Below, in pieces: positions 1-64,000 of a stretch of DNA of 64,000 nucleotides. The position numbers and the translations under genes are program-made. The notes under the pieces are model-generated. The model was not told the DNA's origin, ran no database searches, and worked only from the letters and a program-made list of their open reading frames with translations. The stretch comes from Rhodopseudomonas pentothenatexigens (lineage in GTDB: Bacteria; Pseudomonadota; Alphaproteobacteria; Rhizobiales; Xanthobacteraceae), in contig NZ_UFQQ01000006.1 of NCBI RefSeq assembly GCF_900218015.1, positions 62,001 to 126,000 of the forward strand. The letters run 5' to 3'. Positions within the stretch are counted from its first letter, which is position 1. Each line of letters starts with the position of its first letter.

Positions 1-2
1 TG

Positions 3-374
3 CAGCATTGTCCGCCGGAGCCGGGCGATGTGCCGTGGCCGGCGCGCGCCGACGAGCCGCCGCTGCGGCCGCTGCGGCTGCTGCAACAGCCCGAACCGAT
101 CGAGGTGCTGGCCGGCGTGCCGGACGGCCCGCCGGCGCAGTTCACCTGGCGCCGCGTCATCCATCGCGTCGCCCGCGCCGAAGGCCCGGAGCGGATCGCG
201 ACAGAGTGGTGGCGCGCCGCCGAGCCCGGCCTGACCCGCGACTATTTCCGGATCGAGGACGAGGAAGGCGCGCGGTTCTGGCTGTATCGCGATGGCCTCT
301 ACAACGTTGAAGTCACGCCCCAGCCCGACGGCAGCGGCCAGCCGCGCTGGTACATGCATGGGCTGTTTGCTTGA
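3..374 (+). CDS. imuB: ImuB-like Y-family polymerase homologue, C-terminal part (5' truncated by window edge)
   Basis: The frame is open from the left edge and ends with TGA at 372-374, so only about 123 C-terminal residues are visible. The tail carries a motif-rich block (FRIEDEEGARFWLYRDG, then WYMHGLFA at the end) that matches the conserved C-terminal region of ImuB/DinP-like proteins. ImuB is a catalytically inactive Y-family homologue that tethers the error-prone polymerase DnaE2 (ImuC) to the sliding clamp during damage-induced mutagenesis. dnaE2 begins 185 bp downstream on the same strand, which is the usual imuA-imuB-dnaE2 order. The polymerase-like core and clamp-binding motif lie outside the window, so the identification rests on the tail and the neighbour. 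Confidence 0.8.
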   Translation, partial: QHCPPEPGDVPWPARADEPPLRPLRLLQQPEPIEVLAGVPDGPPAQFTWRRVIHRVARAEGPERIATEWWRAAEPGLTRDYFRIEDEEGARFWLYRDGLYNVEVTPQPDGSGQPRWYMHGLFA

Positions 375-408
375 GGGATGGACGAGGTGTTTAGCCCAGC
401 CTCACCCC

Positions 409-525
409 GTCATTGCGAGGAGCGGTGCGCACCGCCTCTCACCGTCATTGCGAGCGTAGCGAAGCAATCCAGCTCCGTGCACTGCGCTGGATTGCTTCGT
501 CGGCTTCGCCTCCTCGCAATGACGA
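409..525. repeat. Palindromic intergenic repeat between imuB and dnaE2
   Basis: Two inverted arms, about 445-473 (TCATTGCGAGCGTAGCGAAG, then CAATCCAGC) and 486-522 (its reverse complement with a small insertion), form a long hairpin. A partial third copy of the arm (CGTCATTGCGAGGAGCG) lies just before it at 409-425. This is the repeat type scattered through Bradyrhizobium and Rhodopseudomonas intergenic regions. It fills most of the imuB-dnaE2 gap, so dnaE2 may have its own promoter or be read through from imuB. Confidence 0.75.
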
Positions 526-558
526 ATTCAACGATTGAGTTTTAGAACCGAGACGCCC

Positions 559-3500
559 ATGAGCGCGCCGCGTTACGCCGAAATCGGCGTCACCACCAAT
601 TTCTCGTTTCTCGAAGGCGGATCGCATCCGCAGGACTATGTCCATGAAGCGAGCCGGCTCGGGCTCGACGCGATCGGCATCGCCGATCGCAACACGCTGG
701 CCGGCGTGGTCCGCGCCTACAGCGAACTCGACAACGAGGACTTGGCTTACAAGCCCAAGCTGCTGATCGGCGCGCGGCTGTGCTTCATCGACGGCACGCC
801 GGACGTGCTGGCCTATCCGACCGATCGCGCCGCCTACGGCCGCCTCTGCCGCCTGCTCAGCGCCGGCAAGCTGCGCGCCGGGAAGGGCGAGTGCCATCTG
901 ACGTTCGCGGATTTAGAGGAGTTCGCCCACGAGCCTGCCACACCTAGCGATAGGGCTTCGGCTACTATCCACCAACTCCACTCCCCGTCATGGCCGGGCT
1001 TGACCCGACCATCCACGGCTCCGAGCAAGGCCGTGCTGGTGTCCGTGGATGCCCGGGTCAAGCCCGGGCATGACGGTGGAACGGTTACGGGTCGTCATTC
1101 GAAGATATTGCTGGTCGTCATGCCGGCCTATCGCTTCCAGACCAAAGCGATTGCCACCGCACTCGAACGCCTCACCGCCCTCAACGCCGGTGCCGTCTGG
1201 CTCGGCCTCGCGCCGTATTATCGCGGCGACGACAAGCGGCGGCTCGATCGGCTGCGCCGCATCGCGGCGGCAGCGAAGGTGCCGTGCATCGCCACCAACG
1301 ACGTACTGTATCACCACCCGGCGCGGCGCGCGCTGCAGGACGTGCTGACCTGCGTCCGCGCCAAGACCACGATCGACAAGGCCGGCCGCAAACTGGAGGG
1401 CAATGCCGAGCGGCATCTCAAGCCCGCCGCCGAGATGGCGCGGCTGTTCCGCGCCGATCCGGACGCGATCGCCGAGACGCTCAGGTTCGCGGGTCGCATC
1501 GGCTTCACGCTGGACGAACTGAAATATCACTATCCCGACGAGCCGGTGCCGCCCGGCAAGACCGCGCAAGCGCATCTGAAGGACCTCACCGAGCAGGGCA
1601 TCCAGCAATATTTCCCGCACGGCATCAGCGACAAGCTGAAGGCCACCATCGCCAAGGAACTGGCGATCATCGAACGGCGCGGCTACGCGCATTATTTTCT
1701 CACCGTGCACGACATCGTCCGCTATGCGCGCTCGCAGAATATCCTGTGCCAGGGCCGCGGCTCGGCGGCCAATTCGGCCGTCTGCTACGTGCTCGGCATC
1801 ACCTGCGTCGATCCGACCGAGATCGACCTGTTGTTCGAGCGCTTCGTCTCCGAGGAGCGCGACGAGCCGCCGGACATCGACGTCGATTTCGAGCATTCGC
1901 GCCGCGAAGAGGTGATGCAATATATCTATCGCCGCTACGGCCGGCATCGCGCCGCGATCGTCGCCACCGTGATCCATTATCGGCCGCGCTCGGCGATCCG
2001 CGACGTCGGCAAGGCGCTGGGGCTGTCCGAAGACGTCACCGCGGCGCTCGCCGACACGGTGTGGGGAAGTTGGGGCAAGGGCCTGAGCGAGATGCAGGTG
2101 CGCCAGGCCGGGCTCGATCCGCACAACCCGATGATCGGCCGCGCGGTCGAACTCGCCACCGAGCTGATCGGCTTTCCGCGGCATCTGTCGCAGCATGTCG
2201 GGGGCTACGTGCTGACGCAGGACCGGCTCGACAGCTACGTGCCGATCGGCAACGCCGCGATGGAAGATCGCACCTTCATCGAATGGGACAAGGACGACAT
2301 CGACGCGGTCAAGATGATGAAGGTCGACGTGCTGGCGCTCGGCATGCTGACCTGCATCCGCAAGGGGTTTGATCTGATCGCGCAGCACAAAGGCGTGCGC
2401 TTCCGGCTCTCCGACGTCAAGTCGGAGGACGACAACGCCGTCTACAAGATGCTCCAGCGCGGCGAGTCGATCGGCGTGTTCCAGGTCGAGAGCCGGGCGC
2501 AGATGAACATGCTGCCGCGCCTCAAACCGAGATGTTTCTACGATCTCGTCATCGAGGTCGCGATCGTGCGGCCGGGGCCGATCCAGGGCGACATGGTGCA
2601 TCCTTACTTAAGGCGGCGAAACGGCCAGGAGCCGGTGGTGTATCCATCGCCGTCCGGCGAGGCCGACAAGGATGAACTGCGGCAGATCCTCGGCAAGACG
2701 CTCGGCGTGCCGCTGTTCCAGGAGCAGGCGATGCGGATCGCGATCGAGGCGGCGCATTTCACGCCCGACGAGGCCAATCAGCTCCGCCGCGCGATGGCGA
2801 CGTTCCGCAACGTCGGCACCATCGGCAAGTTCGAAGCCAAGATGGTCGGCAATCTGATGGCGCGCGGCTACGACGCCGCCTTCGCCAAGAATTGCTTCGA
2901 GCAGATCAAGGGCTTCGGCTCCTACGGCTTTCCCGAAAGCCATGCCGCGAGCTTCGCCAAGCTGGTCTATGTCTCGGCGTGGATGAAGTGCGAGCATCCC
3001 GACGCGTTCTGCTGTGCGCTTCTGAACTCGCAGCCGATGGGGTTCTATGCGCCGGCGCAGATCGTCGGCGATGCGCGCGCCAACGCCGTCGAGGTGCGGC
3101 CGGTGGACGTGTCGTTCAGCGACGGCCAGTGCACGCTGGAGGAGCGCGTCGGCCGGCATCACGCGGTGCGGCTCGGCTTCCGGATGATCGACGGCTTCCG
3201 CTGGGTCGATCCGGACGAGGAGCGGGTGCGGATTGAGGCCGGCGAGGCGCCGAGCGACGACTGGGCGGCGCGCATCGTGACGGCGCGGGCGAGAGGGCGG
3301 TTCGGCTCGCTCGAACAGTTCGCGCGGATCACGGCGCTGCCGAAGCGCGCGCTGATCCTGCTGGCTGATGCCGACGCGTTCCGATCGCTCGGGCTCGATC
3401 GCCGCGCCGCGCTGTGGGCGGTGCGACGCCTGCCCGACGACGTACCGCTGCCGCTGTTCGAGGCGGCGAGCGCGCGCGAGCAGCAGGACGAGCACGCCGC

Positions 3501-4098
3501 GCCGCTCCCCGTGATGCCGGTGGCCGAGCATGTGGTGGCCGATTATCAGACCGTGCGGCTGTCGCTGAAGGGGCATCCGCTGGAATTTTTGCGCGCGCTG
3601 TTTGTGGCCGAGCGGGTAGTGACCTGCCGCGACGTCTCGGAGTCGCGCCGCAACGGCCGGCGCGTGCGCTGCGCCGGCGTGGTGCTGGTGCGGCAGCGGC
3701 CGGGCTCGGCCAGCGGCGTGATCTTCATGACCATCGAGGACGAGACCGGCATCGCCAACATCGTGGTGTGGCCGTCGGTGATGGAGCGCTTCCGCAAGGA
3801 GGTGATGGGCGCCCGGCTGATCCTGGTCGAAGGCGCGATCCAGGCGAGCCCGGAAGGCGTGGTACATCTGGTCGCCGAGCGGTTGATCGATCGCAGCCAC
3901 GAGATGGCGCGGCTGGCCGAAGGCCTCGCCCGCCCGGCGCTACCGGACGGCGCCGACTTCTACGAGCAACTGACCTCCGAGAAGCGCGGCTATGAAGCCC
4001 TCAACGGCGACCGCCGCGACACCCCCGACGCCCCCGCCCAACGCCATCGCCACCCCCGCGACGTCCGCATCCTGCCGCCGTCGCGGGATTTTCATTGA
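559..4098 (+). CDS. dnaE2: Error-prone DNA polymerase DnaE2 (ImuC)
   Basis: This is a C-family DNA polymerase alpha-subunit homologue of about 1179 residues that replicates past lesions in the SOS mutasome with ImuB. It has an N-terminal PHP domain (NFSFLEGGSHP near the start), the polymerase core with the catalytic acidic motif PDIDVDF (Asp439, 441 and 443), and a C-terminal OB-fold region ending in RDFH. A TTG at 535 is in frame, but ATG 559 (MSAPRYAEIGV) matches the usual family start. The protein is longer than typical DnaE2 because a palindromic repeat is translated inside the PHP domain, around residues 130-180. The last 31 codons are duplicated 3.45 kb downstream. Regulation by LexA is expected for the family, but no LexA box was identified. 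Confidence 0.95.
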   Translation: MSAPRYAEIGVTTNFSFLEGGSHPQDYVHEASRLGLDAIGIADRNTLAGVVRAYSELDNEDLAYKPKLLIGARLCFIDGTPDVLAYPTDRAAYGRLCRLLSAGKLRAGKGECHLTFADLEEFAHEPATPSDRASATIHQLHSPSWPGLTRPSTAPSKAVLVSVDARVKPGHDGGTVTGRHSKILLVVMPAYRFQTKAIATALERLTALNAGAVWLGLAPYYRGDDKRRLDRLRRIAAAAKVPCIATNDVLYHHPARRALQDVLTCVRAKTTIDKAGRKLEGNAERHLKPAAEMARLFRADPDAIAETLRFAGRIGFTLDELKYHYPDEPVPPGKTAQAHLKDLTEQGIQQYFPHGISDKLKATIAKELAIIERRGYAHYFLTVHDIVRYARSQNILCQGRGSAANSAVCYVLGITCVDPTEIDLLFERFVSEERDEPPDIDVDFEHSRREEVMQYIYRRYGRHRAAIVATVIHYRPRSAIRDVGKALGLSEDVTAALADTVWGSWGKGLSEMQVRQAGLDPHNPMIGRAVELATELIGFPRHLSQHVGGYVLTQDRLDSYVPIGNAAMEDRTFIEWDKDDIDAVKMMKVDVLALGMLTCIRKGFDLIAQHKGVRFRLSDVKSEDDNAVYKMLQRGESIGVFQVESRAQMNMLPRLKPRCFYDLVIEVAIVRPGPIQGDMVHPYLRRRNGQEPVVYPSPSGEADKDELRQILGKTLGVPLFQEQAMRIAIEAAHFTPDEANQLRRAMATFRNVGTIGKFEAKMVGNLMARGYDAAFAKNCFEQIKGFGSYGFPESHAASFAKLVYVSAWMKCEHPDAFCCALLNSQPMGFYAPAQIVGDARANAVEVRPVDVSFSDGQCTLEERVGRHHAVRLGFRMIDGFRWVDPDEERVRIEAGEAPSDDWAARIVTARARGRFGSLEQFARITALPKRALILLADADAFRSLGLDRRAALWAVRRLPDDVPLPLFEAASAREQQDEHAAPLPVMPVAEHVVADYQTVRLSLKGHPLEFLRALFVAERVVTCRDVSESRRNGRRVRCAGVVLVRQRPGSASGVIFMTIEDETGIANIVVWPSVMERFRKEVMGARLILVEGAIQASPEGVVHLVAERLIDRSHEMARLAEGLARPALPDGADFYEQLTSEKRGYEALNGDRRDTPDAPAQRHRHPRDVRILPPSRDFH
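985..1076. repeat. Palindromic element inserted in frame within dnaE2
   Basis: Two 34-nt inverted arms (985-1018 and 1043-1076) match at 31 of 34 positions around a 24-nt loop. The arms contain CCGGGCTTGACCCG-type sequence, a repeat common in the intergenic DNA of this group. Here it lies inside the PHP-domain coding sequence and is read without stop or frameshift, contributing about 31 residues (around 143-173, including WPGLTRPS and RVKPGHDG). The flanking protein segment from about residue 130 to 180 also looks unlike DnaE2, so the total insertion may be larger than the palindrome. Confidence 0.85.
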
Positions 4099-4103
4099 GA
4101 AGG
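4005..4103. repeat. Direct repeat copy 1 (3' end of dnaE2)
   Basis: These 99 bp cover the last 31 codons of dnaE2, the stop and a few bases beyond. They recur in the same orientation exactly 3450 bp downstream at 7455-7553. By eye the copies differ at three positions (96 of 99 identical). They flank the lower-GC segment that carries the porin-like and LuxR-type genes. Confidence 0.9.
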
Positions 4104-4319
4104 GCGCAGTGCCGCTTACGACCGTACGGTCAGACGAAGTCCGGGATAAGACAGCCTTCAGAAAACCGAACTAAACCCCATGGCTGTTGGATCGCAGGTG
4201 CGCCCGGGTTGGTGATCGCGTATCTGCTCGGCTCAGACTCGCAGATCAGACGCTGGCGGCGGCGAGGATAGTTCTGCACAGATGTCTGGCAGGAATTGCC
4301 ATGCTGCTGGATCTGCAAA

Positions 4320-5618
4320 TCAGAACTGCCCGGTCACGATCAGGCGCGGTCCGTGGGTGTATCGATTGGGCGTGATGTTTGCGACGGCCGGATCGCTCTG
4401 GTTCTGGATGTTGATCAGCGCATCGAGACGGTAGCTCGCGCCGATCTTCACGTTCGGATGTACCCAATAGGAGATGCCGGCTTGAATATCACCGCTGAAA
4501 ACCGATGAAAAACGCTCCGCGGTGGTCGTGGTGATACTGCCACCGGCTCCTGCAAGGACGAACGCCGGCGAAATGGCTGCCGTCGCCGTCACGGTGCTTG
4601 TGGACCGTTGCGTGCCAAGAAGAATGGCGGCATCGCCGAGATAGTCAAACGACCAGTTTCCGGTGAGGGGCACCGAGCCCTGGACGCCGATCATCGGTCC
4701 GGCGCCAAGGAAGCTTGTCCGCGTGCTTGTCACATCATTCAACGATATGGAGATGGAATTGACGAGCCCGCCGCCGATATTGAACGGCACTGGGGAATTG
4801 TAGAAGATGTTCGTGCTGCTTGAGGTGTCGCTCCTGGTGACGAACTCGGCAATGCGCAGGCCCCCCTTCAGCTGCATGACATCGCGGCCCTGGCCGATCA
4901 CATCGCGACCAACGGCAAGATCGGCCAACCAATGGTTTTCCTTGTACGCGGTCGCGAAGGTTTGCGAACCGCTCACCACCAATTCCACGGGAACACCGCC
5001 CCCTAAAGCCGCGAGCACCGCAGGATCGAGCGTTCCCGCCGACGATGCCGTTCCATCGGTCTTGCCACCCTTGCCGTAGCGGAATTGCCCGCTGATGTGC
5101 CAGGGCGAACCGGCGAACCGGTAGTTGAACCCGATAGCCGCCTCCCAGCCGACCTTCGGCGTCAAGTCGAAGATGCGGGGAATCGATCCTATTCCGCTGA
5201 TTGCTCCTAGCCCGGTAAAATCGATTAGATTGAAGTTCCTGGAGACCGGATCCCCGCCGCTCCAGATCGCGCCGCCCTCAGCCCAGATCCGAAATTGCCC
5301 CGCAGCCTCGATGGGCGGTGCCTTGTACGCCACGGGCAAATCAGCGGCCAGCGCGTCGAATACACCGGGCTTGATGGATTGGCCTTGCACCGGCGCTGCA
5401 ACGGATGCGGCTGAGCCAGCTTGCCAGGACTTCAACCTGGCATTTTGTCCGTGTAGCCGCTTGTTCTCGCGAAGCGCGGCATTCTCCTTGCGGATTGCGG
5501 CATTCTCATTTTCCAGAGCCGCGAGGCGCGCGCGGACATCGTCCGCCTCGCCTGCCAGCGCCCCGTTGGCTGCCAACGTGATTGCGCCAAGCGCCACGCT
5601 GATGACAGTCTTCTTCAT
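4320..5618 (-). CDS. Outer-membrane beta-barrel protein with N-terminal coiled coil (Lpg1974-like pore-forming family)
   Basis: The 432-residue product starts with a cleavable signal peptide (MKKTVISVALGAITLAANGA). A short charged heptad-rich coiled coil follows (about residues 24-65, ENENAAIRKENAALRENK), then alternating aromatic and polar strands typical of a beta barrel, ending in a terminal Phe (IVTGQF). That architecture fits the Lpg1974-type pore-forming outer-membrane family. A GGAAGG Shine-Dalgarno precedes the ATG. It is encoded opposite to the neighbouring regulator genes, with a 320-bp divergent control region between them. Substrate is unknown. Its GC content is lower than that of dnaE2 and the downstream genes, consistent with transfer. 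Confidence 0.7.
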   Translation of the reverse strand: MKKTVISVALGAITLAANGALAGEADDVRARLAALENENAAIRKENAALRENKRLHGQNARLKSWQAGSAASVAAPVQGQSIKPGVFDALAADLPVAYKAPPIEAAGQFRIWAEGGAIWSGGDPVSRNFNLIDFTGLGAISGIGSIPRIFDLTPKVGWEAAIGFNYRFAGSPWHISGQFRYGKGGKTDGTASSAGTLDPAVLAALGGGVPVELVVSGSQTFATAYKENHWLADLAVGRDVIGQGRDVMQLKGGLRIAEFVTRSDTSSSTNIFYNSPVPFNIGGGLVNSISISLNDVTSTRTSFLGAGPMIGVQGSVPLTGNWSFDYLGDAAILLGTQRSTSTVTATAAISPAFVLAGAGGSITTTTAERFSSVFSGDIQAGISYWVHPNVKIGASYRLDALINIQNQSDPAVANITPNRYTHGPRLIVTGQF

Positions 5619-5941
5619 TTGGTCACCTTCCGAGATGCTTCTGGGTCAGAGTCGCCCGCATCTTCAGAATGAGCCGCGGCTCAGATCGGCACACCCGGCA
5701 TTTGCCGGGTGCGCGCGCAGTTCGTATCGAGGTGTTGCTGTTCTGCAAATGAAGCCGCCCTGCGTGCGCACGCGCCGCAGATCGGCAAGGGCTGTCATCT
5801 TGGTGCGCGTGACGTATGGCTCGACATATGAACGCGCCGATCTGATGTTACTTTTCGATCCATGATTTGACGTACCGCCTGCGCTCGAGGTCCGGAGATG
5901 GCGCAGGAAACGGCAAATTGCACAGTTTGAAGACAAACTAT
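5619..5941. other. Divergent control region between porin-like gene and regulator remnant
   Basis: This 323-bp stretch has no credible gene. It contains a perfect 9-bp inverted repeat at 5692-5711 and a second one, AGTTTG-AAGA-CAAACT, at 5924-5939 immediately before the ATG at 5942. Both could be operators for the nearby regulator or hairpins in a leader. No clear sigma-70 promoter was assigned. Confidence 0.4.
5692..5711. promoter_or_regulatory. Perfect inverted repeat, possible operator or hairpin
   Basis: CACCCGGCA-TT-TGCCGGGTG is a perfect 9-bp palindrome with a 2-base centre. It lies 74 bp upstream of the porin-like start codon. There is no adjacent T-run, so an operator is slightly favoured over a terminator. 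Confidence 0.3.
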
Positions 5942-6151
5942 ATGCACGCCGACCTGACGGATTCGATCTACGAAGCTGCCTCTATTGCCGATCGATGCCC
6001 GTCCATATTGCAGCAGGCGGCTGATCTATCCGGATCGGTTGGCTCCGCCCTGTTTATCATTGCTGACGGTCAGCCGGCGCGCGTCTCCACCGGCGTGATG
6101 CGCGTGTGCAGCGTGAGGCCGGCGAGTTCCTCCACATCCCTCTCAGGGTAG
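5942..6151 (+). pseudogene. Truncated N-terminal fragment of a LuxR-type regulator
   Basis: The 69-codon frame begins MHADLTDSIYEAASIADRCP and continues with GSALFIIADG. This parallels the start of the intact regulator 0.4 kb downstream (MDHQDLIDKIYEAAFIPELW, then SGAMLVFDG). Similarity ends near residue 52 and a stop follows. No other frame in 6100-6340 clearly continues the domain and there is no helix-turn-helix. It is best read as the remnant of a tandem paralogue that lost its body, although a short expressed protein cannot be excluded. Confidence 0.55.
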
Positions 6152-6340
6152 ACGGATCCCAGCCGCATGAGCGAGCCATAGGTTACGTAACAAGATTCAT
6201 GACGCTGAGACAAACATACCTCTATCATCCGGCAACGACACTTGCCATCGCGTCGGGGTGTTTCAGCCGTCCAAAGCAAAGGCGTCCGCAACGGTGCGGC
6301 GGAACAACAGATGTAGGTGGCAGAACGGAGCAGGGTGGGG

Positions 6341-7438
6341 ATGGACCATCAAGACCTGATCGACAAGATCTACGAAGCAGCCTTTATCCCGGAACTGTGG
6401 CCTGACGTTATCCAAGCGCTTGGTGCAGTCTCGCATTCAGCATCCGGCGCCATGCTGGTCTTCGACGGAACGATGCCTATTGGATTCAAGGCGACACAGC
6501 TTTTATTCGATACGATCCATAACTTCTGCACCACCTCCGCCTGGCGGGAAAGTCGCCGGATTCAGCATTTCTACACAAACCCTTTGTCTGGATTTGCCCT
6601 CGGCTCGGAGTACTTTCCGCCTGAAATAGTGGAAGAGGACGAGCGGCTTCTAAAATTGAAGAAACTGGGCTTTCACGACTATGCGGGAACCATCATCCCG
6701 ATGCCGACAGGCGAAATTGTCGTATTTGCGCTCCATCGCAAGATAGACGACGACGCTTTCTCCAAACGGGAGCTGGACGGCCTGAACGAGTTCTACGGCC
6801 ATCTCGCACGCTCCAGCCTGATGTCCGCGAGACTACGCCTGCAACAAGCACATGCCACCGCAGCCGCAATGGCCGCCTTCGGTTTACCGGCGGCAGTCCT
6901 CACCAACTCAGGACGCGTATTGTCGACGAACCTCCTGCTGGAGAACATGCCGGACGTATTCGTTCCGCTCGCTCATGGCAGGATGTGCATCGGCGACACC
7001 GAGACAAACAAACTGCTGCAAGAGGTCATCAACGCTCAACAGGCCGGCGCTGAACCGTCGGTCCGTTCCGTTCCGTTGATGAGCCGAAACAACATTGAGC
7101 CAATGGTCGTCCATGCTCTGCCGCTTCGCAGGTCCGCGCACGATGTCTTCTCAGGGGGGGACATCTTGATCGTTGCCAGTCCCGTGACCGCCAGCAGCAT
7201 GGTGCCGTCCCCAACGATCCTCATGGGTCTTTTCGATCTCACACCCGCCGAGACCAAAGTGAGCATGGCGCTTGCATCGGGAAAATCACTAAAGGAAGCC
7301 GCGCTCGAGAACCACGTCACGGTCAAGACCGCCCGATCTTATCTCGAGCGGATATTTGCCAAAACCGGAACCCGGCAGCAGAGCCAGCTCGTGGCCCTGC
7401 TCAAGAGCACCGCGGCCCCCGGCAACAGGACCGGCTGA
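6341..7438 (+). CDS. LuxR-family helix-turn-helix transcriptional regulator
   Basis: The 365-residue protein has an N-terminal PAS/sensor-like region and a C-terminal GerE/LuxR-type HTH at about residues 300-358 (LTPAETKVSMALASGKS, then TVKTARSYLERIFAKTGTRQ). ATG 6341 is preferred over the in-frame GTG at 6317 because the paralogous remnant upstream aligns from this Met and a purine-rich GGAGCAGGGTGGGG leader precedes it. No response-regulator receiver or acyl-homoserine-lactone domain is evident, so the signal is unknown. Within the insert it is the natural candidate to control the divergent porin-like gene. Its stop lies only 16 bp before the right-hand dnaE2 repeat. Confidence 0.85.
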   Translation: MDHQDLIDKIYEAAFIPELWPDVIQALGAVSHSASGAMLVFDGTMPIGFKATQLLFDTIHNFCTTSAWRESRRIQHFYTNPLSGFALGSEYFPPEIVEEDERLLKLKKLGFHDYAGTIIPMPTGEIVVFALHRKIDDDAFSKRELDGLNEFYGHLARSSLMSARLRLQQAHATAAAMAAFGLPAAVLTNSGRVLSTNLLLENMPDVFVPLAHGRMCIGDTETNKLLQEVINAQQAGAEPSVRSVPLMSRNNIEPMVVHALPLRRSAHDVFSGGDILIVASPVTASSMVPSPTILMGLFDLTPAETKVSMALASGKSLKEAALENHVTVKTARSYLERIFAKTGTRQQSQLVALLKSTAAPGNRTG

Positions 7439-7454
7439 CGTTCGCTGGCTCTCT

Positions 7455-7553
7455 CGGCGACCGCCGCGACACCCCCGACGCCCCCGCCCGACGCCATCGC
7501 CACCCCCGCGACGTCCGTATCCTGCCGCCGTCACGGGATTTTCATTGAGAAGG
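7455..7553. repeat. Direct repeat copy 2 (duplicated 3' end of dnaE2)
   Basis: This second copy of the dnaE2 C-terminal coding sequence still encodes the same tail through RDFH and the stop codon, with three substitutions relative to 4005-4103. It is not attached to a polymerase gene here. It ends 64 bp before the methyltransferase ATG, marking the right boundary of the inserted segment. Confidence 0.9.
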
Positions 7554-7617
7554 TCGTTGTGGCAGCGCGAACCTGACCGGCATTCAAGACATCGGCGTCC
7601 TGCGCTACAAGATCCTC

Positions 7618-8283
7618 ATGAATGGATTCTCCGATCCTCAGGCTGTCGCCCGCTACGCTGAAAATCCGCCCCGCATGGTGCCCGGCTTTGCCGACATGCA
7701 GCGCATGGCGATGCTCCTCCTCGCGGAGCGCGCTCCGTCCAACGCTCAGGTGCTTGTTCTCGGCGCCGGCGGTGGCCTCGAACTCAAAGTGTTCGCCGAC
7801 GCGCAGCCCGAATGGTCGTTCGTCGGCGTCGATCCCGCCGCCGCAATGCTCGACCTTGCCCGGATCACCGTCGGCGACCATGCCGGCCGCATCCACTTTC
7901 ACGAGGGCTACATCGACAGCGCGCCAGACGGTCCGTTCGATGGTGCGACCTGCATTCTGACCCTGCATTTCATCGATCGTCAGGAGCGGCTGCGCACCCT
8001 CGAGCACGTGCGGCGTCGCCTCAAGCCGGGTGCCCCCTTCGTCACCGCTCATTACAGCATCCCCAACGGCGAACTCGACCTGTGGCTGTCCCGCTACGCA
8101 GCGTTCTCGATCACCTCGGGTATCGATCCTGTGCAAGCCAACGCCGCACGCGCCGGCATCGCCGAGCGTCTGCCGATCCTCTCTCCGGAGGACGATGAGC
8201 AGTTGCTGCGGGAGGCGGGCTTCAGCGGGGTCAGCCTGTTCTACGTCGGCTTCGCGTTTCGCGGCTGGGTCGCTTACGCGTGA
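7618..8283 (+). CDS. Class I SAM-dependent methyltransferase
   Basis: The 221-residue product has the Rossmann-type motif I (VLVLGAGGGLELKVFA, about residues 42-57), an acidic ribose-binding position (FVGVDPAAAML) and a motif near TCILTLHFID. These define a small SAM-dependent methyltransferase. The N-terminal NGFSDPQAVARYAENPPRMVPG segment resembles a family that acts on small molecules. The acceptor substrate cannot be inferred. The start ATG lacks a strong Shine-Dalgarno sequence. Before the putative 3.45-kb insertion the gene would have sat directly behind dnaE2. The next gene on the same strand is 150 bp away, so linkage in one operon is uncertain. Confidence 0.85.
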   Translation: MNGFSDPQAVARYAENPPRMVPGFADMQRMAMLLLAERAPSNAQVLVLGAGGGLELKVFADAQPEWSFVGVDPAAAMLDLARITVGDHAGRIHFHEGYIDSAPDGPFDGATCILTLHFIDRQERLRTLEHVRRRLKPGAPFVTAHYSIPNGELDLWLSRYAAFSITSGIDPVQANAARAGIAERLPILSPEDDEQLLREAGFSGVSLFYVGFAFRGWVAYA

Positions 8284-8432
8284 CAGACCTAAGAACGCCG
8301 TCCCTCGCGGACCTTGCTCAGCTAGCTGTTCGCGCCGAGCGGCCTCCCCGCGGGAACCGGCGTATGATGCTGACGTCGAGGTGAGCGAATGTCTCGTCCG
8401 CGCCCCAGGCAATAACCGGAGCCAATCGTCCG

Positions 8433-9830
8433 ATGCAAACTCCCCGCGACCTGCTTGCAGATCTCTGGACCTCCGTCGGCGCCGACCCCGCTGCGCTGGA
8501 GCACGTCACGCTGACCGGCGACGAGCCGCAATTGCCGTCGTCGTTTCGCGTCGACGCCGCGGCGCAGGTGGCGATCGCGGCGAGCGGGCTTGCGGCGGCG
8601 CACATCTGGTCGATGCGAAGCGGGCTGATGCAGGACATCGGCGTCGATATCCGCGCCGCCGCGATCGAGTGCCGCTCCGAGCGCTACCTGCGCCGCAACG
8701 ATGAGCCGCCGACCTCGTTCTGGGATCCGCTCGCCGGCGTGTACCAGGTCAAAGACGGTCGCCATGTCCGGCTGCACACCAACTTCCCGCATCACCGCGA
8801 CGCTGTGTGTCAGGTGCTGAGGTGCGAGGCGACGCGGGAGGCGGTGCAGGCGGCGCTGCTGCAGTGGGACGGCGAGGCGTTCGAGACCGCGGCCTATGCG
8901 GCCGGCGGCGTGGTGGCGCTGATGCGCTCGCGTGACGACTGGCAGGCGCTGCCGCAGGCGCGCGCCATCGACGCGCTGCCGCTGGTGGAGATCAGCAAGA
9001 TCGGTCAGGCGGCGCCGAAGCCGTGGCCGGAAGGCGGCCGGCCGCTCGCCGGCCTGCGCGTGCTCGACCTGTCGCGGGTGATCGCCGGCCCCGTGGCCGG
9101 CCGCACCCTGGCGGCGCACGGCGCCGACGTGATGCTGGTATCCAGTCCGAAGCTGCCGTCGATTCCGTGGCTGGTGATCGACACCGGCCGCGGCAAGCTG
9201 TCGAGCTTCGCCGATCTCACCACGCAAGACGGCCACGCTGCCCTCCGCGCGCTGCTCGCCGAGGCCGATATCTTCAGCCAGGGCTATCGCCCGCATGCGC
9301 TGGCGTCGCTCGGCTTCTCGCCCGAAGAGGCGGCGGCGATCAATCCGGGTATCGTTTACGTCTCTCTATCCGCCTACGGACGCTCCGGCCCCTGGGCGGA
9401 GCGGCGCGGTTTCGACTCCTTGGTGCAATGCGCCACCGGCTTCAACGATGCCGAGGGGCAGGCAGCCGGCATCACCGGGCCGAAGGAATTGCCGATGCAG
9501 ATCCTCGACCACGCCACCGGCTATCTGATGGCGTTCGGTGCGATGATCGCCAAGGCCCGCCAGGCGCGTGAGGGCGGCAGTTGGCATGTTCAAGTCTCGC
9601 TCGCCCGCACCGGCACATGGCTGTGGGAGATGGGCCGGCTGTCGCACGGTCTTTCTACCCCCGAAATCGGCCCGGAGGCGGCGGCGCGATATCTCGATCG
9701 GGTCGAGTCCGGTTTCGGGACGCTGCGGGCGGTGCGCCACGCTGCGGTGCTGAGTGCGACGCCGGCGGCCTGGAGCCGTCCGGCGGTGCCGCTCGGCACC
9801 GACGCGCCGGTCTGGCCGGTCCGCGGCTGA
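8433..9830 (+). CDS. CaiB/BaiF (class III) CoA-transferase family protein
   Basis: The 465-residue protein shows the class III CoA-transferase pattern: PLAGLRVLDLSRVIAGPVAG (near residue 205), then DIFSQGYRPHALASLG and VYVSLSAYGRSGPWAERRG. The usual catalytic Asp is in the segment following the GP(W) motif. Family members move CoA between carboxylic acids. This one has a long N-terminal region of about 190 residues before the conserved core, as seen in proteobacterial proteins annotated only as CoA transferase. Its substrate is unknown and its neighbours do not help. Confidence 0.85.
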   Translation: MQTPRDLLADLWTSVGADPAALEHVTLTGDEPQLPSSFRVDAAAQVAIAASGLAAAHIWSMRSGLMQDIGVDIRAAAIECRSERYLRRNDEPPTSFWDPLAGVYQVKDGRHVRLHTNFPHHRDAVCQVLRCEATREAVQAALLQWDGEAFETAAYAAGGVVALMRSRDDWQALPQARAIDALPLVEISKIGQAAPKPWPEGGRPLAGLRVLDLSRVIAGPVAGRTLAAHGADVMLVSSPKLPSIPWLVIDTGRGKLSSFADLTTQDGHAALRALLAEADIFSQGYRPHALASLGFSPEEAAAINPGIVYVSLSAYGRSGPWAERRGFDSLVQCATGFNDAEGQAAGITGPKELPMQILDHATGYLMAFGAMIAKARQAREGGSWHVQVSLARTGTWLWEMGRLSHGLSTPEIGPEAAARYLDRVESGFGTLRAVRHAAVLSATPAAWSRPAVPLGTDAPVWPVRG

Positions 9831-10053
9831 GTTCTTCGTGTAGCTATCCCGGCGGCGGTTAATGTGCGGTTCAGAATGCGAGTCTTAAGGCTCGCAACCG
9901 AAGCGCGCGTCTCGAACCGACGGCTGACGCGCTGATGTCATCGTTCGCTGCTAACGCATTTGGGCGGTTTTTCGCTTTGCGCTGGCCACGATTCGGGCAT
10001 TATCAGCCGTCAGGGAGGCAACGCGGCGATCAAGCCGGAGCTCAGGGCAGGGC

Positions 10054-11292
10054 ATGCGCGAACAATTCCTTCGAACTTTGCGCCTTCGGCGCACATGGCC
10101 GATCGCGGCCGCATGCGTCGTCGCTGTCGTCGCGACGGCCGGTTATGAACTCTATCAGTTCGCCCGGGCCGACCGCGGCCACACCGAGATCTCCAGCCAG
10201 TCGCGGCGCAGCGCCGATCGCTACACCCCGACCCCGGCCGAATGGGCCAGCCTGACGATCGAGCCGGTGAGCGATCGCAGCTTCCGCGCCGAGCACGTCA
10301 CCGAAGGCAAGATCGCGATCGACGAGGACCGCGCCACGCCGGTGTTCTCGCCCTATGCGGGACGGGTGACCAGACTACTGGCGCGGCCGGGCGACCACGT
10401 CACCAAGGGCCAGCCGCTGTTCACCATCGAGGCGCCGGACACGGTGCAGGCGCAGAACGAGTTCATCGCGGCGTCGACCTCGCTCAACAAGGCCAAGTCG
10501 CAGCTCGAATTGGCGCAGCTCCAGGACAAGCGCGCACGCGACCTGATGGAAGCCAAAGCGGTGCCGCTGAAGGATTATCAGCAGGCCCAGGCGACGCTGA
10601 TCGCCGCGCAGAACGACGTCCAGTCCGCCACCACCGCGCTGCAGGCGGCACGCAACCGGCTGCGGATTCTCGGCCTGAGCGAAGCCGCGATCGCGGCGTT
10701 CCAGGACAAGGGCCAGATCAATCCCGAGACCACCATCGTAGCGCCGATCGCCGGCACCGTGGTGCAGCGCAAGGTCGGTCCTGGGCAGTACGTCAACGCC
10801 GGCGCCAGCGATCCGGTCTACATGATCGGCGACCTGTCGACGGTGTGGCTGACCGCCTTCGTGCGCGAGAGCGAAGCTGCCGCCGTCGACGAGGGCCAGG
10901 ACGTCAGCTTCAAGGTGCTGGCGCTGCCCGGCCGCACCCTGACCGGCAGGATCGACTACGTCGCGGCCGCGATCGACCCGGCCACTCGCCGGCTGACGGT
11001 GCGCGCCACCATCGACAATCCCGGCGGACTGCTTAAGCCGGAGATGTTCGCCAACGTCACGATCTATTCGCCGTCCGACCATCCCGCCGTCGGCGTGCCG
11101 CGGCAGGCGCTGATCTACGAAGGCGATCAGGTGCGGGTGTGGGTCGCGCACGACGACCGCTCGATCGAACTGCGCACCGTGAAGCCGGGCCTGTCGGCAG
11201 GCGATATGGTGGAGGTCACCGGCAATCTGCGGCCGGGCGAAAAGGTCGTCACCAAGGGCAGCCTGTTCATCGATCGCGCTGCCACCGGGTAA
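10054..11292 (+). CDS. RND efflux periplasmic adaptor (HlyD/CusB-CzcB family)
   Basis: The 412-residue adaptor has an N-terminal membrane anchor (residues 13-30) and a lipoyl-like half motif (VFSPYAGRVTRLLARPGDHV). A long alpha-hairpin with coiled coil follows (about 130-200), then the second lipoyl half (TTIVAPIAGTVVQRKVGPGQ) and beta-barrel and membrane-proximal domains ending RPGEKVVTKGSLFIDRA. This is the membrane-fusion component that links an inner-membrane RND pump to an outer-membrane channel. The partner pump gene follows 161 bp later. No outer-membrane factor is encoded in this pair. The long His/Met-rich metal-binding N-terminus of some CzcB/CusB proteins is absent, so the substrate is unassigned. 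Confidence 0.9.
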   Translation: MREQFLRTLRLRRTWPIAAACVVAVVATAGYELYQFARADRGHTEISSQSRRSADRYTPTPAEWASLTIEPVSDRSFRAEHVTEGKIAIDEDRATPVFSPYAGRVTRLLARPGDHVTKGQPLFTIEAPDTVQAQNEFIAASTSLNKAKSQLELAQLQDKRARDLMEAKAVPLKDYQQAQATLIAAQNDVQSATTALQAARNRLRILGLSEAAIAAFQDKGQINPETTIVAPIAGTVVQRKVGPGQYVNAGASDPVYMIGDLSTVWLTAFVRESEAAAVDEGQDVSFKVLALPGRTLTGRIDYVAAAIDPATRRLTVRATIDNPGGLLKPEMFANVTIYSPSDHPAVGVPRQALIYEGDQVRVWVAHDDRSIELRTVKPGLSAGDMVEVTGNLRPGEKVVTKGSLFIDRAATG

Positions 11293-11453
11293 ACACCCGC
11301 TCGTTCGACATCCGCCGTGCGGCGCCGCCGCCGGCGCGTCCCGCCTCCTGTTTCTGTCGTCGCACCGTTCGTTCGAACCTCCCCGCGACGATGATCCACA
11401 CACCCGCCGGACCCGCGTTTCGCAGCCTCGGCCTCGCCTGAAAGGTCCGGTCC

Positions 11454-14400
11454 ATGGGCCGCCTCGTCGAATTCGCGGTCAACCGCCGTTTCCTGATGCT
11501 CGCCCTGTTCGTGCTGGTGCTCGCCGGCGGCGTGGCGGCGTTCGAACATCTCAATATCGAAGCCTATCCCGATCCGACCCCGCCGATGGTCGACATCGTC
11601 ACCCAGAGCCCGGGGCTCTCGGCCGAGGAGATCGAGCGCTACATCACGATCCCGATCGAGACCCAGGTCGCCGGCATCAAGAACCTGAAGACGATCCGGA
11701 CGATCTCGCTGTACGGCCTGTCCGACGTCAAACTGCAGTTCTCGTTCGACTACACCTACGAGCAGGCGCTGCAGCAGGTGCTCAACAGGCTGTCGCAACT
11801 GCCGCCGCTGCCGGGCAACGCCCAGCCCGGCATCTCGCCGCTCAGCCCGATCGGCGAGATCTTCCGCTATCGGCTGGTCGGCCCGCCCGGTTACAGCGTG
11901 CTCGACCTGAAGACGTTGCAGGACTGGGTGCTGCAGCGCCGCTTCCGCGCGATCCCCGGCGTAATCGACGTCACCGGCTGGGGCGGCAAGACCAAGACCT
12001 ACGAGGTCCAGGTCGATTTCAACAAGCTGATCGCCTACGGCCTGACGCTGCCGCAACTGCTGCAGGCGGTCTCCAACTCCAACATCAATGTCGGCGGCAA
12101 CACCGTCGACATCGGCGCGCAGTCCGCGGTGGTGCGCGGCGTCGGCCTGATCCGGTCGATCGACGATCTCGCCAACACGATGGTCGCGTCCAACGCCGGC
12201 AATCCGGTTCTGGTCAGGGACGTCGCCAAGGTCAGCGTCGGCGAGAAGCCGCGGCTCGGCATCGCCGGGCTCAATAACGACGACGACATCGTCCAGGGCA
12301 TCGTGCTGATGCGGCGCGGCGAACAGAGTTCGCCGACGCTGGCGCGGGTCGAGCAGGCGGTCACCAAGATCAACGCCTCCGGCGTGCTGCCGCCCGGCGT
12401 ACGGATCGAGCGGATCTACGACCGCAAGGATCTGATCGATACCACCACCCACACCGTGCTGCACAACATGGTGGTCGGCATCCTGCTGATCGTGCTGCTG
12501 CAATGGGTGTTCCTCGGCGATCTGCGCAGCGCCCTGATCGTCGGCGCGACAATTCCGTTTGCGTTGTTCTTCGCCGTGATCATCATGGTGCTGCGCGGCG
12601 AATCCGCCAACCTGCTGTCGGTCGGTGCAATCGACTTCGGCCTGATCGTCGACGCCACCGTGATCATGGTCGAGGCGATCTTCAGGCGGCTGTCGCACAC
12701 CACGGTGCTGTCGCCCGAGGAGCGCAGCCAGATCTCCGCCGACACCATCATGGAAATGAAGACGCATGCGATCCGTTCGGCGGCCGCCGACGTGTCGCGC
12801 TCGATCTTCTTCGCCGCGGCAATCATCATCGCGGCATTCCTGCCGTTGTTCACGCTGTCCGGGGTCGAAGGCAACATCTTTGGTCCGATGGCGCGGACCT
12901 ATGCATACGCGCTGGCCGGCGGCCTGCTGGCGACCTTCACGGTGACGCCGGCGCTGAGCGCCATCATCCTGCCGCACCACGTCAAGGAGACCGAGACTTG
13001 GCTGATGCGGATGCTGCACAAGGTGTATCGGCCGTGGCTCGGCTGGGCGGTGAAACACCGCCCGGTGGTGATGGCGGGCGCCGTCGGCCTGGTGCTGACC
13101 ACGGTGATTGCCACCCGCTTCCTCGGGCTCGAATTCCTGCCCAAGCTGGAGGAGGGCAACCTCTGGATCCGAGCCACGCTGCCGCCGACTATCTCGCTGA
13201 CCGAGGGCAACGGCTACGTCAACGACATGCGCAAGCTGATCGCCGGCTTCCCCGAAGTCGACTCGGTGGTGTCGCAGCACGGTCGCCCCGACGACGGCAC
13301 CGATGCCGCCGGCTTCTTCAACGCCGAGTTCTTCGCGCCGCTCAAGCCTGTCTCGAAATGGCCCGGCAGCCACGACAAGGACGAACTCACCGCGCGGATG
13401 CTCAAGCAGCTCCAGGCGAAGTTTCCCGGCGTCGAGTTCAACTTCTCGCAGTACCTGCAGGACAACGTCTCCGAAGCGGTGTCCGGCGTGAAGGGAGAGA
13501 ACTCGATCAAGCTCTACGGTAACGATCTGCAGGCGCTGACCGCGACCGCCAACAAGATCAAGGCGGTGCTGTCGACCGTGCAGGGCGTGCAGGATCTTGC
13601 GGTGTTCACCTCGCTGGGGCAGCCGACCATCCAGATCGACGTCGACCGGGCGCGCGCGGCGCGCTACGGGCTGACGCCTGGCGACATCAACGCCACCATC
13701 CGGGTGGCGATCGGCGGCGAGAGCGCCGGCGATCTGTACGAGCCCGGCAGCGACCGGCATTTCCCGATCGTGGTCCGGCTGGCGCCGGAATATCGCAAGA
13801 GCGCCGAGGCGATCCACAATCTGCGGATCGGAGTGCAGGGGCCGAACGGTATCACCCAGATCCCGCTCAGCGAGGTCGCCGACATCCAACTGGTGTCAGG
13901 CGCGGCTTACATCTATCGCGAGGATCAGGAGCGCTATCTGCCGATCAAGTTCTCGGTGCGCGGGCGCGATCTCGGCAGCGCCATCCAGGAGGCGCAGGAG
14001 AAGGTCGCCGCGGAGGTGCGGTTGCCGCCGGGGTCGCGGGCCGAATGGGTCGGCGAATTCGGCAATCTGCAGGATGCGATCAAGCGGTTGTCGATCGTCG
14101 TGCCGATCAGCCTGGCGCTGATCGGGGTGCTGCTGTTCTTCAATTTCGGCTCGCTGATCGACACCCTGCTGGCCATGAGCGTGATTCCGATGGCGATCTT
14201 CGGCGGCGTGATGGGCCTGCTGATCAGCGGCATCCCGTTCAGCGTTTCCGCGGCGATCGGCTTCATCGCGCTGTTTGGTATCGCGGTGATGGACGGCATC
14301 ATTATCCTGTCGCAGTACAATCAGCTGATCGATCAGGGGCTCGACCGGCTGCGCGCCGTGATCCGAACTGGCGAGCTGCAGCTCCGGCCGGTGCTGATGA

Positions 14401-14576
14401 CCTGCGTGATCGCCGGTGTCGGCTTGCTCCCTGCTGCGATGTCCAGCGGAATCGGTTCGCAGGTGCAAAAGCCGCTGGCCGTCGTGGTGGTCACCGGGAT
14501 GCTGCTGGCACCGGGGGTGATTCTCGTCACGCTGCCGGTACTGATCTCGTACTTCTCCCGGCACCGCGCCAACTAA
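11454..14576 (+). CDS. RND efflux pump, heavy-metal (CzcA/CusA) family
   Basis: The 1040-residue inner-membrane antiporter has an N-terminal TM helix, two large periplasmic loops and the TM4 signature IDFGLIVDATVIMVEAIFRR. That signature keeps the two Asp and one Glu of the HME-RND proton relay, with Ala replacing the more usual Gly after the second Asp. The second half has SIVVPISLALIGVLLFFNFG and GIAVMDGIIILSQYN. Length and motifs fit CzcA/CusA-type pumps that export divalent or monovalent metals. It forms an operon-like pair with the upstream adaptor. The transported substrate cannot be fixed from the sequence alone. Confidence 0.9.
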   Translation: MGRLVEFAVNRRFLMLALFVLVLAGGVAAFEHLNIEAYPDPTPPMVDIVTQSPGLSAEEIERYITIPIETQVAGIKNLKTIRTISLYGLSDVKLQFSFDYTYEQALQQVLNRLSQLPPLPGNAQPGISPLSPIGEIFRYRLVGPPGYSVLDLKTLQDWVLQRRFRAIPGVIDVTGWGGKTKTYEVQVDFNKLIAYGLTLPQLLQAVSNSNINVGGNTVDIGAQSAVVRGVGLIRSIDDLANTMVASNAGNPVLVRDVAKVSVGEKPRLGIAGLNNDDDIVQGIVLMRRGEQSSPTLARVEQAVTKINASGVLPPGVRIERIYDRKDLIDTTTHTVLHNMVVGILLIVLLQWVFLGDLRSALIVGATIPFALFFAVIIMVLRGESANLLSVGAIDFGLIVDATVIMVEAIFRRLSHTTVLSPEERSQISADTIMEMKTHAIRSAAADVSRSIFFAAAIIIAAFLPLFTLSGVEGNIFGPMARTYAYALAGGLLATFTVTPALSAIILPHHVKETETWLMRMLHKVYRPWLGWAVKHRPVVMAGAVGLVLTTVIATRFLGLEFLPKLEEGNLWIRATLPPTISLTEGNGYVNDMRKLIAGFPEVDSVVSQHGRPDDGTDAAGFFNAEFFAPLKPVSKWPGSHDKDELTARMLKQLQAKFPGVEFNFSQYLQDNVSEAVSGVKGENSIKLYGNDLQALTATANKIKAVLSTVQGVQDLAVFTSLGQPTIQIDVDRARAARYGLTPGDINATIRVAIGGESAGDLYEPGSDRHFPIVVRLAPEYRKSAEAIHNLRIGVQGPNGITQIPLSEVADIQLVSGAAYIYREDQERYLPIKFSVRGRDLGSAIQEAQEKVAAEVRLPPGSRAEWVGEFGNLQDAIKRLSIVVPISLALIGVLLFFNFGSLIDTLLAMSVIPMAIFGGVMGLLISGIPFSVSAAIGFIALFGIAVMDGIIILSQYNQLIDQGLDRLRAVIRTGELQLRPVLMTCVIAGVGLLPAAMSSGIGSQVQKPLAVVVVTGMLLAPGVILVTLPVLISYFSRHRAN

Positions 14577-14734
14577 GCGCCCAACGGGACGCTGACACCT
14601 AGTAACCACCTCGTAGTCGAGCGAGGTCCGTCGCCACGGCTGCGGCGAGAACGTGTTGAAAATGGCCGCGCTCTCCGCTGCTGCCGTGTGACAATGTGGT
14701 GACGGGCGGCGCGTCGATACAGCGCATCGGCAGC

Positions 14735-14748
14735 TTGACCTGAGTCAA
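14735..14748. promoter_or_regulatory. FNR/FixK-type box
   Basis: TTGACCTGAGTCAA is a perfect TTGA-N6-TCAA palindrome, the site shape recognised by FNR/FixK/AadR regulators in this bacterial group. It lies 34 bp before the start codon of the 85-residue protein. At the usual -41.5 activator position, transcription would begin almost at that ATG, so either the mRNA is nearly leaderless, the real start is the downstream Met14, or the box acts differently. Confidence 0.5.
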
Positions 14749-14781
14749 GGAGAGCGGGCGAGGTCGTGGCAACCTTCAACC

Positions 14782-15039
14782 ATGGCTAGGCTCCTGGTTT
14801 ACCGATGTCCGCAGAACGGTCTGATGACTCAGACCTGGATCGCCGACGAAGTGGTCGGCGAGGATCGGCCGACCTATGAGCCGGTGTTCTGTCTGGCGTG
14901 CTCGCAGCAGCATTTCATCAGTCTGGCCACCGGGCGGGCGCTCGGCGACACCACCGCGGTCACCACTGCGACGCGCAGCCCGGCATTCCCGCCGCGCGCG
15001 CCCGAGCTTGCCTCTGAACACGGTCCTGCGGGGGCCTAA
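14782..15039 (+). CDS. Small conserved hypothetical protein with paired cysteines
   Basis: The 85-residue protein opens MARLLVYRCPQNGLMTQTW and has CLACSQQH at residues 37-44. Together these give a Cys plus CxxC arrangement that suggests a small zinc-ribbon-like fold. Similar short proteins (RCP...CLACQQMH) are common and uncharacterised in Bradyrhizobium relatives, from memory. The Pro/Ala-rich tail overlaps the 3' end of the convergent AraC gene by 4 bp. A FixK-type box upstream suggests low-oxygen control. Met14 is an alternative start. Function is unknown. Confidence 0.65.
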   Translation: MARLLVYRCPQNGLMTQTWIADEVVGEDRPTYEPVFCLACSQQHFISLATGRALGDTTAVTTATRSPAFPPRAPELASEHGPAGA

Positions 15040-16031
15040 TAGCGGGCGCGGATCTGGCGCGGGCTGATGCCGAAACGCCGGCGGAACGCGGTCGAGAAGT
15101 TTCCCAGAGTGCGATAGCCGACCATGTGGGCAACTTCGCCGATCGACAGCGTGTCGCGCTCGAGCATCTCGCGGGCGTAGTCGAGCTTGCGACCACGCAC
15201 GTAGTCGAAAATCGTCGTGCCGTGCAACACCCGGAAGCCGCGCTGCAGGCTGCCGGGATTGAGGCCCGCCGCCGCCGAGATGGTCTGCAGCGTCAGTTCC
15301 TGGTCGAGATGCGCATCGATGAACGAGCAGGCGCGCTGTACGCAGCGGCGATGCGCCGGATGCAGCACCGCGCCCTCGAAGCAGGCCGACGCGTCTGTGA
15401 TCGCCTGCAGGGCATCTGCGACCATCTCGATCGAGCGGGATTCGAGATACAGCCGCTCGAGCGGGCCGGCGAGCGGCGGCGGATTGAGGATCTGCTCGGC
15501 GATCGCGATTAGACGCGGCGTCGCCTTCCAGCGCCGGGTGGCGAGATGGCCGCGGAGAAAGCGCAGCGCCTCGGCGCATGCCGGCGAATCCGCCAACGCC
15601 TCCTGGTCGAGCCATTCCGGGCTGAGGGTGACGTTGACCTTGCGGATGTGGGCGCCCCTGACCGACTGACGGGCGAAGCTGTCGAATCTCGAACGGGCGA
15701 TCGCGATCGCTTCGATCTCGTGTGCGCCTTCCGTGCTGCCCAGCTCCATCGGTTGGCCGCCCAGGCAGACCCGGACGCAGCCCTGCAGGAACAGCGCCAC
15801 GGTGAGCCCGGGCGGCTGGGCCGCCTCGGTGTGCAGATCGTGTATCTCGCGCGTATCGGTTGTGTGCAGCGTCAATCCCTGCCGCAGGTGAATTCGACGA
15901 AATTCTCCGACCAGGATCGGCGAACTACCTGCCAATCCCGGCGTCACCAGTCGAAATGCGCTGTCGGTGGCACCGGCCAGACGCTTGAGATCGTCGGCGC
16001 TGACGACCTTCCGTTGCCGGTCCGAAAGCAT
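15036..16031 (-). CDS. AraC-family transcriptional regulator of the siderophore locus
   Basis: The 331-residue protein ends in a typical double helix-turn-helix (about residues 235-331): LTLQTISAAAGLNPGSLQRG, then LSIGEVAHMVGYRTLGNFST and FRRRFGISPRQIRARY. The N-terminal 200 residues are a divergent sensor region. It is transcribed away from the first TonB receptor gene across a 260-bp gap. By analogy with PchR-type regulators, which activate receptor genes when siderophore is bound, it probably controls the uptake genes at 16-26 kb. That assignment is inferred from position only. Confidence 0.88.
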   Translation of the reverse strand: MLSDRQRKVVSADDLKRLAGATDSAFRLVTPGLAGSSPILVGEFRRIHLRQGLTLHTTDTREIHDLHTEAAQPPGLTVALFLQGCVRVCLGGQPMELGSTEGAHEIEAIAIARSRFDSFARQSVRGAHIRKVNVTLSPEWLDQEALADSPACAEALRFLRGHLATRRWKATPRLIAIAEQILNPPPLAGPLERLYLESRSIEMVADALQAITDASACFEGAVLHPAHRRCVQRACSFIDAHLDQELTLQTISAAAGLNPGSLQRGFRVLHGTTIFDYVRGRKLDYAREMLERDTLSIGEVAHMVGYRTLGNFSTAFRRRFGISPRQIRARY

Positions 16032-16291
16032 CGATCACCCTTGAGCTTCAGGGATTGCAAAGCGGCAGCATACACCAGCCCGGATCGGGATTGTCCTGCC
16101 TGCGACCTATAACGTCTCTAGATTAGCTGGCGGGCCGATCTTCCAGACGTCGGCGTTCGGCGGCGAACTGGAAAGATTTCAAGCTCAGGCAAAGAAGAAT
16201 CACGTCCGCGCAACACTCCCGCCCATGGCCGCCCGACGACACATTGTCGTAACTCATCCCGCTAGTCGAACTCAGCAGTGGGGAATGAGTG

Positions 16292-18427
16292 ATGCGAAAT
16301 CGAGCGGCGACAAGTCGGCATCCGCGATCGGTGGCAGGCCAATTGGCGGCGACGCTGGGCGTGCGCAGTATCGGCACGTTGTCGATCTTGTCCGCGATCG
16401 CCACCGCGCCGGCATTCGGGCAGACCGCTGCGTCGTCGTCGGGCGCAGGCGGCGGAATCCCGCTCGACGCGATCGTCGTCACCGGCGAAAAGGTCGAGCG
16501 GGACCAGAAGAACACCGCCTCGTCGGTTTCGGTGATCACCCAGAAACAAATCGAAACCGAGAAGACCGGCGACGCCTCGGTGTCCGAAGTGATCAACGGC
16601 GTCCCGAACGTGGTCTATACCGACACGGTGAGCGCGCCGGTGATCCGCGGGCAGGACACGCAAGGGCCGCTGACCGGTCAATACTCGTTCTGGGGCGGCA
16701 CCGTGCCGCGCGCTACGATCAACCTCGACGGGCACTATCTCAGCTACAGCGAGTACTATTTCGGCGCCACCTCCGCCTGGGACGTGAAGAACATCGAAGT
16801 GTTCCGCGGGCCGCAAACCACTTCGCAGGGGGCGAACGCCATTGCCGGCGCGATCATCGTCAACACCAAGGATCCGACCTTCAAGCCGGAGGGCGCCTAT
16901 CAGGCCGAGATCGGCAGCTACAACACGCGGCGCACTTCGGTGGCGGTGTCCGGTCCTCTGATCAAAGACGAATTGGCGGCGCGGCTCGCGATCGACTATT
17001 CGGGCCGCGATACTTTCATCGACTACGTCAGCCCGAACTTCCAGCGGGGATTGACCGACCAGGATTTCCGGTCGCTCGACGCGCGTTTCAAGTTGCTATG
17101 GCTGCCTCAGGCGATCCCCGGCCTAGAGGCGAAGCTGACCTACGCGCATAATTCCAGCAATCGTCCCGGCCAGGAGGCGGCGTCGGCGCCCTACGAGAAG
17201 CTGCAGCACGTCACCACGACGATGCCGACCTGGAACCAGGTCAACGACACCGGCATCTTCGATCTGAAGCACGATTTCTACAACGGGTTCAAGCTGTTCA
17301 ATCAGGTACAGTACACCGGCTCGTCGGTCCATCGCGTCGCGCCGGTAGCCTCGAACGGCAATGCCGATATCGAGCGCAAAAACGTCTCCAACGAAACCCG
17401 CATGACGTTCGGCGATCAGGATTCTGTCCTCGGCGGGCTCGCCGGCGTCTACTACGGCTACACCAAGGCCGACGAGATTCTGTATCTGAGCGGCATCTCG
17501 ACGTTCGACGACCGCAAGACCAATCTCGGCGTGTTCGGCGAACTGACCTATAGGCTCACCGATCGCTGGACGTTGACCGGAGGGCTGCGCTCCCAGCACG
17601 ATCATATCCAGCGTGCAGGCCTGTCCGTCTACGCGCCGCAGCGGATCGACTACGACAACACGTTCACCGCGCTGCTGCCCAAGCTGTCGGTGGCCTATGC
17701 GCTCACTCCCGAACTGAGCGTCGGGGCGCTCGTCAGCCGCGGCTACAATCCCGGCGGCGTGTCGCTCAATCTCAATTCCCGGCAATGGACCACCTTCAAG
17801 GAGGAATCGCTCTGGAACTACGAGCTGTTCACGCGTGCGAATCTGCTGAACGATAGGCTCACGGTGAACGGCAATTTGTTTTTCATGGATTTCAAGAACG
17901 CCCAGTACAACATCCCGGTCGTGATCTCGACCGGCATTGCCCAGACCTACGTCATCAATGCCGAGAAGGCGCACGCTTACGGCCTGGAATTTGCGGTCGA
18001 CTATCGGATGATCGACGGCCTGACGCTGCGGGCGGGTGCCGGTGTGTTGCGTACCAGGATCGACGAGATTTCGAGCAACGTCAGCTACGAGGGCAACGAG
18101 TTCGCGAGATCGCCGGGCTACATGCTGAGTTTCGGCGCGAGCTGGGATGCGACCGACAAGCTCAACGTCTCGGGGCAGGTCCGTCACCTCGACAAATACT
18201 ATTCGGACGTCGCCAACACCGCGAAATACGCAATCGATCCATACACCGTGGCTGATCTTCGCGTCAGCTACAGGCTCCACCAGATGGCGGAGATTTACGG
18301 CTACGTGAAGAATGTCTTCGACGAGCGCGCTCCGACCTACATGCAGGAGAATCGCGGCATCGGCGGCACCGAGGCGAGCATGACCGAGCCGCGGATGTTC
18401 GGCATCGGTATGCGCGGAAGCTTCTGA
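16292..18427 (+). CDS. TonB-dependent outer-membrane receptor
   Basis: The 711-residue receptor has a signal peptide (ending near APAFGQ), a TonB-box-like segment (DAIVVTGEK) and a plug domain (SSVSVITQKQIETEKTGD, then VKNIEVFRGPQTTSQGANAI). A 22-strand-type barrel follows, closing with MFGIGMRGSF (terminal Phe). ATG 16292 is chosen over GTG 16289 because GTGGGGA is spaced correctly before it. The plug has the general COG1629 form rather than the classic ferrichrome-type pattern, so its ligand could be a siderophore or another chelate. It is the first gene of the uptake cluster, divergent from the AraC regulator. Confidence 0.9.
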   Translation: MRNRAATSRHPRSVAGQLAATLGVRSIGTLSILSAIATAPAFGQTAASSSGAGGGIPLDAIVVTGEKVERDQKNTASSVSVITQKQIETEKTGDASVSEVINGVPNVVYTDTVSAPVIRGQDTQGPLTGQYSFWGGTVPRATINLDGHYLSYSEYYFGATSAWDVKNIEVFRGPQTTSQGANAIAGAIIVNTKDPTFKPEGAYQAEIGSYNTRRTSVAVSGPLIKDELAARLAIDYSGRDTFIDYVSPNFQRGLTDQDFRSLDARFKLLWLPQAIPGLEAKLTYAHNSSNRPGQEAASAPYEKLQHVTTTMPTWNQVNDTGIFDLKHDFYNGFKLFNQVQYTGSSVHRVAPVASNGNADIERKNVSNETRMTFGDQDSVLGGLAGVYYGYTKADEILYLSGISTFDDRKTNLGVFGELTYRLTDRWTLTGGLRSQHDHIQRAGLSVYAPQRIDYDNTFTALLPKLSVAYALTPELSVGALVSRGYNPGGVSLNLNSRQWTTFKEESLWNYELFTRANLLNDRLTVNGNLFFMDFKNAQYNIPVVISTGIAQTYVINAEKAHAYGLEFAVDYRMIDGLTLRAGAGVLRTRIDEISSNVSYEGNEFARSPGYMLSFGASWDATDKLNVSGQVRHLDKYYSDVANTAKYAIDPYTVADLRVSYRLHQMAEIYGYVKNVFDERAPTYMQENRGIGGTEASMTEPRMFGIGMRGSF

Positions 18428-18617
18428 GCGAGGCGGATGGCGGGGCTTCGATGCGGCGGCTCGACCAGATCGCACGCGCGCCCCGTGCGGATTGGAACGA
18501 TTCCACGTTCTGGCAGAGAAGAATCGCCGCTGCGCAAAACTCCGGCTATGGCTGCGCTGCAGCACCTGCCGTAACTGATCCTGCTCATCAGCTTCATCAG
18601 CAAGTGGGGATCGAGTG

Positions 18618-20999
18618 ATGCAGGAGCGGGGCGTAGCGGCGCGGGGATGGTTGGCGGCCGTCGGTGGATTGGCGGTGACGTTGGCGATGCCGGCGGACGG
18701 CCATGCTCAGACGGCAGCGCCGTCGGCGTCGGGGTCGTCGCTGCCCGCGGTGGTTGTCGATGCGCCGAGCCGCGCCCGTCCGGCGGCCCGGCCGCAACCC
18801 GCACGCAACGCCAATCGGGCCGCGGCCCGGCCTCAGCGCGGTCGCACCACGACGGCCGCGCCGCCGACCGCGGCGGCCGCCACCAGCGCGGCGGAGACCG
18901 CGACCGGCCCGGTCGCCGGCTACGTCGCCGGCCGCAGCGCCACCGGCACCAAGACGGATTCGCCGCTGGTCGAAACGCCGGCGTCGGTGTCGGTGGTGAC
19001 GCGCGACCAGATCAGCGATCAGGGCGCGCAGAGCGTATCGCAGGCGCTGCGCTACACCGCCGGCACCTTCGTCGATCTGCGTCCCTCCAGCCGCTACGAC
19101 ATCGTTCCGGTCCGCGGCTTCGGCAATAATAACGGCGTGCTGCAGAACTTTGTCGGCTTCCAGGACGGGCTGAAGCTGCAGCGAGGCATTTCGTTCGCGG
19201 TGCCGACCGTGGACTCCTACGGCCTCGAACGGATCGAAGTGCTGCGCGGGCCGGCGTCGATCCTGTACGGTCAGTCGAGCCTCGGTGGCCTGGTCAACCT
19301 CGTCAGCAAGAAGCCGACCGAAAAGGCGTTCGGCGAGATCGAACTCAGCGGCGGATCGTGGGATCGCAAGCAGGCGGCGTTCGATTTCGGCGGGCCGGCC
19401 GATGCCGAGGGCAAGTGGCTGTACCGAATGACCGGACTGGTGCGCGACTCCGGCACCCAGGTCGAGGACGCCAAGGACCAGCGCTACATGATCGCGCCGG
19501 CGCTGACCTATCGGCCCAGCCTCAACACCTCGCTGATGGTTCTGGCGAACTACACCTACGATCCGAACAGCTGGTACAGCGTGTTCCTGCCGCAGCGTGG
19601 TACGGTCGAATCCAACCCGTTCGGCCAGATCCCGACCAGTTTCAACGCTGGCGATCCGACCTATGAAGTGTTCAGCCGCAAACAAGCGTCGGTCGGCTAT
19701 CAGTTCGAACACCGCTTCAACAATGCGTTCGCCGTCCGGCAGAACGTCCGCTACATGAACCTCGCCACCGACTTTCAGGGCGTGTCGGTCAGCGGTTTCG
19801 GCGCCAACCTGCACACCTTGACCCGATCGAAATCCAAGGTGGTCGAGCAGGTCGACACCTTCGCGATCGACAATCAGGCCGAAGCCAAGTTCCTGACCGG
19901 TGCCTTCAGCCACACCGTGCTGTTCGGTGTCGACTATCAATATGCCGACGCCTCGCGGCTGCTCGGGTCGTCTACGGCGGTCCCGACCATCGACTTCCTC
20001 AATCCAGTGTACGGCACCGTCATCGGAACGCCGGCGTTGCAGACCGACGCGTCGCAGGTCAACACCCAGTTCGGCGTGTATCTGCAGGACCAGATCAAGT
20101 TCGACCGGCTGGTGCTGATGGTGAGCGGACGGCACGATCGCGCCGGCTACGACTATCGGCAGACCACGCTGGCCACCAATGCCCGCACTCTGGCGTCGCA
20201 GTCCGACGACGCCTGGACCTATCGGGTCGGTGCGCTGTATCATTTCGACAGCGGCTTTGCGCCGTATGTCAGCTATTCGACTTCGTTCGAGCCGGTGACC
20301 GGCACGGTGCTGAGCTACGACAAAACTGCGTTCAAGCCGACCACCGGCGAGCAGATCGAGGGCGGCCTGAAGTACGAACTTCCGGGCCAGTTGCTGGCGA
20401 CTGTGGCCGGTTACGAACTGACCCAGCAGAACGTGCAGACGCCGGATCCGAATCCGACCCATCTCGGCTGCAGCGGCGTCGCCACCGCGCGCTGCAGCGT
20501 GCAGACCGGCGAGGTGCGCACCCGCGGCGTCGAGGTCGAGGTGAAAGGCAGCCTCGCGTTCGGACTCGATTTGATCGGCTCCTACACCTACCAGGACATG
20601 AAGATCACCGCGACCAACACCGCCGCCGAGCTCGGCAAGCGACCGGTCCAGGTGCCGGAGCACATGGCGGCGCTGTGGGGCATGTATCACCTCAAGCACG
20701 TGTCATCGGGCGTGCTCGGCGGGCTGAGCCTCGGTGCCGGCGTGCGCTATGTCGGCGAGAGCTTCGGCAATTCGACCAACACCCTGGTGGTTCCGAGCTT
20801 CACCGTGGCGGACGCGGCGCTGCATTACGATCTCGGCTATCTGTCGCCGTCGATGAAGGGGACGCGGTTCTCGATCAACGCCAGCAACCTGTTCGACAAG
20901 GTCTATGTCGCGTCGTGCGGCGTCGGCACCAGCTTCGATGCCGGCTGCTACTACGGCCTGCGCCGCACGGTGCTGGCGACGCTGCGCTATCGGTGGTGA
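18618..20999 (+). CDS. TonB-dependent siderophore receptor
   Basis: The 793-residue receptor has a signal peptide and an unusually long Ala/Pro/Arg-rich linker (about residues 35-95). The plug is ETPASVSVVTRDQISDQGAQ followed by YGLERIEVLRGPASILYGQS and LGGLVNLVSKKPT, the FhuA/FoxA-type siderophore receptor signature. The barrel ends VLATLRYRW with a terminal Trp. ATG 18618 follows the leader GTGGGGATCGAGTG, nearly the same as the leader of the upstream receptor. An esterase gene starts 9 bp after its stop, so it heads the esterase-ABC-reductase operon. A ferric siderophore ligand is likely; the exact siderophore is unknown. Confidence 0.92.
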   Translation: MQERGVAARGWLAAVGGLAVTLAMPADGHAQTAAPSASGSSLPAVVVDAPSRARPAARPQPARNANRAAARPQRGRTTTAAPPTAAAATSAAETATGPVAGYVAGRSATGTKTDSPLVETPASVSVVTRDQISDQGAQSVSQALRYTAGTFVDLRPSSRYDIVPVRGFGNNNGVLQNFVGFQDGLKLQRGISFAVPTVDSYGLERIEVLRGPASILYGQSSLGGLVNLVSKKPTEKAFGEIELSGGSWDRKQAAFDFGGPADAEGKWLYRMTGLVRDSGTQVEDAKDQRYMIAPALTYRPSLNTSLMVLANYTYDPNSWYSVFLPQRGTVESNPFGQIPTSFNAGDPTYEVFSRKQASVGYQFEHRFNNAFAVRQNVRYMNLATDFQGVSVSGFGANLHTLTRSKSKVVEQVDTFAIDNQAEAKFLTGAFSHTVLFGVDYQYADASRLLGSSTAVPTIDFLNPVYGTVIGTPALQTDASQVNTQFGVYLQDQIKFDRLVLMVSGRHDRAGYDYRQTTLATNARTLASQSDDAWTYRVGALYHFDSGFAPYVSYSTSFEPVTGTVLSYDKTAFKPTTGEQIEGGLKYELPGQLLATVAGYELTQQNVQTPDPNPTHLGCSGVATARCSVQTGEVRTRGVEVEVKGSLAFGLDLIGSYTYQDMKITATNTAAELGKRPVQVPEHMAALWGMYHLKHVSSGVLGGLSLGAGVRYVGESFGNSTNTLVVPSFTVADAALHYDLGYLSPSMKGTRFSINASNLFDKVYVASCGVGTSFDAGCYYGLRRTVLATLRYRW

Positions 21000-21008
21000 C
21001 AGCTCGGC

Positions 21009-21953
21009 ATGAATGCGATCCGGATGACATCGAGCGTGCTAGCCGTGGCGGAGGCGCTGACGGGCTCCGACCGCCCTCCGATCGGACCGGCCTATGCCGT
21101 GCCGGGCAGCGAGCGGATCCGGGTCGTCTCCGCCCAGGGACAGCCTTATGATCTGATGATCGCTGCGCCGGTCGGGCCGCCTGCCGATGCTGCCGCCTAT
21201 CCCGTGCTGTATCTGCTCGACGGCAATGCGGTGTTCGGCACCGCCGCCGAGATCGTGGCGATGCGCTCGCGCAAACCGGAGTCGACCGGGACCGTTCCGG
21301 CGGTCGTCGTCGCGATCGGCTATCCCGGTGATCAGCCGTTCGATCTCGAACGGCGCGCGGCCGACTATACGCCGCCGGTGACCGCGACCGAGCTGCCGCT
21401 GCGGCCGGACGGATCGCGCTGGGGCAAAGTCGGCAACGCCGACGCGTTTCTCGGCTTCCTGCTCGATGTCGTGCGGCCGCTGGTCGCGGGGAAATTTGCG
21501 GTCGACCCGCAGCGCCAGGCGCTGTTCGGCCATTCGTTCGGCGGACTGTTCGCGCTGCACGCCCTGTTCACCCGCCCCGATGCGTTCAGCCACATCATCG
21601 CCGCCAGCCCGTCGATCTGGTGGCATCGCTACGTCGCCGACGACTACGCCGCAGCATTCGCGGAGCGGGTCCGGACCACCGGCGTCGATGCCAAGGTGCT
21701 GGTCACGATCGGCGAGCTCGAGCAGCGGCTGACGGTGGCCGAAGCGAGTGCTGCGGAGTCGGCGACGCGCGCGGCGTGGAAGCGGCGCAACCGGATGGTC
21801 GACAACGCGCGTGAACTATCCGATTGGCTGGCCGCGCTGCCGGGGCGGGGGCCCGAAGTTTGCTTTGCGATGTTCGCCGGCGAGGACCACGGCTCGGTGG
21901 TTCCCGCCGCGCTGAGCCGCGCGGTCGGCTTCGCGCTGGCACGGCGGCCGTGA
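21009..21953 (+). CDS. Siderophore esterase-like alpha/beta hydrolase (IroE/BesA family)
   Basis: The 314-residue protein has an alpha/beta-hydrolase core with the nucleophile motif GHSFGG (Ser176), a late catalytic His in EDHGSVV (His294) and the family block YPVLYLLDGNAVF. It belongs to the esterase group (COG2819) that includes IroE and BesA, which hydrolyse ester bonds of tri-catecholate siderophores to release iron. No signal peptide is obvious, so it may act in the cytoplasm. It starts 9 bp after the receptor and is followed within 30 bp by the ABC binding-protein gene, which supports a role in processing the imported siderophore. Confidence 0.85.
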   Translation: MNAIRMTSSVLAVAEALTGSDRPPIGPAYAVPGSERIRVVSAQGQPYDLMIAAPVGPPADAAAYPVLYLLDGNAVFGTAAEIVAMRSRKPESTGTVPAVVVAIGYPGDQPFDLERRAADYTPPVTATELPLRPDGSRWGKVGNADAFLGFLLDVVRPLVAGKFAVDPQRQALFGHSFGGLFALHALFTRPDAFSHIIAASPSIWWHRYVADDYAAAFAERVRTTGVDAKVLVTIGELEQRLTVAEASAAESATRAAWKRRNRMVDNARELSDWLAALPGRGPEVCFAMFAGEDHGSVVPAALSRAVGFALARRP

Positions 21954-21982
21954 CGCGCGGCCGCACAACGAGGGAAGACACC

Positions 21983-23149
21983 ATGAAACCAAGCTCGTTG
22001 ATCGGCGCGCTGATCGCCTGGCTGTTCGTCGCGGCCGCAGCGCCGGTTGCGGCCGCGACGATCACCGTGCACGACATCGCCGGGCGCGACGTGACGCTGG
22101 AGGCGCCGGTCAAGCGCATCCTGCTCGGCGAAGGCCGGCAGCTCGTGGCGCTGGCGCTGCTGCATCCGCATCCGGCGTCGCTGCTGGTGGCGTGGTCGGC
22201 CGACATGCGGCGGCAGGACGAGCGGCTGTACGATCTGTACCGCGCGAAATTTCCACTGCTCGATCGTGTGCCGTTCATCAGCCGCGGCAGTCCCGACACG
22301 TTTTCGGTCGAGCAGGCGCTGGCCGCAGCGCCGGACGTGGCGATCCTGAGCGGCGGCTACGGTCCGTCGCGGCGCTCGGACGACGTCGTCCACAAGCTGG
22401 AGGCCGCCGGCATTCCCGTGGTGTTCATCGACTTCGTCGAGGACCCGCTGACCAACACCGTGCCGAGCATGCGCATCCTCGGCCGGCTGCTCGGCGAGGA
22501 GGCGCGCGCCGAACAGTTCATCGCGTTCTATCAGTCGCACATGGACCGCATCACCACGCGGTTGGCGGCGGCCAAGCCGGCGCCGCCGAACGTGCTGATG
22601 CACGCGCATGCGGGGCACATGGAGTGCTGCAATTCGCCGGGCCGGGTCACGATCGGCGCGTTCATCGACATCGCCGGCGGCCACAACATCGCGGTCGACG
22701 TGCTGAAGCAGCCGGCTGGCCGGCCCAGTCTCGACGAGACGATGGCGCGCGGTCAGCTCAGCCTCGAATACGTCATGGCGCGCGATCCCGACGTCTATGT
22801 CGGTACCGGCGGGCTGCATCTGCAGGCGCTCGGCGGGCTGGTGCTGGGCCCTGGCGTCGACCCTGCCACCTCGCGCGAAGACCTCGCCAAGGTGGTGAGC
22901 AAGCCGGGCCTCGACGGGCTGCGCGCGGTGCGGACCGGCCGCGTGCACGGCATCTGGCATCTGTTCAACAACGTGCCGTTCAACTTTCTGGCGGTCGAGG
23001 TGATGGCCAAGTGGTTCCACCCCGATCTGTTCAAGGACGTCGACCCGGACGAAAGCCTGCGCGAGCTCAACAGCCGCTTCCTGCCGGTGCCGCTGGTCGG
23101 CACGTTCTGGATCAGCCTCGACCCGAAACCGGCGGAGCGCGGCCGATGA
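21983..23149 (+). CDS. ABC transporter periplasmic binding protein, iron-siderophore type
   Basis: The 388-residue protein has a signal peptide (residues 1-25, ending APVAAA), then TITVHDIAGRDVTLEAPVKR and the two-lobed FecB/FepB-like fold seen in DVAILSGGYGPSRR and DPDVYVGTGG. It would deliver the iron chelate from the outer-membrane receptor to the permease. The frame is open further upstream, but ATG 21983 follows AGGGAAG and begins the signal peptide, so it is the start. Its TGA overlaps the permease ATG (ATGA), showing translational coupling. Confidence 0.9.
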   Translation: MKPSSLIGALIAWLFVAAAAPVAAATITVHDIAGRDVTLEAPVKRILLGEGRQLVALALLHPHPASLLVAWSADMRRQDERLYDLYRAKFPLLDRVPFISRGSPDTFSVEQALAAAPDVAILSGGYGPSRRSDDVVHKLEAAGIPVVFIDFVEDPLTNTVPSMRILGRLLGEEARAEQFIAFYQSHMDRITTRLAAAKPAPPNVLMHAHAGHMECCNSPGRVTIGAFIDIAGGHNIAVDVLKQPAGRPSLDETMARGQLSLEYVMARDPDVYVGTGGLHLQALGGLVLGPGVDPATSREDLAKVVSKPGLDGLRAVRTGRVHGIWHLFNNVPFNFLAVEVMAKWFHPDLFKDVDPDESLRELNSRFLPVPLVGTFWISLDPKPAERGR

Positions 23150-24204
23150 GCGATCTCACCGCACCGGCGCAAGCGATCGTCGCCGGGCATCTGCGGCGCA
23201 CGCGCCGCCGCGCCGCCGTCGTGGTACTGCTGGGGATCGCCGCGATCATCGCGCTGCAACTCGATTTCGGCACCGGCCCGTCGTCGCTGACGACGGCGGA
23301 GCTGCTGCGCGGTCTGTTCGATCCGTCGAGCCTCGGCCGATCCTCGGCCGTGATCGTCTGGGAGATTCGTCTGCCGCAGGCGCTGATGGCCGCGCTGGTC
23401 GGCGCGGCGCTGGCGGTGGCCGGCGCCGAGCTGCAGACCGTGCTGGCCAATCCGCTGGCGAGCCCGTTCACGCTCGGCATGTCGTCGGCCGCGACCTTCG
23501 GCGCCGCGCTCGCGATCGTGCTCGGCATCGGCATTCCCGGCGTGCCGCGGATCGGCATCATCTCGACCAACGCGTTCGTGTTCGCGTTCGGGTCGGCGCT
23601 GCTGATCCAGGTGCTCGGCCGGCTGCGCGGCACCGATGGCCAGACCCAGGTGCTGTTCGGCATCGCGCTGTTCTTCACCTTCAACGCGCTGGTCGCGATC
23701 ATGCAGTTCATCGCCACCGAACAGGCGCTGCAGCAACTGGTGTTCTGGACGATGGGGAGCGTCACACGCGCCAACATGCAGAGCGTCGCGGCGCTCGGCG
23801 TCGTGGTGCTGCTGACGTTCCCGCTGGCGATGGCGTCGTCGTGGCAGCTCACCGCGCTGCGGCTGGGGCAGGATCGCGCCTCCAGCTTCGGCGTCAACGT
23901 CCGGCGGCTGAAACTGTTCGCGCTGCTGCGCATCTCGATCCTGACCGGCGCCGCCGTCGCGTTCGTCGGCACCATCGCGTTCATCGGCCTGGTCGGGCCG
24001 CATATCGCCCGGCTGCTGGTCGGCGAGGATCATCGCTTCTTTCTTCCGGCCAGCGCCTGCGCCGGCGCGCTGGTGCTGTCGCTGGCGTCCTGTGCCAGCA
24101 AGCTGATCATTCCCGGCATTGTGCTGCCGATCGGTCTCGTCACCTCGCTGATCGGCGTCCCGTTCTTCCTGGCGCTGATCCTGATCCGGCGGGGGCGCGA
24201 ATGA
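23146..24204 (+). CDS. ABC transporter permease, iron-siderophore (FecCD) type
   Basis: The 352-residue polytopic protein has about nine or ten hydrophobic segments and the FecCD/BtuC signatures RLPQALMAALVGAALAVAGA, NPLASPFTLGMSSAATFG and GTIAFIGLVGPHIARLLVG. It imports the chelate across the inner membrane as a homodimer with the ATPase encoded next. Start and stop codons overlap the neighbouring genes by four bases on both sides (ATGA). Confidence 0.93.
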   Translation: MSDLTAPAQAIVAGHLRRTRRRAAVVVLLGIAAIIALQLDFGTGPSSLTTAELLRGLFDPSSLGRSSAVIVWEIRLPQALMAALVGAALAVAGAELQTVLANPLASPFTLGMSSAATFGAALAIVLGIGIPGVPRIGIISTNAFVFAFGSALLIQVLGRLRGTDGQTQVLFGIALFFTFNALVAIMQFIATEQALQQLVFWTMGSVTRANMQSVAALGVVVLLTFPLAMASSWQLTALRLGQDRASSFGVNVRRLKLFALLRISILTGAAVAFVGTIAFIGLVGPHIARLLVGEDHRFFLPASACAGALVLSLASCASKLIIPGIVLPIGLVTSLIGVPFFLALILIRRGRE

Positions 24205-25028
24205 CCGGGACCGACCTGCTGATCAAGGGACTATCCACCGGCTATCCGCGCCGCCCGGTGATCCGCGACCTGACGTTGCCGCCGCTGCCGACCGGCAAGC
24301 TGATCGCCTTCGTCGGTCCGAACGCCGCCGGCAAATCCACGCTGCTGATGGCGCTCGCCGGCCTGCTGCCGTCGACCGGAACGATCACGCTGGGCGATCA
24401 CGAATTGTCGGCGCTGTCGGCGCGTGATCGCGCCAAGGTGATGGCGTTCACGCCGCAAACGCTGCCGCAAGGCGTGGCGTTGACGGTGATCGAGTCGGTG
24501 ATCGTGGCGCTGCGCGCCTCGGCGACGGCGGAGCCGCATCTGCCGGGCGGCTCCGCCGCGCATCGGGCCGCCGTGGCGCTGGATCGTCTCGGCATTTCCG
24601 ACCTCGGGCTGGAGTCGCTCGATCAGCTCTCCGGCGGCCAGCGTCAGTTGGTGAGCCTGGCTCAGGCGCTGGTCCGCGATCCGAAACTGCTGCTGCTCGA
24701 CGAGCCGACCAGCGCGCTCGATCTGCACCACCAGATCGTGGTGATGGACACGCTGCGCCGGCTCGCCGGAGAAGGCCATCTGGTGATCGTCGTGCTGCAC
24801 GATCTCAATCTGGCGGCGCGCTGGGCCGACTACGTCGTGGTGTTCGATCATGGCGGCTGCGCGGCGGCGGGAACGCCGGCCGAGGCGCTGACCGCGGCGA
24901 CGATAGCGGAGGTCTACGGCGTGGTGGCGCGGATCGAGCCGGGCGAGCAGGGCCGTCCTCATATCATCATCGAAGGCGTATCGCCGTCGCATCGCGATGC
25001 CGCCGGGCTGCGCAACAGGAGTGTGTGA
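24201..25028 (+). CDS. ABC transporter ATP-binding protein, iron-siderophore (FecE) type
   Basis: The 275-residue ATPase has Walker A GPNAAGKST, Q-loop region FTPQTLPQG, signature LSGGQRQLVSLAQ, Walker B LLLLDEPTSALD and the switch His in VLHDLNLA. It matches the FecE/FhuC family that powers iron-chelate uptake. It overlaps the permease by ATGA. Its stop codon overlaps a possible GTG start of the following reductase gene. Confidence 0.95.
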   Translation: MTGTDLLIKGLSTGYPRRPVIRDLTLPPLPTGKLIAFVGPNAAGKSTLLMALAGLLPSTGTITLGDHELSALSARDRAKVMAFTPQTLPQGVALTVIESVIVALRASATAEPHLPGGSAAHRAAVALDRLGISDLGLESLDQLSGGQRQLVSLAQALVRDPKLLLLDEPTSALDLHHQIVVMDTLRRLAGEGHLVIVVLHDLNLAARWADYVVVFDHGGCAAAGTPAEALTAATIAEVYGVVARIEPGEQGRPHIIIEGVSPSHRDAAGLRNRSV

Positions 25029-25030
25029 TC

Positions 25031-25930
25031 ATGACGCTTGTGGTCGAACCGAAGATGGCGCCGAAGCGCTTCCGTGACGTCCGTGTGCTGCACGTCGTGC
25101 GCAATCGGCTGCTGACTCCGAACATGCGCCGGATCACGCTCAGCGGCGACGAACTCGACAATTACGGCGACGGACCGAACATCAAGCTGCTGGTGCCGCC
25201 GCCCGGCGTCACCGAACCGGAATGGCCGATGGCCGGCGAGGGCGGCCGGCCGATCTGGCCGGCGCCGGACAAATGCCCGGCGCTACGTACCTACAGCCTG
25301 CGCCGCTACGATCCGGTGGCGCGGGAGATCGACGTCGATTTCGTGATGCACGAGCACGGCGTCGCTTCGCGCTGGGCGGCGAACGCCAAGCCCGGCGATC
25401 TGCTCGGCGTCGGGCTGCCCGCAGGGCTCACCGTGGCACCGGCCAAATGGTATCTGCTCGCCGGCGATCATACCGCACTGCCGGCGATCGCCCGGATCAT
25501 GGAGAGCCTGCCGCCGACCGCACGCGGCCGCGCCTTCATCGAAGTGCCGGGCCCGGCCGACGAGCAGGCCATCGACTGCCGCGCCGACATCGAACTGACC
25601 TGGCTGCACCGCAACGGTGTCGATCCGGGCGATTCGACACTGATTCAGGACGCTGTGCTCGGCATGGAATGGCCGTCGCCGGACGACGGCTTCGTCTGGA
25701 TCGGCTGCGAATCCGCCACCGTCCGCCGGCTACGCGCCCATGCGCGCAAACAGCGCGGGTTCGGCCCGCGTCAGGTGCTGGCAATCGGCTACTGGCGGCG
25801 CGGCATGACCGAGCCGGCCTACGCCGACGCGTTCCGCAACGATCGCGACGACGAGTACTTCGCGATGCTGGATGAGCATCATGGCGGCCACGACCACCAT
25901 CATCACGACGGCGAGCATCATCACCACTGA
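25031..25930 (+). CDS. Siderophore-interacting protein (ViuB/YqjH-type ferric reductase) with His-rich tail
   Basis: The 299-residue protein has an FAD-binding barrel (NMRRITLSGDELDNYG, TYSLRRYDP) and an NAD(P)H-binding SIP domain (YLLAGDHTALPAIARIMESL, WIGCESATVRRLR, IGYWRRG). It would reduce the ferric siderophore in the cytoplasm. The last 25 residues are almost all His, Asp, Glu and Gly (EHHGGHDHHHHDGEHHHH), a likely metal-binding tail. ATG 25031 is preferred to GTG 25025 because CAGGAG is better spaced from it. It is the last gene of the operon and converges on the TolC gene. Confidence 0.92.
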   Translation: MTLVVEPKMAPKRFRDVRVLHVVRNRLLTPNMRRITLSGDELDNYGDGPNIKLLVPPPGVTEPEWPMAGEGGRPIWPAPDKCPALRTYSLRRYDPVAREIDVDFVMHEHGVASRWAANAKPGDLLGVGLPAGLTVAPAKWYLLAGDHTALPAIARIMESLPPTARGRAFIEVPGPADEQAIDCRADIELTWLHRNGVDPGDSTLIQDAVLGMEWPSPDDGFVWIGCESATVRRLRAHARKQRGFGPRQVLAIGYWRRGMTEPAYADAFRNDRDDEYFAMLDEHHGGHDHHHHDGEHHHH

Positions 25931-25964
25931 GCCGGCGAGCGTCAGCCGCGCGAACTGATCCGGC

Positions 25965-27383
25965 TCACTGCCCGGACGGGGTGCGCAGCCCATGCCAGGC
26001 GTCGCGCACCTGGTGGTAGTGCACTTCCGGCAGATAGTCCGGGGTGTTCAGGCCGAGCGTCTGCACGTCGAGCCGGCCGATCGCGCTGAGCAGGGTGTAG
26101 GAGGCGACGACGCGGTCGCGTTGCGCGCCGATCAGCCGAGCGCGCGCCTGGATCAGGTCCTGCTGCGAGTTGAGCACGTCGACGGTGGTGCGCTGGCCGC
26201 CCTGGGCTTCGCGGCCGACGCCCTGCAGCGCGATCTCGGCGGCGCGGACCTCGGACTCCGCTGCACTGACCGCGATCTTGGCGCCTTCGTTCGACACCCA
26301 GGCGCCGATCGCCGCGGTGCGCGACTGATTACGGATCTGGTCGAGCACCGAGCGGCTCTGGGCGGCGAGTTCCTTCGACTGCCGGGTCTGCGCCGCGGCG
26401 GTGCCGCCGTCATAGATCGGCGCGTTGATCTGGCCGATCAACGACGCCTGATCGGTCCCGAGCGTGCCGAGCGTCGAATCCGCCTGACGGCTGCGGCTGG
26501 CGCTACCCTGCAGTGTGACGCTCGGCAGCAACGCACCTTCAGCGACCCTGATCGTGGTCGTGGCGACATCGACGTCGTAGCTCGCAGCCAGTACCGCCGG
26601 GTTGCCCTTCATCGCTATGCCGATCGCGTCCTCGCGGCTCCTCGGCAACAGCCGATCGATCGGTGCAGCGGCGCTGAGCTTGCCCGGCGGATTGCCGACG
26701 ACTTCGGCGTAGGTGGCCTGACTGATGGCGAGATTGACCTCGGCGGCGTTGAGGTCGGCGCGGCCGCGGCTGAGCCGCGCCTCGGCCTGAGCGGTATCGG
26801 TCGGCGTGACGTCGCCGGCGTCGAGCCGCTTCTTGGTGATGTCGAGGGTCTGGGTCAGGAAGTCGACGTTGGCCTTCTGGGCCGCGACCAGCGCCTGATT
26901 GGCGAGCACGTTGGTATAGGCCGTCACCGCGTCGAGCAGCACGCCCTGGCCGACATTGCGCAGCGCCTCGCGGCCGGACTTCACCTGCAGTTCGGCGACG
27001 CGCACGCTGTTGGCGGTGCGAAAACCATTGAACAGCGTCTGCGTCACCGTGACGCCGATCGTCCAAGGCTTCAGTGTGTCGCTCTGAAACGTATTACCAG
27101 GAAGCAGATTGCGGACCTGCTGCAATCCGACGCCGAGAGAGGCGACGAGCTGCGGCCGATAACCGGCGAGCGCCTGCGGCACGTTCTCATCGGTGGCGCG
27201 CTGACGTGCGCGCTCGGCAGTGAGCTGCGGATTGGACTGATAGGCTTTGACCAGTGCGTCGGTCAGACCCTCGGCCGGGGCCGGCCCGACCGTGGCAATG
27301 CCGATCGCCGTCGCGAACCCGAAGGTCAGCGTCGTGCGACGGGCACGATCCACACTACCAATCAATGTCGTCCACCAAACCAT
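25965..27383 (-). CDS. TolC-family outer-membrane efflux channel
   Basis: The 472-residue product has a signal peptide (residues about 15-38, ending APAEG), then LTDALVKAYQSNPQLTAERA and two internally repeated halves rich in long helices (LDITKKRLDAGDVTPTDTAQ; ALQGVGREAQGGQRTTVDVL). That pattern and length define TolC. The frame extends upstream into the enoyl-CoA hydratase gene, so the start is set at MVWWTTLIG, 18 residues before the hydrophobic core of the signal peptide. It could serve the RND pair at 10-14.6 kb or a type I exporter, since neither has its own channel here. It lies 197 bp downstream of the hydratase gene on the same strand. Confidence 0.9.
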   Translation of the reverse strand: MVWWTTLIGSVDRARRTTLTFGFATAIGIATVGPAPAEGLTDALVKAYQSNPQLTAERARQRATDENVPQALAGYRPQLVASLGVGLQQVRNLLPGNTFQSDTLKPWTIGVTVTQTLFNGFRTANSVRVAELQVKSGREALRNVGQGVLLDAVTAYTNVLANQALVAAQKANVDFLTQTLDITKKRLDAGDVTPTDTAQAEARLSRGRADLNAAEVNLAISQATYAEVVGNPPGKLSAAAPIDRLLPRSREDAIGIAMKGNPAVLAASYDVDVATTTIRVAEGALLPSVTLQGSASRSRQADSTLGTLGTDQASLIGQINAPIYDGGTAAAQTRQSKELAAQSRSVLDQIRNQSRTAAIGAWVSNEGAKIAVSAAESEVRAAEIALQGVGREAQGGQRTTVDVLNSQQDLIQARARLIGAQRDRVVASYTLLSAIGRLDVQTLGLNTPDYLPEVHYHQVRDAWHGLRTPSGQ

Positions 27384-27579
27384 CCGGTCCCGCGCCCTCC
27401 TGGACATCCGCCCCGCGATGCCAGCGCGTTTGTAGAACGCACTGCAGCGCGAGGCAAATCCGCCCGGGCCGGTGGTGGCGCTTGTGGCTGCAGTGTTGTG
27501 ATGCAGCAACGCTGCGACGATCGGGCGCGCAGTCTCACGCGCCTTTGAATCGCGTGGGGCGTCAACCGTCAGCGTGCTG

Positions 27580-28359
27580 TCAGCGGTTCTTGTTGTTCGG
27601 CTTGCGCTTTTCGATGAACGCCGCCATGCCCTCGGCGCGATCTTCCAGCGCGAAAGTCGAACGGAACAGGTCACGCTCGACCGACATGCCTTCGGCCAGT
27701 GTGGTTTCCAGCGCACGGTTGACCGCGCTCTTCGCCATCGCGGCCGCAGGCTGCGACATCGACGCGATCTTCTCCGCCGCGGCGAGCGCTTCTTCCATCA
27801 GCCTGTCGGCGGGCACGATCCGGCTGACGAGCCCGGAGCGCTCGGCTTCCTGCGCATCCATCATCCGCCCGGTGAGGCACAGATCCATCGCCTTGTATTT
27901 GCCGATCGCACGGGTCAGGCGCTGGGTACCGCCGATACCTGGAATGGTCCCGAGCGTGATTTCAGGCTGGCCGAACTTCGCGGTGTCGGCCGCGATGATG
28001 ATGTCGCACATCATCGCCAATTCGCAGCCGCCACCGAGCGCGTAGCCGGCGACCGCCGCGACGGTCGGCTTGCGGCAGCGCGCTACACGGTCGCCGCCGA
28101 TCGAGGTGAAATCCTCGTTGAACATGTCGATGAAGCCCTTCGGCTGCATTTCCTTGATGTCGGCGCCGGCGGCGAACGCCTTGTCGCTGCCGGTGATCAG
28201 GATGCATCCGATCGCCTCGTCGGCTTCGAGGTCGTCGACCGCCGCGCCGATCTCGCGAAACACGCCGAACGACAGCGCGTTCAGCATCTTCGGGCGGTTG
28301 AGCTTGATGATGCCGACGGCGTTCTGACGCTCGACGATGATGAATTCGAAAGTGCTCAT
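27580..28359 (-). CDS. Enoyl-CoA hydratase
   Basis: The 259-residue crotonase-family enzyme has the oxyanion-hole segments [11 protein letters not shown] and [16 protein letters not shown], and both catalytic glutamates, one in [11 protein letters not shown] and one in [16 protein letters not shown]. These match short-chain enoyl-CoA hydratases, which hydrate trans-2-enoyl-CoA in beta-oxidation. The C-terminal block [10 protein letters not shown] is also typical. It is not adjacent to other fatty-acid genes. Confidence 0.93.
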
Positions 28360-28444
28360 GATGCGTTGATCCCCGGACGGCCGACCGCGGCCGCGGGCAA
28401 TCTGCCCGCTGCCGCCAACGGCTTCAAGGGGTGCACGCGCGTCG

Positions 28445-29134
28445 TCAGGCCATGAACATCCGCGCCGCGGAGGCGAGGGTGAGAAGGCCGCCGGCGGCGA
28501 TGAAGATCTTGCCGATCAGCGACGCCTTGTCCCACGCGTCGTCATCCTGGCTCCTGGCTTCGACCTTCGGATCGGACTGCGACTGCGACTGCGCGACAGT
28601 CGCGGTGTCGTTGGGCGCGGGTTGCTGTTGCTGAACCTGGGCCTGCTGTTGCGCGGCGTCGCTGGCGGCCCGGTCGATGTCGTTGACCTCGTCGGCCGCG
28701 ATCACGGCGGGCTCGCCGGATGTGGCGGCTGGAGCCGCCGGCGCTTCGGCTGACTGAGCGGACGGGGTGGGCGCCGCAGGTTGAGCCTTCGCGGCTTCGG
28801 CCGGGGAGGCTTCGGCATTGGCGTTGGCGATCGAAGCCGGCAGCACGCCGCTGGCGTCGGCGAGCGGCTTCGGCTCGGTCTGAGCGCTGCGGGCGCTGCT
28901 TTCCTCGACCGGCGACTTCACCACCGGTTTGGTCGCAGCCTGCTTCTTCTTGCTATGCTGGGTGCGGTGTTTGACGATCTTCTTCTTGGCCGCCGGTTTG
29001 GCTTTGGCCGCGCTGTCGCTGGCGGCCGCCTGCGGCGCTGCCAGGCTCGGTGTCGCCGGTACGATGCACCACAGGCCCACCGACAGACCTGCCGCAATGA
29101 TCAGAGCCGCGCGCCCGCTGGCTTTGATGTCCAT
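28445..29134 (-). CDS. Ala/Pro-rich membrane-anchored protein of unknown function
   Basis: The 229-residue protein has an N-terminal signal or anchor (residues 9-32, ending PSLAA). A low-complexity Lys/Ala/Pro/Gln-rich middle follows ([19 protein letters not shown] near 45-65; [10 protein letters not shown] near 165-175), then a C-terminal hydrophobic segment ([18 protein letters not shown]). I do not recognise a family. The start is set at MDIKASG because it begins the signal sequence. The gene is divergent from the ECF sigma gene across 254 bp. A cell-envelope location is inferred from the hydrophobic ends. Confidence 0.7.
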
Positions 29135-29313
29135 GACAATCTCCCCAATTGCCAGCCCTGCGACCAGAGACCGCGGCGTGGTGGCGTCAGCGCGGCCAAA
29201 CCGTGAGAAATCGTCGCTGATCCGCGGCAACATCTTGGCAAAAGTCGCGAGGTGGTTGGGGGCGGCCGAACAGTGCTATGGGAGTTCCGACAGCTCGGCC
29301 TCGCTGCGGTCCT

Positions 29314-29331
29314 GATCACGACGCCGTGATC
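29314..29331. promoter_or_regulatory. Inverted repeat in the divergent region before the ECF sigma gene
   Basis: GATCACG-ACGC-CGTGATC has perfect 7-bp arms. It sits 14 bp before the candidate SigF-type promoter, a suitable place for an operator. No regulator can be assigned. Confidence 0.3.
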
Positions 29332-29344
29332 GGCGGCCCGGCGC

Positions 29345-29369
29345 GTAACGGTCGCAGATCTGGACCGAA
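29345..29369 (+). promoter_or_regulatory. Candidate SigF-type (ECF) autoregulated promoter
   Basis: GTAACG and CGAA are separated by 15 nt, ending 19 bp before the GTG start of the ECF sigma gene. Caulobacter SigF promoters are described as GTAACC-N16-CGAA, so this is a one-base and one-spacing deviation. The downstream sigma/NrsF-like pair makes autoregulation plausible. Confidence 0.4.
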
Positions 29370-29388
29370 TTGCTTGTCGGGAGCGTGT

Positions 29389-29934
29389 GTGCGCGGACGT
29401 GACGACGAATGGACCGACCTGATGCGGTCAGCCAATGCCGGTGACAGCATCGCGTATCGGCGTCTGCTCGAAAGCGTCACGCCGGTGCTGCGCGCAGGCG
29501 CACGGCGTGGGCTCGCCCGCGCCGGACAGCCGGTGGATCAGGCCGAGGACATCGTGCAGGACATTCTGCTCGCCGTGCATCTGAAGCGGCACACCTGGGA
29601 TTCCGGCGCGCCGTTCGCGCCGTGGCTATTCGCGATCGCGCGCAACAAGCTGATCGACGCGTTGCGCCGCCGCGGTCGCCGGGTGTTCGTCGACATCGAC
29701 GACTTCGCCGAGACGCTGCCCAGCGAGCCGGCACCGGAGACGCTGCCGGCGAACGAAGTGACACGGCATCTCGACGGATTGCCGCCGCGCCAGCGCGAGG
29801 TGCTGCAGTCGATCGCGGTCGACAGCGCCTCGATCAAGGACACCGCGGCGAAGCTGTCGATGAGCGAAGGCGCGGTGCGGGTCGCGCTGCATCGCGGGCT
29901 GTCGGCCCTCGCCGCAAAACTGAGGACGGAGTGA
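29389..29934 (+). CDS. ECF sigma factor, SigF type
   Basis: The 181-residue sigma factor has region 2 (VDQAEDIVQDILLAVHLKRH, then PWLFAIARNKLIDALRRRGR) and region 4 (LPPRQREVLQSIAVDSASIK, then MSEGAVRVALHRGLSALAAK). GTG 29389 follows GGGAG with correct spacing; the longer upstream frame lacks sigma homology. The anti-sigma gene follows after 2 bp. In Caulobacter the SigF/NrsF pair answers chromate, cadmium and oxidative stress; metal-related genes follow here too (a DUF2946-like gene and a TonB receptor). Confidence 0.9.
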   Translation: MRGRDDEWTDLMRSANAGDSIAYRRLLESVTPVLRAGARRGLARAGQPVDQAEDIVQDILLAVHLKRHTWDSGAPFAPWLFAIARNKLIDALRRRGRRVFVDIDDFAETLPSEPAPETLPANEVTRHLDGLPPRQREVLQSIAVDSASIKDTAAKLSMSEGAVRVALHRGLSALAAKLRTE

Positions 29935-29936
29935 CG

Positions 29937-30575
29937 ATGGAGACCCACCGCCTGATTGAAGCGCTTGCCGCCGATGGCGCCAGCCGCGACCGCCCGGTCG
30001 GGCAGGTGCTGGCTGCCGCGCTGCTGGTGGCGCTGCCGGTATCGGCGGCCTTGCTGCTGACGACACTCGGCCTGCGCTCCGATCTTTCCGAGGCGATGCG
30101 CAATCCGTTCTTCGACCTGAAGTTCGTGGTGACGCTGGCGCTGTCGCTGTCGGCGATCGTCGTTGCGCTGCATCTGTCGCGGCCTGAGGCGACGGCGAAA
30201 GGCTGGCGCCTGTTGCTGCTGGCGCCTCTGGCGATCCTCGGCCTCGCGATCGGCGCCGAGGCGATGCTGCCGCATCGCACTTCGGCAATGACGCGGCTGC
30301 TCGGTCACAACTCGCTGCTGTGTCTCGGCTCGATTCCGGCGTTGTCGCTGCCGATCCTGGCGGCTGCGCTGTTCGGGCTGCGCCGTGGCGCGCCGGCGCG
30401 TCCGGCGTTCGCCGGGGCGCTTGCCGGGATGCTGGCGGCTGGGCTCGCCGGCACGCTCTACGCAGCACATTGCGTCGACGACTCACCACTGTTCGTCGCC
30501 ACCTGGTACACGCTGGCGACCGCGATCGTCGCCGCGCTCGGAGCTCTGTTGGGCGCTCGGGTGCTGCGCTACTGA
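29937..30575 (+). CDS. NrsF-like anti-sigma factor (DUF1109)
   Basis: The 212-residue protein is predicted to have six membrane helices: for example VLAAALLVALPVSAALLLTT, FVVTLALSLSAIVVALHL and ATAIVAALGALLGARVL. The block AMLPHRTSAMTRLLGHNS and a late Cys near AAHCVDDSP are as in DUF1109 proteins. NrsF is the integral-membrane negative regulator of SigF. Conserved cysteines in that family are thought to sense stress, and Cys residues occur here around SLLCLGS and AAHCVD. It begins 2 bp after the sigma gene. Confidence 0.88.
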   Translation: METHRLIEALAADGASRDRPVGQVLAAALLVALPVSAALLLTTLGLRSDLSEAMRNPFFDLKFVVTLALSLSAIVVALHLSRPEATAKGWRLLLLAPLAILGLAIGAEAMLPHRTSAMTRLLGHNSLLCLGSIPALSLPILAAALFGLRRGAPARPAFAGALAGMLAAGLAGTLYAAHCVDDSPLFVATWYTLATAIVAALGALLGARVLRY

Positions 30576-30656
30576 GACACCTCCGGGATGTTACCGATCT
30601 GCGAATGAATTTGACTCGCTTCGCCCCTGTGGTAGCAAAACACCAAGGGGCGCAGG

Positions 30657-31037
30657 ATGGGCAGGTTTTCACGACGGCGGGCGAGGGCATTGGTGGCGGC
30701 TTGGATCGCCGCCTACGCGCTCGTGCTCAACGTGGTGCTCGCCAGCGCGCTGCTCGCCGGCCAGTCGCCGGTCCAACTCATCACCGGCCACGAATTCTGT
30801 CTTGCTGCCGCGGATGATGGCGCCGCGGGCGACAGCGGCCAGCCGGCCAAAGCCGTTCCGATCCGCTGCCCGCTGTGCCTCGGCCAGCACGTCAGCGCCA
30901 CGCCGCCGCCGCTGTCTCCGGCGCTGGCGATCCGGATTGCCTTCAGCATCCGCTACGAAGTCCCGCGCGCGGCGCCGTTCGTCGCGCTGCGGCCGTCTTT
31001 CGCTCACCAGCCGCGCGGCCCGCCGGTCCTGACCTGA
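30657..31037 (+). CDS. DUF2946-like small membrane or periplasmic protein
   Basis: The 126-residue protein has one N-terminal hydrophobic segment (residues 12-34), a CPLC motif (Cys71 to Cys74) and a C-terminal RGPP. This pattern matches DUF2946 proteins, which in other bacteria sit next to copper-related TonB receptors. A TonB receptor gene begins 59 bp downstream. A second protein with the same layout (hydrophobic N-terminus, Cys pair, RGPP ending) lies before the OprC-like receptor at 41.7 kb. A role in metal handling is inferred from those pairings. Confidence 0.65.
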   Translation: MGRFSRRRARALVAAWIAAYALVLNVVLASALLAGQSPVQLITGHEFCLAAADDGAAGDSGQPAKAVPIRCPLCLGQHVSATPPPLSPALAIRIAFSIRYEVPRAAPFVALRPSFAHQPRGPPVLT

Positions 31038-31095
31038 CGATCGCGCGCGTTTGCGCGCTCCACCTCATCGTCCGCTCAGTTGCCGGAGTTCCATC

Positions 31096-33321
31096 ATGTC
31101 ATCCGCATTTCTGCGGTCGCGCAGCCGTGTGCTCGCGCACGCCACCGCGCTCGTCTCCACCTGCCTCGTCGTCTTGCCCGCCGCGGCGCAAAGCCGTTCC
31201 GACAGCACTCTGCCGCCGGTCACGGTGCAGGCGCCGGACCAGGCCGCCCGGCCCGCGCCCGCGCGTCCGAAGCCGCGCGCAGCGTCGCGATCCACCCGCG
31301 CGGTGCGTAGTGCCGCCCCGACTCCGCAGCCGTCGGCTGCGCCGGTTGCAAGCGAGGTCGCACGCGGGCCGGCGCTGACCGTGCTCACCGTGCAGCAGGC
31401 GCTACGCGACATCGAGCAGACGCCGGGCGGCGTCGCGCTGGTGCCGGCCAACGCCTATCGCAACTCGACCGTGTCCAACACCATCAAGGACATTCTCGAC
31501 TACGTGCCCGGCGTGTTCGCGCAGCCGAAATGGGGCGACGACACCCGGCTGTCGATCCGCGGTTCCGGCCTGTCGCGCAATTTCCACCTGCGCGGCGTGC
31601 AGCTCTACATGGACGGCATTCCGATCAACACCGCAGACGGCTACGGCGACTTCCAGGAGATCGATCCGACCGCCTACAACTACGTCGCGGTGTACAAGGG
31701 GGCCAATGCGCTGCAGTTCGGCGCCAACTCGCTCGGCGGCGCGATCAATTTCGTCACCAAGACGGGACGCGATCCGTTCCCCAACGGCGTCAGCGTCGAT
31801 GCCGGCGCGTTCGGCTATCGCCGGCTGCAGGCCAATGCCGGCGGCGTCAACGGCGCGTGGGACGGCTATGTCACCGCATCGACCCAGGCCGCCGAAGGCT
31901 TCCGCAATCACAGCGACGGTGAGGCCCACCGGCTCAGCGCCAATATCGGCTACCAGATCACGCCGGACATCGAGACCCGGTTCTATCTCAACGCCAATCA
32001 CGTTCGGCAGCGGATTCCCGGCACCGTCACCAAGGACGTCGCTCTGAATGCGCCGCAGACCGCCGCAACCAACAACGTCGCGCTCGATCAGCAGCGCAAC
32101 ATCGACACCGTGCGGCTCGCCAACAAGACCACGATCCGGCTCGACAATACGGTGGTCGACTTCGGGGCCTTCGGCGTCGACCGCCACCTGATGCATCCGA
32201 TCTTCCAGTGGCTGGACTATCGCTACCAGGATTACGGCGGCTTCGCCAAGGTCACCGACGACCGCAACGTCGGCGGTTATCGCAATCGACTGGTCGCCGG
32301 TGTCAATCTCCTGAACGGCCGGCTCGACAACAAGCAATACGTCAATATCGCCGGGCAGAAGGGCGCGCTGGCGTCGTCGTCTCTCGACAAGTCGACCAAC
32401 ACCAGCGTCTTCATCGAAGACTCGTTCTATTTCATGCCCAACGTCGCGCTGGTCGCCGGCACCCAATTCCTGCACGCCACCCGCGATCGCCGCGATCGCT
32501 TCCTGTCGGACGGCGATCAGTCCGGCTCGACCACGTTCAATCTGTGGAGCCCGAAGGGCGGGCTGCTGTGGCAGATCGATCCGAACTGGCAGGCGTTCGC
32601 CAATATCTCGCGCAGCGCCGAGGTGCCGAGCTTCGGCGAAAGCGCGTCGGGACCGGGGATTCCGTTCATCCCGTTCACGAGTATCCGGCCGCAACGCGCC
32701 ACGACCTACGAGATCGGCACCCGCGGAAGGCGGCCCGACCTGACCTGGGATCTCAGCCTGTACCGGGCTGAGATCAAGGACGAGCTGCTGTGCCTGTACA
32801 GCGCGTTCGGCAACTGCAACGTCACCAATGCCGACCGCACCATGCATCAGGGCGTCGAAGCCGGCCTCGGCGTGACGCTGTTCAAGCACCTGTTCGAGCG
32901 CGCCGGCGCGCCGGACCGGCTGTGGCTGAACATGGCCTACACGCTGAACGACTTCCGGTTCGACGGCGACGCCAGGTTCGGCAACAACCTGCTGCCCGGC
33001 GCGCCGCGGCACTATCTGCGCGCCGAGCTGCTCTACAAGAACCCGAACGGCTTCTATATGGGCCCGAACGTCGAATGGGTGCCGCAGGCCTACTACGTCG
33101 ACAGCGCCAACACGCTGCAGACCGAGCCCTACGCGCTGCTCGGCCTCAAGGCCGGGATCGACAATGGTGGCCCGTACTCGATCTACATCGAAGGCCGCAA
33201 CCTGCTCGACAAGACCTACGTCGCTTCCGCCAGCATCATCGACAAGGCGAATGCCAACTCGCCGCTGTTCGAACCCGGCACCGGCCGCGCGGTCTATGCC
33301 GGCTTCAAGGCGCGGTGGTGA
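31096..33321 (+). CDS. TonB-dependent outer-membrane receptor (possible metal uptake)
   Basis: The 741-residue receptor has a signal peptide (about 1-32, ending LPAAAQ) and an Ala/Pro/Arg linker. The plug is NTIKDILDYVPGVFAQPKWG, then LSIRGSGLSRNFHLRGVQLY and YVAVYKGANALQFGANSLGG, and the barrel ends AVYAGFKARW with terminal Trp. The plug resembles FecA-like COG4772 receptors. ATG 31096 starts the signal peptide; an upstream extension lacks one. It follows the sigma, anti-sigma and DUF2946-like genes, so SigF-type stress or metal control is possible. The ligand is unknown; no CxxxM copper motif was found. Confidence 0.88.
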   Translation: MSSAFLRSRSRVLAHATALVSTCLVVLPAAAQSRSDSTLPPVTVQAPDQAARPAPARPKPRAASRSTRAVRSAAPTPQPSAAPVASEVARGPALTVLTVQQALRDIEQTPGGVALVPANAYRNSTVSNTIKDILDYVPGVFAQPKWGDDTRLSIRGSGLSRNFHLRGVQLYMDGIPINTADGYGDFQEIDPTAYNYVAVYKGANALQFGANSLGGAINFVTKTGRDPFPNGVSVDAGAFGYRRLQANAGGVNGAWDGYVTASTQAAEGFRNHSDGEAHRLSANIGYQITPDIETRFYLNANHVRQRIPGTVTKDVALNAPQTAATNNVALDQQRNIDTVRLANKTTIRLDNTVVDFGAFGVDRHLMHPIFQWLDYRYQDYGGFAKVTDDRNVGGYRNRLVAGVNLLNGRLDNKQYVNIAGQKGALASSSLDKSTNTSVFIEDSFYFMPNVALVAGTQFLHATRDRRDRFLSDGDQSGSTTFNLWSPKGGLLWQIDPNWQAFANISRSAEVPSFGESASGPGIPFIPFTSIRPQRATTYEIGTRGRRPDLTWDLSLYRAEIKDELLCLYSAFGNCNVTNADRTMHQGVEAGLGVTLFKHLFERAGAPDRLWLNMAYTLNDFRFDGDARFGNNLLPGAPRHYLRAELLYKNPNGFYMGPNVEWVPQAYYVDSANTLQTEPYALLGLKAGIDNGGPYSIYIEGRNLLDKTYVASASIIDKANANSPLFEPGTGRAVYAGFKARW

Positions 33322-33330
33322 GGGACGCGC

Positions 33331-33354
33331 CGCCGGCCGCTCAGGCGGCCGGCG
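33331..33354. terminator. Bidirectional hairpin between TonB receptor and DUF2336 gene
   Basis: CGCCGGCCGC-TCAG-GCGGCCGGCG is a perfect 10-bp stem with a 4-base loop, placed between the convergent genes. The loop contains the stop codon of the minus-strand DUF2336 gene. There is no long T-run, so termination strength is uncertain. Confidence 0.5.
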
Positions 33355-34450
33355 GCTGTGCTGTGGCGGATTGCTGCATGCGGTAGAAGCGGAGCACCTG
33401 CTGCGCGGTCGAGGTCCGCAACCGCTCGTAGGTGTCGCGGCATTCGTCGAGGTCGTGCGATCGCGTACCGTTGATCTCGTCACGCATGTCGATGATTTCG
33501 CGCACCGTCGCCCACGGCAGGTTGCAGACCTTGGCGAGGATCAGCACACCTTCGTCGCGCGACTCGACCATCATCGTCTCGGCGGTTTCGACCGTGATGT
33601 TGGCGAGGCAGGCGATCGCCTGATTGGTCTCGTCGAATTTGCGCTGCTGTGCGAAGCTGTGCACTTCGACGGCGTCGATCCGACCCTCCTCGAACAGCGA
33701 ACGCACCAGACCATGGGCGATACTGGTCTGCCGGCTGATGCCGCGCGGAGCCGACCGGGCGAGCCGGCTCGCCTGCCGCACCGCGGTGTCGACCTCGGCC
33801 AGTGCGTGGGGCTGGGCTGCTTCGAGCTTGCTGCGGACGGTGGCCGAGGCGATGGCGATCATTTTCAGGTACTGCGGACGCGGAATGGCCCGCTGGCCGA
33901 GCGCATCGGCGAGATCGTGGTCTTGTTCGGCGCGTCGCGCCAGCGTGCAGTAGCCGCTGTCCGAGAACTCGGCGCCCGGGTTCTTGACCGTGCTCTGAAC
34001 CACCGCCGGATTGCCGAGTTCGACCAGCACGTCGGTGACGGCGCCGCTGAGGGCGCGGCGAACCGAGATCGCCATCATGTGCTGCTGGCCCTTGGCCCGC
34101 GCATTGGCGATCAGAGTCGCGTCGTCGAGCTGCTCGGATTGCGACAGCACCGGCGCCGCGATTTCGATCTGGTCTTCGAACGCGAGCTGTCTGATGATCC
34201 GCGGCGGCGCCTTCACCGTGGCCAGCCGCTGCGCCAGCAGCGCCTTGGCGTGCGACTCGATGTCTTCCACCAGACAGGTGAAAACGTCGTCGAACACCTC
34301 GATCTGCTCATCGTTGTAGTCGACAGCTCCCAGGAACAGGTCGGTGACCCGCCGCAGGGTCTCGACCCGGCGCGCAACGGTGCCGTGTGCCAGCGTCGCC
34401 TGCAATTCGTCGAGCAGGTGGAGGGCGGGCCGCTTCGATCTCGAAATCAT
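33341..34450 (-). CDS. DUF2336 domain protein
   Basis: The 369-residue, mostly helical protein is typical of DUF2336, a family of HEAT-like helical repeats common in Rhizobiales and often encoded near signalling genes. Recognisable blocks are VRRALSGAVTDVLVELGNPA and LRFYRMQQS. No catalytic motif or membrane segment is seen. It is transcribed in the same direction as the diguanylate cyclase, 35 bp after it, which suggests a shared operon. Its function is unknown. Confidence 0.85.
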   Translation of the reverse strand: MISRSKRPALHLLDELQATLAHGTVARRVETLRRVTDLFLGAVDYNDEQIEVFDDVFTCLVEDIESHAKALLAQRLATVKAPPRIIRQLAFEDQIEIAAPVLSQSEQLDDATLIANARAKGQQHMMAISVRRALSGAVTDVLVELGNPAVVQSTVKNPGAEFSDSGYCTLARRAEQDHDLADALGQRAIPRPQYLKMIAIASATVRSKLEAAQPHALAEVDTAVRQASRLARSAPRGISRQTSIAHGLVRSLFEEGRIDAVEVHSFAQQRKFDETNQAIACLANITVETAETMMVESRDEGVLILAKVCNLPWATVREIIDMRDEINGTRSHDLDECRDTYERLRTSTAQQVLRFYRMQQSATAQPPAA

Positions 34451-34485
34451 TACTCTTTCCTGGAGCCGGTTCGGCGCCTGATCCT

Positions 34486-35631
34486 TCAGGCGTAGGCAAT
34501 TCTGTTTCGTCCGCCGTGCTTGGCCTCGTACAGCGCGCGATCGGCGCGCGACAGCACAGATTCGGTGGATTCCTGCAACGACATGGTGGTGACACCGGCG
34601 GACAGGGTCACCATCATGCTCGGCGAGAAAGCGCTCCAGTCCAGTCCGGCGACGATCAGGCGCAACCGGTCGAGGATCTGGCGGGCTTCGTCTTCGGTGG
34701 TGTTCGGCAGCAACAGCAGGAATTCCTCGCCGCCGTAGCGGCCGAACCGGTCGAAGCTGCGGATGTTGGCGAAGATCGTGATCGCGAAGGTGCGCAGCAC
34801 TTCGTCGCCGGTCGGATGGCCGAACGTGTCGTTGATGCGCTTGAACCAGTCGAGATCGATCAGCGCCAGCGACAGCGGTTCGCAGTGCCGGGCGGCGCGT
34901 TCGATCTCATTGTCGAGATGCCGCATGATGCTGCGGCGGTTGTACGCGCCGGTCAGCTCGTCGAGTTCGGCGAGCTCCTCGATGCGCTGATACGCTTCCC
35001 GGAGCTGAGTGCCGCGCTTGTACAGCGAGTCCCGCATCGCCTTGGAAAACACGCCGATGAACATGCAGCGGCCGACGGTCAGCACCAGCGCCAGCAGGGT
35101 GGCGAGCCGTTCCAGCGGGGTGTGATGCGGCAGGCCGATCGGCAGATCGGTGAGCAGGAATAGCGGTGCCAAGGTGCACAGCAGCGCGGTCCACGAGATC
35201 AGCGCTTGCCGCCGGTTGGCACGCAGCGCCGCAAAGCCGAACACGACGAACAGTTCGAACAGGAAGAACCCGCCGATCTGCGGCGCCCAGGCGGTGAAGG
35301 CGACGATCAAGACCAGATGGGCGAGGGCGATCGGCACCGTCAGATAGTGATCCGGAAAACGGTCGTTGAATCCGGATTCCGAGAGGATGAACAGGATGCT
35401 GCCCAGAACGCCGCCGCAGGCGGCGAACGCCACTGCGACGATCGACGGAATGGTGCCGGCCTGGACGTAGACCAGCAGGATCGCGGCGTCGATCATGAAG
35501 CTGGTCGCGATCAGATCCAGCATGTGCCGGCGCTGCCGCATGCGGCGACCACGGACGGCGAGGGTCCGGGCGTCGTCGGCGCTGGTTGGGGAGCCGGGCA
35601 GGGCGCCCGGAATCACGGCAGTTCGTCCCAT
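34486..35631 (-). CDS. Membrane-bound diguanylate cyclase (GGDEF domain)
   Basis: The 381-residue protein has about six predicted membrane segments (residues 40-205) and a short linker helix. The C-terminal GGDEF domain starts ELDELTGAYNRRSIMRHLD, with active-site GGEEF in RYGGEEFLLLLP. An RxxD motif (RSFD) five residues before GGEEF would be the product-inhibition I-site. It should make cyclic-di-GMP in response to an unknown membrane signal. The start is set at MGRTAVIPG; the frame is open further upstream but without family similarity. A PilZ-domain protein, a possible c-di-GMP receptor, is encoded at 44.1 kb. Confidence 0.92.
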   Translation of the reverse strand: MGRTAVIPGALPGSPTSADDARTLAVRGRRMRQRRHMLDLIATSFMIDAAILLVYVQAGTIPSIVAVAFAACGGVLGSILFILSESGFNDRFPDHYLTVPIALAHLVLIVAFTAWAPQIGGFFLFELFVVFGFAALRANRRQALISWTALLCTLAPLFLLTDLPIGLPHHTPLERLATLLALVLTVGRCMFIGVFSKAMRDSLYKRGTQLREAYQRIEELAELDELTGAYNRRSIMRHLDNEIERAARHCEPLSLALIDLDWFKRINDTFGHPTGDEVLRTFAITIFANIRSFDRFGRYGGEEFLLLLPNTTEDEARQILDRLRLIVAGLDWSAFSPSMMVTLSAGVTTMSLQESTESVLSRADRALYEAKHGGRNRIAYA

Positions 35632-36012
35632 CGTTCGCCCGATCGAGAGTGGGTCTCGGGAACCTACGAGAAAAAGCCTTTCGTTTTGGTATCTGCCCGG
35701 TGCGGTGGTGGACTCCGGATCTTGCGCTACACGGTTGATTTCGCGGCATTCTGCACTGCGGCCCGGCGTCGGGGCTGGCGCCACAGATGTGTGGAAATGT
35801 CGCGCAAGCCGGCTCGGAGCTTGGTAACCTCCCTGCGGCCGGAACCCCGACTCAGGGCTCCGGCGAGCCGATGGCGGCAATCGCCGGGAAAGCGTGCGGA
35901 ACCGGCCGGGCCGCGCCGAACTGATGCTGCGGGACATCCCGAGGAATTAGAATTTGCTTTTATTTATCGAACCTTCCGCCGGGACGAGCCGACCAAAATC
36001 AAGAGATGGCCA
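35632..36012. other. Intergenic control region before the second ECF operon
   Basis: This 381-bp region between divergent genes has no supported gene. It contains GGAAC (35659) and CGTT (35682) separated by 18 nt on the plus strand, a shape close to the EcfG general-stress promoter of Rhizobiales. It lies 350 bp before the sigma gene. The part nearest the sigma gene is AT-richer (35950-36005) and probably holds the real promoter. Confidence 0.3.
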
Positions 36013-36582
36013 GTGACGACCAAGCAGGCTGCCACCGACGAGGTCCTCATCACCAGGATCGCTCAGGGCGACCGTGTCGCGATGCAGGTCCTGTATGGCC
36101 GGCATCACGTCAAAGTCTTCCGGTTCGGACTGCGGCTTGTCCGGAACGAACAGATCGCCGAGGACCTTATCAGCGAAGTGTTCCTCGACGTCTGGCGTCA
36201 GGCCGGCAAGTTCGAGGGACGGTCGTCGGTTTCCACCTGGCTGTTGGCGATCACTCGGTTCAAGGCGCTGTCTGCGCTGAGACGCCGCAAGGATGCCGAG
36301 TTGGACGAGGAGGCTGCGGCTGCGATCGAGGATTCCTCGGACGATCCGGAAATCGCAGTGCAGAAGAAGGACACCGGCGAGGTGCTGCGGAGGTGCCTGA
36401 CGTCGTTGTCGCCCGAACATCGAGAGATCGTCGATCTGGTGTACTACCATGAGAAATCAGTCGAAGAAGTCGCCGAGATCGTCGGAATCCCGGAGAACAC
36501 GGTGAAAACCCGGCTGTTCTACGCGCGCAAGAAACTCGCCGACCTGCTGCAGGCGGCCGGCGTCCAGCGAGGCTGGCCATGA
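36013..36582 (+). CDS. ECF-type RNA polymerase sigma factor
   Basis: The 189-residue sigma factor has region 2 (VFRFGLRLVRNEQIAEDLIS, then STWLLAITRFKALSALRRRK) and region 4 (LSPEHREIVDLVYYHEKSVE, then IPENTVKTRLFYARKKLADL). A GTG start at 36013 is chosen because AAGAGA precedes it and the frame upstream is not conserved. An ATG at 36006 is out of frame. Its stop overlaps the next gene (ATGA), a membrane protein that is probably its anti-sigma factor. The inducing signal is unknown. Absence of nepR/phyR neighbours argues against it being EcfG. Confidence 0.92.
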   Translation: MTTKQAATDEVLITRIAQGDRVAMQVLYGRHHVKVFRFGLRLVRNEQIAEDLISEVFLDVWRQAGKFEGRSSVSTWLLAITRFKALSALRRRKDAELDEEAAAAIEDSSDDPEIAVQKKDTGEVLRRCLTSLSPEHREIVDLVYYHEKSVEEVAEIVGIPENTVKTRLFYARKKLADLLQAAGVQRGWP

Positions 36583-37406
36583 TGGCGATGAGCAACACGA
36601 TGCCCGAGCAGCGGGAGCCGGGCGACATCGAGGCGCTGCTGCCGTGGTACGCCGCCGGCACGCTCAGCGCCCGTGACGCCCGTCGCGTCGCCGAGGCGCT
36701 CGACCGCGATCCGGAACTGGCGCGGCAATACGACGTCATCCTCGAAGAATATGCCGCGACCATCGAGCTGAACGAGAGCCTGGGGGCGCCGTCGTCGCGC
36801 ACGCTGCAGAAGCTGCTCAGCGCGATCGATGCCGAGCCAGCCCCGGCATCGGGCGCCGGGCGCGGGCTGGGCGCGCGATTTGCCGGGTTCTTCGCCGGGC
36901 TGTCGCCGAAGGCGCTGGCCTGGTCGGCGTCGGTCGCCGGCCTTGCGCTGTTGCTGCAGGCCGGGCTGATCGGGGCGATGCTGGCATGGCCCGATTCCGG
37001 CCTGCTGCAGATCGCTGCCGACCAGCGGCCGCGTGACATCGCCTCGGCGCCGCCCGCCGCCGCCCCGGCGCCGCCGCCCGCCGCCGCGCTGCCCGAGCGC
37101 GCCGGCGACGCGGCCAAGCCGGCCGCACCGATGGTGATGGCGGAGCGGCCGGGCGGGCCGGTGATGCGAAGCCTGGCGCCGCAGACCGCGCCTCCGCGTG
37201 TGCTGGTCAAGTTCGCGTCGGAGGCACGCGCCGGCGAGATCGCGGCGCTGCTCGACCGATACAACGCCGTCGTGGTCGATAGCAGCAGAGGCGGGGTATT
37301 CCGGCTGCAGTTCGGCGACCGTCCGCTATCGAAGCAGGATCAGGAGAATCTGGTCGGCCGTCTGCAGAAAGAGCAGATCGTCAGCGTGGTGCTCGCCGCG
37401 CCCTGA
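36579..37406 (+). CDS. Putative single-pass anti-sigma factor
   Basis: The 275-residue protein has a cytoplasmic N-terminus (EALLPWYAAGTLSARDARRV, as in zinc-less anti-sigma domains) and one transmembrane helix at about residues 108-131. An Ala/Pro linker (150-175) leads to a C-terminal domain, PRVLVKFASEARAGEIAALL, with ending LQKEQIVSVVLAAP. That domain resembles small protease-inhibitor or propeptide-like folds. It overlaps the sigma gene by ATGA, so partnership is strongly suggested. No HxxxCxxC zinc motif is visible. The periplasmic domain may sense the signal; this is inferred. Confidence 0.8.
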   Translation: MMAMSNTMPEQREPGDIEALLPWYAAGTLSARDARRVAEALDRDPELARQYDVILEEYAATIELNESLGAPSSRTLQKLLSAIDAEPAPASGAGRGLGARFAGFFAGLSPKALAWSASVAGLALLLQAGLIGAMLAWPDSGLLQIAADQRPRDIASAPPAAAPAPPPAAALPERAGDAAKPAAPMVMAERPGGPVMRSLAPQTAPPRVLVKFASEARAGEIAALLDRYNAVVVDSSRGGVFRLQFGDRPLSKQDQENLVGRLQKEQIVSVVLAAP

Positions 37407-37580
37407 TACGTCGCGCCGCAGGATCCGCCGTTGCCTGCCCTGGCGAGTCACCCTGGCGAGGCTGTGCCGCGCCGTGTCGACGCCCGCGGCGAGACGACGC
37501 AATCCCTGGTGATGTTTCACATCCGCGCGCGCCGGAAAAAAGTGGCAACCGAATTGAACGTCCCAGCGTTGTCCGATGAC

Positions 37581-37704
37581 CAATCGTTGTGGGAGCGGAA
37601 ACCACCTCCCCAACGAGGCCGTATTCGGCGCGAGCGCCCATCCACCCCAGCGCCTGATATGGCTGTGACCCGCCCGGTTGTCCCCCCGGGCGGGTCTTTC
37701 GTTT
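37581..37704 (+). ncRNA. Candidate small RNA with anti-Shine-Dalgarno-like loop
   Basis: Within a 474-bp gap there is a folded module on the plus strand. It has a 10-bp stem (CGTTG-bulge-GGGAG at 37585-37595 with CTCCC-CAACG at 37606-37615) presenting ACCACCTCCC-type sequence, a small GCCG-TATT-CGGC hairpin at 37618-37629, and an intrinsic terminator at 37667-37704. CCUCC-containing hairpins are typical of alphaproteobacterial regulatory RNAs that block ribosome-binding sites. The 5' end is uncertain: TTGAAC at about 37555 could be a -35, but no good -10 was found. It could also be the 3' end of a longer transcript. Confidence 0.4.
37667..37704 (+). terminator. Rho-independent terminator
   Basis: GACCCGCCCGG (37667-37677) pairs perfectly with CCGGGCGGGTC (37686-37696) around an 8-base loop and is followed by TTTCGTTT. 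The nearest upstream protein gene ends 260 bp earlier, which points to a separate short transcript ending here. Confidence 0.75.
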
Positions 37705-37880
37705 CCGGGCCGCGGTCGGGTCTCGCTTGGGCCTTTTCGAGATCAAAAAGGCTGAGCTCGTGGAGCTACGAGTTACCGCTGCTCTGGACATGGTAAATTT
37801 TTGTTAACAACATTGTTCTTAAGCTTTGCGTCGATTCGTGAGTTGCGTCGCGTTCCTTTTCCTCTCCTGGCGGACTGACC

Positions 37881-38390
37881 ATGGAACAGACCGACGCCGA
37901 GCGCGGCCGTGCGCTCGTCGAGCGCTGGTGTTTGCTCGCTGAGCAGCGGCTGGACTACCTCACCGAGCTGTTCGAAAGCGGCCGATGGCGCCGTTTTTTC
38001 GGTGAGCGCGAGTTTCTCGAGAACATCCAGGATGCTAAAGCCGCCGTCGAATCGTGGCGCGATCTGTTGAAGCGCGAGGCGACGCTGGACAACCGGCCGG
38101 TCGATCTGTCCTGGCTCGGCCGCAACAAGCAGGTCGCGCCGCGCCTGGCGTTCGCCTTCGACGGCGAAATCATCAACGGCTCGGCGCCCAAGCGGCTGCC
38201 GGCACCGCCGAAAGCTCAGGCGCCAACGGCAAAGCCAACCGCCGCGGCGAAGTCGGCCGAGCCGCCCCCGCGCCCGGTGGCCGAGCAAGCCGCCCCGGCA
38301 ATCGTGCCGGACGACCTTCCGGTGTGGCTGCATGCGCTCGATCCGGAGCGGATGGGACAGCGCTACTCCCTGCTACGCAAGGCCGGCTGA
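37881..38390 (+). CDS. TIGR03809-like conserved protein
   Basis: The 169-residue protein has a conserved helical N-terminus (RGRALVERWCLLAEQRLDYL, then TELFESGRWRRFF), followed by an Ala/Pro-rich linker (about 105-140) and a short C-terminal block (LPVWLHALDPERM). This matches, from memory, the TIGR03809 family restricted to Bradyrhizobium and Rhodopseudomonas relatives. There is no signal peptide or known catalytic motif. Function is unknown. A TIGR03808-like Tat protein occurs 11 kb away. Confidence 0.75.
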   Translation: MEQTDAERGRALVERWCLLAEQRLDYLTELFESGRWRRFFGEREFLENIQDAKAAVESWRDLLKREATLDNRPVDLSWLGRNKQVAPRLAFAFDGEIINGSAPKRLPAPPKAQAPTAKPTAAAKSAEPPPRPVAEQAAPAIVPDDLPVWLHALDPERMGQRYSLLRKAG

Positions 38391-38839
38391 TTATCGCCGG
38401 CGCTCCGGCGCACACGACCGTTAGAACACGGCACCGGCGCCTGATTGTCGCCTCGGCGATTCAACCTTGGTCGTAAGGCTGAAGGGTCGCAACCCGCGCG
38501 CCGCCGTCATCGACCAACTATCCGGGTGTCGCGAACATCAATATTTACCGCGACTTCACGATCACTTTTGACCTCGATCAAGCTTGCAGCAGGGCCGAGA
38601 GCCCGGCGATCTTCGCAATCTGACGCCAATGAGCGCCGAATTGCGCCGCCGATGTTTAACGGATTGGAACGAATTTCGGTGCACTTATTACGTGCGAACC
38701 CGTTCTGGATTCGCTCATAAGATGAAATTCACAGTAGGGGGACAACGCGGCGACGTGCGCCCCTTGCCGTGCCGTGGATCCCTCTCCCATGCGCTGAGTA
38801 CAGCCACGCAGCCGCGCGGCCTCGTCGGGAATCAGATCC
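38391..38839. other. Long leader region before the chemotaxis receptor
   Basis: This 449-bp region has no convincing gene. It contains an FNR/FixK-type box at 38568-38581 and an AT-richer stretch at 38650-38750 that could hold a promoter. The short frame at 38584-38847 lacks a Shine-Dalgarno sequence and recognisable features and was not called. Confidence 0.4.
38568..38581. promoter_or_regulatory. FNR/FixK-type box upstream of chemotaxis receptor
   Basis: TTGACCTCGATCAA fits TTGA-N6-TCAA exactly and is close to the TTGAT-N4-ATCAA ideal. It is 258 bp before the receptor ATG, which would leave an untranslated leader of about 220 nt if it activates from -41.5. Anaerobic control of the receptor is inferred. 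Confidence 0.45.
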
Positions 38840-40906
38840 ATGTCTAGTGCTCATTCGTCGCACGTGTCGCCCGCTGCGGCGGGCCCGTTTTCGTTCTTCA
38901 CCAACCGCAAAATCGGCATCAAAATCGCCATCGGCTTCGCCGCCGTCGAAGTGCTGCTGGCGCTGCTGGCGATCCTGAACTACGCCAACTTCAGCAAGCT
39001 CGGCGAAGCATTCTCCGCATTCGATCAACGCGTCGGCGTCGTCGACACGGTTCGCGACATCGAACTGGACTTCGTCAGTTTGCGCCGGACCGTGCGCGAA
39101 TACAGCCTCACTGGCGACGATGCGCTGATCGCCGAGGCCGGCAAGCGCCGCGCCGAACTTCAGGACAACATCAAGCGGGCGATGCAACAGGTCCGCGATC
39201 CCGGCCGTCAAGCTTCGATGGTCGAACTCGGCAGCAAGGTCGATTCCTACGTCGCACAGTTCGACGGGCTGACCAAACTCCGGCAGGATCAGAACCAGCT
39301 GTCGCTGACAGTGCTCGGGCCGGTCGGGCAGCGGATCGTCGGACGGCTCGAGCAATTGCAGTCCGCGACGATGAGCGGCGACGGCAACAGCGATCAAGCG
39401 CTCCTGGTCGGCCAATCGATGAAGCAGTTCCTGCTGCTGCGGCTGTTCGCCAGCAAGGTTCTGGGCATTCATCTGGAGAAGGCCGCTCAGGCCAGCGCCG
39501 AAAAGGCGCTGGCGGATTTCAGGACTGCGCTGTCGACGATGAAGACGGTGCTCACCGCCGACTCCGAACGCAAGCAGCTTGCGGCGATCGAGGCCGACCT
39601 CGCGATCTACGCCGACGGCTATCAACGGTCGGTCCGCGACGTGAACGAGATCGACGCCACCATCACGGCGATGACCAAGGTCGCGCAATCGCTGGCCGGC
39701 GATGCGGCGGCCATCAAGCAGTCCGGTGTCGCCGAACAGAAGCAGATCGGCCACCAGACCACGGCGCTGATCGGCGAGACCCAGAACCAGATCCTGTTCA
39801 TCACCCTGGGCGCGATGGCGCTCGGCTTTCTGCTCGCCTGGCTGATCGGCCGCGCGGTGTCGAAACCGATCGTGGCGATGTCGGGGGTGATGAAGGAGCT
39901 GGCCGCCGGCAACACCGATGTCGAAATCGTCGGCTCCGGCCGTTTGGACGAGATCGGCCTGATGGCCTGCACCGTCGAAGTGTTCAGGAACAACGCGCTG
40001 GAATGCGATCGCCTGAAGACCGAGCAGGAGGAGGCCGAACGCCGCGTCGCCGCCGAGCACAAGGCGGAGATGCAGCGGCTCGCCGATCACTTCGAAGGCG
40101 CGGTCGGTGAGATCATCGATACCGTGACGTCGGCTTCGACCGAGCTCGAAGCCTCGGCCGGTACGCTGACGACGACCGCCGAGCGCTCACAGGAGCTCGC
40201 CTGCTCGGTGGCCGCGGCCTCCGAACAGGCCTCCTCCAACGTGCAGTCGGTGGCGTCGGCGACCGAAGAGATGGCGTCCTCGATCACCGAGATCAGCCGT
40301 CAGGTGCAGGAGGCGGCGCGGATCGCCAACGAGGCAGTGGATCAGGCGCGCAAGACCAACGACCGGATCGGCACGCTCGCCCAGGCGGCGAACCGGATCG
40401 GCGACGTCGTCGACCTGATCAACACCATCGCCGGCCAGACCAACCTGCTGGCGCTCAACGCCACGATCGAGGCGGCACGCGCCGGCGACGCCGGTCGCGG
40501 CTTCGCGGTGGTGGCGCAGGAGGTCAAGGCGCTGGCCGAGCAGACCGGCAAGGCGACCGGCGAGATCAGCGCGCAGATCAGCAGCATGCAGTCGGCGACG
40601 CAGGAGTCGGTCGGGGCCATTCGCGAGATCGGCGGCACCATCGAGCGGATGTCGGAGATCGCCTCGACGATCGCGTCGGCGGTGGAAGAGCAGGGCGCCG
40701 CCACGCAGGAGATCTCGCGCAACGTGCAGCAGGCGGCGCGCGGCACTCACGACGTCTCCTCCAACATCGCCGACGTGCAGCGCGGCGCTACCGAGACCGG
40801 CTCGGCGTCGTCGCAGGTGCTGTCCGCCGCACAGTCGCTGTCGCGCGACAGCACGCGCCTGAAGGACGAAGTCGACCGCTTCATGGAGACGGTGCGGGCT
40901 GCATAA
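38840..40906 (+). CDS. Methyl-accepting chemotaxis protein
   Basis: The 688-residue transducer has TM1 (about 28-50) and a roughly 265-residue helical periplasmic domain resembling the helical bimodular (HBM) sensor fold. TM2 ([19 protein letters not shown]), HAMP, and a C-terminal signalling hairpin with [20 protein letters not shown] and [15 protein letters not shown] follow. The HBM-like domain in relatives binds organic acids, but the ligand here is unknown. It stands alone, without che genes nearby. A FixK-type box in its long leader suggests low-oxygen expression. Confidence 0.93.
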
Positions 40907-40944
40907 GCCGCCGCGTTGTCGCGAGCAATTCGCAACTGATGTGT

Positions 40945-40970
40945 CGCGCCCGGGTCTGGTCCCGGGCGCG
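40945..40970 (+). terminator. Strong hairpin after chemotaxis receptor gene
   Basis: CGCGCCCGGG-TCTGGT-CCCGGGCGCG has a perfect 10-bp stem 39 bp after the receptor stop. The T-run is weak (CGCGTTTG), so it may only stabilise the 3' end. Confidence 0.5.
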
Positions 40971-41103
40971 CGCGTTTGCGCGATCTGTGGTCCAAAAGTG
41001 ACATCTATTCCAAATGTCATGAGGCGCGGTATCTCATTACTTCGCAGTATTGTTGCACCTCCGGCGCTGTGATTACTGTGCCTCGCACAGGCTGGGGACG
41101 AAT

Positions 41104-41562
41104 GTGCTGAGGGCATTGCGGAGCGGGGTGAAGGCAAGAGCGTCGGTCGCGCATGCGCGCCGTCCGAGCCGATCGCTCGCGGTCCGTAACGGGTCCGCTT
41201 GGTTCGGCGCCGCGCTGCGGATGTCGACCAGTTGGACCGTCACCCTCGCGCTGCTGCTGCAGATCGCGCTGTCGGCGATGCCGCCCGCGAGCGCCGCGTC
41301 GCTGGACGTTCTCAGCAGCGCCGGCATCTGCCATTCGATCGACACGTCCGCGCCGGCCGAGTCGCAGGATCGGGTAGTGGTGCACTTCAAGTGCATCGCC
41401 TGCGTCCTGGTCTGCAGCCTGCCGCCACCGTCGCTGGTCGTCACCGCGGCGCCGAGCTTGGCCTGGGCGTGGCTCGCGCACCGCTGGCCGCTCGCCGAAG
41501 CCGCTCCGCACAGCGCTCCCGTCTCCTCGCACTCCGCTCGCGGACCTCCGGATCTCGCGTAA
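41104..41562 (+). CDS. DUF2946-like small protein linked to the copper receptor
   Basis: The 152-residue protein has a hydrophobic signal-like segment (WTVTLALLLQIALSAMPPAS), then CHSID and a Cys-rich patch (FKCIACVLVC) and ends SARGPPDLA. It resembles DUF2946 proteins, several of which neighbour copper receptors such as OprC. GTG 41104 is favoured because GGGGA precedes it; ATG 41221 at the signal-like segment is an alternative. The OprC-like gene begins 152 bp downstream. The Cys patch could bind copper, which is an inference. Confidence 0.65.
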   Translation: MLRALRSGVKARASVAHARRPSRSLAVRNGSAWFGAALRMSTSWTVTLALLLQIALSAMPPASAASLDVLSSAGICHSIDTSAPAESQDRVVVHFKCIACVLVCSLPPPSLVVTAAPSLAWAWLAHRWPLAEAAPHSAPVSSHSARGPPDLA

Positions 41563-41714
41563 CCGCACGTTCGCTGATCGCGCCTTTTGCGCGGTGGCGA
41601 TGCTTTGCCGTTTCGCTGTTGCCATCGTCGCGTCCACTTCGTCGCGGCGCACGGGGGCACATGTCCTGCGCCAGCCACGCGCTGCGCGCGCTCGATCATC
41701 CGTGAGTTGTTACC

Positions 41715-44024
41715 ATGCCATCCGTCTTGTCCGCCGGCCTCAGCCGGTCGTTACTGCTGTCCACTTCGCTGCTGTCGCTGCCGCTGGCGGCCGTCGCCTT
41801 CTCGGCGGCCTCGCTGTCGTCGGCGCCGGCTTCGGCACAAACCGCCAGTCGGCTGTCGACCATCGTGGTCGATCCCGCCAGACCGCGCGCCAAACCGCGC
41901 GTTCGCGCCACCACGCCGTCACCGCAGCGCGGGCCGGTGATCCGCGACGCTGCGGTGGCTCCGTCGCCTGCCGCTGCATCGTCTCAGCCGGTGTCCGCCT
42001 CGGCCACGACGCTGCCTGGCTCGGCGGCGGTGACGCGCAGTCTCGGCACCAGCGACAGCGCCTCGCTGATCACCGACATTCCGGGCGGCGCAGTATGGGG
42101 CGCCGGCGGCGTCTCCAGTCTGCCGGCGCTGAACGGAGTCGGTGCCGACCGTGTGCAGGTGGCGATCAACTCGATGCTGATCAGCCCGGCGTGCCCGAAC
42201 GAGATGAATCCGCCGCTGTCCTTCGTCAATCCGCAGATGATCGCCAGCATGCGCGCCTATCTGGGTGTCGCGCCGGTCAGCGTCGGCGGCGACTACATCG
42301 GCGGTAAGATCGACGTCACCACCGCGCCGCCGCAGTTTGCGAGCGGGCCGAGCCTGCTCACCACCGCGACGGTCTCCGGCTTCTATCGCAGCAACGGCAA
42401 TGCCTACGGCGCCGATGCGCGCGCCACGATCGCCAGTCAGGACACCAGCGTCACCTACACCGGCGGCTGGGCCCGCTCCGGCAACTACAAGGCCGGCAAC
42501 GGCATGACGGTGAAGTCGACGCTGTGGGAGGTGCAGAACCACGCCGTCAGCATTTCGCGGCAGAGCGCCGGCAATCTGTTCACGCTGCAGGTAGGCGGGC
42601 AGTTCATCCCGTATCAGGGCTACGTCAATCAGTACATGGACATGGTTTCGAACCGGTCGATGTTCGTCAACGGCCGCTACGACGGCGTGTTCGACTGGGG
42701 CAAGCTGGAGACCTCGGCGTTCTATCACCGCATCCGGCACACCATGGGCTTCATCGCGCCGGACAAGATCGCCGACATGCCGATGGACACCCGTGGCACC
42801 GACCTCGGCTATAACATCAAGGCCTCGGTGATCGCTTCCGACCACGATCTGATCCGCATCGGCAACGAGACCCATGCGTATCGGCTCGACGACTGGTGGG
42901 ATCCGGTGCCTGGCTCGGGGATGATGATGTCGCCCAACACCTTCATCAACATCAACGACGGCCGCCGCACCCGGCTCGGCACTTTCGTCGAGTGGGAGCG
43001 TCACTGGAACCGGGAATGGACCACGCTGCTCGGCCTGCGCAACGACGTAGTGTGGATGGGGACCGGCAACGTCCAAGGCTATAGCGCCATGTACGCCGCC
43101 GATGCGGCCCGCTTCAACGGGCGTGACCGCGATCGCACCGACGTCAATTTCGACGGCTCGGCGCTGATCCGCTACGAACCCAACGCGATCAGCCAGTTCG
43201 AACTCGGCATCGCCCGCAAGACGCGCTCGCCGAATTTGTACGAGCGCTACGCTTGGTCGACCTCGGCGATGGCGATGAACATGATCGGCTGGTTTGGCGA
43301 TGGCAATGGTTATGTCGGCAACGTCGATCTGAAGCCGGAGAAGGCCCATACCGTGAGCTTCACCGCCGCCTGGCACGACCCGGCGCAGAAGCTCTGGGAA
43401 ATTCGGGTCACGCCGTATTACAGCTACGTGCAGGACTATATCGACGTGAACCGCTGCTTCGTCGCGGGCAGTTCGACCTGCTCGGCGGCGAACCTGACCA
43501 AGACCAATGCCTTCGTGTTCCTGCAGTTCGCCAACCACGATGCCGAACTCTACGGCGTCAATCTCGACGGCCGGCTCACGGCGTGGGACAATGCGGCTTA
43601 CGGTCGAGGCGTGCTGCGCGGGCAGTTCGCTTACGTGCACGGCCAGCGCACCGACGGGATCAATCTGTATCATGTGATGCCGGTCAACGCGAAGCTGGGG
43701 CTCGATCACGAGATCGGCGGCTGGGTCAATGGCATCGAGCTGCAGCTGGTCGGCGCCAAGACCCAGGCGAGCGAGGTGCGCAACGAGACCACGACCTCGG
43801 CCTACGCGCTGCTGAACCTGCGGACCGGCTATCGCTGGGAGAACGTGCGGCTCGATGTCGGCGTCGATAATGTGTTCGACAAGTTCTACACGCTGCCGCT
43901 CGGCGGAGCCGACCTCGTCGACTACCGCGCGGCCTCGATGATGGGCGGCACCTCCCCGATCTGGGGCTACGGCGTGCCCGGCATGGGCCGGTCGTTCAGC
44001 ACGCGACTGACGGTGTCGTTCTGA
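41715..44024 (+). CDS. oprC: OprC-like TonB-dependent copper receptor
   Basis: The 769-residue receptor has a signal peptide (about 1-42) and a Pro-rich linker. The plug begins LITDIPGGAVWGAGGVSSLP and the barrel ends FSTRLTVSF. Cys160 and Met164 form CPNEM, matching the CxxxM motif of Pseudomonas OprC. His342 and Met344 form HTM, matching its HxM motif. The two motifs are 182 residues apart here and 180 in OprC numbering (C143 to H323). OprC uses these four residues to bind copper at the outer membrane, so copper uptake is well supported. It is preceded by a DUF2946-like gene and followed by a terminator hairpin. Confidence 0.9.
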   Translation: MPSVLSAGLSRSLLLSTSLLSLPLAAVAFSAASLSSAPASAQTASRLSTIVVDPARPRAKPRVRATTPSPQRGPVIRDAAVAPSPAAASSQPVSASATTLPGSAAVTRSLGTSDSASLITDIPGGAVWGAGGVSSLPALNGVGADRVQVAINSMLISPACPNEMNPPLSFVNPQMIASMRAYLGVAPVSVGGDYIGGKIDVTTAPPQFASGPSLLTTATVSGFYRSNGNAYGADARATIASQDTSVTYTGGWARSGNYKAGNGMTVKSTLWEVQNHAVSISRQSAGNLFTLQVGGQFIPYQGYVNQYMDMVSNRSMFVNGRYDGVFDWGKLETSAFYHRIRHTMGFIAPDKIADMPMDTRGTDLGYNIKASVIASDHDLIRIGNETHAYRLDDWWDPVPGSGMMMSPNTFININDGRRTRLGTFVEWERHWNREWTTLLGLRNDVVWMGTGNVQGYSAMYAADAARFNGRDRDRTDVNFDGSALIRYEPNAISQFELGIARKTRSPNLYERYAWSTSAMAMNMIGWFGDGNGYVGNVDLKPEKAHTVSFTAAWHDPAQKLWEIRVTPYYSYVQDYIDVNRCFVAGSSTCSAANLTKTNAFVFLQFANHDAELYGVNLDGRLTAWDNAAYGRGVLRGQFAYVHGQRTDGINLYHVMPVNAKLGLDHEIGGWVNGIELQLVGAKTQASEVRNETTTSAYALLNLRTGYRWENVRLDVGVDNVFDKFYTLPLGGADLVDYRAASMMGGTSPIWGYGVPGMGRSFSTRLTVSF

Positions 44025-44032
44025 TCGCGCGC

Positions 44033-44060
44033 GGGGCCGCTCCCGATCGGAAGCGGCCCC
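44033..44060 (+). terminator. Terminator hairpin after oprC-like gene
   Basis: GGGGCCGCT (44033-44041) pairs with AGCGGCCCC (44052-44060) 9 bp after the receptor stop. The loop itself contains CCGATCGG. It is followed by GAAAACTC rather than a T-run. Confidence 0.5.
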
Positions 44061-44141
44061 GAAAACTCAGCGAAGGCCGCACTTCCCGCGGTGACCATGT
44101 TACCGGTCGGCGGGCTGCCAACACGTTGATAGTGTCTTCGC

Positions 44142-44381
44142 TCAATCGAACGAAATGCCGATCCGTCGTTCCTTTCGCCAGATCACCCGGCTGGGCCGCT
44201 TGATCTGATCGCTCGGGATGTGGAGCGTGAAGTGGTCGGGGATGGACAGGGGGGACGCGACGTCCAGCGCCGCGCCGGCTTTCGAAATGTTCCTGACGTT
44301 GCAGTCGATCGCGCCGCCGCCGAACTCGATCGTAGCGGCCTTCAAGACCCGCCGGCGCGGCGTTTTTCTCTGCTCATCCAT
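44142..44381 (-). CDS. PilZ-domain protein (possible c-di-GMP receptor)
   Basis: The 79-residue protein is a stand-alone PilZ domain: QRKTPRRRVLKAATIEFGGG supplies the RxxxR element and NISKAG supplies the (D/N)xSxxG element. Both c-di-GMP-binding motifs are therefore present. It is encoded alone, divergent from the following operon. The output partner is unknown. The diguanylate cyclase at 34.5-35.6 kb could supply the ligand, although physical linkage is lacking. Confidence 0.88.
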   Translation of the reverse strand: MDEQRKTPRRRVLKAATIEFGGGAIDCNVRNISKAGAALDVASPLSIPDHFTLHIPSDQIKRPSRVIWRKERRIGISFD

Positions 44382-44605
44382 TGGGCCGTTTGAACATGAG
44401 AGCTTTATAATTTTGTGAACATATCACCCAGTGTATCCCCGGGGAGGCGCTACCCGATTGCGCTTAGTTGAGGCACGGCGAGAGTGGCCTCGAAGGGGGA
44501 TGCCGCGGCGCGTGACCGGCGCGGCGTGATATCGCCGGCAAAAAGCCCCGTCACGGCAAGGAAGAAACTTCCTCGCACCTTCAAGGGCTGCGACACGGGA
44601 CCGTT

Positions 44606-45667
44606 GTGAGTCGGTGGAGCAAGGTTGCGCTGCGCCGAAGAGTTTGCCATTTTTACGGTTGCATGGAACCTCGGATGCAATCGCGATGTTCGGCGGCGGG
44701 CGGCGTCGAGCAATTGGGAAACTGGATTGTCCGGCTGCGGCCGGGCGAACTGCTGAGTGTCACTGGGATCGGCATCAACGAGGTTCGAAAGGCTCTGGCG
44801 ACCGTTGAAACGGAGCGCTCTGCCTTGATTCTCCCCGACGCGCCCGGTGCTGAAGCCATCCTGATCCATCTGGTCGATGATCTTGCAGACCTTGCCCTTG
44901 CGTGCTGGCCACATTGGTATGGGACGGACTGTTCGACGGAAGAGGGGCGTCGGATCGTGGCTGCTGACCACCCCGCGATCGCGGCGGCCTGGTTTCGCGC
45001 GGCTTCCAAGCGGGCGGCACATGGTCATCGGCCGCGTCTTCGGCGGATGTCGATCTCGATCGAATTCAAACAATTGATGCAGGCGATCGATCCCCCCCAT
45101 TTGTTGTTGCTCTCGACAATCGATCCAAGCGACACCGCCCGCTCCGCACCGGTCATTCAGGTCCTCGAGTGGTGTGCTAGCCATGAGGCGTCGGTGGTCG
45201 CTATCTTTCCGAGAAAACCGCCCGCCGTCGCGCCGTTCGATCGTCTTTTATATGGTGCCGTCGACGTCGTATCGGCAGTCCAGCCGCTGCAAACTCGCTT
45301 CATCGCCCCGAGCGGGCGCGCGCATCACGCGAGTCTGGTCGAGCAGCGCGTCGAGGCAGCGCTGCTTCAAGACGGCGAACTCGCCTCGCTGTTTGTGTGT
45401 AACCAGACTGTCGCAATCGACGGTTATGGCAGCCCGCGTGTCGATCTGTTGTGGCGGGACGGTCGCGTTGTCGTCGAGCTCGACGGCCCCGAGCACCAGG
45501 GCGATCCGAATTTCGCCAACGATCGTCACCGCGACTACGAACTCCTGGTGGCCGGCTATCTGGTGCTGCGCATCACCAACCAGCAGGTCGCCACCGATCT
45601 GCAGGCCGCCATCGAAAAGATCCGCGCTGTCGTTCGATTCCGAAGAACAACCCTCAACCTACGGTAA
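44606..45667 (+). CDS. DUF559-like (restriction-endonuclease-fold) nuclease, first gene of putative defence operon
   Basis: The 353-residue protein ends in a DUF559/Vsr-like nuclease domain (about 255-345). VDLLWRDGRVVVELDGPEHQ supplies acidic residues Asp280, Glu291 and Asp293 with His298. It is followed by NDRHRDYELLVAGYLVLRIT, the typical DxxRD...L...Gy.vlR block. The N-terminal 240 residues match nothing I recognise. GTG 44606 is preceded by a purine-rich ACGGGA; ATG 44663 is an alternative without a Shine-Dalgarno. The next gene starts 5 bp after its stop. Domain content predicts DNA cleavage; target and trigger are unknown. Confidence 0.8.
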   Translation: MSRWSKVALRRRVCHFYGCMEPRMQSRCSAAGGVEQLGNWIVRLRPGELLSVTGIGINEVRKALATVETERSALILPDAPGAEAILIHLVDDLADLALACWPHWYGTDCSTEEGRRIVAADHPAIAAAWFRAASKRAAHGHRPRLRRMSISIEFKQLMQAIDPPHLLLLSTIDPSDTARSAPVIQVLEWCASHEASVVAIFPRKPPAVAPFDRLLYGAVDVVSAVQPLQTRFIAPSGRAHHASLVEQRVEAALLQDGELASLFVCNQTVAIDGYGSPRVDLLWRDGRVVVELDGPEHQGDPNFANDRHRDYELLVAGYLVLRITNQQVATDLQAAIEKIRAVVRFRRTTLNLR

Positions 45668-45672
45668 CGCCT

Positions 45673-46365
45673 ATGACCCCGAAACAGACGTTGATCGTGT
45701 GGTGCCTACTGGGCCGCAAGGGCCAGGCGTTGCAGGCCGAGATTCGTCCCGAGGTCGACAAGAAGGACCGGGAGGCGCTGGTCGCCGACGGATTGGTCTC
45801 GAGCTCCAAGATCGGCCGCGCGCTCGGACTGAAGCTGGAAGACAAAGGATGGAATTGGGCCGGTGAACACCTCGGCGACGAATTGCCGAAGAACTATCAT
45901 GTGCTGCAGCAATGGCTGGCGATGCTGAAGCAGCATTTCGAGAGCAGCGGCGTCACGCTCGCGGAATTCATCGGTCCTGCGCCCGAATGGCCGCCCGCTA
46001 AGCAGCCGAAGCAGCCGCGCAAGAAGAAGTCCCCGGCGTCGAGTCGGCCCAAGAGGAAGAAGGTCGGAGGCCACGACCGGCTCGATACGCCGTCGCCGGA
46101 GCAATTGCGGGCACGAATCAAGCAGGCGTATTTGGCGATCACCAACGGACGGAGAGGAGTGCCCGTGCCGTTGGGGCAGCTCCGTGAGCAATTGTCCGAC
46201 CTCGACCGCACCACGGTGGATGGCGCGCTGTTGAGGATTCACCAGACCGAGACGAAGGCCGGATTCGGCCGAAACGACGATCCGAAGAGCATTTCACCCG
46301 ACGAGGCTGAAGCCGCCTTCAGCTCCGGCGGAGACCCGTATCACTTCATTTGGTTTCAATCATGA
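45673..46365 (+). CDS. Small basic protein with possible winged-helix ends, second gene of operon
   Basis: The 230-residue protein has an N-terminal compact region (about 1-70, TPKQTLIVWCLLGRKGQALQ, DREALVADGLVSSS) that resembles a winged-helix fold. A highly basic middle follows (about 115-145, PKQPRKKKSPASSRPKRKKV), then a second possible winged-helix region (about 150-230) ending DPYHFIWF. A DNA-binding or adaptor role between nuclease and ATPase is plausible, but no named family is recognised. It starts 5 bp after the nuclease gene and overlaps the ATPase gene by ATGA, so the three genes are translationally coupled. Confidence 0.75.
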   Translation: MTPKQTLIVWCLLGRKGQALQAEIRPEVDKKDREALVADGLVSSSKIGRALGLKLEDKGWNWAGEHLGDELPKNYHVLQQWLAMLKQHFESSGVTLAEFIGPAPEWPPAKQPKQPRKKKSPASSRPKRKKVGGHDRLDTPSPEQLRARIKQAYLAITNGRRGVPVPLGQLREQLSDLDRTTVDGALLRIHQTETKAGFGRNDDPKSISPDEAEAAFSSGGDPYHFIWFQS

Positions 46366-49300
46366 ACGTAGCTTTGCAGGCGCTTCGTGTCGTCGATTTC
46401 AACTGGGTTCGCTCGTTGGACAGCATCTGGTTCGACGAAAATGCGGCTGCGGACGTCGGGCCGAACGCCGATATCATTGACCACGTCACTCAGGAGTTTC
46501 TCCGCGAAACGCTCGGGCCCAGATCGCGAGCGCCGGGAATCCCGCTGACGGGACATGCCGGGATCGGCAAGACACACTTCGTCAGCCAGCTACGTCGTCG
46601 CGTTTGGGACGATGGCGGTTGGTTCGTGCTGCTCGAAGTGCTGGGCTTGACCGATTTCTGGCGAAACGCTGCGCTGAGCTACGTCACGTCGCTGCTGCAG
46701 CCGATGTCCGATGGACGCCGTCAGCTCGAAGCTGTGCTGGCGGGCGTCGCGCGCCGCTTCAGAGTCGAGAAGGAGGTCGAGACCGCTTTCAACATCCCCA
46801 ATATCGAGGCGCGCAAGATCGTCGACGTGCTGGTCAAAGGTTTGATGCGGCACGACGTGCAGAACACGTTGCGGCACCAGGACGTGTTTCGCGCGATGTG
46901 CCTGCTGCGGTCCAACGACATCAACAGTGCCGGGCTCGCGCATGCCTGGCTGCAGGGCTACGATGCCGACGAACAGGCGCGCGCCGCTCTCGGCTTTCTG
47001 AAGCCGCCGCCCCAGCCGGTCGATCTCGTCAGGGGCATGTCCTGGATCATGAGCCTGGCCGGGCCGACCATGGTGGCGATCGACCAGATCGACGGCGTGG
47101 TCAACCCGAGCATCGTCACCGCCCATCTCAACGACGACGCCCCGAACCAGGGCCTCGGAGAAGCGCTGGCAGCTGGATTGCTCGAGCTCTACGACGTCGG
47201 ACATCGCAGCATGACCGTCGTCACCTGCCTGTTCAACTCGTGGCAGGCGCTGCAGACGAGGGGTTTGATCCCATTCAGCCAGCGCTTTCGCGAACCGTTG
47301 AACCTGCGCGAGATCAAAGATCCGGCGGACGTTCGCAGCTTGATCGTCAGCCGGCTGACGCCGGCCTATGCTTCCGTCAACTTCACACCGCCCTATGCGA
47401 GCTGGCCGTTCAGCGAGAACGCGATCGCCGGTGCGGCCGGTATCATCTCCACCCCGCGGACGATTCTGATGCGCTGCGATGCATTCCGTCGCAGCTGCAT
47501 CGAAGCGGGCGAGGTGACCGAGTGCGAACGCCTGACCGAGGCGGTTGCCACCCCCAACAGTTCTTCCTCACCCGACGGCTTTATCCAAGAGCTTCGACGA
47601 CTTGCGTCCGCCGTCGAGATCGACGATCTGATCGTCGCGGACGACGACGGCAAGCTCGCTGGTTTGCTCCGTGAGGTGTTCGATCTCTACGCGCGCGAAT
47701 TCGAGCCCAATGAAGCTGTCGATCTGGAGAGTCGCGGCGATCCGGCGCAACGGGTGCCGCCGCTGCATGGAAGATTGACGTTCACGTACCACGACCAGAA
47801 CGACCGCGAACGGCACTTCTGCTTCCGTGCGCTCGAACACACCCACGCAATCTCGTTTCAGGCGCGGCTCCGCGCAGCGCTGACCGCGTCCGGCATCAAT
47901 GCCAAGATCGCCGATCGGCATCTTGTCCTGGTGCGACGGAGCCCGATTCCGGGTGGGGCCAAGACCAAACAGTTGTTCGAGCTGTTTGAAAAATCGGGCG
48001 GTATCGTCGTCGATCCGGCGGATGCTGATCTGAAGGTCTTCGTGGCGTTGCGCCAGCTGAGCCGAGACGCCGCGACTGACGGTCGAGGAGCTGAGTTTGA
48101 TTCCTGGCTTCGCGCCGAGAAACCGCTTCTCGCCACGCAGTTCTTCCGAGCGGCCGGGCTCAGCCCGCCCCCGGTGACACCGAAGGCCGACGAGGGCGCG
48201 ACTGTGCCCGATGCCGAGCCGGCTACGCCGGAGCCGAGATCACCGACGCTAATGTCTACACCGGGGTCCGCGCAATCTGTCGCCGCGGAACCGCCCGCTG
48301 CGACATCGCCGGTTTCGCCATCGGCACCTCCACCCACTGAGGTGCCTCGCGCCAGACCGGACGCCATCCCGATCGGGCGCCGCATCGGCGTGGGCGAAGG
48401 GCAGGTGAGTGTGCCGCTCAGGCTTCTGCCGCGCCACACCGCGATCATTGCCGGCTCCGGTTCGGGCAAGACCGTGCTGCTGCGCCGGATCGTCGAGGAG
48501 GCGGCGCTCGCGGGGATTCCCGCCATCGTCATCGATCCGAACAACGATCTGTCGCGGCTCGGCGATCCGTGGCCGGCGCGGCCGGAGTCGTTCACCGCCG
48601 AGGACGACGACAAGGCCCGGCGCTACGCCGGCAATGTGGAGGTCGTCGTGTGGACGCCGGGCGTGCACGGCGGAAATCCGCTGTTCCTGTCGGTGATGCC
48701 GGACTTTGCGAGTCTCGGTGCCGACAAGGACGAGCGCCAGCAGGCTATCGACATGGCGGCCGAGACGCTGGGGCCGCTGGCCGGCGCGAAGAGCGCTTTG
48801 CAGAAGGGCGTTCTGACAGAAGCACTGCGGCACTTCGCAAGCGGTGGCGGAGGTGATTTGGATGGTTTCATCGAGCTGCTGACGGATCTGCCCGATGGTC
48901 TCAGTCCGATCGGCAACGCCGCCAAATTGGCGTCGGGAATGGCCGACCAGCTTCATGCCGCGGTCGCGACCAATCCGCTGCTCCGCGCCGACGGACCGGT
49001 ACTCGACCCGAAGCTGTTGTTCTTCGGGTCTGATCCGACGCGCGTCAGGCTGTCGGTGATCAACCTGTCGGGGCTGGCGACCGAGGCCGCGCGCGAGGAC
49101 TTCGTCAACCGGCTGCAAATGGCGCTGTTCGGCTGGATCAAGCGGCATCCTTCCGAGACCGGACTGCTCTACGTCGTCGACGAGGCGCAGACGTTCTTGC
49201 CGTCGCAGAAGCCTGCGCTCAGTCTCGGCAGCGGCATCAAGCTGGTCGCCCAGGCGCGCAAATACGGGCTCGGGATGGTGGTGGCGACCCAGGTGCCGCG

Positions 49301-49580
49301 CGGCATTCACAACCAGATCGTCTCGAATTGCACCACGCAGTTCATCGGCAAGCAGAGCGCGCCGGCGACCATCGCGGCAGCTCAGGAGATCATTGCCGCC
49401 AGCGGCGGACGGGCGGACGACATCGGCAAGCTCAAGGCAGGCGAATTCTACTTCGCCACGGAAGGATCCGGCAAACCCGCCAAGGTCCGCACACCGATCT
49501 GCCTGAGCTATCATCCGCCCAATCCGCCGACACCCGGCGAGGTCGTGTCTCTTGCGCGACGTTCGGTCGCGACAGCATAG
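46362..49580 (+). CDS. Fused AAA-type and HerA-type ATPase, third gene of putative defence operon
   Basis: The 1072-residue protein has two P-loop modules. The first has Walker A GHAGIGKT (residues 64-71) and a Walker B-like AIDQID (Asp241), with helical additions to about residue 420. A middle region (420-590) and a Pro/Ala-rich linker (600-667) lead to a C-terminal HerA/DUF87 ATPase. That part has Walker A GSGSGKT (698-704), Walker B LLYVVDEAQTF (Asp940, Glu941) and ATQVPRG. HerA-type motors form hexamers on DNA and often pair with nucleases. ATG 46362 overlaps the preceding stop; an in-frame TTG at 46350 is less likely. The gene ends 1 bp from the convergent Tat-protein gene. Confidence 0.88.
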   Translation: MNVALQALRVVDFNWVRSLDSIWFDENAAADVGPNADIIDHVTQEFLRETLGPRSRAPGIPLTGHAGIGKTHFVSQLRRRVWDDGGWFVLLEVLGLTDFWRNAALSYVTSLLQPMSDGRRQLEAVLAGVARRFRVEKEVETAFNIPNIEARKIVDVLVKGLMRHDVQNTLRHQDVFRAMCLLRSNDINSAGLAHAWLQGYDADEQARAALGFLKPPPQPVDLVRGMSWIMSLAGPTMVAIDQIDGVVNPSIVTAHLNDDAPNQGLGEALAAGLLELYDVGHRSMTVVTCLFNSWQALQTRGLIPFSQRFREPLNLREIKDPADVRSLIVSRLTPAYASVNFTPPYASWPFSENAIAGAAGIISTPRTILMRCDAFRRSCIEAGEVTECERLTEAVATPNSSSSPDGFIQELRRLASAVEIDDLIVADDDGKLAGLLREVFDLYAREFEPNEAVDLESRGDPAQRVPPLHGRLTFTYHDQNDRERHFCFRALEHTHAISFQARLRAALTASGINAKIADRHLVLVRRSPIPGGAKTKQLFELFEKSGGIVVDPADADLKVFVALRQLSRDAATDGRGAEFDSWLRAEKPLLATQFFRAAGLSPPPVTPKADEGATVPDAEPATPEPRSPTLMSTPGSAQSVAAEPPAATSPVSPSAPPPTEVPRARPDAIPIGRRIGVGEGQVSVPLRLLPRHTAIIAGSGSGKTVLLRRIVEEAALAGIPAIVIDPNNDLSRLGDPWPARPESFTAEDDDKARRYAGNVEVVVWTPGVHGGNPLFLSVMPDFASLGADKDERQQAIDMAAETLGPLAGAKSALQKGVLTEALRHFASGGGGDLDGFIELLTDLPDGLSPIGNAAKLASGMADQLHAAVATNPLLRADGPVLDPKLLFFGSDPTRVRLSVINLSGLATEAAREDFVNRLQMALFGWIKRHPSETGLLYVVDEAQTFLPSQKPALSLGSGIKLVAQARKYGLGMVVATQVPRGIHNQIVSNCTTQFIGKQSAPATIAAAQEIIAASGGRADDIGKLKAGEFYFATEGSGKPAKVRTPICLSYHPPNPPTPGEVVSLARRSVATA

Positions 49581-49581
49581 C

Positions 49582-50940
49582 TCACCGCACGTGATTGGTG
49601 CCGAGCGTCACTTGCGCGAACTTCGTGGCGCCCGGCGTGGTCAGGTCCGGCGTCACCGGTCTTGCATGATCGAGCCCGACCACCGCGCCGCGCGGGGTTT
49701 CGGCGATCGTGTTGCCGGTGATCGTCGCGGCGCCGGCACCGTCCATGACCGAGACGCCGATTCCGATGAAGCTCTTGCGCACGACGTTGCCGGTGATCGC
49801 GACGTCGCGCAGATACTTGCCCCAGCCGGCGACGATGCCGAACGACGGGGCGTTCTCGATCACGTTGCCCGACACCGCGGTGTCGGCCTCGACATAGATG
49901 CCGATGCCGGCGTCGTCGTCCGGCGCGGTGCCGATCGGCCGCTTCGGCCTGAGGTTGCGGATGATGTTGCCCTGCACGGTGCTGAGCCGTCCGCCCTCGT
50001 TGAAATTGCACACCGAGACGCCGAGCGCGGCGCCGTCGACGCTGTTGCTGGCGATCACCGCGCCTTCGAACGCGAATTCCGAATACAGCGCCACCTCGCG
50101 CACGTCGGAGACGCTGTTGCCGGTGATCTGGATGTTCGACGCCGAATTGCCGCGCACCGCGGAGTAGTCGCAATCCTTGATGCGGTTGCCGCTGATCACC
50201 ACGTTGCCGGCGCGAAACGCGTTGATGGCGTTGCCGTACTGGCCGGAGCCGCCGGGGCCGGCCTTGATGTTCTCGATTCTATTGCCGGTGACCAGGGTGC
50301 CGTCGTCGCCGATCGCGGTGCGCAGGATTTCGATGCCGTTGTGGTTGGTGTCGATGATGGTGTTGTGGTCGACGCGCAGCCCCTTGGCGTCGAACGACAC
50401 CACGCCGGTGACCGCGATCTTGGTCAGCATGTTGTTGCTGATCGCGCCGGAGGTGGCTTCCAGCCAGATGCCGGAGCCGCCGCTGGCGGTGATCGCGCAA
50501 TCCTGGATTCGCAAGTCATGCGCGGCGATGCAGTGCACCAGCCCGCGGCGGCTCGGCAGCGGAATGCCGGCGCCGTCGAGCACTAGGCCGGACAGCGTCG
50601 CGGTTTCGGCGCCCTGGCTGTCGAACAGCGACGGCCCGCCAGTGAAGACCAGCCGGGTGGCTCCGCGTATGCCGGAGAGCTGTGCGCCGGACGGCAGTCG
50701 TAACGTCCCGGTGCGATAGCTGCCCGGCGGCAGCGCCAGCGGCACGCGGCGTTCGGCGGCGTCGTCGATCGCGCGCTGCAGCGCGGTGGTCTGGTCTTCG
50801 GAGCTGTCAGGACGCACGCCGGACAATGACGCGTCGCGGCCGCGGCGCGAGGCGGGGGCGGCGGCGAGCGGCGAGGCGGTCAGCGCCAGCGCGCCGGCGG
50901 ATACCAGAGTGCCGAGGACGTCGCGGCGGTGCAGGGCCAT
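49582..50940 (-). CDS. Tat-exported right-handed beta-helix repeat protein (TIGR03808-like)
   Basis: The 452-residue protein opens with a twin-arginine signal (MALHRRDVLGTLVSAGALAL) and then carries many short repeats of the type ISGNRI, ITGNSV, VSGNVI and ITGNTI. These give the coil pattern of a parallel beta-helix. From memory this corresponds to the TIGR03808 family found in Bradyrhizobium and Rhodopseudomonas relatives. Export in folded form is implied by the RR signal. The ligand or substrate is unknown. Its 3' end abuts the defence-like operon with a 1-bp gap. Confidence 0.85.
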   Translation of the reverse strand: MALHRRDVLGTLVSAGALALTASPLAAAPASRRGRDASLSGVRPDSSEDQTTALQRAIDDAAERRVPLALPPGSYRTGTLRLPSGAQLSGIRGATRLVFTGGPSLFDSQGAETATLSGLVLDGAGIPLPSRRGLVHCIAAHDLRIQDCAITASGGSGIWLEATSGAISNNMLTKIAVTGVVSFDAKGLRVDHNTIIDTNHNGIEILRTAIGDDGTLVTGNRIENIKAGPGGSGQYGNAINAFRAGNVVISGNRIKDCDYSAVRGNSASNIQITGNSVSDVREVALYSEFAFEGAVIASNSVDGAALGVSVCNFNEGGRLSTVQGNIIRNLRPKRPIGTAPDDDAGIGIYVEADTAVSGNVIENAPSFGIVAGWGKYLRDVAITGNVVRKSFIGIGVSVMDGAGAATITGNTIAETPRGAVVGLDHARPVTPDLTTPGATKFAQVTLGTNHVR

Positions 50941-51057
50941 GGCGCGCGTGCTCCTGTGCGATGATCTGCTGCGACCAGAAGTAACGCAGAATCCAACGTG
51001 GCGCTGACGATCGTGCCACGCCGGAGCCGCGATGTTTGGCCGTAGGGTTAACCCGGC

Positions 51058-51705
51058 TCAGGCGGCGTCGCGGCGTGCCGCGCGAGTCAGCCGCACCAGT
51101 TCGAGCAGCATGGCTTCGCCGGCATCGACCAGATGCTCGGCGGTGATCCGACTTCCCGGCCAGGCGGTGCCGTCGCGGCTGATCAGCGGCACATGCACGA
51201 AGGCGGCGAGGCGGGGCCCGCCCGGCGCCTGCGTCGCTTCGATTCCGCGCCAGCACAGATAGTTGCAGAGGTAGCGCCCGGCATCGCGCGACGCCCGGGC
51301 GTCGAGCCCGGTCGTGCGCGCGGCGCGGAGAAGCTTTTCGCAATGCGGACCAAACGGCTGCGCGTCGTCGCCCGGTACGATCGACGCCGTGCGGAGGGTC
51401 ACCTGGTCGGCGTCGGGCCACAGCGTGGTGATGGCATTGCGGGCGCGGGTCTCGATCCGGACGTGCCGGGTCGACGCGGCGAGGCCGAACATCAGCAGCG
51501 CGTCGGGCCGATGCTGTGCCAGCAGCGCCGGCAGATCGCGATCGATCGCGCGGTAGCTGACGTTGAAGACATGCCCGACGCGGATGATCTCGTCGAACGC
51601 CGGCCGCCGCAGTTTGACGAGGCGATCGACCAGCGCCGGAGTCGGATTGAACGGCGCACCGGGAAACGGCCCGAAGCCGGTGATCAGGATGCGTAAGCCG
51701 CTCAC
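51058..51705 (-). CDS. Pyroglutamyl-peptidase I-like protein (peptidase C15 family)
   Basis: The 215-residue protein has LRILITGFGPFPGAPFNPT at the start, the Glu-containing RIETRARN block, the Cys-containing DAGRYLCNYLCW block and the His-containing FVHVPLI block. This keeps the Glu/Cys/His triad pattern of C15 peptidases, which remove N-terminal pyroglutamate. The GTG start at 51705 overlaps the stop of meaB (GTGA), so it is translationally coupled. A link between this peptidase and methylmalonyl-CoA metabolism is not known to me; neighbouring may be incidental. Confidence 0.8.
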   Translation of the reverse strand: MSGLRILITGFGPFPGAPFNPTPALVDRLVKLRRPAFDEIIRVGHVFNVSYRAIDRDLPALLAQHRPDALLMFGLAASTRHVRIETRARNAITTLWPDADQVTLRTASIVPGDDAQPFGPHCEKLLRAARTTGLDARASRDAGRYLCNYLCWRGIEATQAPGGPRLAAFVHVPLISRDGTAWPGSRITAEHLVDAGEAMLLELVRLTRAARRDAA

Positions 51706-52697
51706 CCGATCAGCTCCGCGACCCGATCGGCACCGAGCGTCGGCGTGATGGTGCCCTCGGCGACCGCGGCCTCGGTGACTCTGACCTTGGCGCGGATCGC
51801 AGGATCGCTGCGCAGCTTCGCCTTCCAGCGATCCTCCAGCAGCGTCCACATCCATTTCACCTGCTGCTCACGCCGCCGCGCGTCGAACTCCCCGGACGGC
51901 GTCGTCGCGGTGCGATGGTCGAGCACCGACTGCCACAGTTCGGCGATGCCGGTGCCGGTCGCGGCCGAGTAGGTGATCACCGGCGGCTGCCAATGCATCG
52001 AGCGCGGCGTGAGGATATGCAGCGCGGCGCGATACTCGCCGGCGGCGAGATTGGCGCGGGCGATGTTGTCGCCGTCGGCCTTGTTGATGGCGATCATGTC
52101 GGCGAGTTCGACCAGGCCCTTCTTGATGCCCTGCAGTTCGTCGCCGGCGCCGGGCAGCATCAAAGCGAGGAAGAAATCGGTCATGTCGCAGACCGCGGTT
52201 TCCGATTGGCCGATGCCGACGGTCTCGACCAGCACGACGTCGAAGCCGGCGGCCTCGCACAGCAGCATCGCCTCGCGGGTCTTGGCGGCGACGCCGCCGA
52301 GCGTGCCCGAGGACGGCGAGGGACGGATGAAGGCGTTTGGTTCTGCCGACAGCCGCGCCATCCGGGTCTTGTCGCCGAGGATCGAGCCGCCGGTGCGGGC
52401 GGAGGATGGATCGACCGCCAGCACCGCGACCTTGTGGCCCTGCGCGATCAGATACATGCCGAGCGCGTCGATGGTGGTCGACTTGCCGACGCCGGGCGAG
52501 CCGGTGATGCCGACCCGGATCGCTCGCCCGGTGTCGGGCAGCAGATCCTGCACCAGCGCGCGGGCGGAGGCCTGATGGTCGGCGCGACGGCTTTCGATCA
52601 GGGTGATGGCGCGCGCCAGCGCGGCGCGGTGGCCGCTGCGGACCTCGCCGGCGAGCGATGGCAGGTCGAGCGACTTCTTACTTGTTGCGGTCATCAT
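51702..52697 (-). CDS. meaB: MeaB, methylmalonyl-CoA mutase-associated GTPase
   Basis: The 331-residue GTPase has P-loop GSPGVGKST, the switch segment ETVGIGQSETAVCDMTD and the base-recognition NKADGDN. Together with ITLIESRRADHQ near the N-terminus these identify MeaB/ArgK. It guards and reloads the cobalamin cofactor of methylmalonyl-CoA mutase. Both mutase subunits are encoded upstream on the same strand, but separated here by two toxin-antitoxin modules and a DUF3298-like gene. Its ATG lies 20 bp inside the end of the DUF3298-like gene. Confidence 0.95.
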   Translation of the reverse strand: MMTATSKKSLDLPSLAGEVRSGHRAALARAITLIESRRADHQASARALVQDLLPDTGRAIRVGITGSPGVGKSTTIDALGMYLIAQGHKVAVLAVDPSSARTGGSILGDKTRMARLSAEPNAFIRPSPSSGTLGGVAAKTREAMLLCEAAGFDVVLVETVGIGQSETAVCDMTDFFLALMLPGAGDELQGIKKGLVELADMIAINKADGDNIARANLAAGEYRAALHILTPRSMHWQPPVITYSAATGTGIAELWQSVLDHRTATTPSGEFDARRREQQVKWMWTLLEDRWKAKLRSDPAIRAKVRVTEAAVAEGTITPTLGADRVAELIG

Positions 52698-53466
52698 CGC
52701 CTTTCGGGCGGTCGCCGCCGAAGATCGCGCTGCCTTCCGCCGACAAATACGGCTTCAGCGCGGTCCACGGCACGAAGGCGTCGTAGCTGCCCTCGGCATA
52801 GGCTCCGACGGCGTAGGGAGCGTAGTGGAACGTCAGGCCGGAGCTTTTGCCGGATTCGGTCGACGGCGCCAACGTCACCGGGCCGATCTTCAGCAGTTTC
52901 GGCTCGATGCTCTTGACGTAGTCCTCGCCGTCATCGTCGGTCCCGCGCGCTTTCTTCTCGGCCCTCAGCGCTGCGATCGCGCCCTTGACCATCGCCTGCA
53001 TCGCCGCACTGCCGTCTGACAGATCGGTGAAGAACGGCCGGATGCTGATGCGCTTGCCGAGTTGCTTGTCCCACAGGATGGTATCGATGTCGGTGTTGGG
53101 GTGGGCGCCGCCGGTGTAGCTGTAGTCGGTGCGCAGGACCGAGGCATAACGGTTCGCGACCAGCGAATCCATCGTGTAGCTGCGCTCGTAGGTCCATGGG
53201 CCGTTGCGGAACAGCGCGGGATCGCTCTTGTATTCCGGCTCGGCCTCGGTGCGCTGCTGAGCGATCCATGTCTTGCCCTCGGCAAGGCAGTTCTCGGCGA
53301 GCTTGGTATCGGCCTTGATCGCTGCATCGAGCGTCACCGTGCCGTCGATCGCCTTGGTCTTGACGGCGAAGTCGGGTTTCGGCTTCGCCGGCTCGGCGAG
53401 GGCGGGGGAGAGGACGCAGATGCTGGTTAGGACCAGAACGGTGCGGAACAGGTTCGGAAGGCTCAA
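52678..53466 (-). CDS. Exported DUF3298-like (PdaC/RsiV-type) protein
   Basis: The 262-residue protein has a signal peptide (to about residue 24, SPALAEP) followed by a PdaC-like DUF4163 region and the RsiV-type DUF3298 region. Blocks include YSYTGGAHPNTDIDTILWD and LTFHYAPYAVGAYAEGSYDA, the latter typical of the family. The start is an unusual TTG at 53466: AAGGAG lies 8 bp upstream and the TTG overlaps the stop of the HepT-like gene (TTGA). This shows coupling to the toxin gene. In other bacteria the domain binds cell-wall ligands or lysozyme; its role here is unknown. Confidence 0.82.
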   Translation of the reverse strand: MSLPNLFRTVLVLTSICVLSPALAEPAKPKPDFAVKTKAIDGTVTLDAAIKADTKLAENCLAEGKTWIAQQRTEAEPEYKSDPALFRNGPWTYERSYTMDSLVANRYASVLRTDYSYTGGAHPNTDIDTILWDKQLGKRISIRPFFTDLSDGSAAMQAMVKGAIAALRAEKKARGTDDDGEDYVKSIEPKLLKIGPVTLAPSTESGKSSGLTFHYAPYAVGAYAEGSYDAFVPWTALKPYLSAEGSAIFGGDRPKGDDDRNK

Positions 53467-53807
53467 CGGTCGGACTCCTTGCGTGCACGAGAGACGAACT
53501 GCTGAAGTGGCTCGAGATCACGCTGGATCATTTCCCACAACAGTCGGGCGTCTGTCGCGTGATAGGCATGCCGAAGCCAGTTGCCGAGGTCGGCCAATCG
53601 GCGCCAATTGATGGATGGCTCAGTCGCCTTCAATTCATCGGGGAGGTGTCTCGAAGCTTCGCTAATTCGCTCCAGAAACCTCTCGACTCCCGCTAGTACC
53701 AACCGATCCGACTCGAAGTCGGCGAAATCCCTATCGCTTAGGACATCGCGAATGTTCCGGAGCTCTGTCTCGATATGACCCAGCCGATCGGGAATCGTCG
53801 GAGGCAC
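53463..53807 (-). CDS. HepT-like (DUF86) protein of MntA/HepT toxin-antitoxin pair
   Basis: The 114-residue helical protein is encoded directly after the MntA-like nucleotidyltransferase (2-bp overlap zone) and has HepT features, including a C-terminal DLGNWLRHAYHATDARLLWE. HepT toxins have an RX4HXY motif. Here HXY is present (His80, Tyr82), but by eye the Arg position is Gly75, with an Arg at 79 instead. The target Tyr for MntA modification is kept. GTG 53807 is chosen because GAGGTG precedes it at good spacing. Loss of the motif Arg could mean a weak or inactive toxin. Confidence 0.8.
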   Translation of the reverse strand: MPPTIPDRLGHIETELRNIRDVLSDRDFADFESDRLVLAGVERFLERISEASRHLPDELKATEPSINWRRLADLGNWLRHAYHATDARLLWEMIQRDLEPLQQFVSRARKESDR

Positions 53808-53808
53808 G

Positions 53809-54123
53809 TCAAAACACCTCGACGAGGTCTTGTGCGATCCGTTCCGCAAAAGCCGGCCGGATCGACCGGCGCATGGTCGCCTGAGCCCGGAGCCCTGTCG
53901 CGTCGGCCACAACATGTTCGACGCCGATCAGATCAAGAAGCGAGAAGCGAGCTTCCGGTGCGACCTCCACCAGCACGTCCAGATCACTGTCCGGTCGCGC
54001 GTCACCGCGGGCGCGCGAGCCGAACACATATAGCTTGGCCACGCCTTCGGCGCGCAATGCATCACCCCTCTCGCGCAATCTGGCGAGGATGGTGTCCAGC
54101 GGCATGTCGATGACGGAGGTCAT
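53809..54123 (-). CDS. MntA-like minimal nucleotidyltransferase antitoxin
   Basis: The 104-residue protein has the nucleotidyltransferase signature GSX10DXD intact: Gly35-Ser36 followed by Asp47 and Asp49 (FGSRARGDARPDSDLDVLV). MntA antitoxins AMPylate a Tyr in the HXY motif of their HepT partner. The HepT-like gene follows immediately on the same strand. The pair lies between the VapC-like gene and the DUF3298-like gene. Confidence 0.9.
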   Translation of the reverse strand: MTSVIDMPLDTILARLRERGDALRAEGVAKLYVFGSRARGDARPDSDLDVLVEVAPEARFSLLDLIGVEHVVADATGLRAQATMRRSIRPAFAERIAQDLVEVF

Positions 54124-54202
54124 GCCGTCATCCTACCACAGACGCCATATCTGTGCACGACACAGTTGCCGAGCGCTCGCGGAAGATGGCCGAACGCTCA
54201 GG

Positions 54203-54625
54203 TCAATTGTTTGAGGAAGTGGTCGGGAATATGATCACACCGGCGTTAACCGCCGCATGCTGCATCTGGCGATCCAGCGTGGCGAGCGTCGCGCCCCTGT
54301 CACGAGCCAAGCTGAGATAGGCCGCGTCGTAGTACGTCAATCCGTAGTCCTGCGCGAAGCGCAACAGATCGGACATCTGCGCCGACCGAATTGGCGGTTC
54401 GACTTCGATGTCCAGCGTCGCCAAGTCGGAGAGCGCAGCGTCGACGTCGTGCGCCGCGATTCGCTTTCGTCTCAGGTTGGTCAGAAGAACGTTTCCGACT
54501 TCCATCGACCAGTGCGCCGGCACAATCACGGCTTCGTTCAAGATGGCCTCGCTCAGCTCTCGCGCGGAGAAGCCTGTCTCGTTGAGTAGCCAGGCGATCG
54601 TGATCGAAGCATCGAGAACAATCAA
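54203..54625 (-). CDS. PIN-domain VapC-like toxin
   Basis: The 140-residue PIN-domain protein keeps the acidic catalytic residues expected for VapC ribonucleases: Asp5 (VLDAS), Glu42 (MEVGNVL), Asp100 (TYYDAAYLSLA) and Asp118 (TLDRQM). It overlaps the antitoxin gene by ATGA (54622-54625), the usual tight arrangement. VapC toxins cleave tRNA or rRNA; the target here is unknown. Confidence 0.9.
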   Translation of the reverse strand: MIVLDASITIAWLLNETGFSARELSEAILNEAVIVPAHWSMEVGNVLLTNLRRKRIAAHDVDAALSDLATLDIEVEPPIRSAQMSDLLRFAQDYGLTYYDAAYLSLARDRGATLATLDRQMQHAAVNAGVIIFPTTSSNN

Positions 54626-54900
54626 ACACGACGCCCTTCGTTGATCCAGCTTTTGATCTCTTCGGGCGTCGCTTTCAGGTCGATCGCCGCCGCACGTTCG
54701 CGAATGCTGGCGATTGCTTGTCGGCGTTTCTCGATCTGCTCGGGCGTCAGCTCGAGGTGCCGCGACTGGGGCCCTTCCCGCACCAGCCGTGCAACCGCAA
54801 CGCCGTTGCGAGTAAGCACAACGTCGTCGCCGCTCGACTCGATCTCAGCCACCAACGCTTCGAGCCGAGACTTTGCGTCGTCGATGGCAACATGCTTCAT
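54622..54900 (-). CDS. Phd/YefM-like antitoxin
   Basis: The 92-residue protein has the Phd/YefM N-terminal DNA-binding fold (AIDDAKSRLEALVAEIESSG, then DVVLTRNGVAVARLV) and a charged C-terminal tail (ERAAAIDLKATPEEIKSWIN) for toxin neutralisation. It precedes and overlaps the VapC-like toxin. Its start lies only 5 bp after the end of the mutase large-subunit gene, so it may be co-transcribed with it as well as autoregulated. Confidence 0.88.
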   Translation of the reverse strand: MKHVAIDDAKSRLEALVAEIESSGDDVVLTRNGVAVARLVREGPQSRHLELTPEQIEKRRQAIASIRERAAAIDLKATPEEIKSWINEGRRV

Positions 54901-54905
54901 TGCAG

Positions 54906-57065
<2,160 letters not shown>

Positions 57066-57127
57066 TTTTATCTGATCTCACTGCAACCGATCGTAACACG
57101 GTCGCCGTTTTTCGTCATTTCGTCGGG

Positions 57128-57592
57128 TTAGTCGTGGTCCGGCTGCTGATAGCTGAACACTTGTGCCAGCCTGTCGGGCCCGTAGTTCTGCAACGTGGTC
57201 TTGCTCGGCAGGTTCGCGATGGTGCCGGTCCAGCCGAGCCGGGCCTCGGTGCCGTATTGCAGGGTCGGGACCACGCGATCCGGCCGGTCGAAGGTTCCGG
57301 TCATGATCTCGATGCTGTCGCCCTCGAGCAGCCGATAGCCCAGCGGCGTGCCGCAGTCCTTGCAGAAGTCGCGCTCGGCAATCGAGGAGGAGCGGAACGA
57401 CGCGGGCTTGCCGCGGGTCCAGGCAAAGCTGTCCTTGGCGATCTCGGCCATCGAGGCGAACGGACCGCCGGTCGCCTTCTGGCACATCCGGCAATGGCAC
57501 AGCGCGGTGCGCAGCGGCGGCGCCGATAGTGCGTAGCGGATCGCGCCGCACTGGCAGCCGCCGGACAGCACCGCTTTGCCGGTCCCGGTCAT
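57128..57592 (-). CDS. GFA-family zinc protein within the mutase operon
   Basis: The 154-residue protein belongs to the glutathione-dependent formaldehyde-activating (GFA/CENP-V) fold family. It has the zinc ligand sets GGCQCGAIRY, LCHCRMCQK and FCKDCGTPLG. ATG 57592 overlaps the stop of the small-subunit gene (ATGA), so it is translated with the mutase. A role in propionate metabolism is not documented for the family as far as I know. It may detoxify an aldehyde, but that is speculative. Confidence 0.88.
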   Translation of the reverse strand: MTGTGKAVLSGGCQCGAIRYALSAPPLRTALCHCRMCQKATGGPFASMAEIAKDSFAWTRGKPASFRSSSIAERDFCKDCGTPLGYRLLEGDSIEIMTGTFDRPDRVVPTLQYGTEARLGWTGTIANLPSKTTLQNYGPDRLAQVFSYQQPDHD

Positions 57593-59460
57593 GCCGCTTC
57601 GATGCCCTTCCACGCGTCGCTGAGCGTCGCCAGCGCGTCGCCGCCGGCGAACACGAACTCCTGCACGCCGGCGTCACGCAACGCGCTCTCCTGCTCCCCG
57701 GGACGGCCCGCCAGATAGATCCGCTTGGCGCCCGCAGCGGCAAGCGCCTGGGCGGCCGCGGCCGCATAGGCCGGGTAGGCCTTGTCAGACGAGCACAGGC
57801 AGGCGAATGCCGCGCCGGACGCCTTGAAGGCGCCCGCGAGTGCAGCCGGATCGGTGAAGCCTTCGCTGTCGACCGCCTCGATGCCGCCGGTCTCGAAGAA
57901 GCTCTTGGCGAAGGTGGCGCGCGCGGTGAAGTCGGCCGGCGTGCCGAGATTGGCCAGGAACACCTTCGGCCGCGACGCCTTGGCGGCAAGCACCGCGTCG
58001 GACTTGTCGCGCAGCGTCTCGAACGGCGTCGCAACACGGATCGGCGTCAGCGCCGCGAAGCTGATCTTCGCGTCGCCGGCCGGCGACACCGCGGCGGGCT
58101 GGACGTCGAGCACCTTGGCCTGCGCCTCGTGCAGGTTCGGAAACTCGGAGGCGCCGGTCAGCACGTCGCGGCGCTTGGCGATTGCCTTGTCGCGGGCGGC
58201 GCGGGTTGCGGCGACCTTCGGCTGGACCAGGCCGGCCTGCAGCGCGGCAAACGCGCCGCCGGCGCGCTCGATCTCTTGGAACTGGGCCCAGGCGGCGTCG
58301 CACAGCTCCTTGGTCAGCGCTTCGATGCCGCCGGCACCGGCGGCCGGATCGGCGACCTTGTCGAGGTTGGACTCTTCCAGCAGGATCAACTGCGTGTTGC
58401 GGGCAACGCGGCGCGCGAAGCTATCCGGCAGGCCGAGCGCAAGGGTGTGCGGCAGCACCTGCACCGAATTCGCACCGCCGAGCGCGGCGGCGAACGTCGC
58501 CATCGTGGCGCGCAGCATGTTCACGTAAGGATCGCGCTGGGTCAGCATCCGCCACGCGGTTTCGGCGGCGACGAACAGCGGCTTCGGCGCGAGGCCGCAG
58601 GCCTGCTCGATCCGCGCCCACAGCAGCCGCAGCGCGCGGAACTTGGACAGCGTCAGGAACTGATCGGCGTCCGCCGACAGGCGCGCATAGATCATGCCGC
58701 GGGCGACGTCCACCGGCACACCTGCGGCTTCCAGGGCGCGCAGATAGGCGACGCTGCAGCCGAGCACGTAGGCCAGCTCCTGCGCCTCCGAGCCGCCGGC
58801 ATCGTGGATCACGCGGCCGTCGGCAACCAGGAACGGGCCCTTGAAGCCGGCGCCGGCGAGGCCGGCGGCGACGTCACCGAGGCCCTTGGCGATCTCGCTC
58901 CACTCGGTGGCGCTCGCCCCCTGCACGGCGCGCGCGCCGAGCGGATCGATGCCGAAGCGGATGTCGCAGGCGGCCGGATCGGTGCCGCGGCTCTGGATCA
59001 GAGCGGCGAGGTGGCGGACCACGTCACAGGACTGCGGCGGGAACTGCAGTTCGATCGCGATGCCGGCGTCGAGGTGGACGCCCTCCAGCACTTGCGCAAT
59101 CGCTTCCTGCGTCGCCGGCAGACCGAAGCCGCGCGCGCCGACGCTACCCGCGAACACCAGCGTCAGGCCCGTGGCGCCGTTCTCGAGGTCCTGCAGAGCC
59201 TGCTTGTTGGCTTCCTTCGGCTCGGGGTGATCGACCCGCTGCATGATCCGCCACGGCGCCGCGGGAGCGCGGCCGGCGATCGGTGCCGCATCGCGCGCCC
59301 GCACGTAGATCGGATCGATCTGGATGCCGTCGGCGCTCTTGCTGATCAGCTTTTCGAACGGCGCGCCCTTCAGCACGCCGTCGACCAGCTTGCGCCAATC
59401 CTCATAGCCGGCCGGGGCGAAATCGGCGGCGAGCCGCAGCTCTTGGTTTGCAGAAGACAT
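57589..59460 (-). CDS. mutA: Methylmalonyl-CoA mutase small subunit
   Basis: The 623-residue protein is homologous along its length to the large subunit but lacks the DxHxxG cobalamin motif in its C-terminal domain, where NLGTPADFTARA replaces it. Blocks such as EWSEIAKGLGDVAAGLAG and YARLSADADQFLTLSKFRAL fit the small subunit. It pairs with the large subunit encoded downstream. The start is set at MSSANQELRL; an in-frame extension upstream is unlikely. A 156-bp gap separates it from folK. Confidence 0.95.
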   Translation of the reverse strand: MSSANQELRLAADFAPAGYEDWRKLVDGVLKGAPFEKLISKSADGIQIDPIYVRARDAAPIAGRAPAAPWRIMQRVDHPEPKEANKQALQDLENGATGLTLVFAGSVGARGFGLPATQEAIAQVLEGVHLDAGIAIELQFPPQSCDVVRHLAALIQSRGTDPAACDIRFGIDPLGARAVQGASATEWSEIAKGLGDVAAGLAGAGFKGPFLVADGRVIHDAGGSEAQELAYVLGCSVAYLRALEAAGVPVDVARGMIYARLSADADQFLTLSKFRALRLLWARIEQACGLAPKPLFVAAETAWRMLTQRDPYVNMLRATMATFAAALGGANSVQVLPHTLALGLPDSFARRVARNTQLILLEESNLDKVADPAAGAGGIEALTKELCDAAWAQFQEIERAGGAFAALQAGLVQPKVAATRAARDKAIAKRRDVLTGASEFPNLHEAQAKVLDVQPAAVSPAGDAKISFAALTPIRVATPFETLRDKSDAVLAAKASRPKVFLANLGTPADFTARATFAKSFFETGGIEAVDSEGFTDPAALAGAFKASGAAFACLCSSDKAYPAYAAAAAQALAAAGAKRIYLAGRPGEQESALRDAGVQEFVFAGGDALATLSDAWKGIEAA

Positions 59461-59616
59461 CGGTGAAATCGAACTCCCAGAATACCGGAACGTGATTTGG
59501 CCGGAAAATGCCACGTGCGGCCGGCGATGCCAAACAGTTGTTTGAGCAATAAGGACGAGATTGGGCTGCTGTGCGGTGCGGCAACCGTGTTGCGGGATAT
59601 TCCCAGAAGCGGCGGC

Positions 59617-60108
59617 TCAGCCGCGGTCCGGCAGCCGCTCGATCCCGGCGGTCGACAGCTCGGCGAGGGCGTCTTTCAGCGAGCGGCCGGCGATCACCCC
59701 GTCCGGTGCGATGTCGAGCAGCGGCACCAGCACGAAAGCGCGCTCGAACAGCCGCGGATGCGGCAGCGTCAGGTCCGGCCGATTGATCACCGCGTCGTCG
59801 TAGGCGATCAGATCGAGATCGAGCGTCCGCGGTCCCCAGCGCCGTTCACTGGCGCGGTCGCGGCCGAAGCGCTTCTCGATCTTGTGCAGCACCTGGAGCA
59901 GCGACAGCGGATCGAGCCGGCACTCGATCTCGATGCAAGCATTGACGAAACGGTCCTGCTGCTCGTCGCCCCATGGCGGCGTCGCGTAGTCCGGCGAGCG
60001 CGCGATCAGTTCGGCCTGGCTCATGCCGCAGATGTTGGCGATCGCTTTGTCGAACGTGGCGCGGACGTCGCCGACATTACCGCCGAGCGCGATCAGGGCG
60101 CGCGGCAT
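59617..60108 (-). CDS. folK: FolK, 6-hydroxymethyl-dihydropterin pyrophosphokinase
   Basis: The 163-residue enzyme has the conserved RALIALGGNVGDVRATFDKA start and the signature RRWGPRTLDLDLIAYDD, ending with LPHPRLFERAFVLVPL. It transfers pyrophosphate from ATP to 6-hydroxymethyl-7,8-dihydropterin in folate synthesis. It follows folB by one base on the minus strand. Confidence 0.96.
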   Translation of the reverse strand: MPRALIALGGNVGDVRATFDKAIANICGMSQAELIARSPDYATPPWGDEQQDRFVNACIEIECRLDPLSLLQVLHKIEKRFGRDRASERRWGPRTLDLDLIAYDDAVINRPDLTLPHPRLFERAFVLVPLLDIAPDGVIAGRSLKDALAELSTAGIERLPDRG

Positions 60109-60109
60109 C

Positions 60110-60475
60110 TCAGCTCCGCCTGCGGGTGATGATCACACCGACGTCGTAGAAGATCGCCGGGATCGGCGCGTGCGGCTTGTGCACGGTGACCTTCACCGCG
60201 GTGATCTTGTCGAAGCTCGTCAGGATCGCATCGGCGACAGCACCGGCTGCGCGCTCCAGCAGCCGGTAGTTGGCATCCTTGAACGCTGCGGTGGTACACG
60301 CCACCACGTTCGAATACGATACTGTGTCCGACAGTTTGTCGGTACGAGAGGACTCGGACAGATCGGCGGTAAGCTCGAGATCGATCACGAAGCGCTGGCC
60401 GACTTCGGTCTCGTGGTCCATCACGCCGTGGCGGGCGTGCAGCACCAGGCCCGTAACGAAGATGGTGTCGTTCAT
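60110..60475 (-). CDS. folB: FolB, dihydroneopterin aldolase
   Basis: The 121-residue protein has TGLVLHARHGVMDHETEVGQ at the N-terminus and the conserved Tyr/Leu-rich core NYRLLERAAGAVADAILTSF, as in FolB. It converts dihydroneopterin to 6-hydroxymethyl-dihydropterin. ATG 60475 overlaps the stop of folP (ATGA). The order folP-folB-folK is a compact folate operon. Confidence 0.95.
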   Translation of the reverse strand: MNDTIFVTGLVLHARHGVMDHETEVGQRFVIDLELTADLSESSRTDKLSDTVSYSNVVACTTAAFKDANYRLLERAAGAVADAILTSFDKITAVKVTVHKPHAPIPAIFYDVGVIITRRRS

Positions 60476-61329
60476 CGGCTGTCCCTGATGGCGCGGGCGA
60501 CTCTCAGCGCCTGCGATGTTGCGGCGACGTCGTGTGCCCGGATGATCCTGGCGCCGTTGTCGACGGCGATCAAATGCGCGGCGAGCGAGCCGCCGAGCCG
60601 GTGCTTTGGCTCGCTCGGCACCACCGTACTGATGAAGCGCTTGCGCGAGGCGCCGACCAGCAGAGGCCTGCCCAACGCTGCGAACTCGCGCAGCCGCGCC
60701 AGCGTGATCATGCTCTGCTGCGGGGTCTTGCCGAAGCCGATGCCGGGATCGAGCACGATCAGCTCCTCGGCGATGCCGGCCTTCGCGGCGATCGTCAGCG
60801 AGCGCTCGAAGAACGCTTTGACGTCGTCCACGATATCGATCGCCGGATCTGCAGCGTCGCGATTGTGCATCGCGATCACCGGGAGGCGGCGCGCAGCAAC
60901 GACGCCAGCCATCTCCGGATCGCGCTGCAATCCCCAGACGTCGTTGGCGATCGCCGCGCCGTGGTCGAGTGCCCAGGCGGCGACCTCGGCCTTCATGGTA
61001 TCGATCGACACCGGCGTCCCGAGCGCGACCACAGCTTCCAGCACCGGCTGTAGCCGCCGCAGTTCTTCGGCCGCGGTCACCGGCTGCGAGCCGTAGGGGC
61101 GGGTGGATTCCGCGCCGATGTCGATGATCTCGGCGCCTTCGGCGATCATCTCGGCCGCGTGAGCCTGCGCCTGCTCCGGGGCGAGATAATCGCCGCCGTC
61201 GGAGAACGAGTCCGGCGTGACGTTGAGGATCCCCATCACCACCGGCACTGGCCGCGCCAGCAGCTCGCGCAGCGGCGGCGGCTTGGCCGGAGCGGCGGGT
61301 GACGCGGGCAGCGACGGGGAGGCGGTCAT
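60472..61329 (-). CDS. folP: FolP, dihydropteroate synthase
   Basis: The 285-residue enzyme has MGILNVTPDSFSDGGDYL, IDIGAESTRPYGSQPV, the IAMHNR block, LDPGIGFGKTPQQS and VGASRKRFI, all signatures of dihydropteroate synthase. It condenses hydroxymethyl-dihydropterin pyrophosphate with p-aminobenzoate. It is the first gene of the folP-folB-folK operon. Confidence 0.97.
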   Translation of the reverse strand: MTASPSLPASPAAPAKPPPLRELLARPVPVVMGILNVTPDSFSDGGDYLAPEQAQAHAAEMIAEGAEIIDIGAESTRPYGSQPVTAAEELRRLQPVLEAVVALGTPVSIDTMKAEVAAWALDHGAAIANDVWGLQRDPEMAGVVAARRLPVIAMHNRDAADPAIDIVDDVKAFFERSLTIAAKAGIAEELIVLDPGIGFGKTPQQSMITLARLREFAALGRPLLVGASRKRFISTVVPSEPKHRLGGSLAAHLIAVDNGARIIRAHDVAATSQALRVARAIRDSR

Positions 61330-61394
61330 GCGGCAGCGCTTTGCGCGGTCTGCGAAAGCCTGTCAAGCGACCGGCTGCGACGGCTACCCGGATA

Positions 61395-61802
61395 TTAGTA
61401 GGTGATTTTCAGTGGCAGCTTGCGCGCCTGTTCGATCAATTGTCCGACTTCTTTTTCGGACGGCAAAGAGCGCACCAGTTTGCGCTTGAGATTGGCTTCT
61501 TTCATGTTCTGCGCCAGCCGCGCCGGATTGCGGTGGGTGAATTCGCGCAGGGTCGAGACCCCGGCGGCGCGCAGCAGGTCGACCTTGGCCTTGCCGAGGC
61601 CGGGAACCCGCATGCAGTCGGCGAGATTCGCCCACTGCAGCAATTGCTGCTCGGTGAGGCCGGTCTGGGCTGCGAGCGCCTTGCGGCCCTTCACCGTCTT
61701 GGCGGCTTCGAGCAGGGCGTCCGTGGTACGAATTCCTACCGATTTCAGTTTGCTGGCGGCGACCTCGGTGATGCCGTCGAGCTGGGAAATTGGATATGTC
61801 AT
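61395..61802 (-). CDS. DUF4332-like helix-hairpin-helix protein
   Basis: The 135-residue protein contains two helix-hairpin-helix-like segments, TEVAASKLKSVGIRTTDALL and MRVPGLGKAKVDLLRAAGVS, matching DUF4332. Such domains usually bind DNA or mediate protein contacts. It is followed on the same strand by no close gene. Function is unknown. Confidence 0.82.
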   Translation of the reverse strand: MTYPISQLDGITEVAASKLKSVGIRTTDALLEAAKTVKGRKALAAQTGLTEQQLLQWANLADCMRVPGLGKAKVDLLRAAGVSTLREFTHRNPARLAQNMKEANLKRKLVRSLPSEKEVGQLIEQARKLPLKITY

Positions 61803-61819
61803 GGCACTCGATACAAGGT

Positions 61820-62191
61820 TCAGGTGAATTGGCGGAGGCCGGGCGTGCCTTCGAGGATCGCGCCCATCTTCTCCGCGCCGATCCTGTCGCGGCCGGCTTT
61901 GAACAGTTCGCGGGCGATTGTCTTGATGTCGGACATGCTGAGGCCGAGCCCGAGCAGCTTCGTTCCCATCGCCATGACGCCGCTGCCGCCGATCAGACGG
62001 CTGAGCCCGCTACGCGAGGAGGCTGCCGCTCCGATCGCTGCCTCGGCACCTGCAATGCTGTCGATCAAAGCCTGGACAGGCTCTTGCGGTCCTTCATTGC
62101 GGAGAAAGGCGAGGATGATGCCGATGGTCTTCTCGGCAACAGATTCATCCAGACCGGCCTTGTCGGCCAGCCTTTCAATCAACTCGTCCAT
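61820..62191 (-). CDS. Small conserved hypothetical protein
   Basis: The 123-residue helical protein starts MDELIERLADKAGLDESVAE and contains a Gly/Ala/Ser-rich middle (IGAAASSRSGLSRLIGGSGV) and a conserved C-terminus (LGLSMSDIKTIARELFKAGR). It resembles DUF2267/DUF2780-type small proteins, but I cannot assign it firmly. The start is set at the first Met with family-like sequence; the upstream open frame looks non-coding. It precedes the DUF4332-like gene by 17 bp and could be co-transcribed. Confidence 0.65.
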   Translation of the reverse strand: MDELIERLADKAGLDESVAEKTIGIILAFLRNEGPQEPVQALIDSIAGAEAAIGAAASSRSGLSRLIGGSGVMAMGTKLLGLGLSMSDIKTIARELFKAGRDRIGAEKMGAILEGTPGLRQFT

Positions 62192-62520
62192 CACGCCCCC
62201 GCCACGCCGGCTCTTGACGCCGGTCCATGTTCTAAAATCATCCTGATCCGCTCCGCGACGAAACACAAGCGACCGCCGTGATCGCGGCGGTCCTCCGTGT
62301 GATTCGCTCCACCAGTGTTGCAACCTTGCAAAAGCGCGGTCGCGAGATACGCTTTCGCACTGGCGTCGATCGACGCATCGGACGTTGTTGCGGGCGAAAG
62401 GGTGAATATTGCGACAACGTCTCGCCGCGATCGTCGTTGAATGGTTCCGTGGCGACGGGCAGGATGCGTGCGATCAGGCGACCGATCGCCGGTGGGTGTT
62501 ATGAGCGAGGAAACGACAAG
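62192..62520. other. Divergent intergenic region before HerA-like gene
   Basis: This 329-bp region holds no supported gene. It contains a perfect 8-bp inverted repeat, GACCGCCG-TGATCG-CGGCGGTC (62271-62292), possibly an operator or leader hairpin. A GAGG motif at 62506 is the likely Shine-Dalgarno of the next gene. Confidence 0.35.
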
Positions 62521-64000
62521 ATGGCGGCGAGCGGCATCGCGAGCGGTGATACCGACGGCAGGATTTTCATCGGGAAGGGCGAACAGCCGGCTTGGCTGGC
62601 GTTGAACCTCGCCAATCGCCACGGCCTGGTCACCGGCGCGACCGGCACCGGCAAGACAGTGTCGCTGCAGGTGATGGCGGAGGGCTTTGCGCGGGCCGGC
62701 GTGCCGGTGTTCGCCGCAGATATCAAGGGCGATCTGTCGGGCGTCGCCGAAGTAGGCGAAGCCAAGGACTTCATCCTCAAGCGTACCAAGGAGATCGGGC
62801 TCGACTTCCAGCCGGATCAGTTCACCACGGTGTTCTGGGACGTGTTCGGCGAGCAGGGCCATCCGGTGCGCGCCACGGTCTCGGAGATGGGGCCACTGCT
62901 GTTGTCGCGGATGCTCGATCTCAACGACGTGCAGGAAGGCGTGCTCAACGTCGCGTTCCGTGTCGCCGACGACATGGGCCTGCCGCTGATGGATATGAAG
63001 GATCTGCGCGCGATGCTCGACGCGATCGCGCCGATCGCCCAGAAGGTCGCCGAAAACGGCGATGTCAACGCCGATATACGTCAGGCGGCGCAGGCACTCG
63101 GCAACGTCACCAAGCAGACCGTCGGCACCATCCAGCGGCAGCTTCTGGTTCTGGAGAACCAGGGCGGCGAGAAATTCTTCGGCGAGCCGGCGCTGCTGCT
63201 CAAGGATTTCATCCGCACCGACAGTCAGGGCCGCGGCGTCGTCAATATTCTGGTCGCCGACAAGCTGATGAACAATCCGCGGCTGTACGCGACCTTCCTG
63301 TTGTGGATGCTGTCGGAGCTGTTCGAGGAGCTGCCGGAAGTCGGCGATCCCGACAAGCCGAAGCTGGTGTTCTTCTTCGACGAGGCGCATCTGCTGTTCA
63401 ACGACGCGCCCAAACCGTTGATGGACAAAATTGAACAGGTGGTGCGGCTGATCCGCTCCAAGGGCGTCGGCGTGTACTTCATCACCCAGAACCCGATCGA
63501 CGTGCCGGACCGGGTGCTGGCGCAGCTCGGCAACCGGGTGCAGCACGCGTTGCGCGCCTTCACGCCGCGCGACCAGAAGGCGGTGGCCGCCGCCGCCGAC
63601 ACCTTCCGGCCGAATCCGAAGCTGGATACCGCCAAGGTGATTACCGAGCTCGGCAAGGGCGAGGCGCTGGTGTCGTTCCTGGAAGGCAACGGCACGCCGG
63701 CGATGGTCGAGCGCGTGCTGGTGCGGCCGCCGGCGGCGCGGATCGGACCGATCACGCCGGAGGAGCGCAAGGCGATCATCGCCGCGAGCCCGGTGAAGGG
63801 CAGATACGATACCGCGGTGGATTCGGAATCCGCCTACGAGAAACTGCGCGCGCGGATCGACGGCAAATCCGGCGACGCCGACGCGGAGCCGGGCGGCGGC
63901 GGCCTGTTCGGCCAGCTCGGCAGCCTGGTGTCGACCGTATTCGGCACCAACACGCCGCGCGGCAAGCTCACCACCGGCCAGGTGGTGGCGCGCAACGTCG
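62521..64000 (+). CDS. HerA-like (DUF853) ATPase, 3' truncated by window edge
   Basis: At least 493 residues are visible and the frame is open at the right edge. It has Walker A GATGTGKT (residues 39-46), Walker [13 protein letters not shown] (Asp287, Glu288) and the blocks [20 protein letters not shown] and [20 protein letters not shown] of the DUF853/YjgR group. These are HerA-related ATPases of unclear cellular role. It starts at ATG 62521; an ATG at 62501 is out of frame. It is clearly distinct from the HerA-type domain at 48.4-49.6 kb, which lies in a fused protein. Confidence 0.93.

Follow-up and report, generated by a model that had tools for sequence, protein, structure and literature searches.

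A mobile three-gene operon with a predicted Vsr/DUF559-type nuclease and a fused AAA-HerA ATPase, a probable variant of the predicted HerA/FtsK capture class

Three adjacent genes in a 64,000-nucleotide stretch of the Rhodopseudomonas pentothenatexigens genome (the whole stretch analysed, hereafter the window) form a real, conserved and mobile operon, experimentally uncharacterised, which is probably a variant of a class of systems already predicted. All three lie on the forward strand: gene A (44606..45667; 353 aa from a GTG codon) encodes a putative AAA/STAND-like domain without a P-loop followed by a predicted Vsr/DUF559-type nuclease, gene B (45673..46365; 230 aa) a small putative adaptor with probable winged helices at both ends, and gene C (46362..49580; 1072 aa from an ATG codon) an ATPase with AAA, middle and HerA domains. 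Because these genes co-occur, have a patchy, mobile spread, retain intact motifs, show HerA- and DndH-like folds and have defence-linked partners, we think that A-B-C is probably a counter-invader operon of the HerA/FtsK 'capture' kind, directed against plasmids, phages or both, a function that we infer from these features. The most surprising feature of the operon is the exchange of its effector on a constant B-C core.

The first-pass annotation of this DNA had described three coupled genes, and its coordinates stand, as do the 5-bp spacing between A and B and the four-base ATGA overlap between B and C. Promoter-like sites (1, versus 0.6 in shuffled sequences) and terminator-like sites (4, versus 4.2) were in no excess over shuffles. 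The dN/dS values obtained against four relatives from the genus, several of these pairs having a dS near or above 1, were 0.20–0.28 for A, 0.13–0.32 for B and 0.13–0.14 for C, and all three genes are therefore under purifying selection.

The nuclease domain of A (residues 241–348; 45326..45649, forward strand) matches PF04480 (DUF559) over residues 278–343 (E = 2.6e-10, numbering from the GTG), the segment in which D280, E291 and D293 fall. PF04480 was found in all 19 A proteins, and the five residues of the nuclease motif (D280, E291, D293, H297 and D306) are unchanged in 41 of 41, in agreement with the earlier proposal of a DUF559/Vsr-like nuclease at the end of A with Asp280, Glu291 and Asp293. 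The predicted model of the C-terminal 110 residues, compared with the PDB, was closest to 3hrl (Z 13.1, rmsd 1.8 over 92 residues) and I-Bth0305I (3r3p; Z 12.7, rmsd 2.5 over 95), with AbaSI (Z 7.7) and PvuRts1I (Z 7.5) ranking lower. Both the fold and the acidic motif of the DUF559/Vsr-like family are present, and A is thus a predicted Vsr/DUF559-type nuclease with an intact motif.

The first domain of A (residues 31–223; 44696..45274, forward strand) was assigned more tentatively. In the structural model of A (pLDDT 79.1), it resembled RdrA (8fnw; Z 9.1, rmsd 3.7 over 163), CED-4 (2a5y; Z 8.8, rmsd 3.8 over 137) and ORC (Z 8.2), scores in a range (Z 7–9) that hardly exceeds the typical best background of Z 7–8. 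The rows covering this domain in a second structural comparison were all of AAA/STAND type; Foldseek returned nothing for A at E ≤ 0.001, its weaker rows mixing RdrA, ABC-type ATPases and ORC. Sequence methods gave nothing: Pfam had no match to this domain, and the P-loop pattern GxxxxGK[ST] was absent, in all 19 A proteins, and hhalign revealed no profile similarity to the AAA domain of C (probability 0.1). We therefore suggest, tentatively and from the modelled fold, that A begins with a P-loop-less AAA/STAND-like domain. The first ~28 residues of A are unconserved and modelled with low confidence. The start of A is uncertain for this reason, and the true start may lie downstream of the GTG at 44606.

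Protein B probably consists of two winged helices and, between them, a linker whose length and charge vary. Of the 21 members, eight match the DUF6293_C winged helix of Pfam (E = 4e-4 at best), and a comparison with PDB sequences gave weak matches to AspA and MarR chains (E 0.014–0.05); for B of the window itself, PADLOC, NCBIfam, PHROGs and Pfam contained no convincing match. The winged-helix ends suggested in the first-pass annotation are plausible on this basis. The basic centre that it also ascribed to B is not a conserved feature, the net charge being −3 to +1 in seven of the 21 members.

Protein C comprises an AAA domain (residues 1–400; 46362..47561, forward strand; P-loop G64–T71, Walker B D241–D244), a middle domain (residues 406–605; 47577..48176, forward strand), a proline-rich disordered linker (residues 606–664) and a HerA/FtsK motor (residues 664–1072; 48351..49577, forward strand; P-loop 698–705, DE 940–941, R966 and Q977). 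AAA_16 was found in all 21 C proteins, and an ORC-CDC6-like match in one relative (E = 0.004); these matches fit Orc/Cdc6 and other AAA proteins alike. Both P-loops, both Walker B motifs and the HerA hallmarks R966 and Q977 are kept in 21 of 21. The motor also matches DUF87, the HerA-type family of Pfam, as well as the PADLOC mad8 model (314 aa; E = 3.9e-26, residues 669–1044) and several HerA models, and the description of C as a 1072-residue ATPase with two P-loops, the second of HerA type, was correct. The PADLOC DndH model matches weakly (E = 0.053, residues 688–729 only).

In the AlphaFold2 model of C (mean pLDDT 80.1, pTM 0.55), the two folds closest to the motor, with tied scores, were those of the DndH C-domain (7es4; Z 26.0, rmsd 4.5 over 326) and HerA (4d2i; Z 25.8, rmsd 4.1 over 320); VirB4 and HerA of antiphage complexes followed, an archaeal HerA-NurA complex being among the best. 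The HerA end took up the hits in structural searches with the whole of C, which barely covered the AAA and middle domains. The predicted order of elements in residues 430–550 (helix, three strands, helix, strand) is compatible with an inactive restriction-endonuclease fold for the middle domain. A conserved D..ExK is absent from this domain in the 21 C proteins, Pfam gave no consistent family, and no match was found among PDB sequences up to E = 10.

Of 101 related genomes, nine contain full-length A, and exactly these nine also contain full-length B and C. Matches to C were obtained in 28 of the 101, ten of them being the nine and one copy truncated where its contig ends, and the other 18 distant or HerA-only; G019 is not counted among the nine, as C extends beyond the end of its contig, and G009, also outside the nine, has an A match of 68 residues restricted to the nuclease domain. 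The order A-B-C is observed in 20 of 21 unbroken alphaproteobacterial loci, namely 19 measured loci (window included) and the plasmid-borne L078, the 21st (L033) being a decayed copy; L033 and three loci at contig ends (L035, L040 and L046) are outside the 20 intact ones. In the 19 measured loci, A and B are separated by −8 to +7 bp on one strand (the start codon of B being taken nearest the end of A), and 16 have the 4-bp B/C overlap. The evolutionary distances of the three proteins, which include species history, are correlated (A-B 0.955, A-C 0.979 and B-C 0.968). The block is commoner in actinomycetes, where it occurs in 9 of the 61 genomes from one order and, at class level, in 26 of 246 (22 of the 23 new genomes of the class survey were fetched, G597, with two partial matches on separate contigs, being left out). 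The 36 actinobacterial loci include 22 with the order A-B-C, 12 with B-C and no A, and two without B, one of which has a truncated C. A, B and C thus co-occur as a set in two phyla, contrary to the lack of co-occurrence in other genomes by which the first-pass annotation said it would be refuted.

The loci lacking A are of particular interest. In three of them (L086, L113 and L115), an M02A-M02B pair lies directly upstream of B on the same strand, the stop codon of M02B being 35, 30 and 2 nt, respectively, from the start of B. The pair was named by PADLOC in L086, and its relatives in L113 and L115 are 74% and 52% identical for M02A and 70% and 38% for M02B. M02B was detected in four of 246 genomes of the class (E ≤ 1e-20), on B-C in three of the four; in the fourth (G606), it is about 5 Mb from the A-B-C locus. 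A D..ExQxK motif is kept in all three M02A proteins, which had no match among PDB sequences up to E = 5; from this motif, M02A is a candidate nuclease. In L105, the genes upstream of B encode a TIR protein (match to a plant TIR at E = 5e-7) and a ParA/MinD-like ATPase, the latter ending 10 nt before the start of B. Other A-less loci carry divergent neighbours: a large protein with WD40 repeats in L102 and L106, which we take, by eye, to be of trypsin-STAND type and accompanied by a small partner; an AbiD-like gene together with M55A/B in L087 (the same as L036); and a pair of kinase-like genes (by eye) in L126 and L128, and also in L127, which lacks B. In L088, the upstream gene looks regulator-like by eye, and nothing defence-like was seen upstream of B in L104 and L109.

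On one C tree, node support not being weighed, parsimony indicated that the A state changes six times; L120, in which C is split over two frames, was left out of a second tree of 52 tips, as were L122 and L127. From the A-less loci and this reconstruction, we interpret B-C as a constant core on which the effector, encoded by the upstream gene, can be exchanged. The chances seem to us about even that B-C is a general DNA-interception platform accepting plug-in effectors (the A nuclease, M02A/M02B, or a TIR protein with a ParA-like one), in which the motor would either deliver invader DNA to the effector encoded directly upstream of B or, triggered by such DNA, activate this effector.

Within the genus, the DNA of the right flank is present in all 16 genomes and A-B-C in five, whereas five of the 11 block-less genomes (G003, G004, G006, G010 and G012) have clean empty sites with flanks ~40–110 bases apart, as expected of the accessory unit proposed in the first-pass annotation. 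At the empty site of G012, the left neighbour is a chemoreceptor-like gene (window 38840–40906), and the intervening genes are missing too. In G011, G013 and G002, the block is placed elsewhere within this variable stretch, where other strains have genes that by eye resemble those for porins, sensors and chemoreceptors. The C protein of the window is 95% identical to a copy on an R. palustris contig, 66% to a Rhodospirillales copy and 60–62% to Methylobacterium copies, but only 45–46% to those of three genomes of its own family, and horizontal transfer is therefore indicated. No match at E ≤ 1e-60 was found in 288 other genomes of the class, a lower bound with at most two candidates per genome among the matches listed.

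This distribution bears on whether A-B-C might be a DNA repair or recombination machine similar to HerA-NurA, C pumping broken ends and A trimming or nicking them to the benefit of the host. HerA is a classic repair motor, and the rank of the archaeal HerA-NurA complex among the folds of the C motor is in keeping with such a role. Moreover, six genomes from other families of the order contain, in partly conserved surroundings, a pair of genes encoding a protein of ~380 aa and an AAA-HerA protein of 1133–1239 aa, indicating that this architecture can serve a resident function. However, nothing in this resident pair matches A, and the pair falls in a separate clade; the patchy presence of A-B-C (within the genus as in the class), its empty sites and the exchange of its effector make a housekeeping role of this kind, which the first-pass annotation had named as a possible refutation, unlikely. 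The 380-aa partner of the resident pair was also compared with B; the match was weak (probability 42%) and homology is not claimed.

The 50,697 phage records searched contained no match, and a single distant, partial match (27%, residues 676–977) was found among viral contigs. C was present in three plasmid records, the same three as A, one of which (Nonomuraea, 11.85 Mb) is evidently a chromosome. No defence island was seen around the window, and most of the alphaproteobacterial loci inspected have ordinary neighbour genes. Toxin-antitoxin-like genes lie 4–5 kb downstream of the operon in the window. A scan of 132 neighbour genes (three per side of 22 loci, none of them from Rhodopseudomonas, out of 249 genes called within 7 kb) matched 67 PADLOC families at E ≤ 1e-10, a raw count for which no enrichment is claimed. 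Among the 25 families listed, 22 have one member and three have two; they include REase_II, mad2 (two members), mad3 (one match among the 132 genes), PDC-M72A (two), Ankyrin (two) and a subtilase. The PADLOC candidates M55A/B and M02A/B were traced by a scan of ten neighbour genes, in two Hamadaea loci.

These surroundings also speak to the idea that the operon is cargo that works for the mobile element itself, helping an island to segregate, transfer or integrate, and not for the defence of the host. HerA/TrwB/VirB4-like motors, which are among the fold matches of the C motor, serve conjugation; in three Methylobacterium loci (L027, L028 and L033), the operon is closely preceded by a recombinase-like gene (by eye), and one variant (L105) has the ParA-like gene. 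Nevertheless, no relaxase or transfer gene was recognised among the neighbour genes listed, the operon is a lone insertion within the genus, and the phage and plasmid records above offer little sign of such an element, so we regard this explanation as quite unlikely.

The mobile-defence reading of A-B-C leads to the following scheme. B and the AAA part of C would recognise, or load onto, invading dsDNA, perhaps during replication, segregation or cell entry, and the HerA part of C would form a ring and pump the invader DNA. A would dock on this B-C machine, probably via its P-loop-less AAA/STAND-like domain, and its Vsr/DUF559-type nuclease would nick or cut the pumped DNA. B-C would be the sensing and pumping core, and A one of several plug-in effectors. 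Ring assembly, pumping, cutting, the invader as target and the sparing of host DNA are all properties that we infer from the protein families involved. As the set includes no methylase, self-sparing would have to come from the state of the DNA or from the target of B, and the operon poses sharply the question of how a nuclease system without a methylase spares its host. If the scheme is true, one pump serves different killers or cutters, adding a widely spread system to those built on HerA and connecting M02, a PADLOC candidate, as well as a TIR effector with a core that pumps DNA.

A search of PADLOC (2023), NCBIfam (2026), PHROGs and Pfam for a named system gave single-domain matches to A and C only. 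Neither PADLOC 2023 nor NCBIfam 2026 contains a named system that corresponds to the A-B-C set, in line with the first-pass annotation, which had recognised none. It is very improbable that the operon is a divergent MADS, DndFGH or HerA-DUF4297/SIR2 system, since the mad8, HerA and weak DndH matches cover the HerA motor alone, and neither A nor B has a match to any of the three.

HerA-DUF4297 and SIR2-HerA systems (9c1m, 8wld and others) share the combination of a HerA motor and an effector, but their HerA is a separate protein of ~560–690 residues, in which the aligned part starts after ~110–144 residues, whereas in the present operon the AAA and middle domains precede the motor in one chain and a third protein, B, is constant; Pfam, PADLOC and NCBIfam revealed no DUF4297 or SIR2 partner in A or B. 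DndFGH is similar in the fold of the motor, and no Dnd model of PADLOC matches A or B. The MADS gene set, which we take to be mad1–mad8, has its likeness in the mad8 match on the C motor; A, B and C have no match to any further mads model of PADLOC, and the unit is a lone insertion. DndH itself is a protein of ~1700 aa with eight domains and other N-terminal domains, as described in the main text of PMC10853773. According to the part of PMC12839542 consulted, the BREX-Related Capture systems follow the same theme, combining HerA/FtsK with an Orc/Cdc6 ATPase and a wHTH, but have seven components, including PglZ, DUF6079 and DUF4007, none of which was matched by Pfam in A, B or C.

The closest relationship is with the capture systems of Rakesh, Aravind and Krishnan (2024; PMC10853773, here as presented in its main text), predicted mobile operons that combine an Orc/Cdc6 ATPase with HerA/FtsK, for which interception of invading DNA was proposed independently of our analysis. 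As in that class, an AAA ATPase, a HerA/FtsK motor, a probable wHTH protein and a potentially active nuclease are found here in one mobile operon. The main text describes an inactive REase inserted between the AAA core and the wHTH, and the C middle domain likewise stands between the AAA core and later helices; the HerA/FtsK ATPases of the class have Q as sensor 1 and an arginine finger just upstream, to which Q977 and R966 correspond in 21 of 21 C proteins. The active REase of the class belongs to two families, one as in AbiJ, that we know by description only, and its place would be taken here by the DUF559/Vsr-type nuclease of A. DUF559, Vsr and EDxHD are absent from the main text, and some of the loci may be in its Supplementary Data S1. 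A literature search on DUF559/HerA/DUF87, Orc-Cdc6 and PDC-M02 themes, covering few subscription papers and preprints, revealed no report of the A-B-C set or of effector exchange. The prior prediction of the class, the P-loop-less domain of A and the replaceability of A as opposed to the constancy of B-C are points that the first-pass annotation did not foresee. The operon differs from the capture systems described in that its nuclease is of DUF559/Vsr type and stands behind a putative P-loop-less AAA/STAND-like domain, AAA and HerA form one chain, and the effector is exchanged. The general idea of HerA/FtsK with Orc/Cdc6, a nuclease and a wHTH was thus already predicted; no printed description of the present family and its effector exchange was met with in the literature covered. 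If our reading is true, this compact three-gene operon would allow the 2024 proposal of HerA/FtsK interception to be tested.

Downstream of the A-B-C operon, the window carries what we take, from their motifs, to be two toxin-antitoxin pairs, one HEPN/nucleotidyltransferase-like (53463-54123) and the other VapBC-like (54203-54900). In two genomes of the genus with the A-B-C block elsewhere in the same variable stretch (G002 and G013), positions 54141-54901 are absent and replaced with 14 bases. The VapBC-like pair is therefore a polymorphic insertion in its own right.

In three Methylobacterium loci, a gene judged by eye to be recombinase-like was found just upstream of A (L027, 6746-7744; L028, 6815-7813; L033, 7836-8834), with a helicase-like gene beyond it. 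The presence of these two genes upstream of A suggests that the operon of these loci is carried on an integrative element. The operon copy of L033 (9579-12127), from Methylobacterium phyllostachyos, is decayed: the first part of A is fused into the later part of C, while the nuclease domain, all of B and the AAA domain have been lost. In L045, a fragment of a second HerA motor (2793-3122; residues 796-868, 49%) lies about 5 kb upstream of the intact operon, and may be what remains of an earlier copy.

Two records labelled as plasmids appear to be chromosomal: NZ_LR134464.1 (L076), since its ribosomal-protein gene cluster is interrupted by the operon along with a VapBC pair and a helicase, and NZ_LT559118.1 (L077), given its size of 11.85 Mb.

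Additional genes were observed beside the operon or its B-C core. The A-B-C operon of L108 is normal except that A is immediately preceded by a second, divergent C-like gene (6843-11294), with an open frame of 1483 residues. In three genomes (L126, L127 and L128), two genes identified by eye as kinase-like adjoin C in divergent orientation, next to B-C in L126 and L128, and may constitute another partner set.

A related two-gene pair, comprising a protein of about 380 aa and an AAA-HerA protein of 1133-1239 aa, was found in six loci spread over six other families of the order (L047, 8560-13132; L048, 6579-11335; L049, 6070-10859; L050, 9311-14071; L051, 9688-14290; L052, 5255-10147); the pair shows no match to A. 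Lipoprotein-, flippase- or ParA-like neighbours (by eye) are common to at least four of the six loci, so this pair, of uncharacterised function, may be resident.
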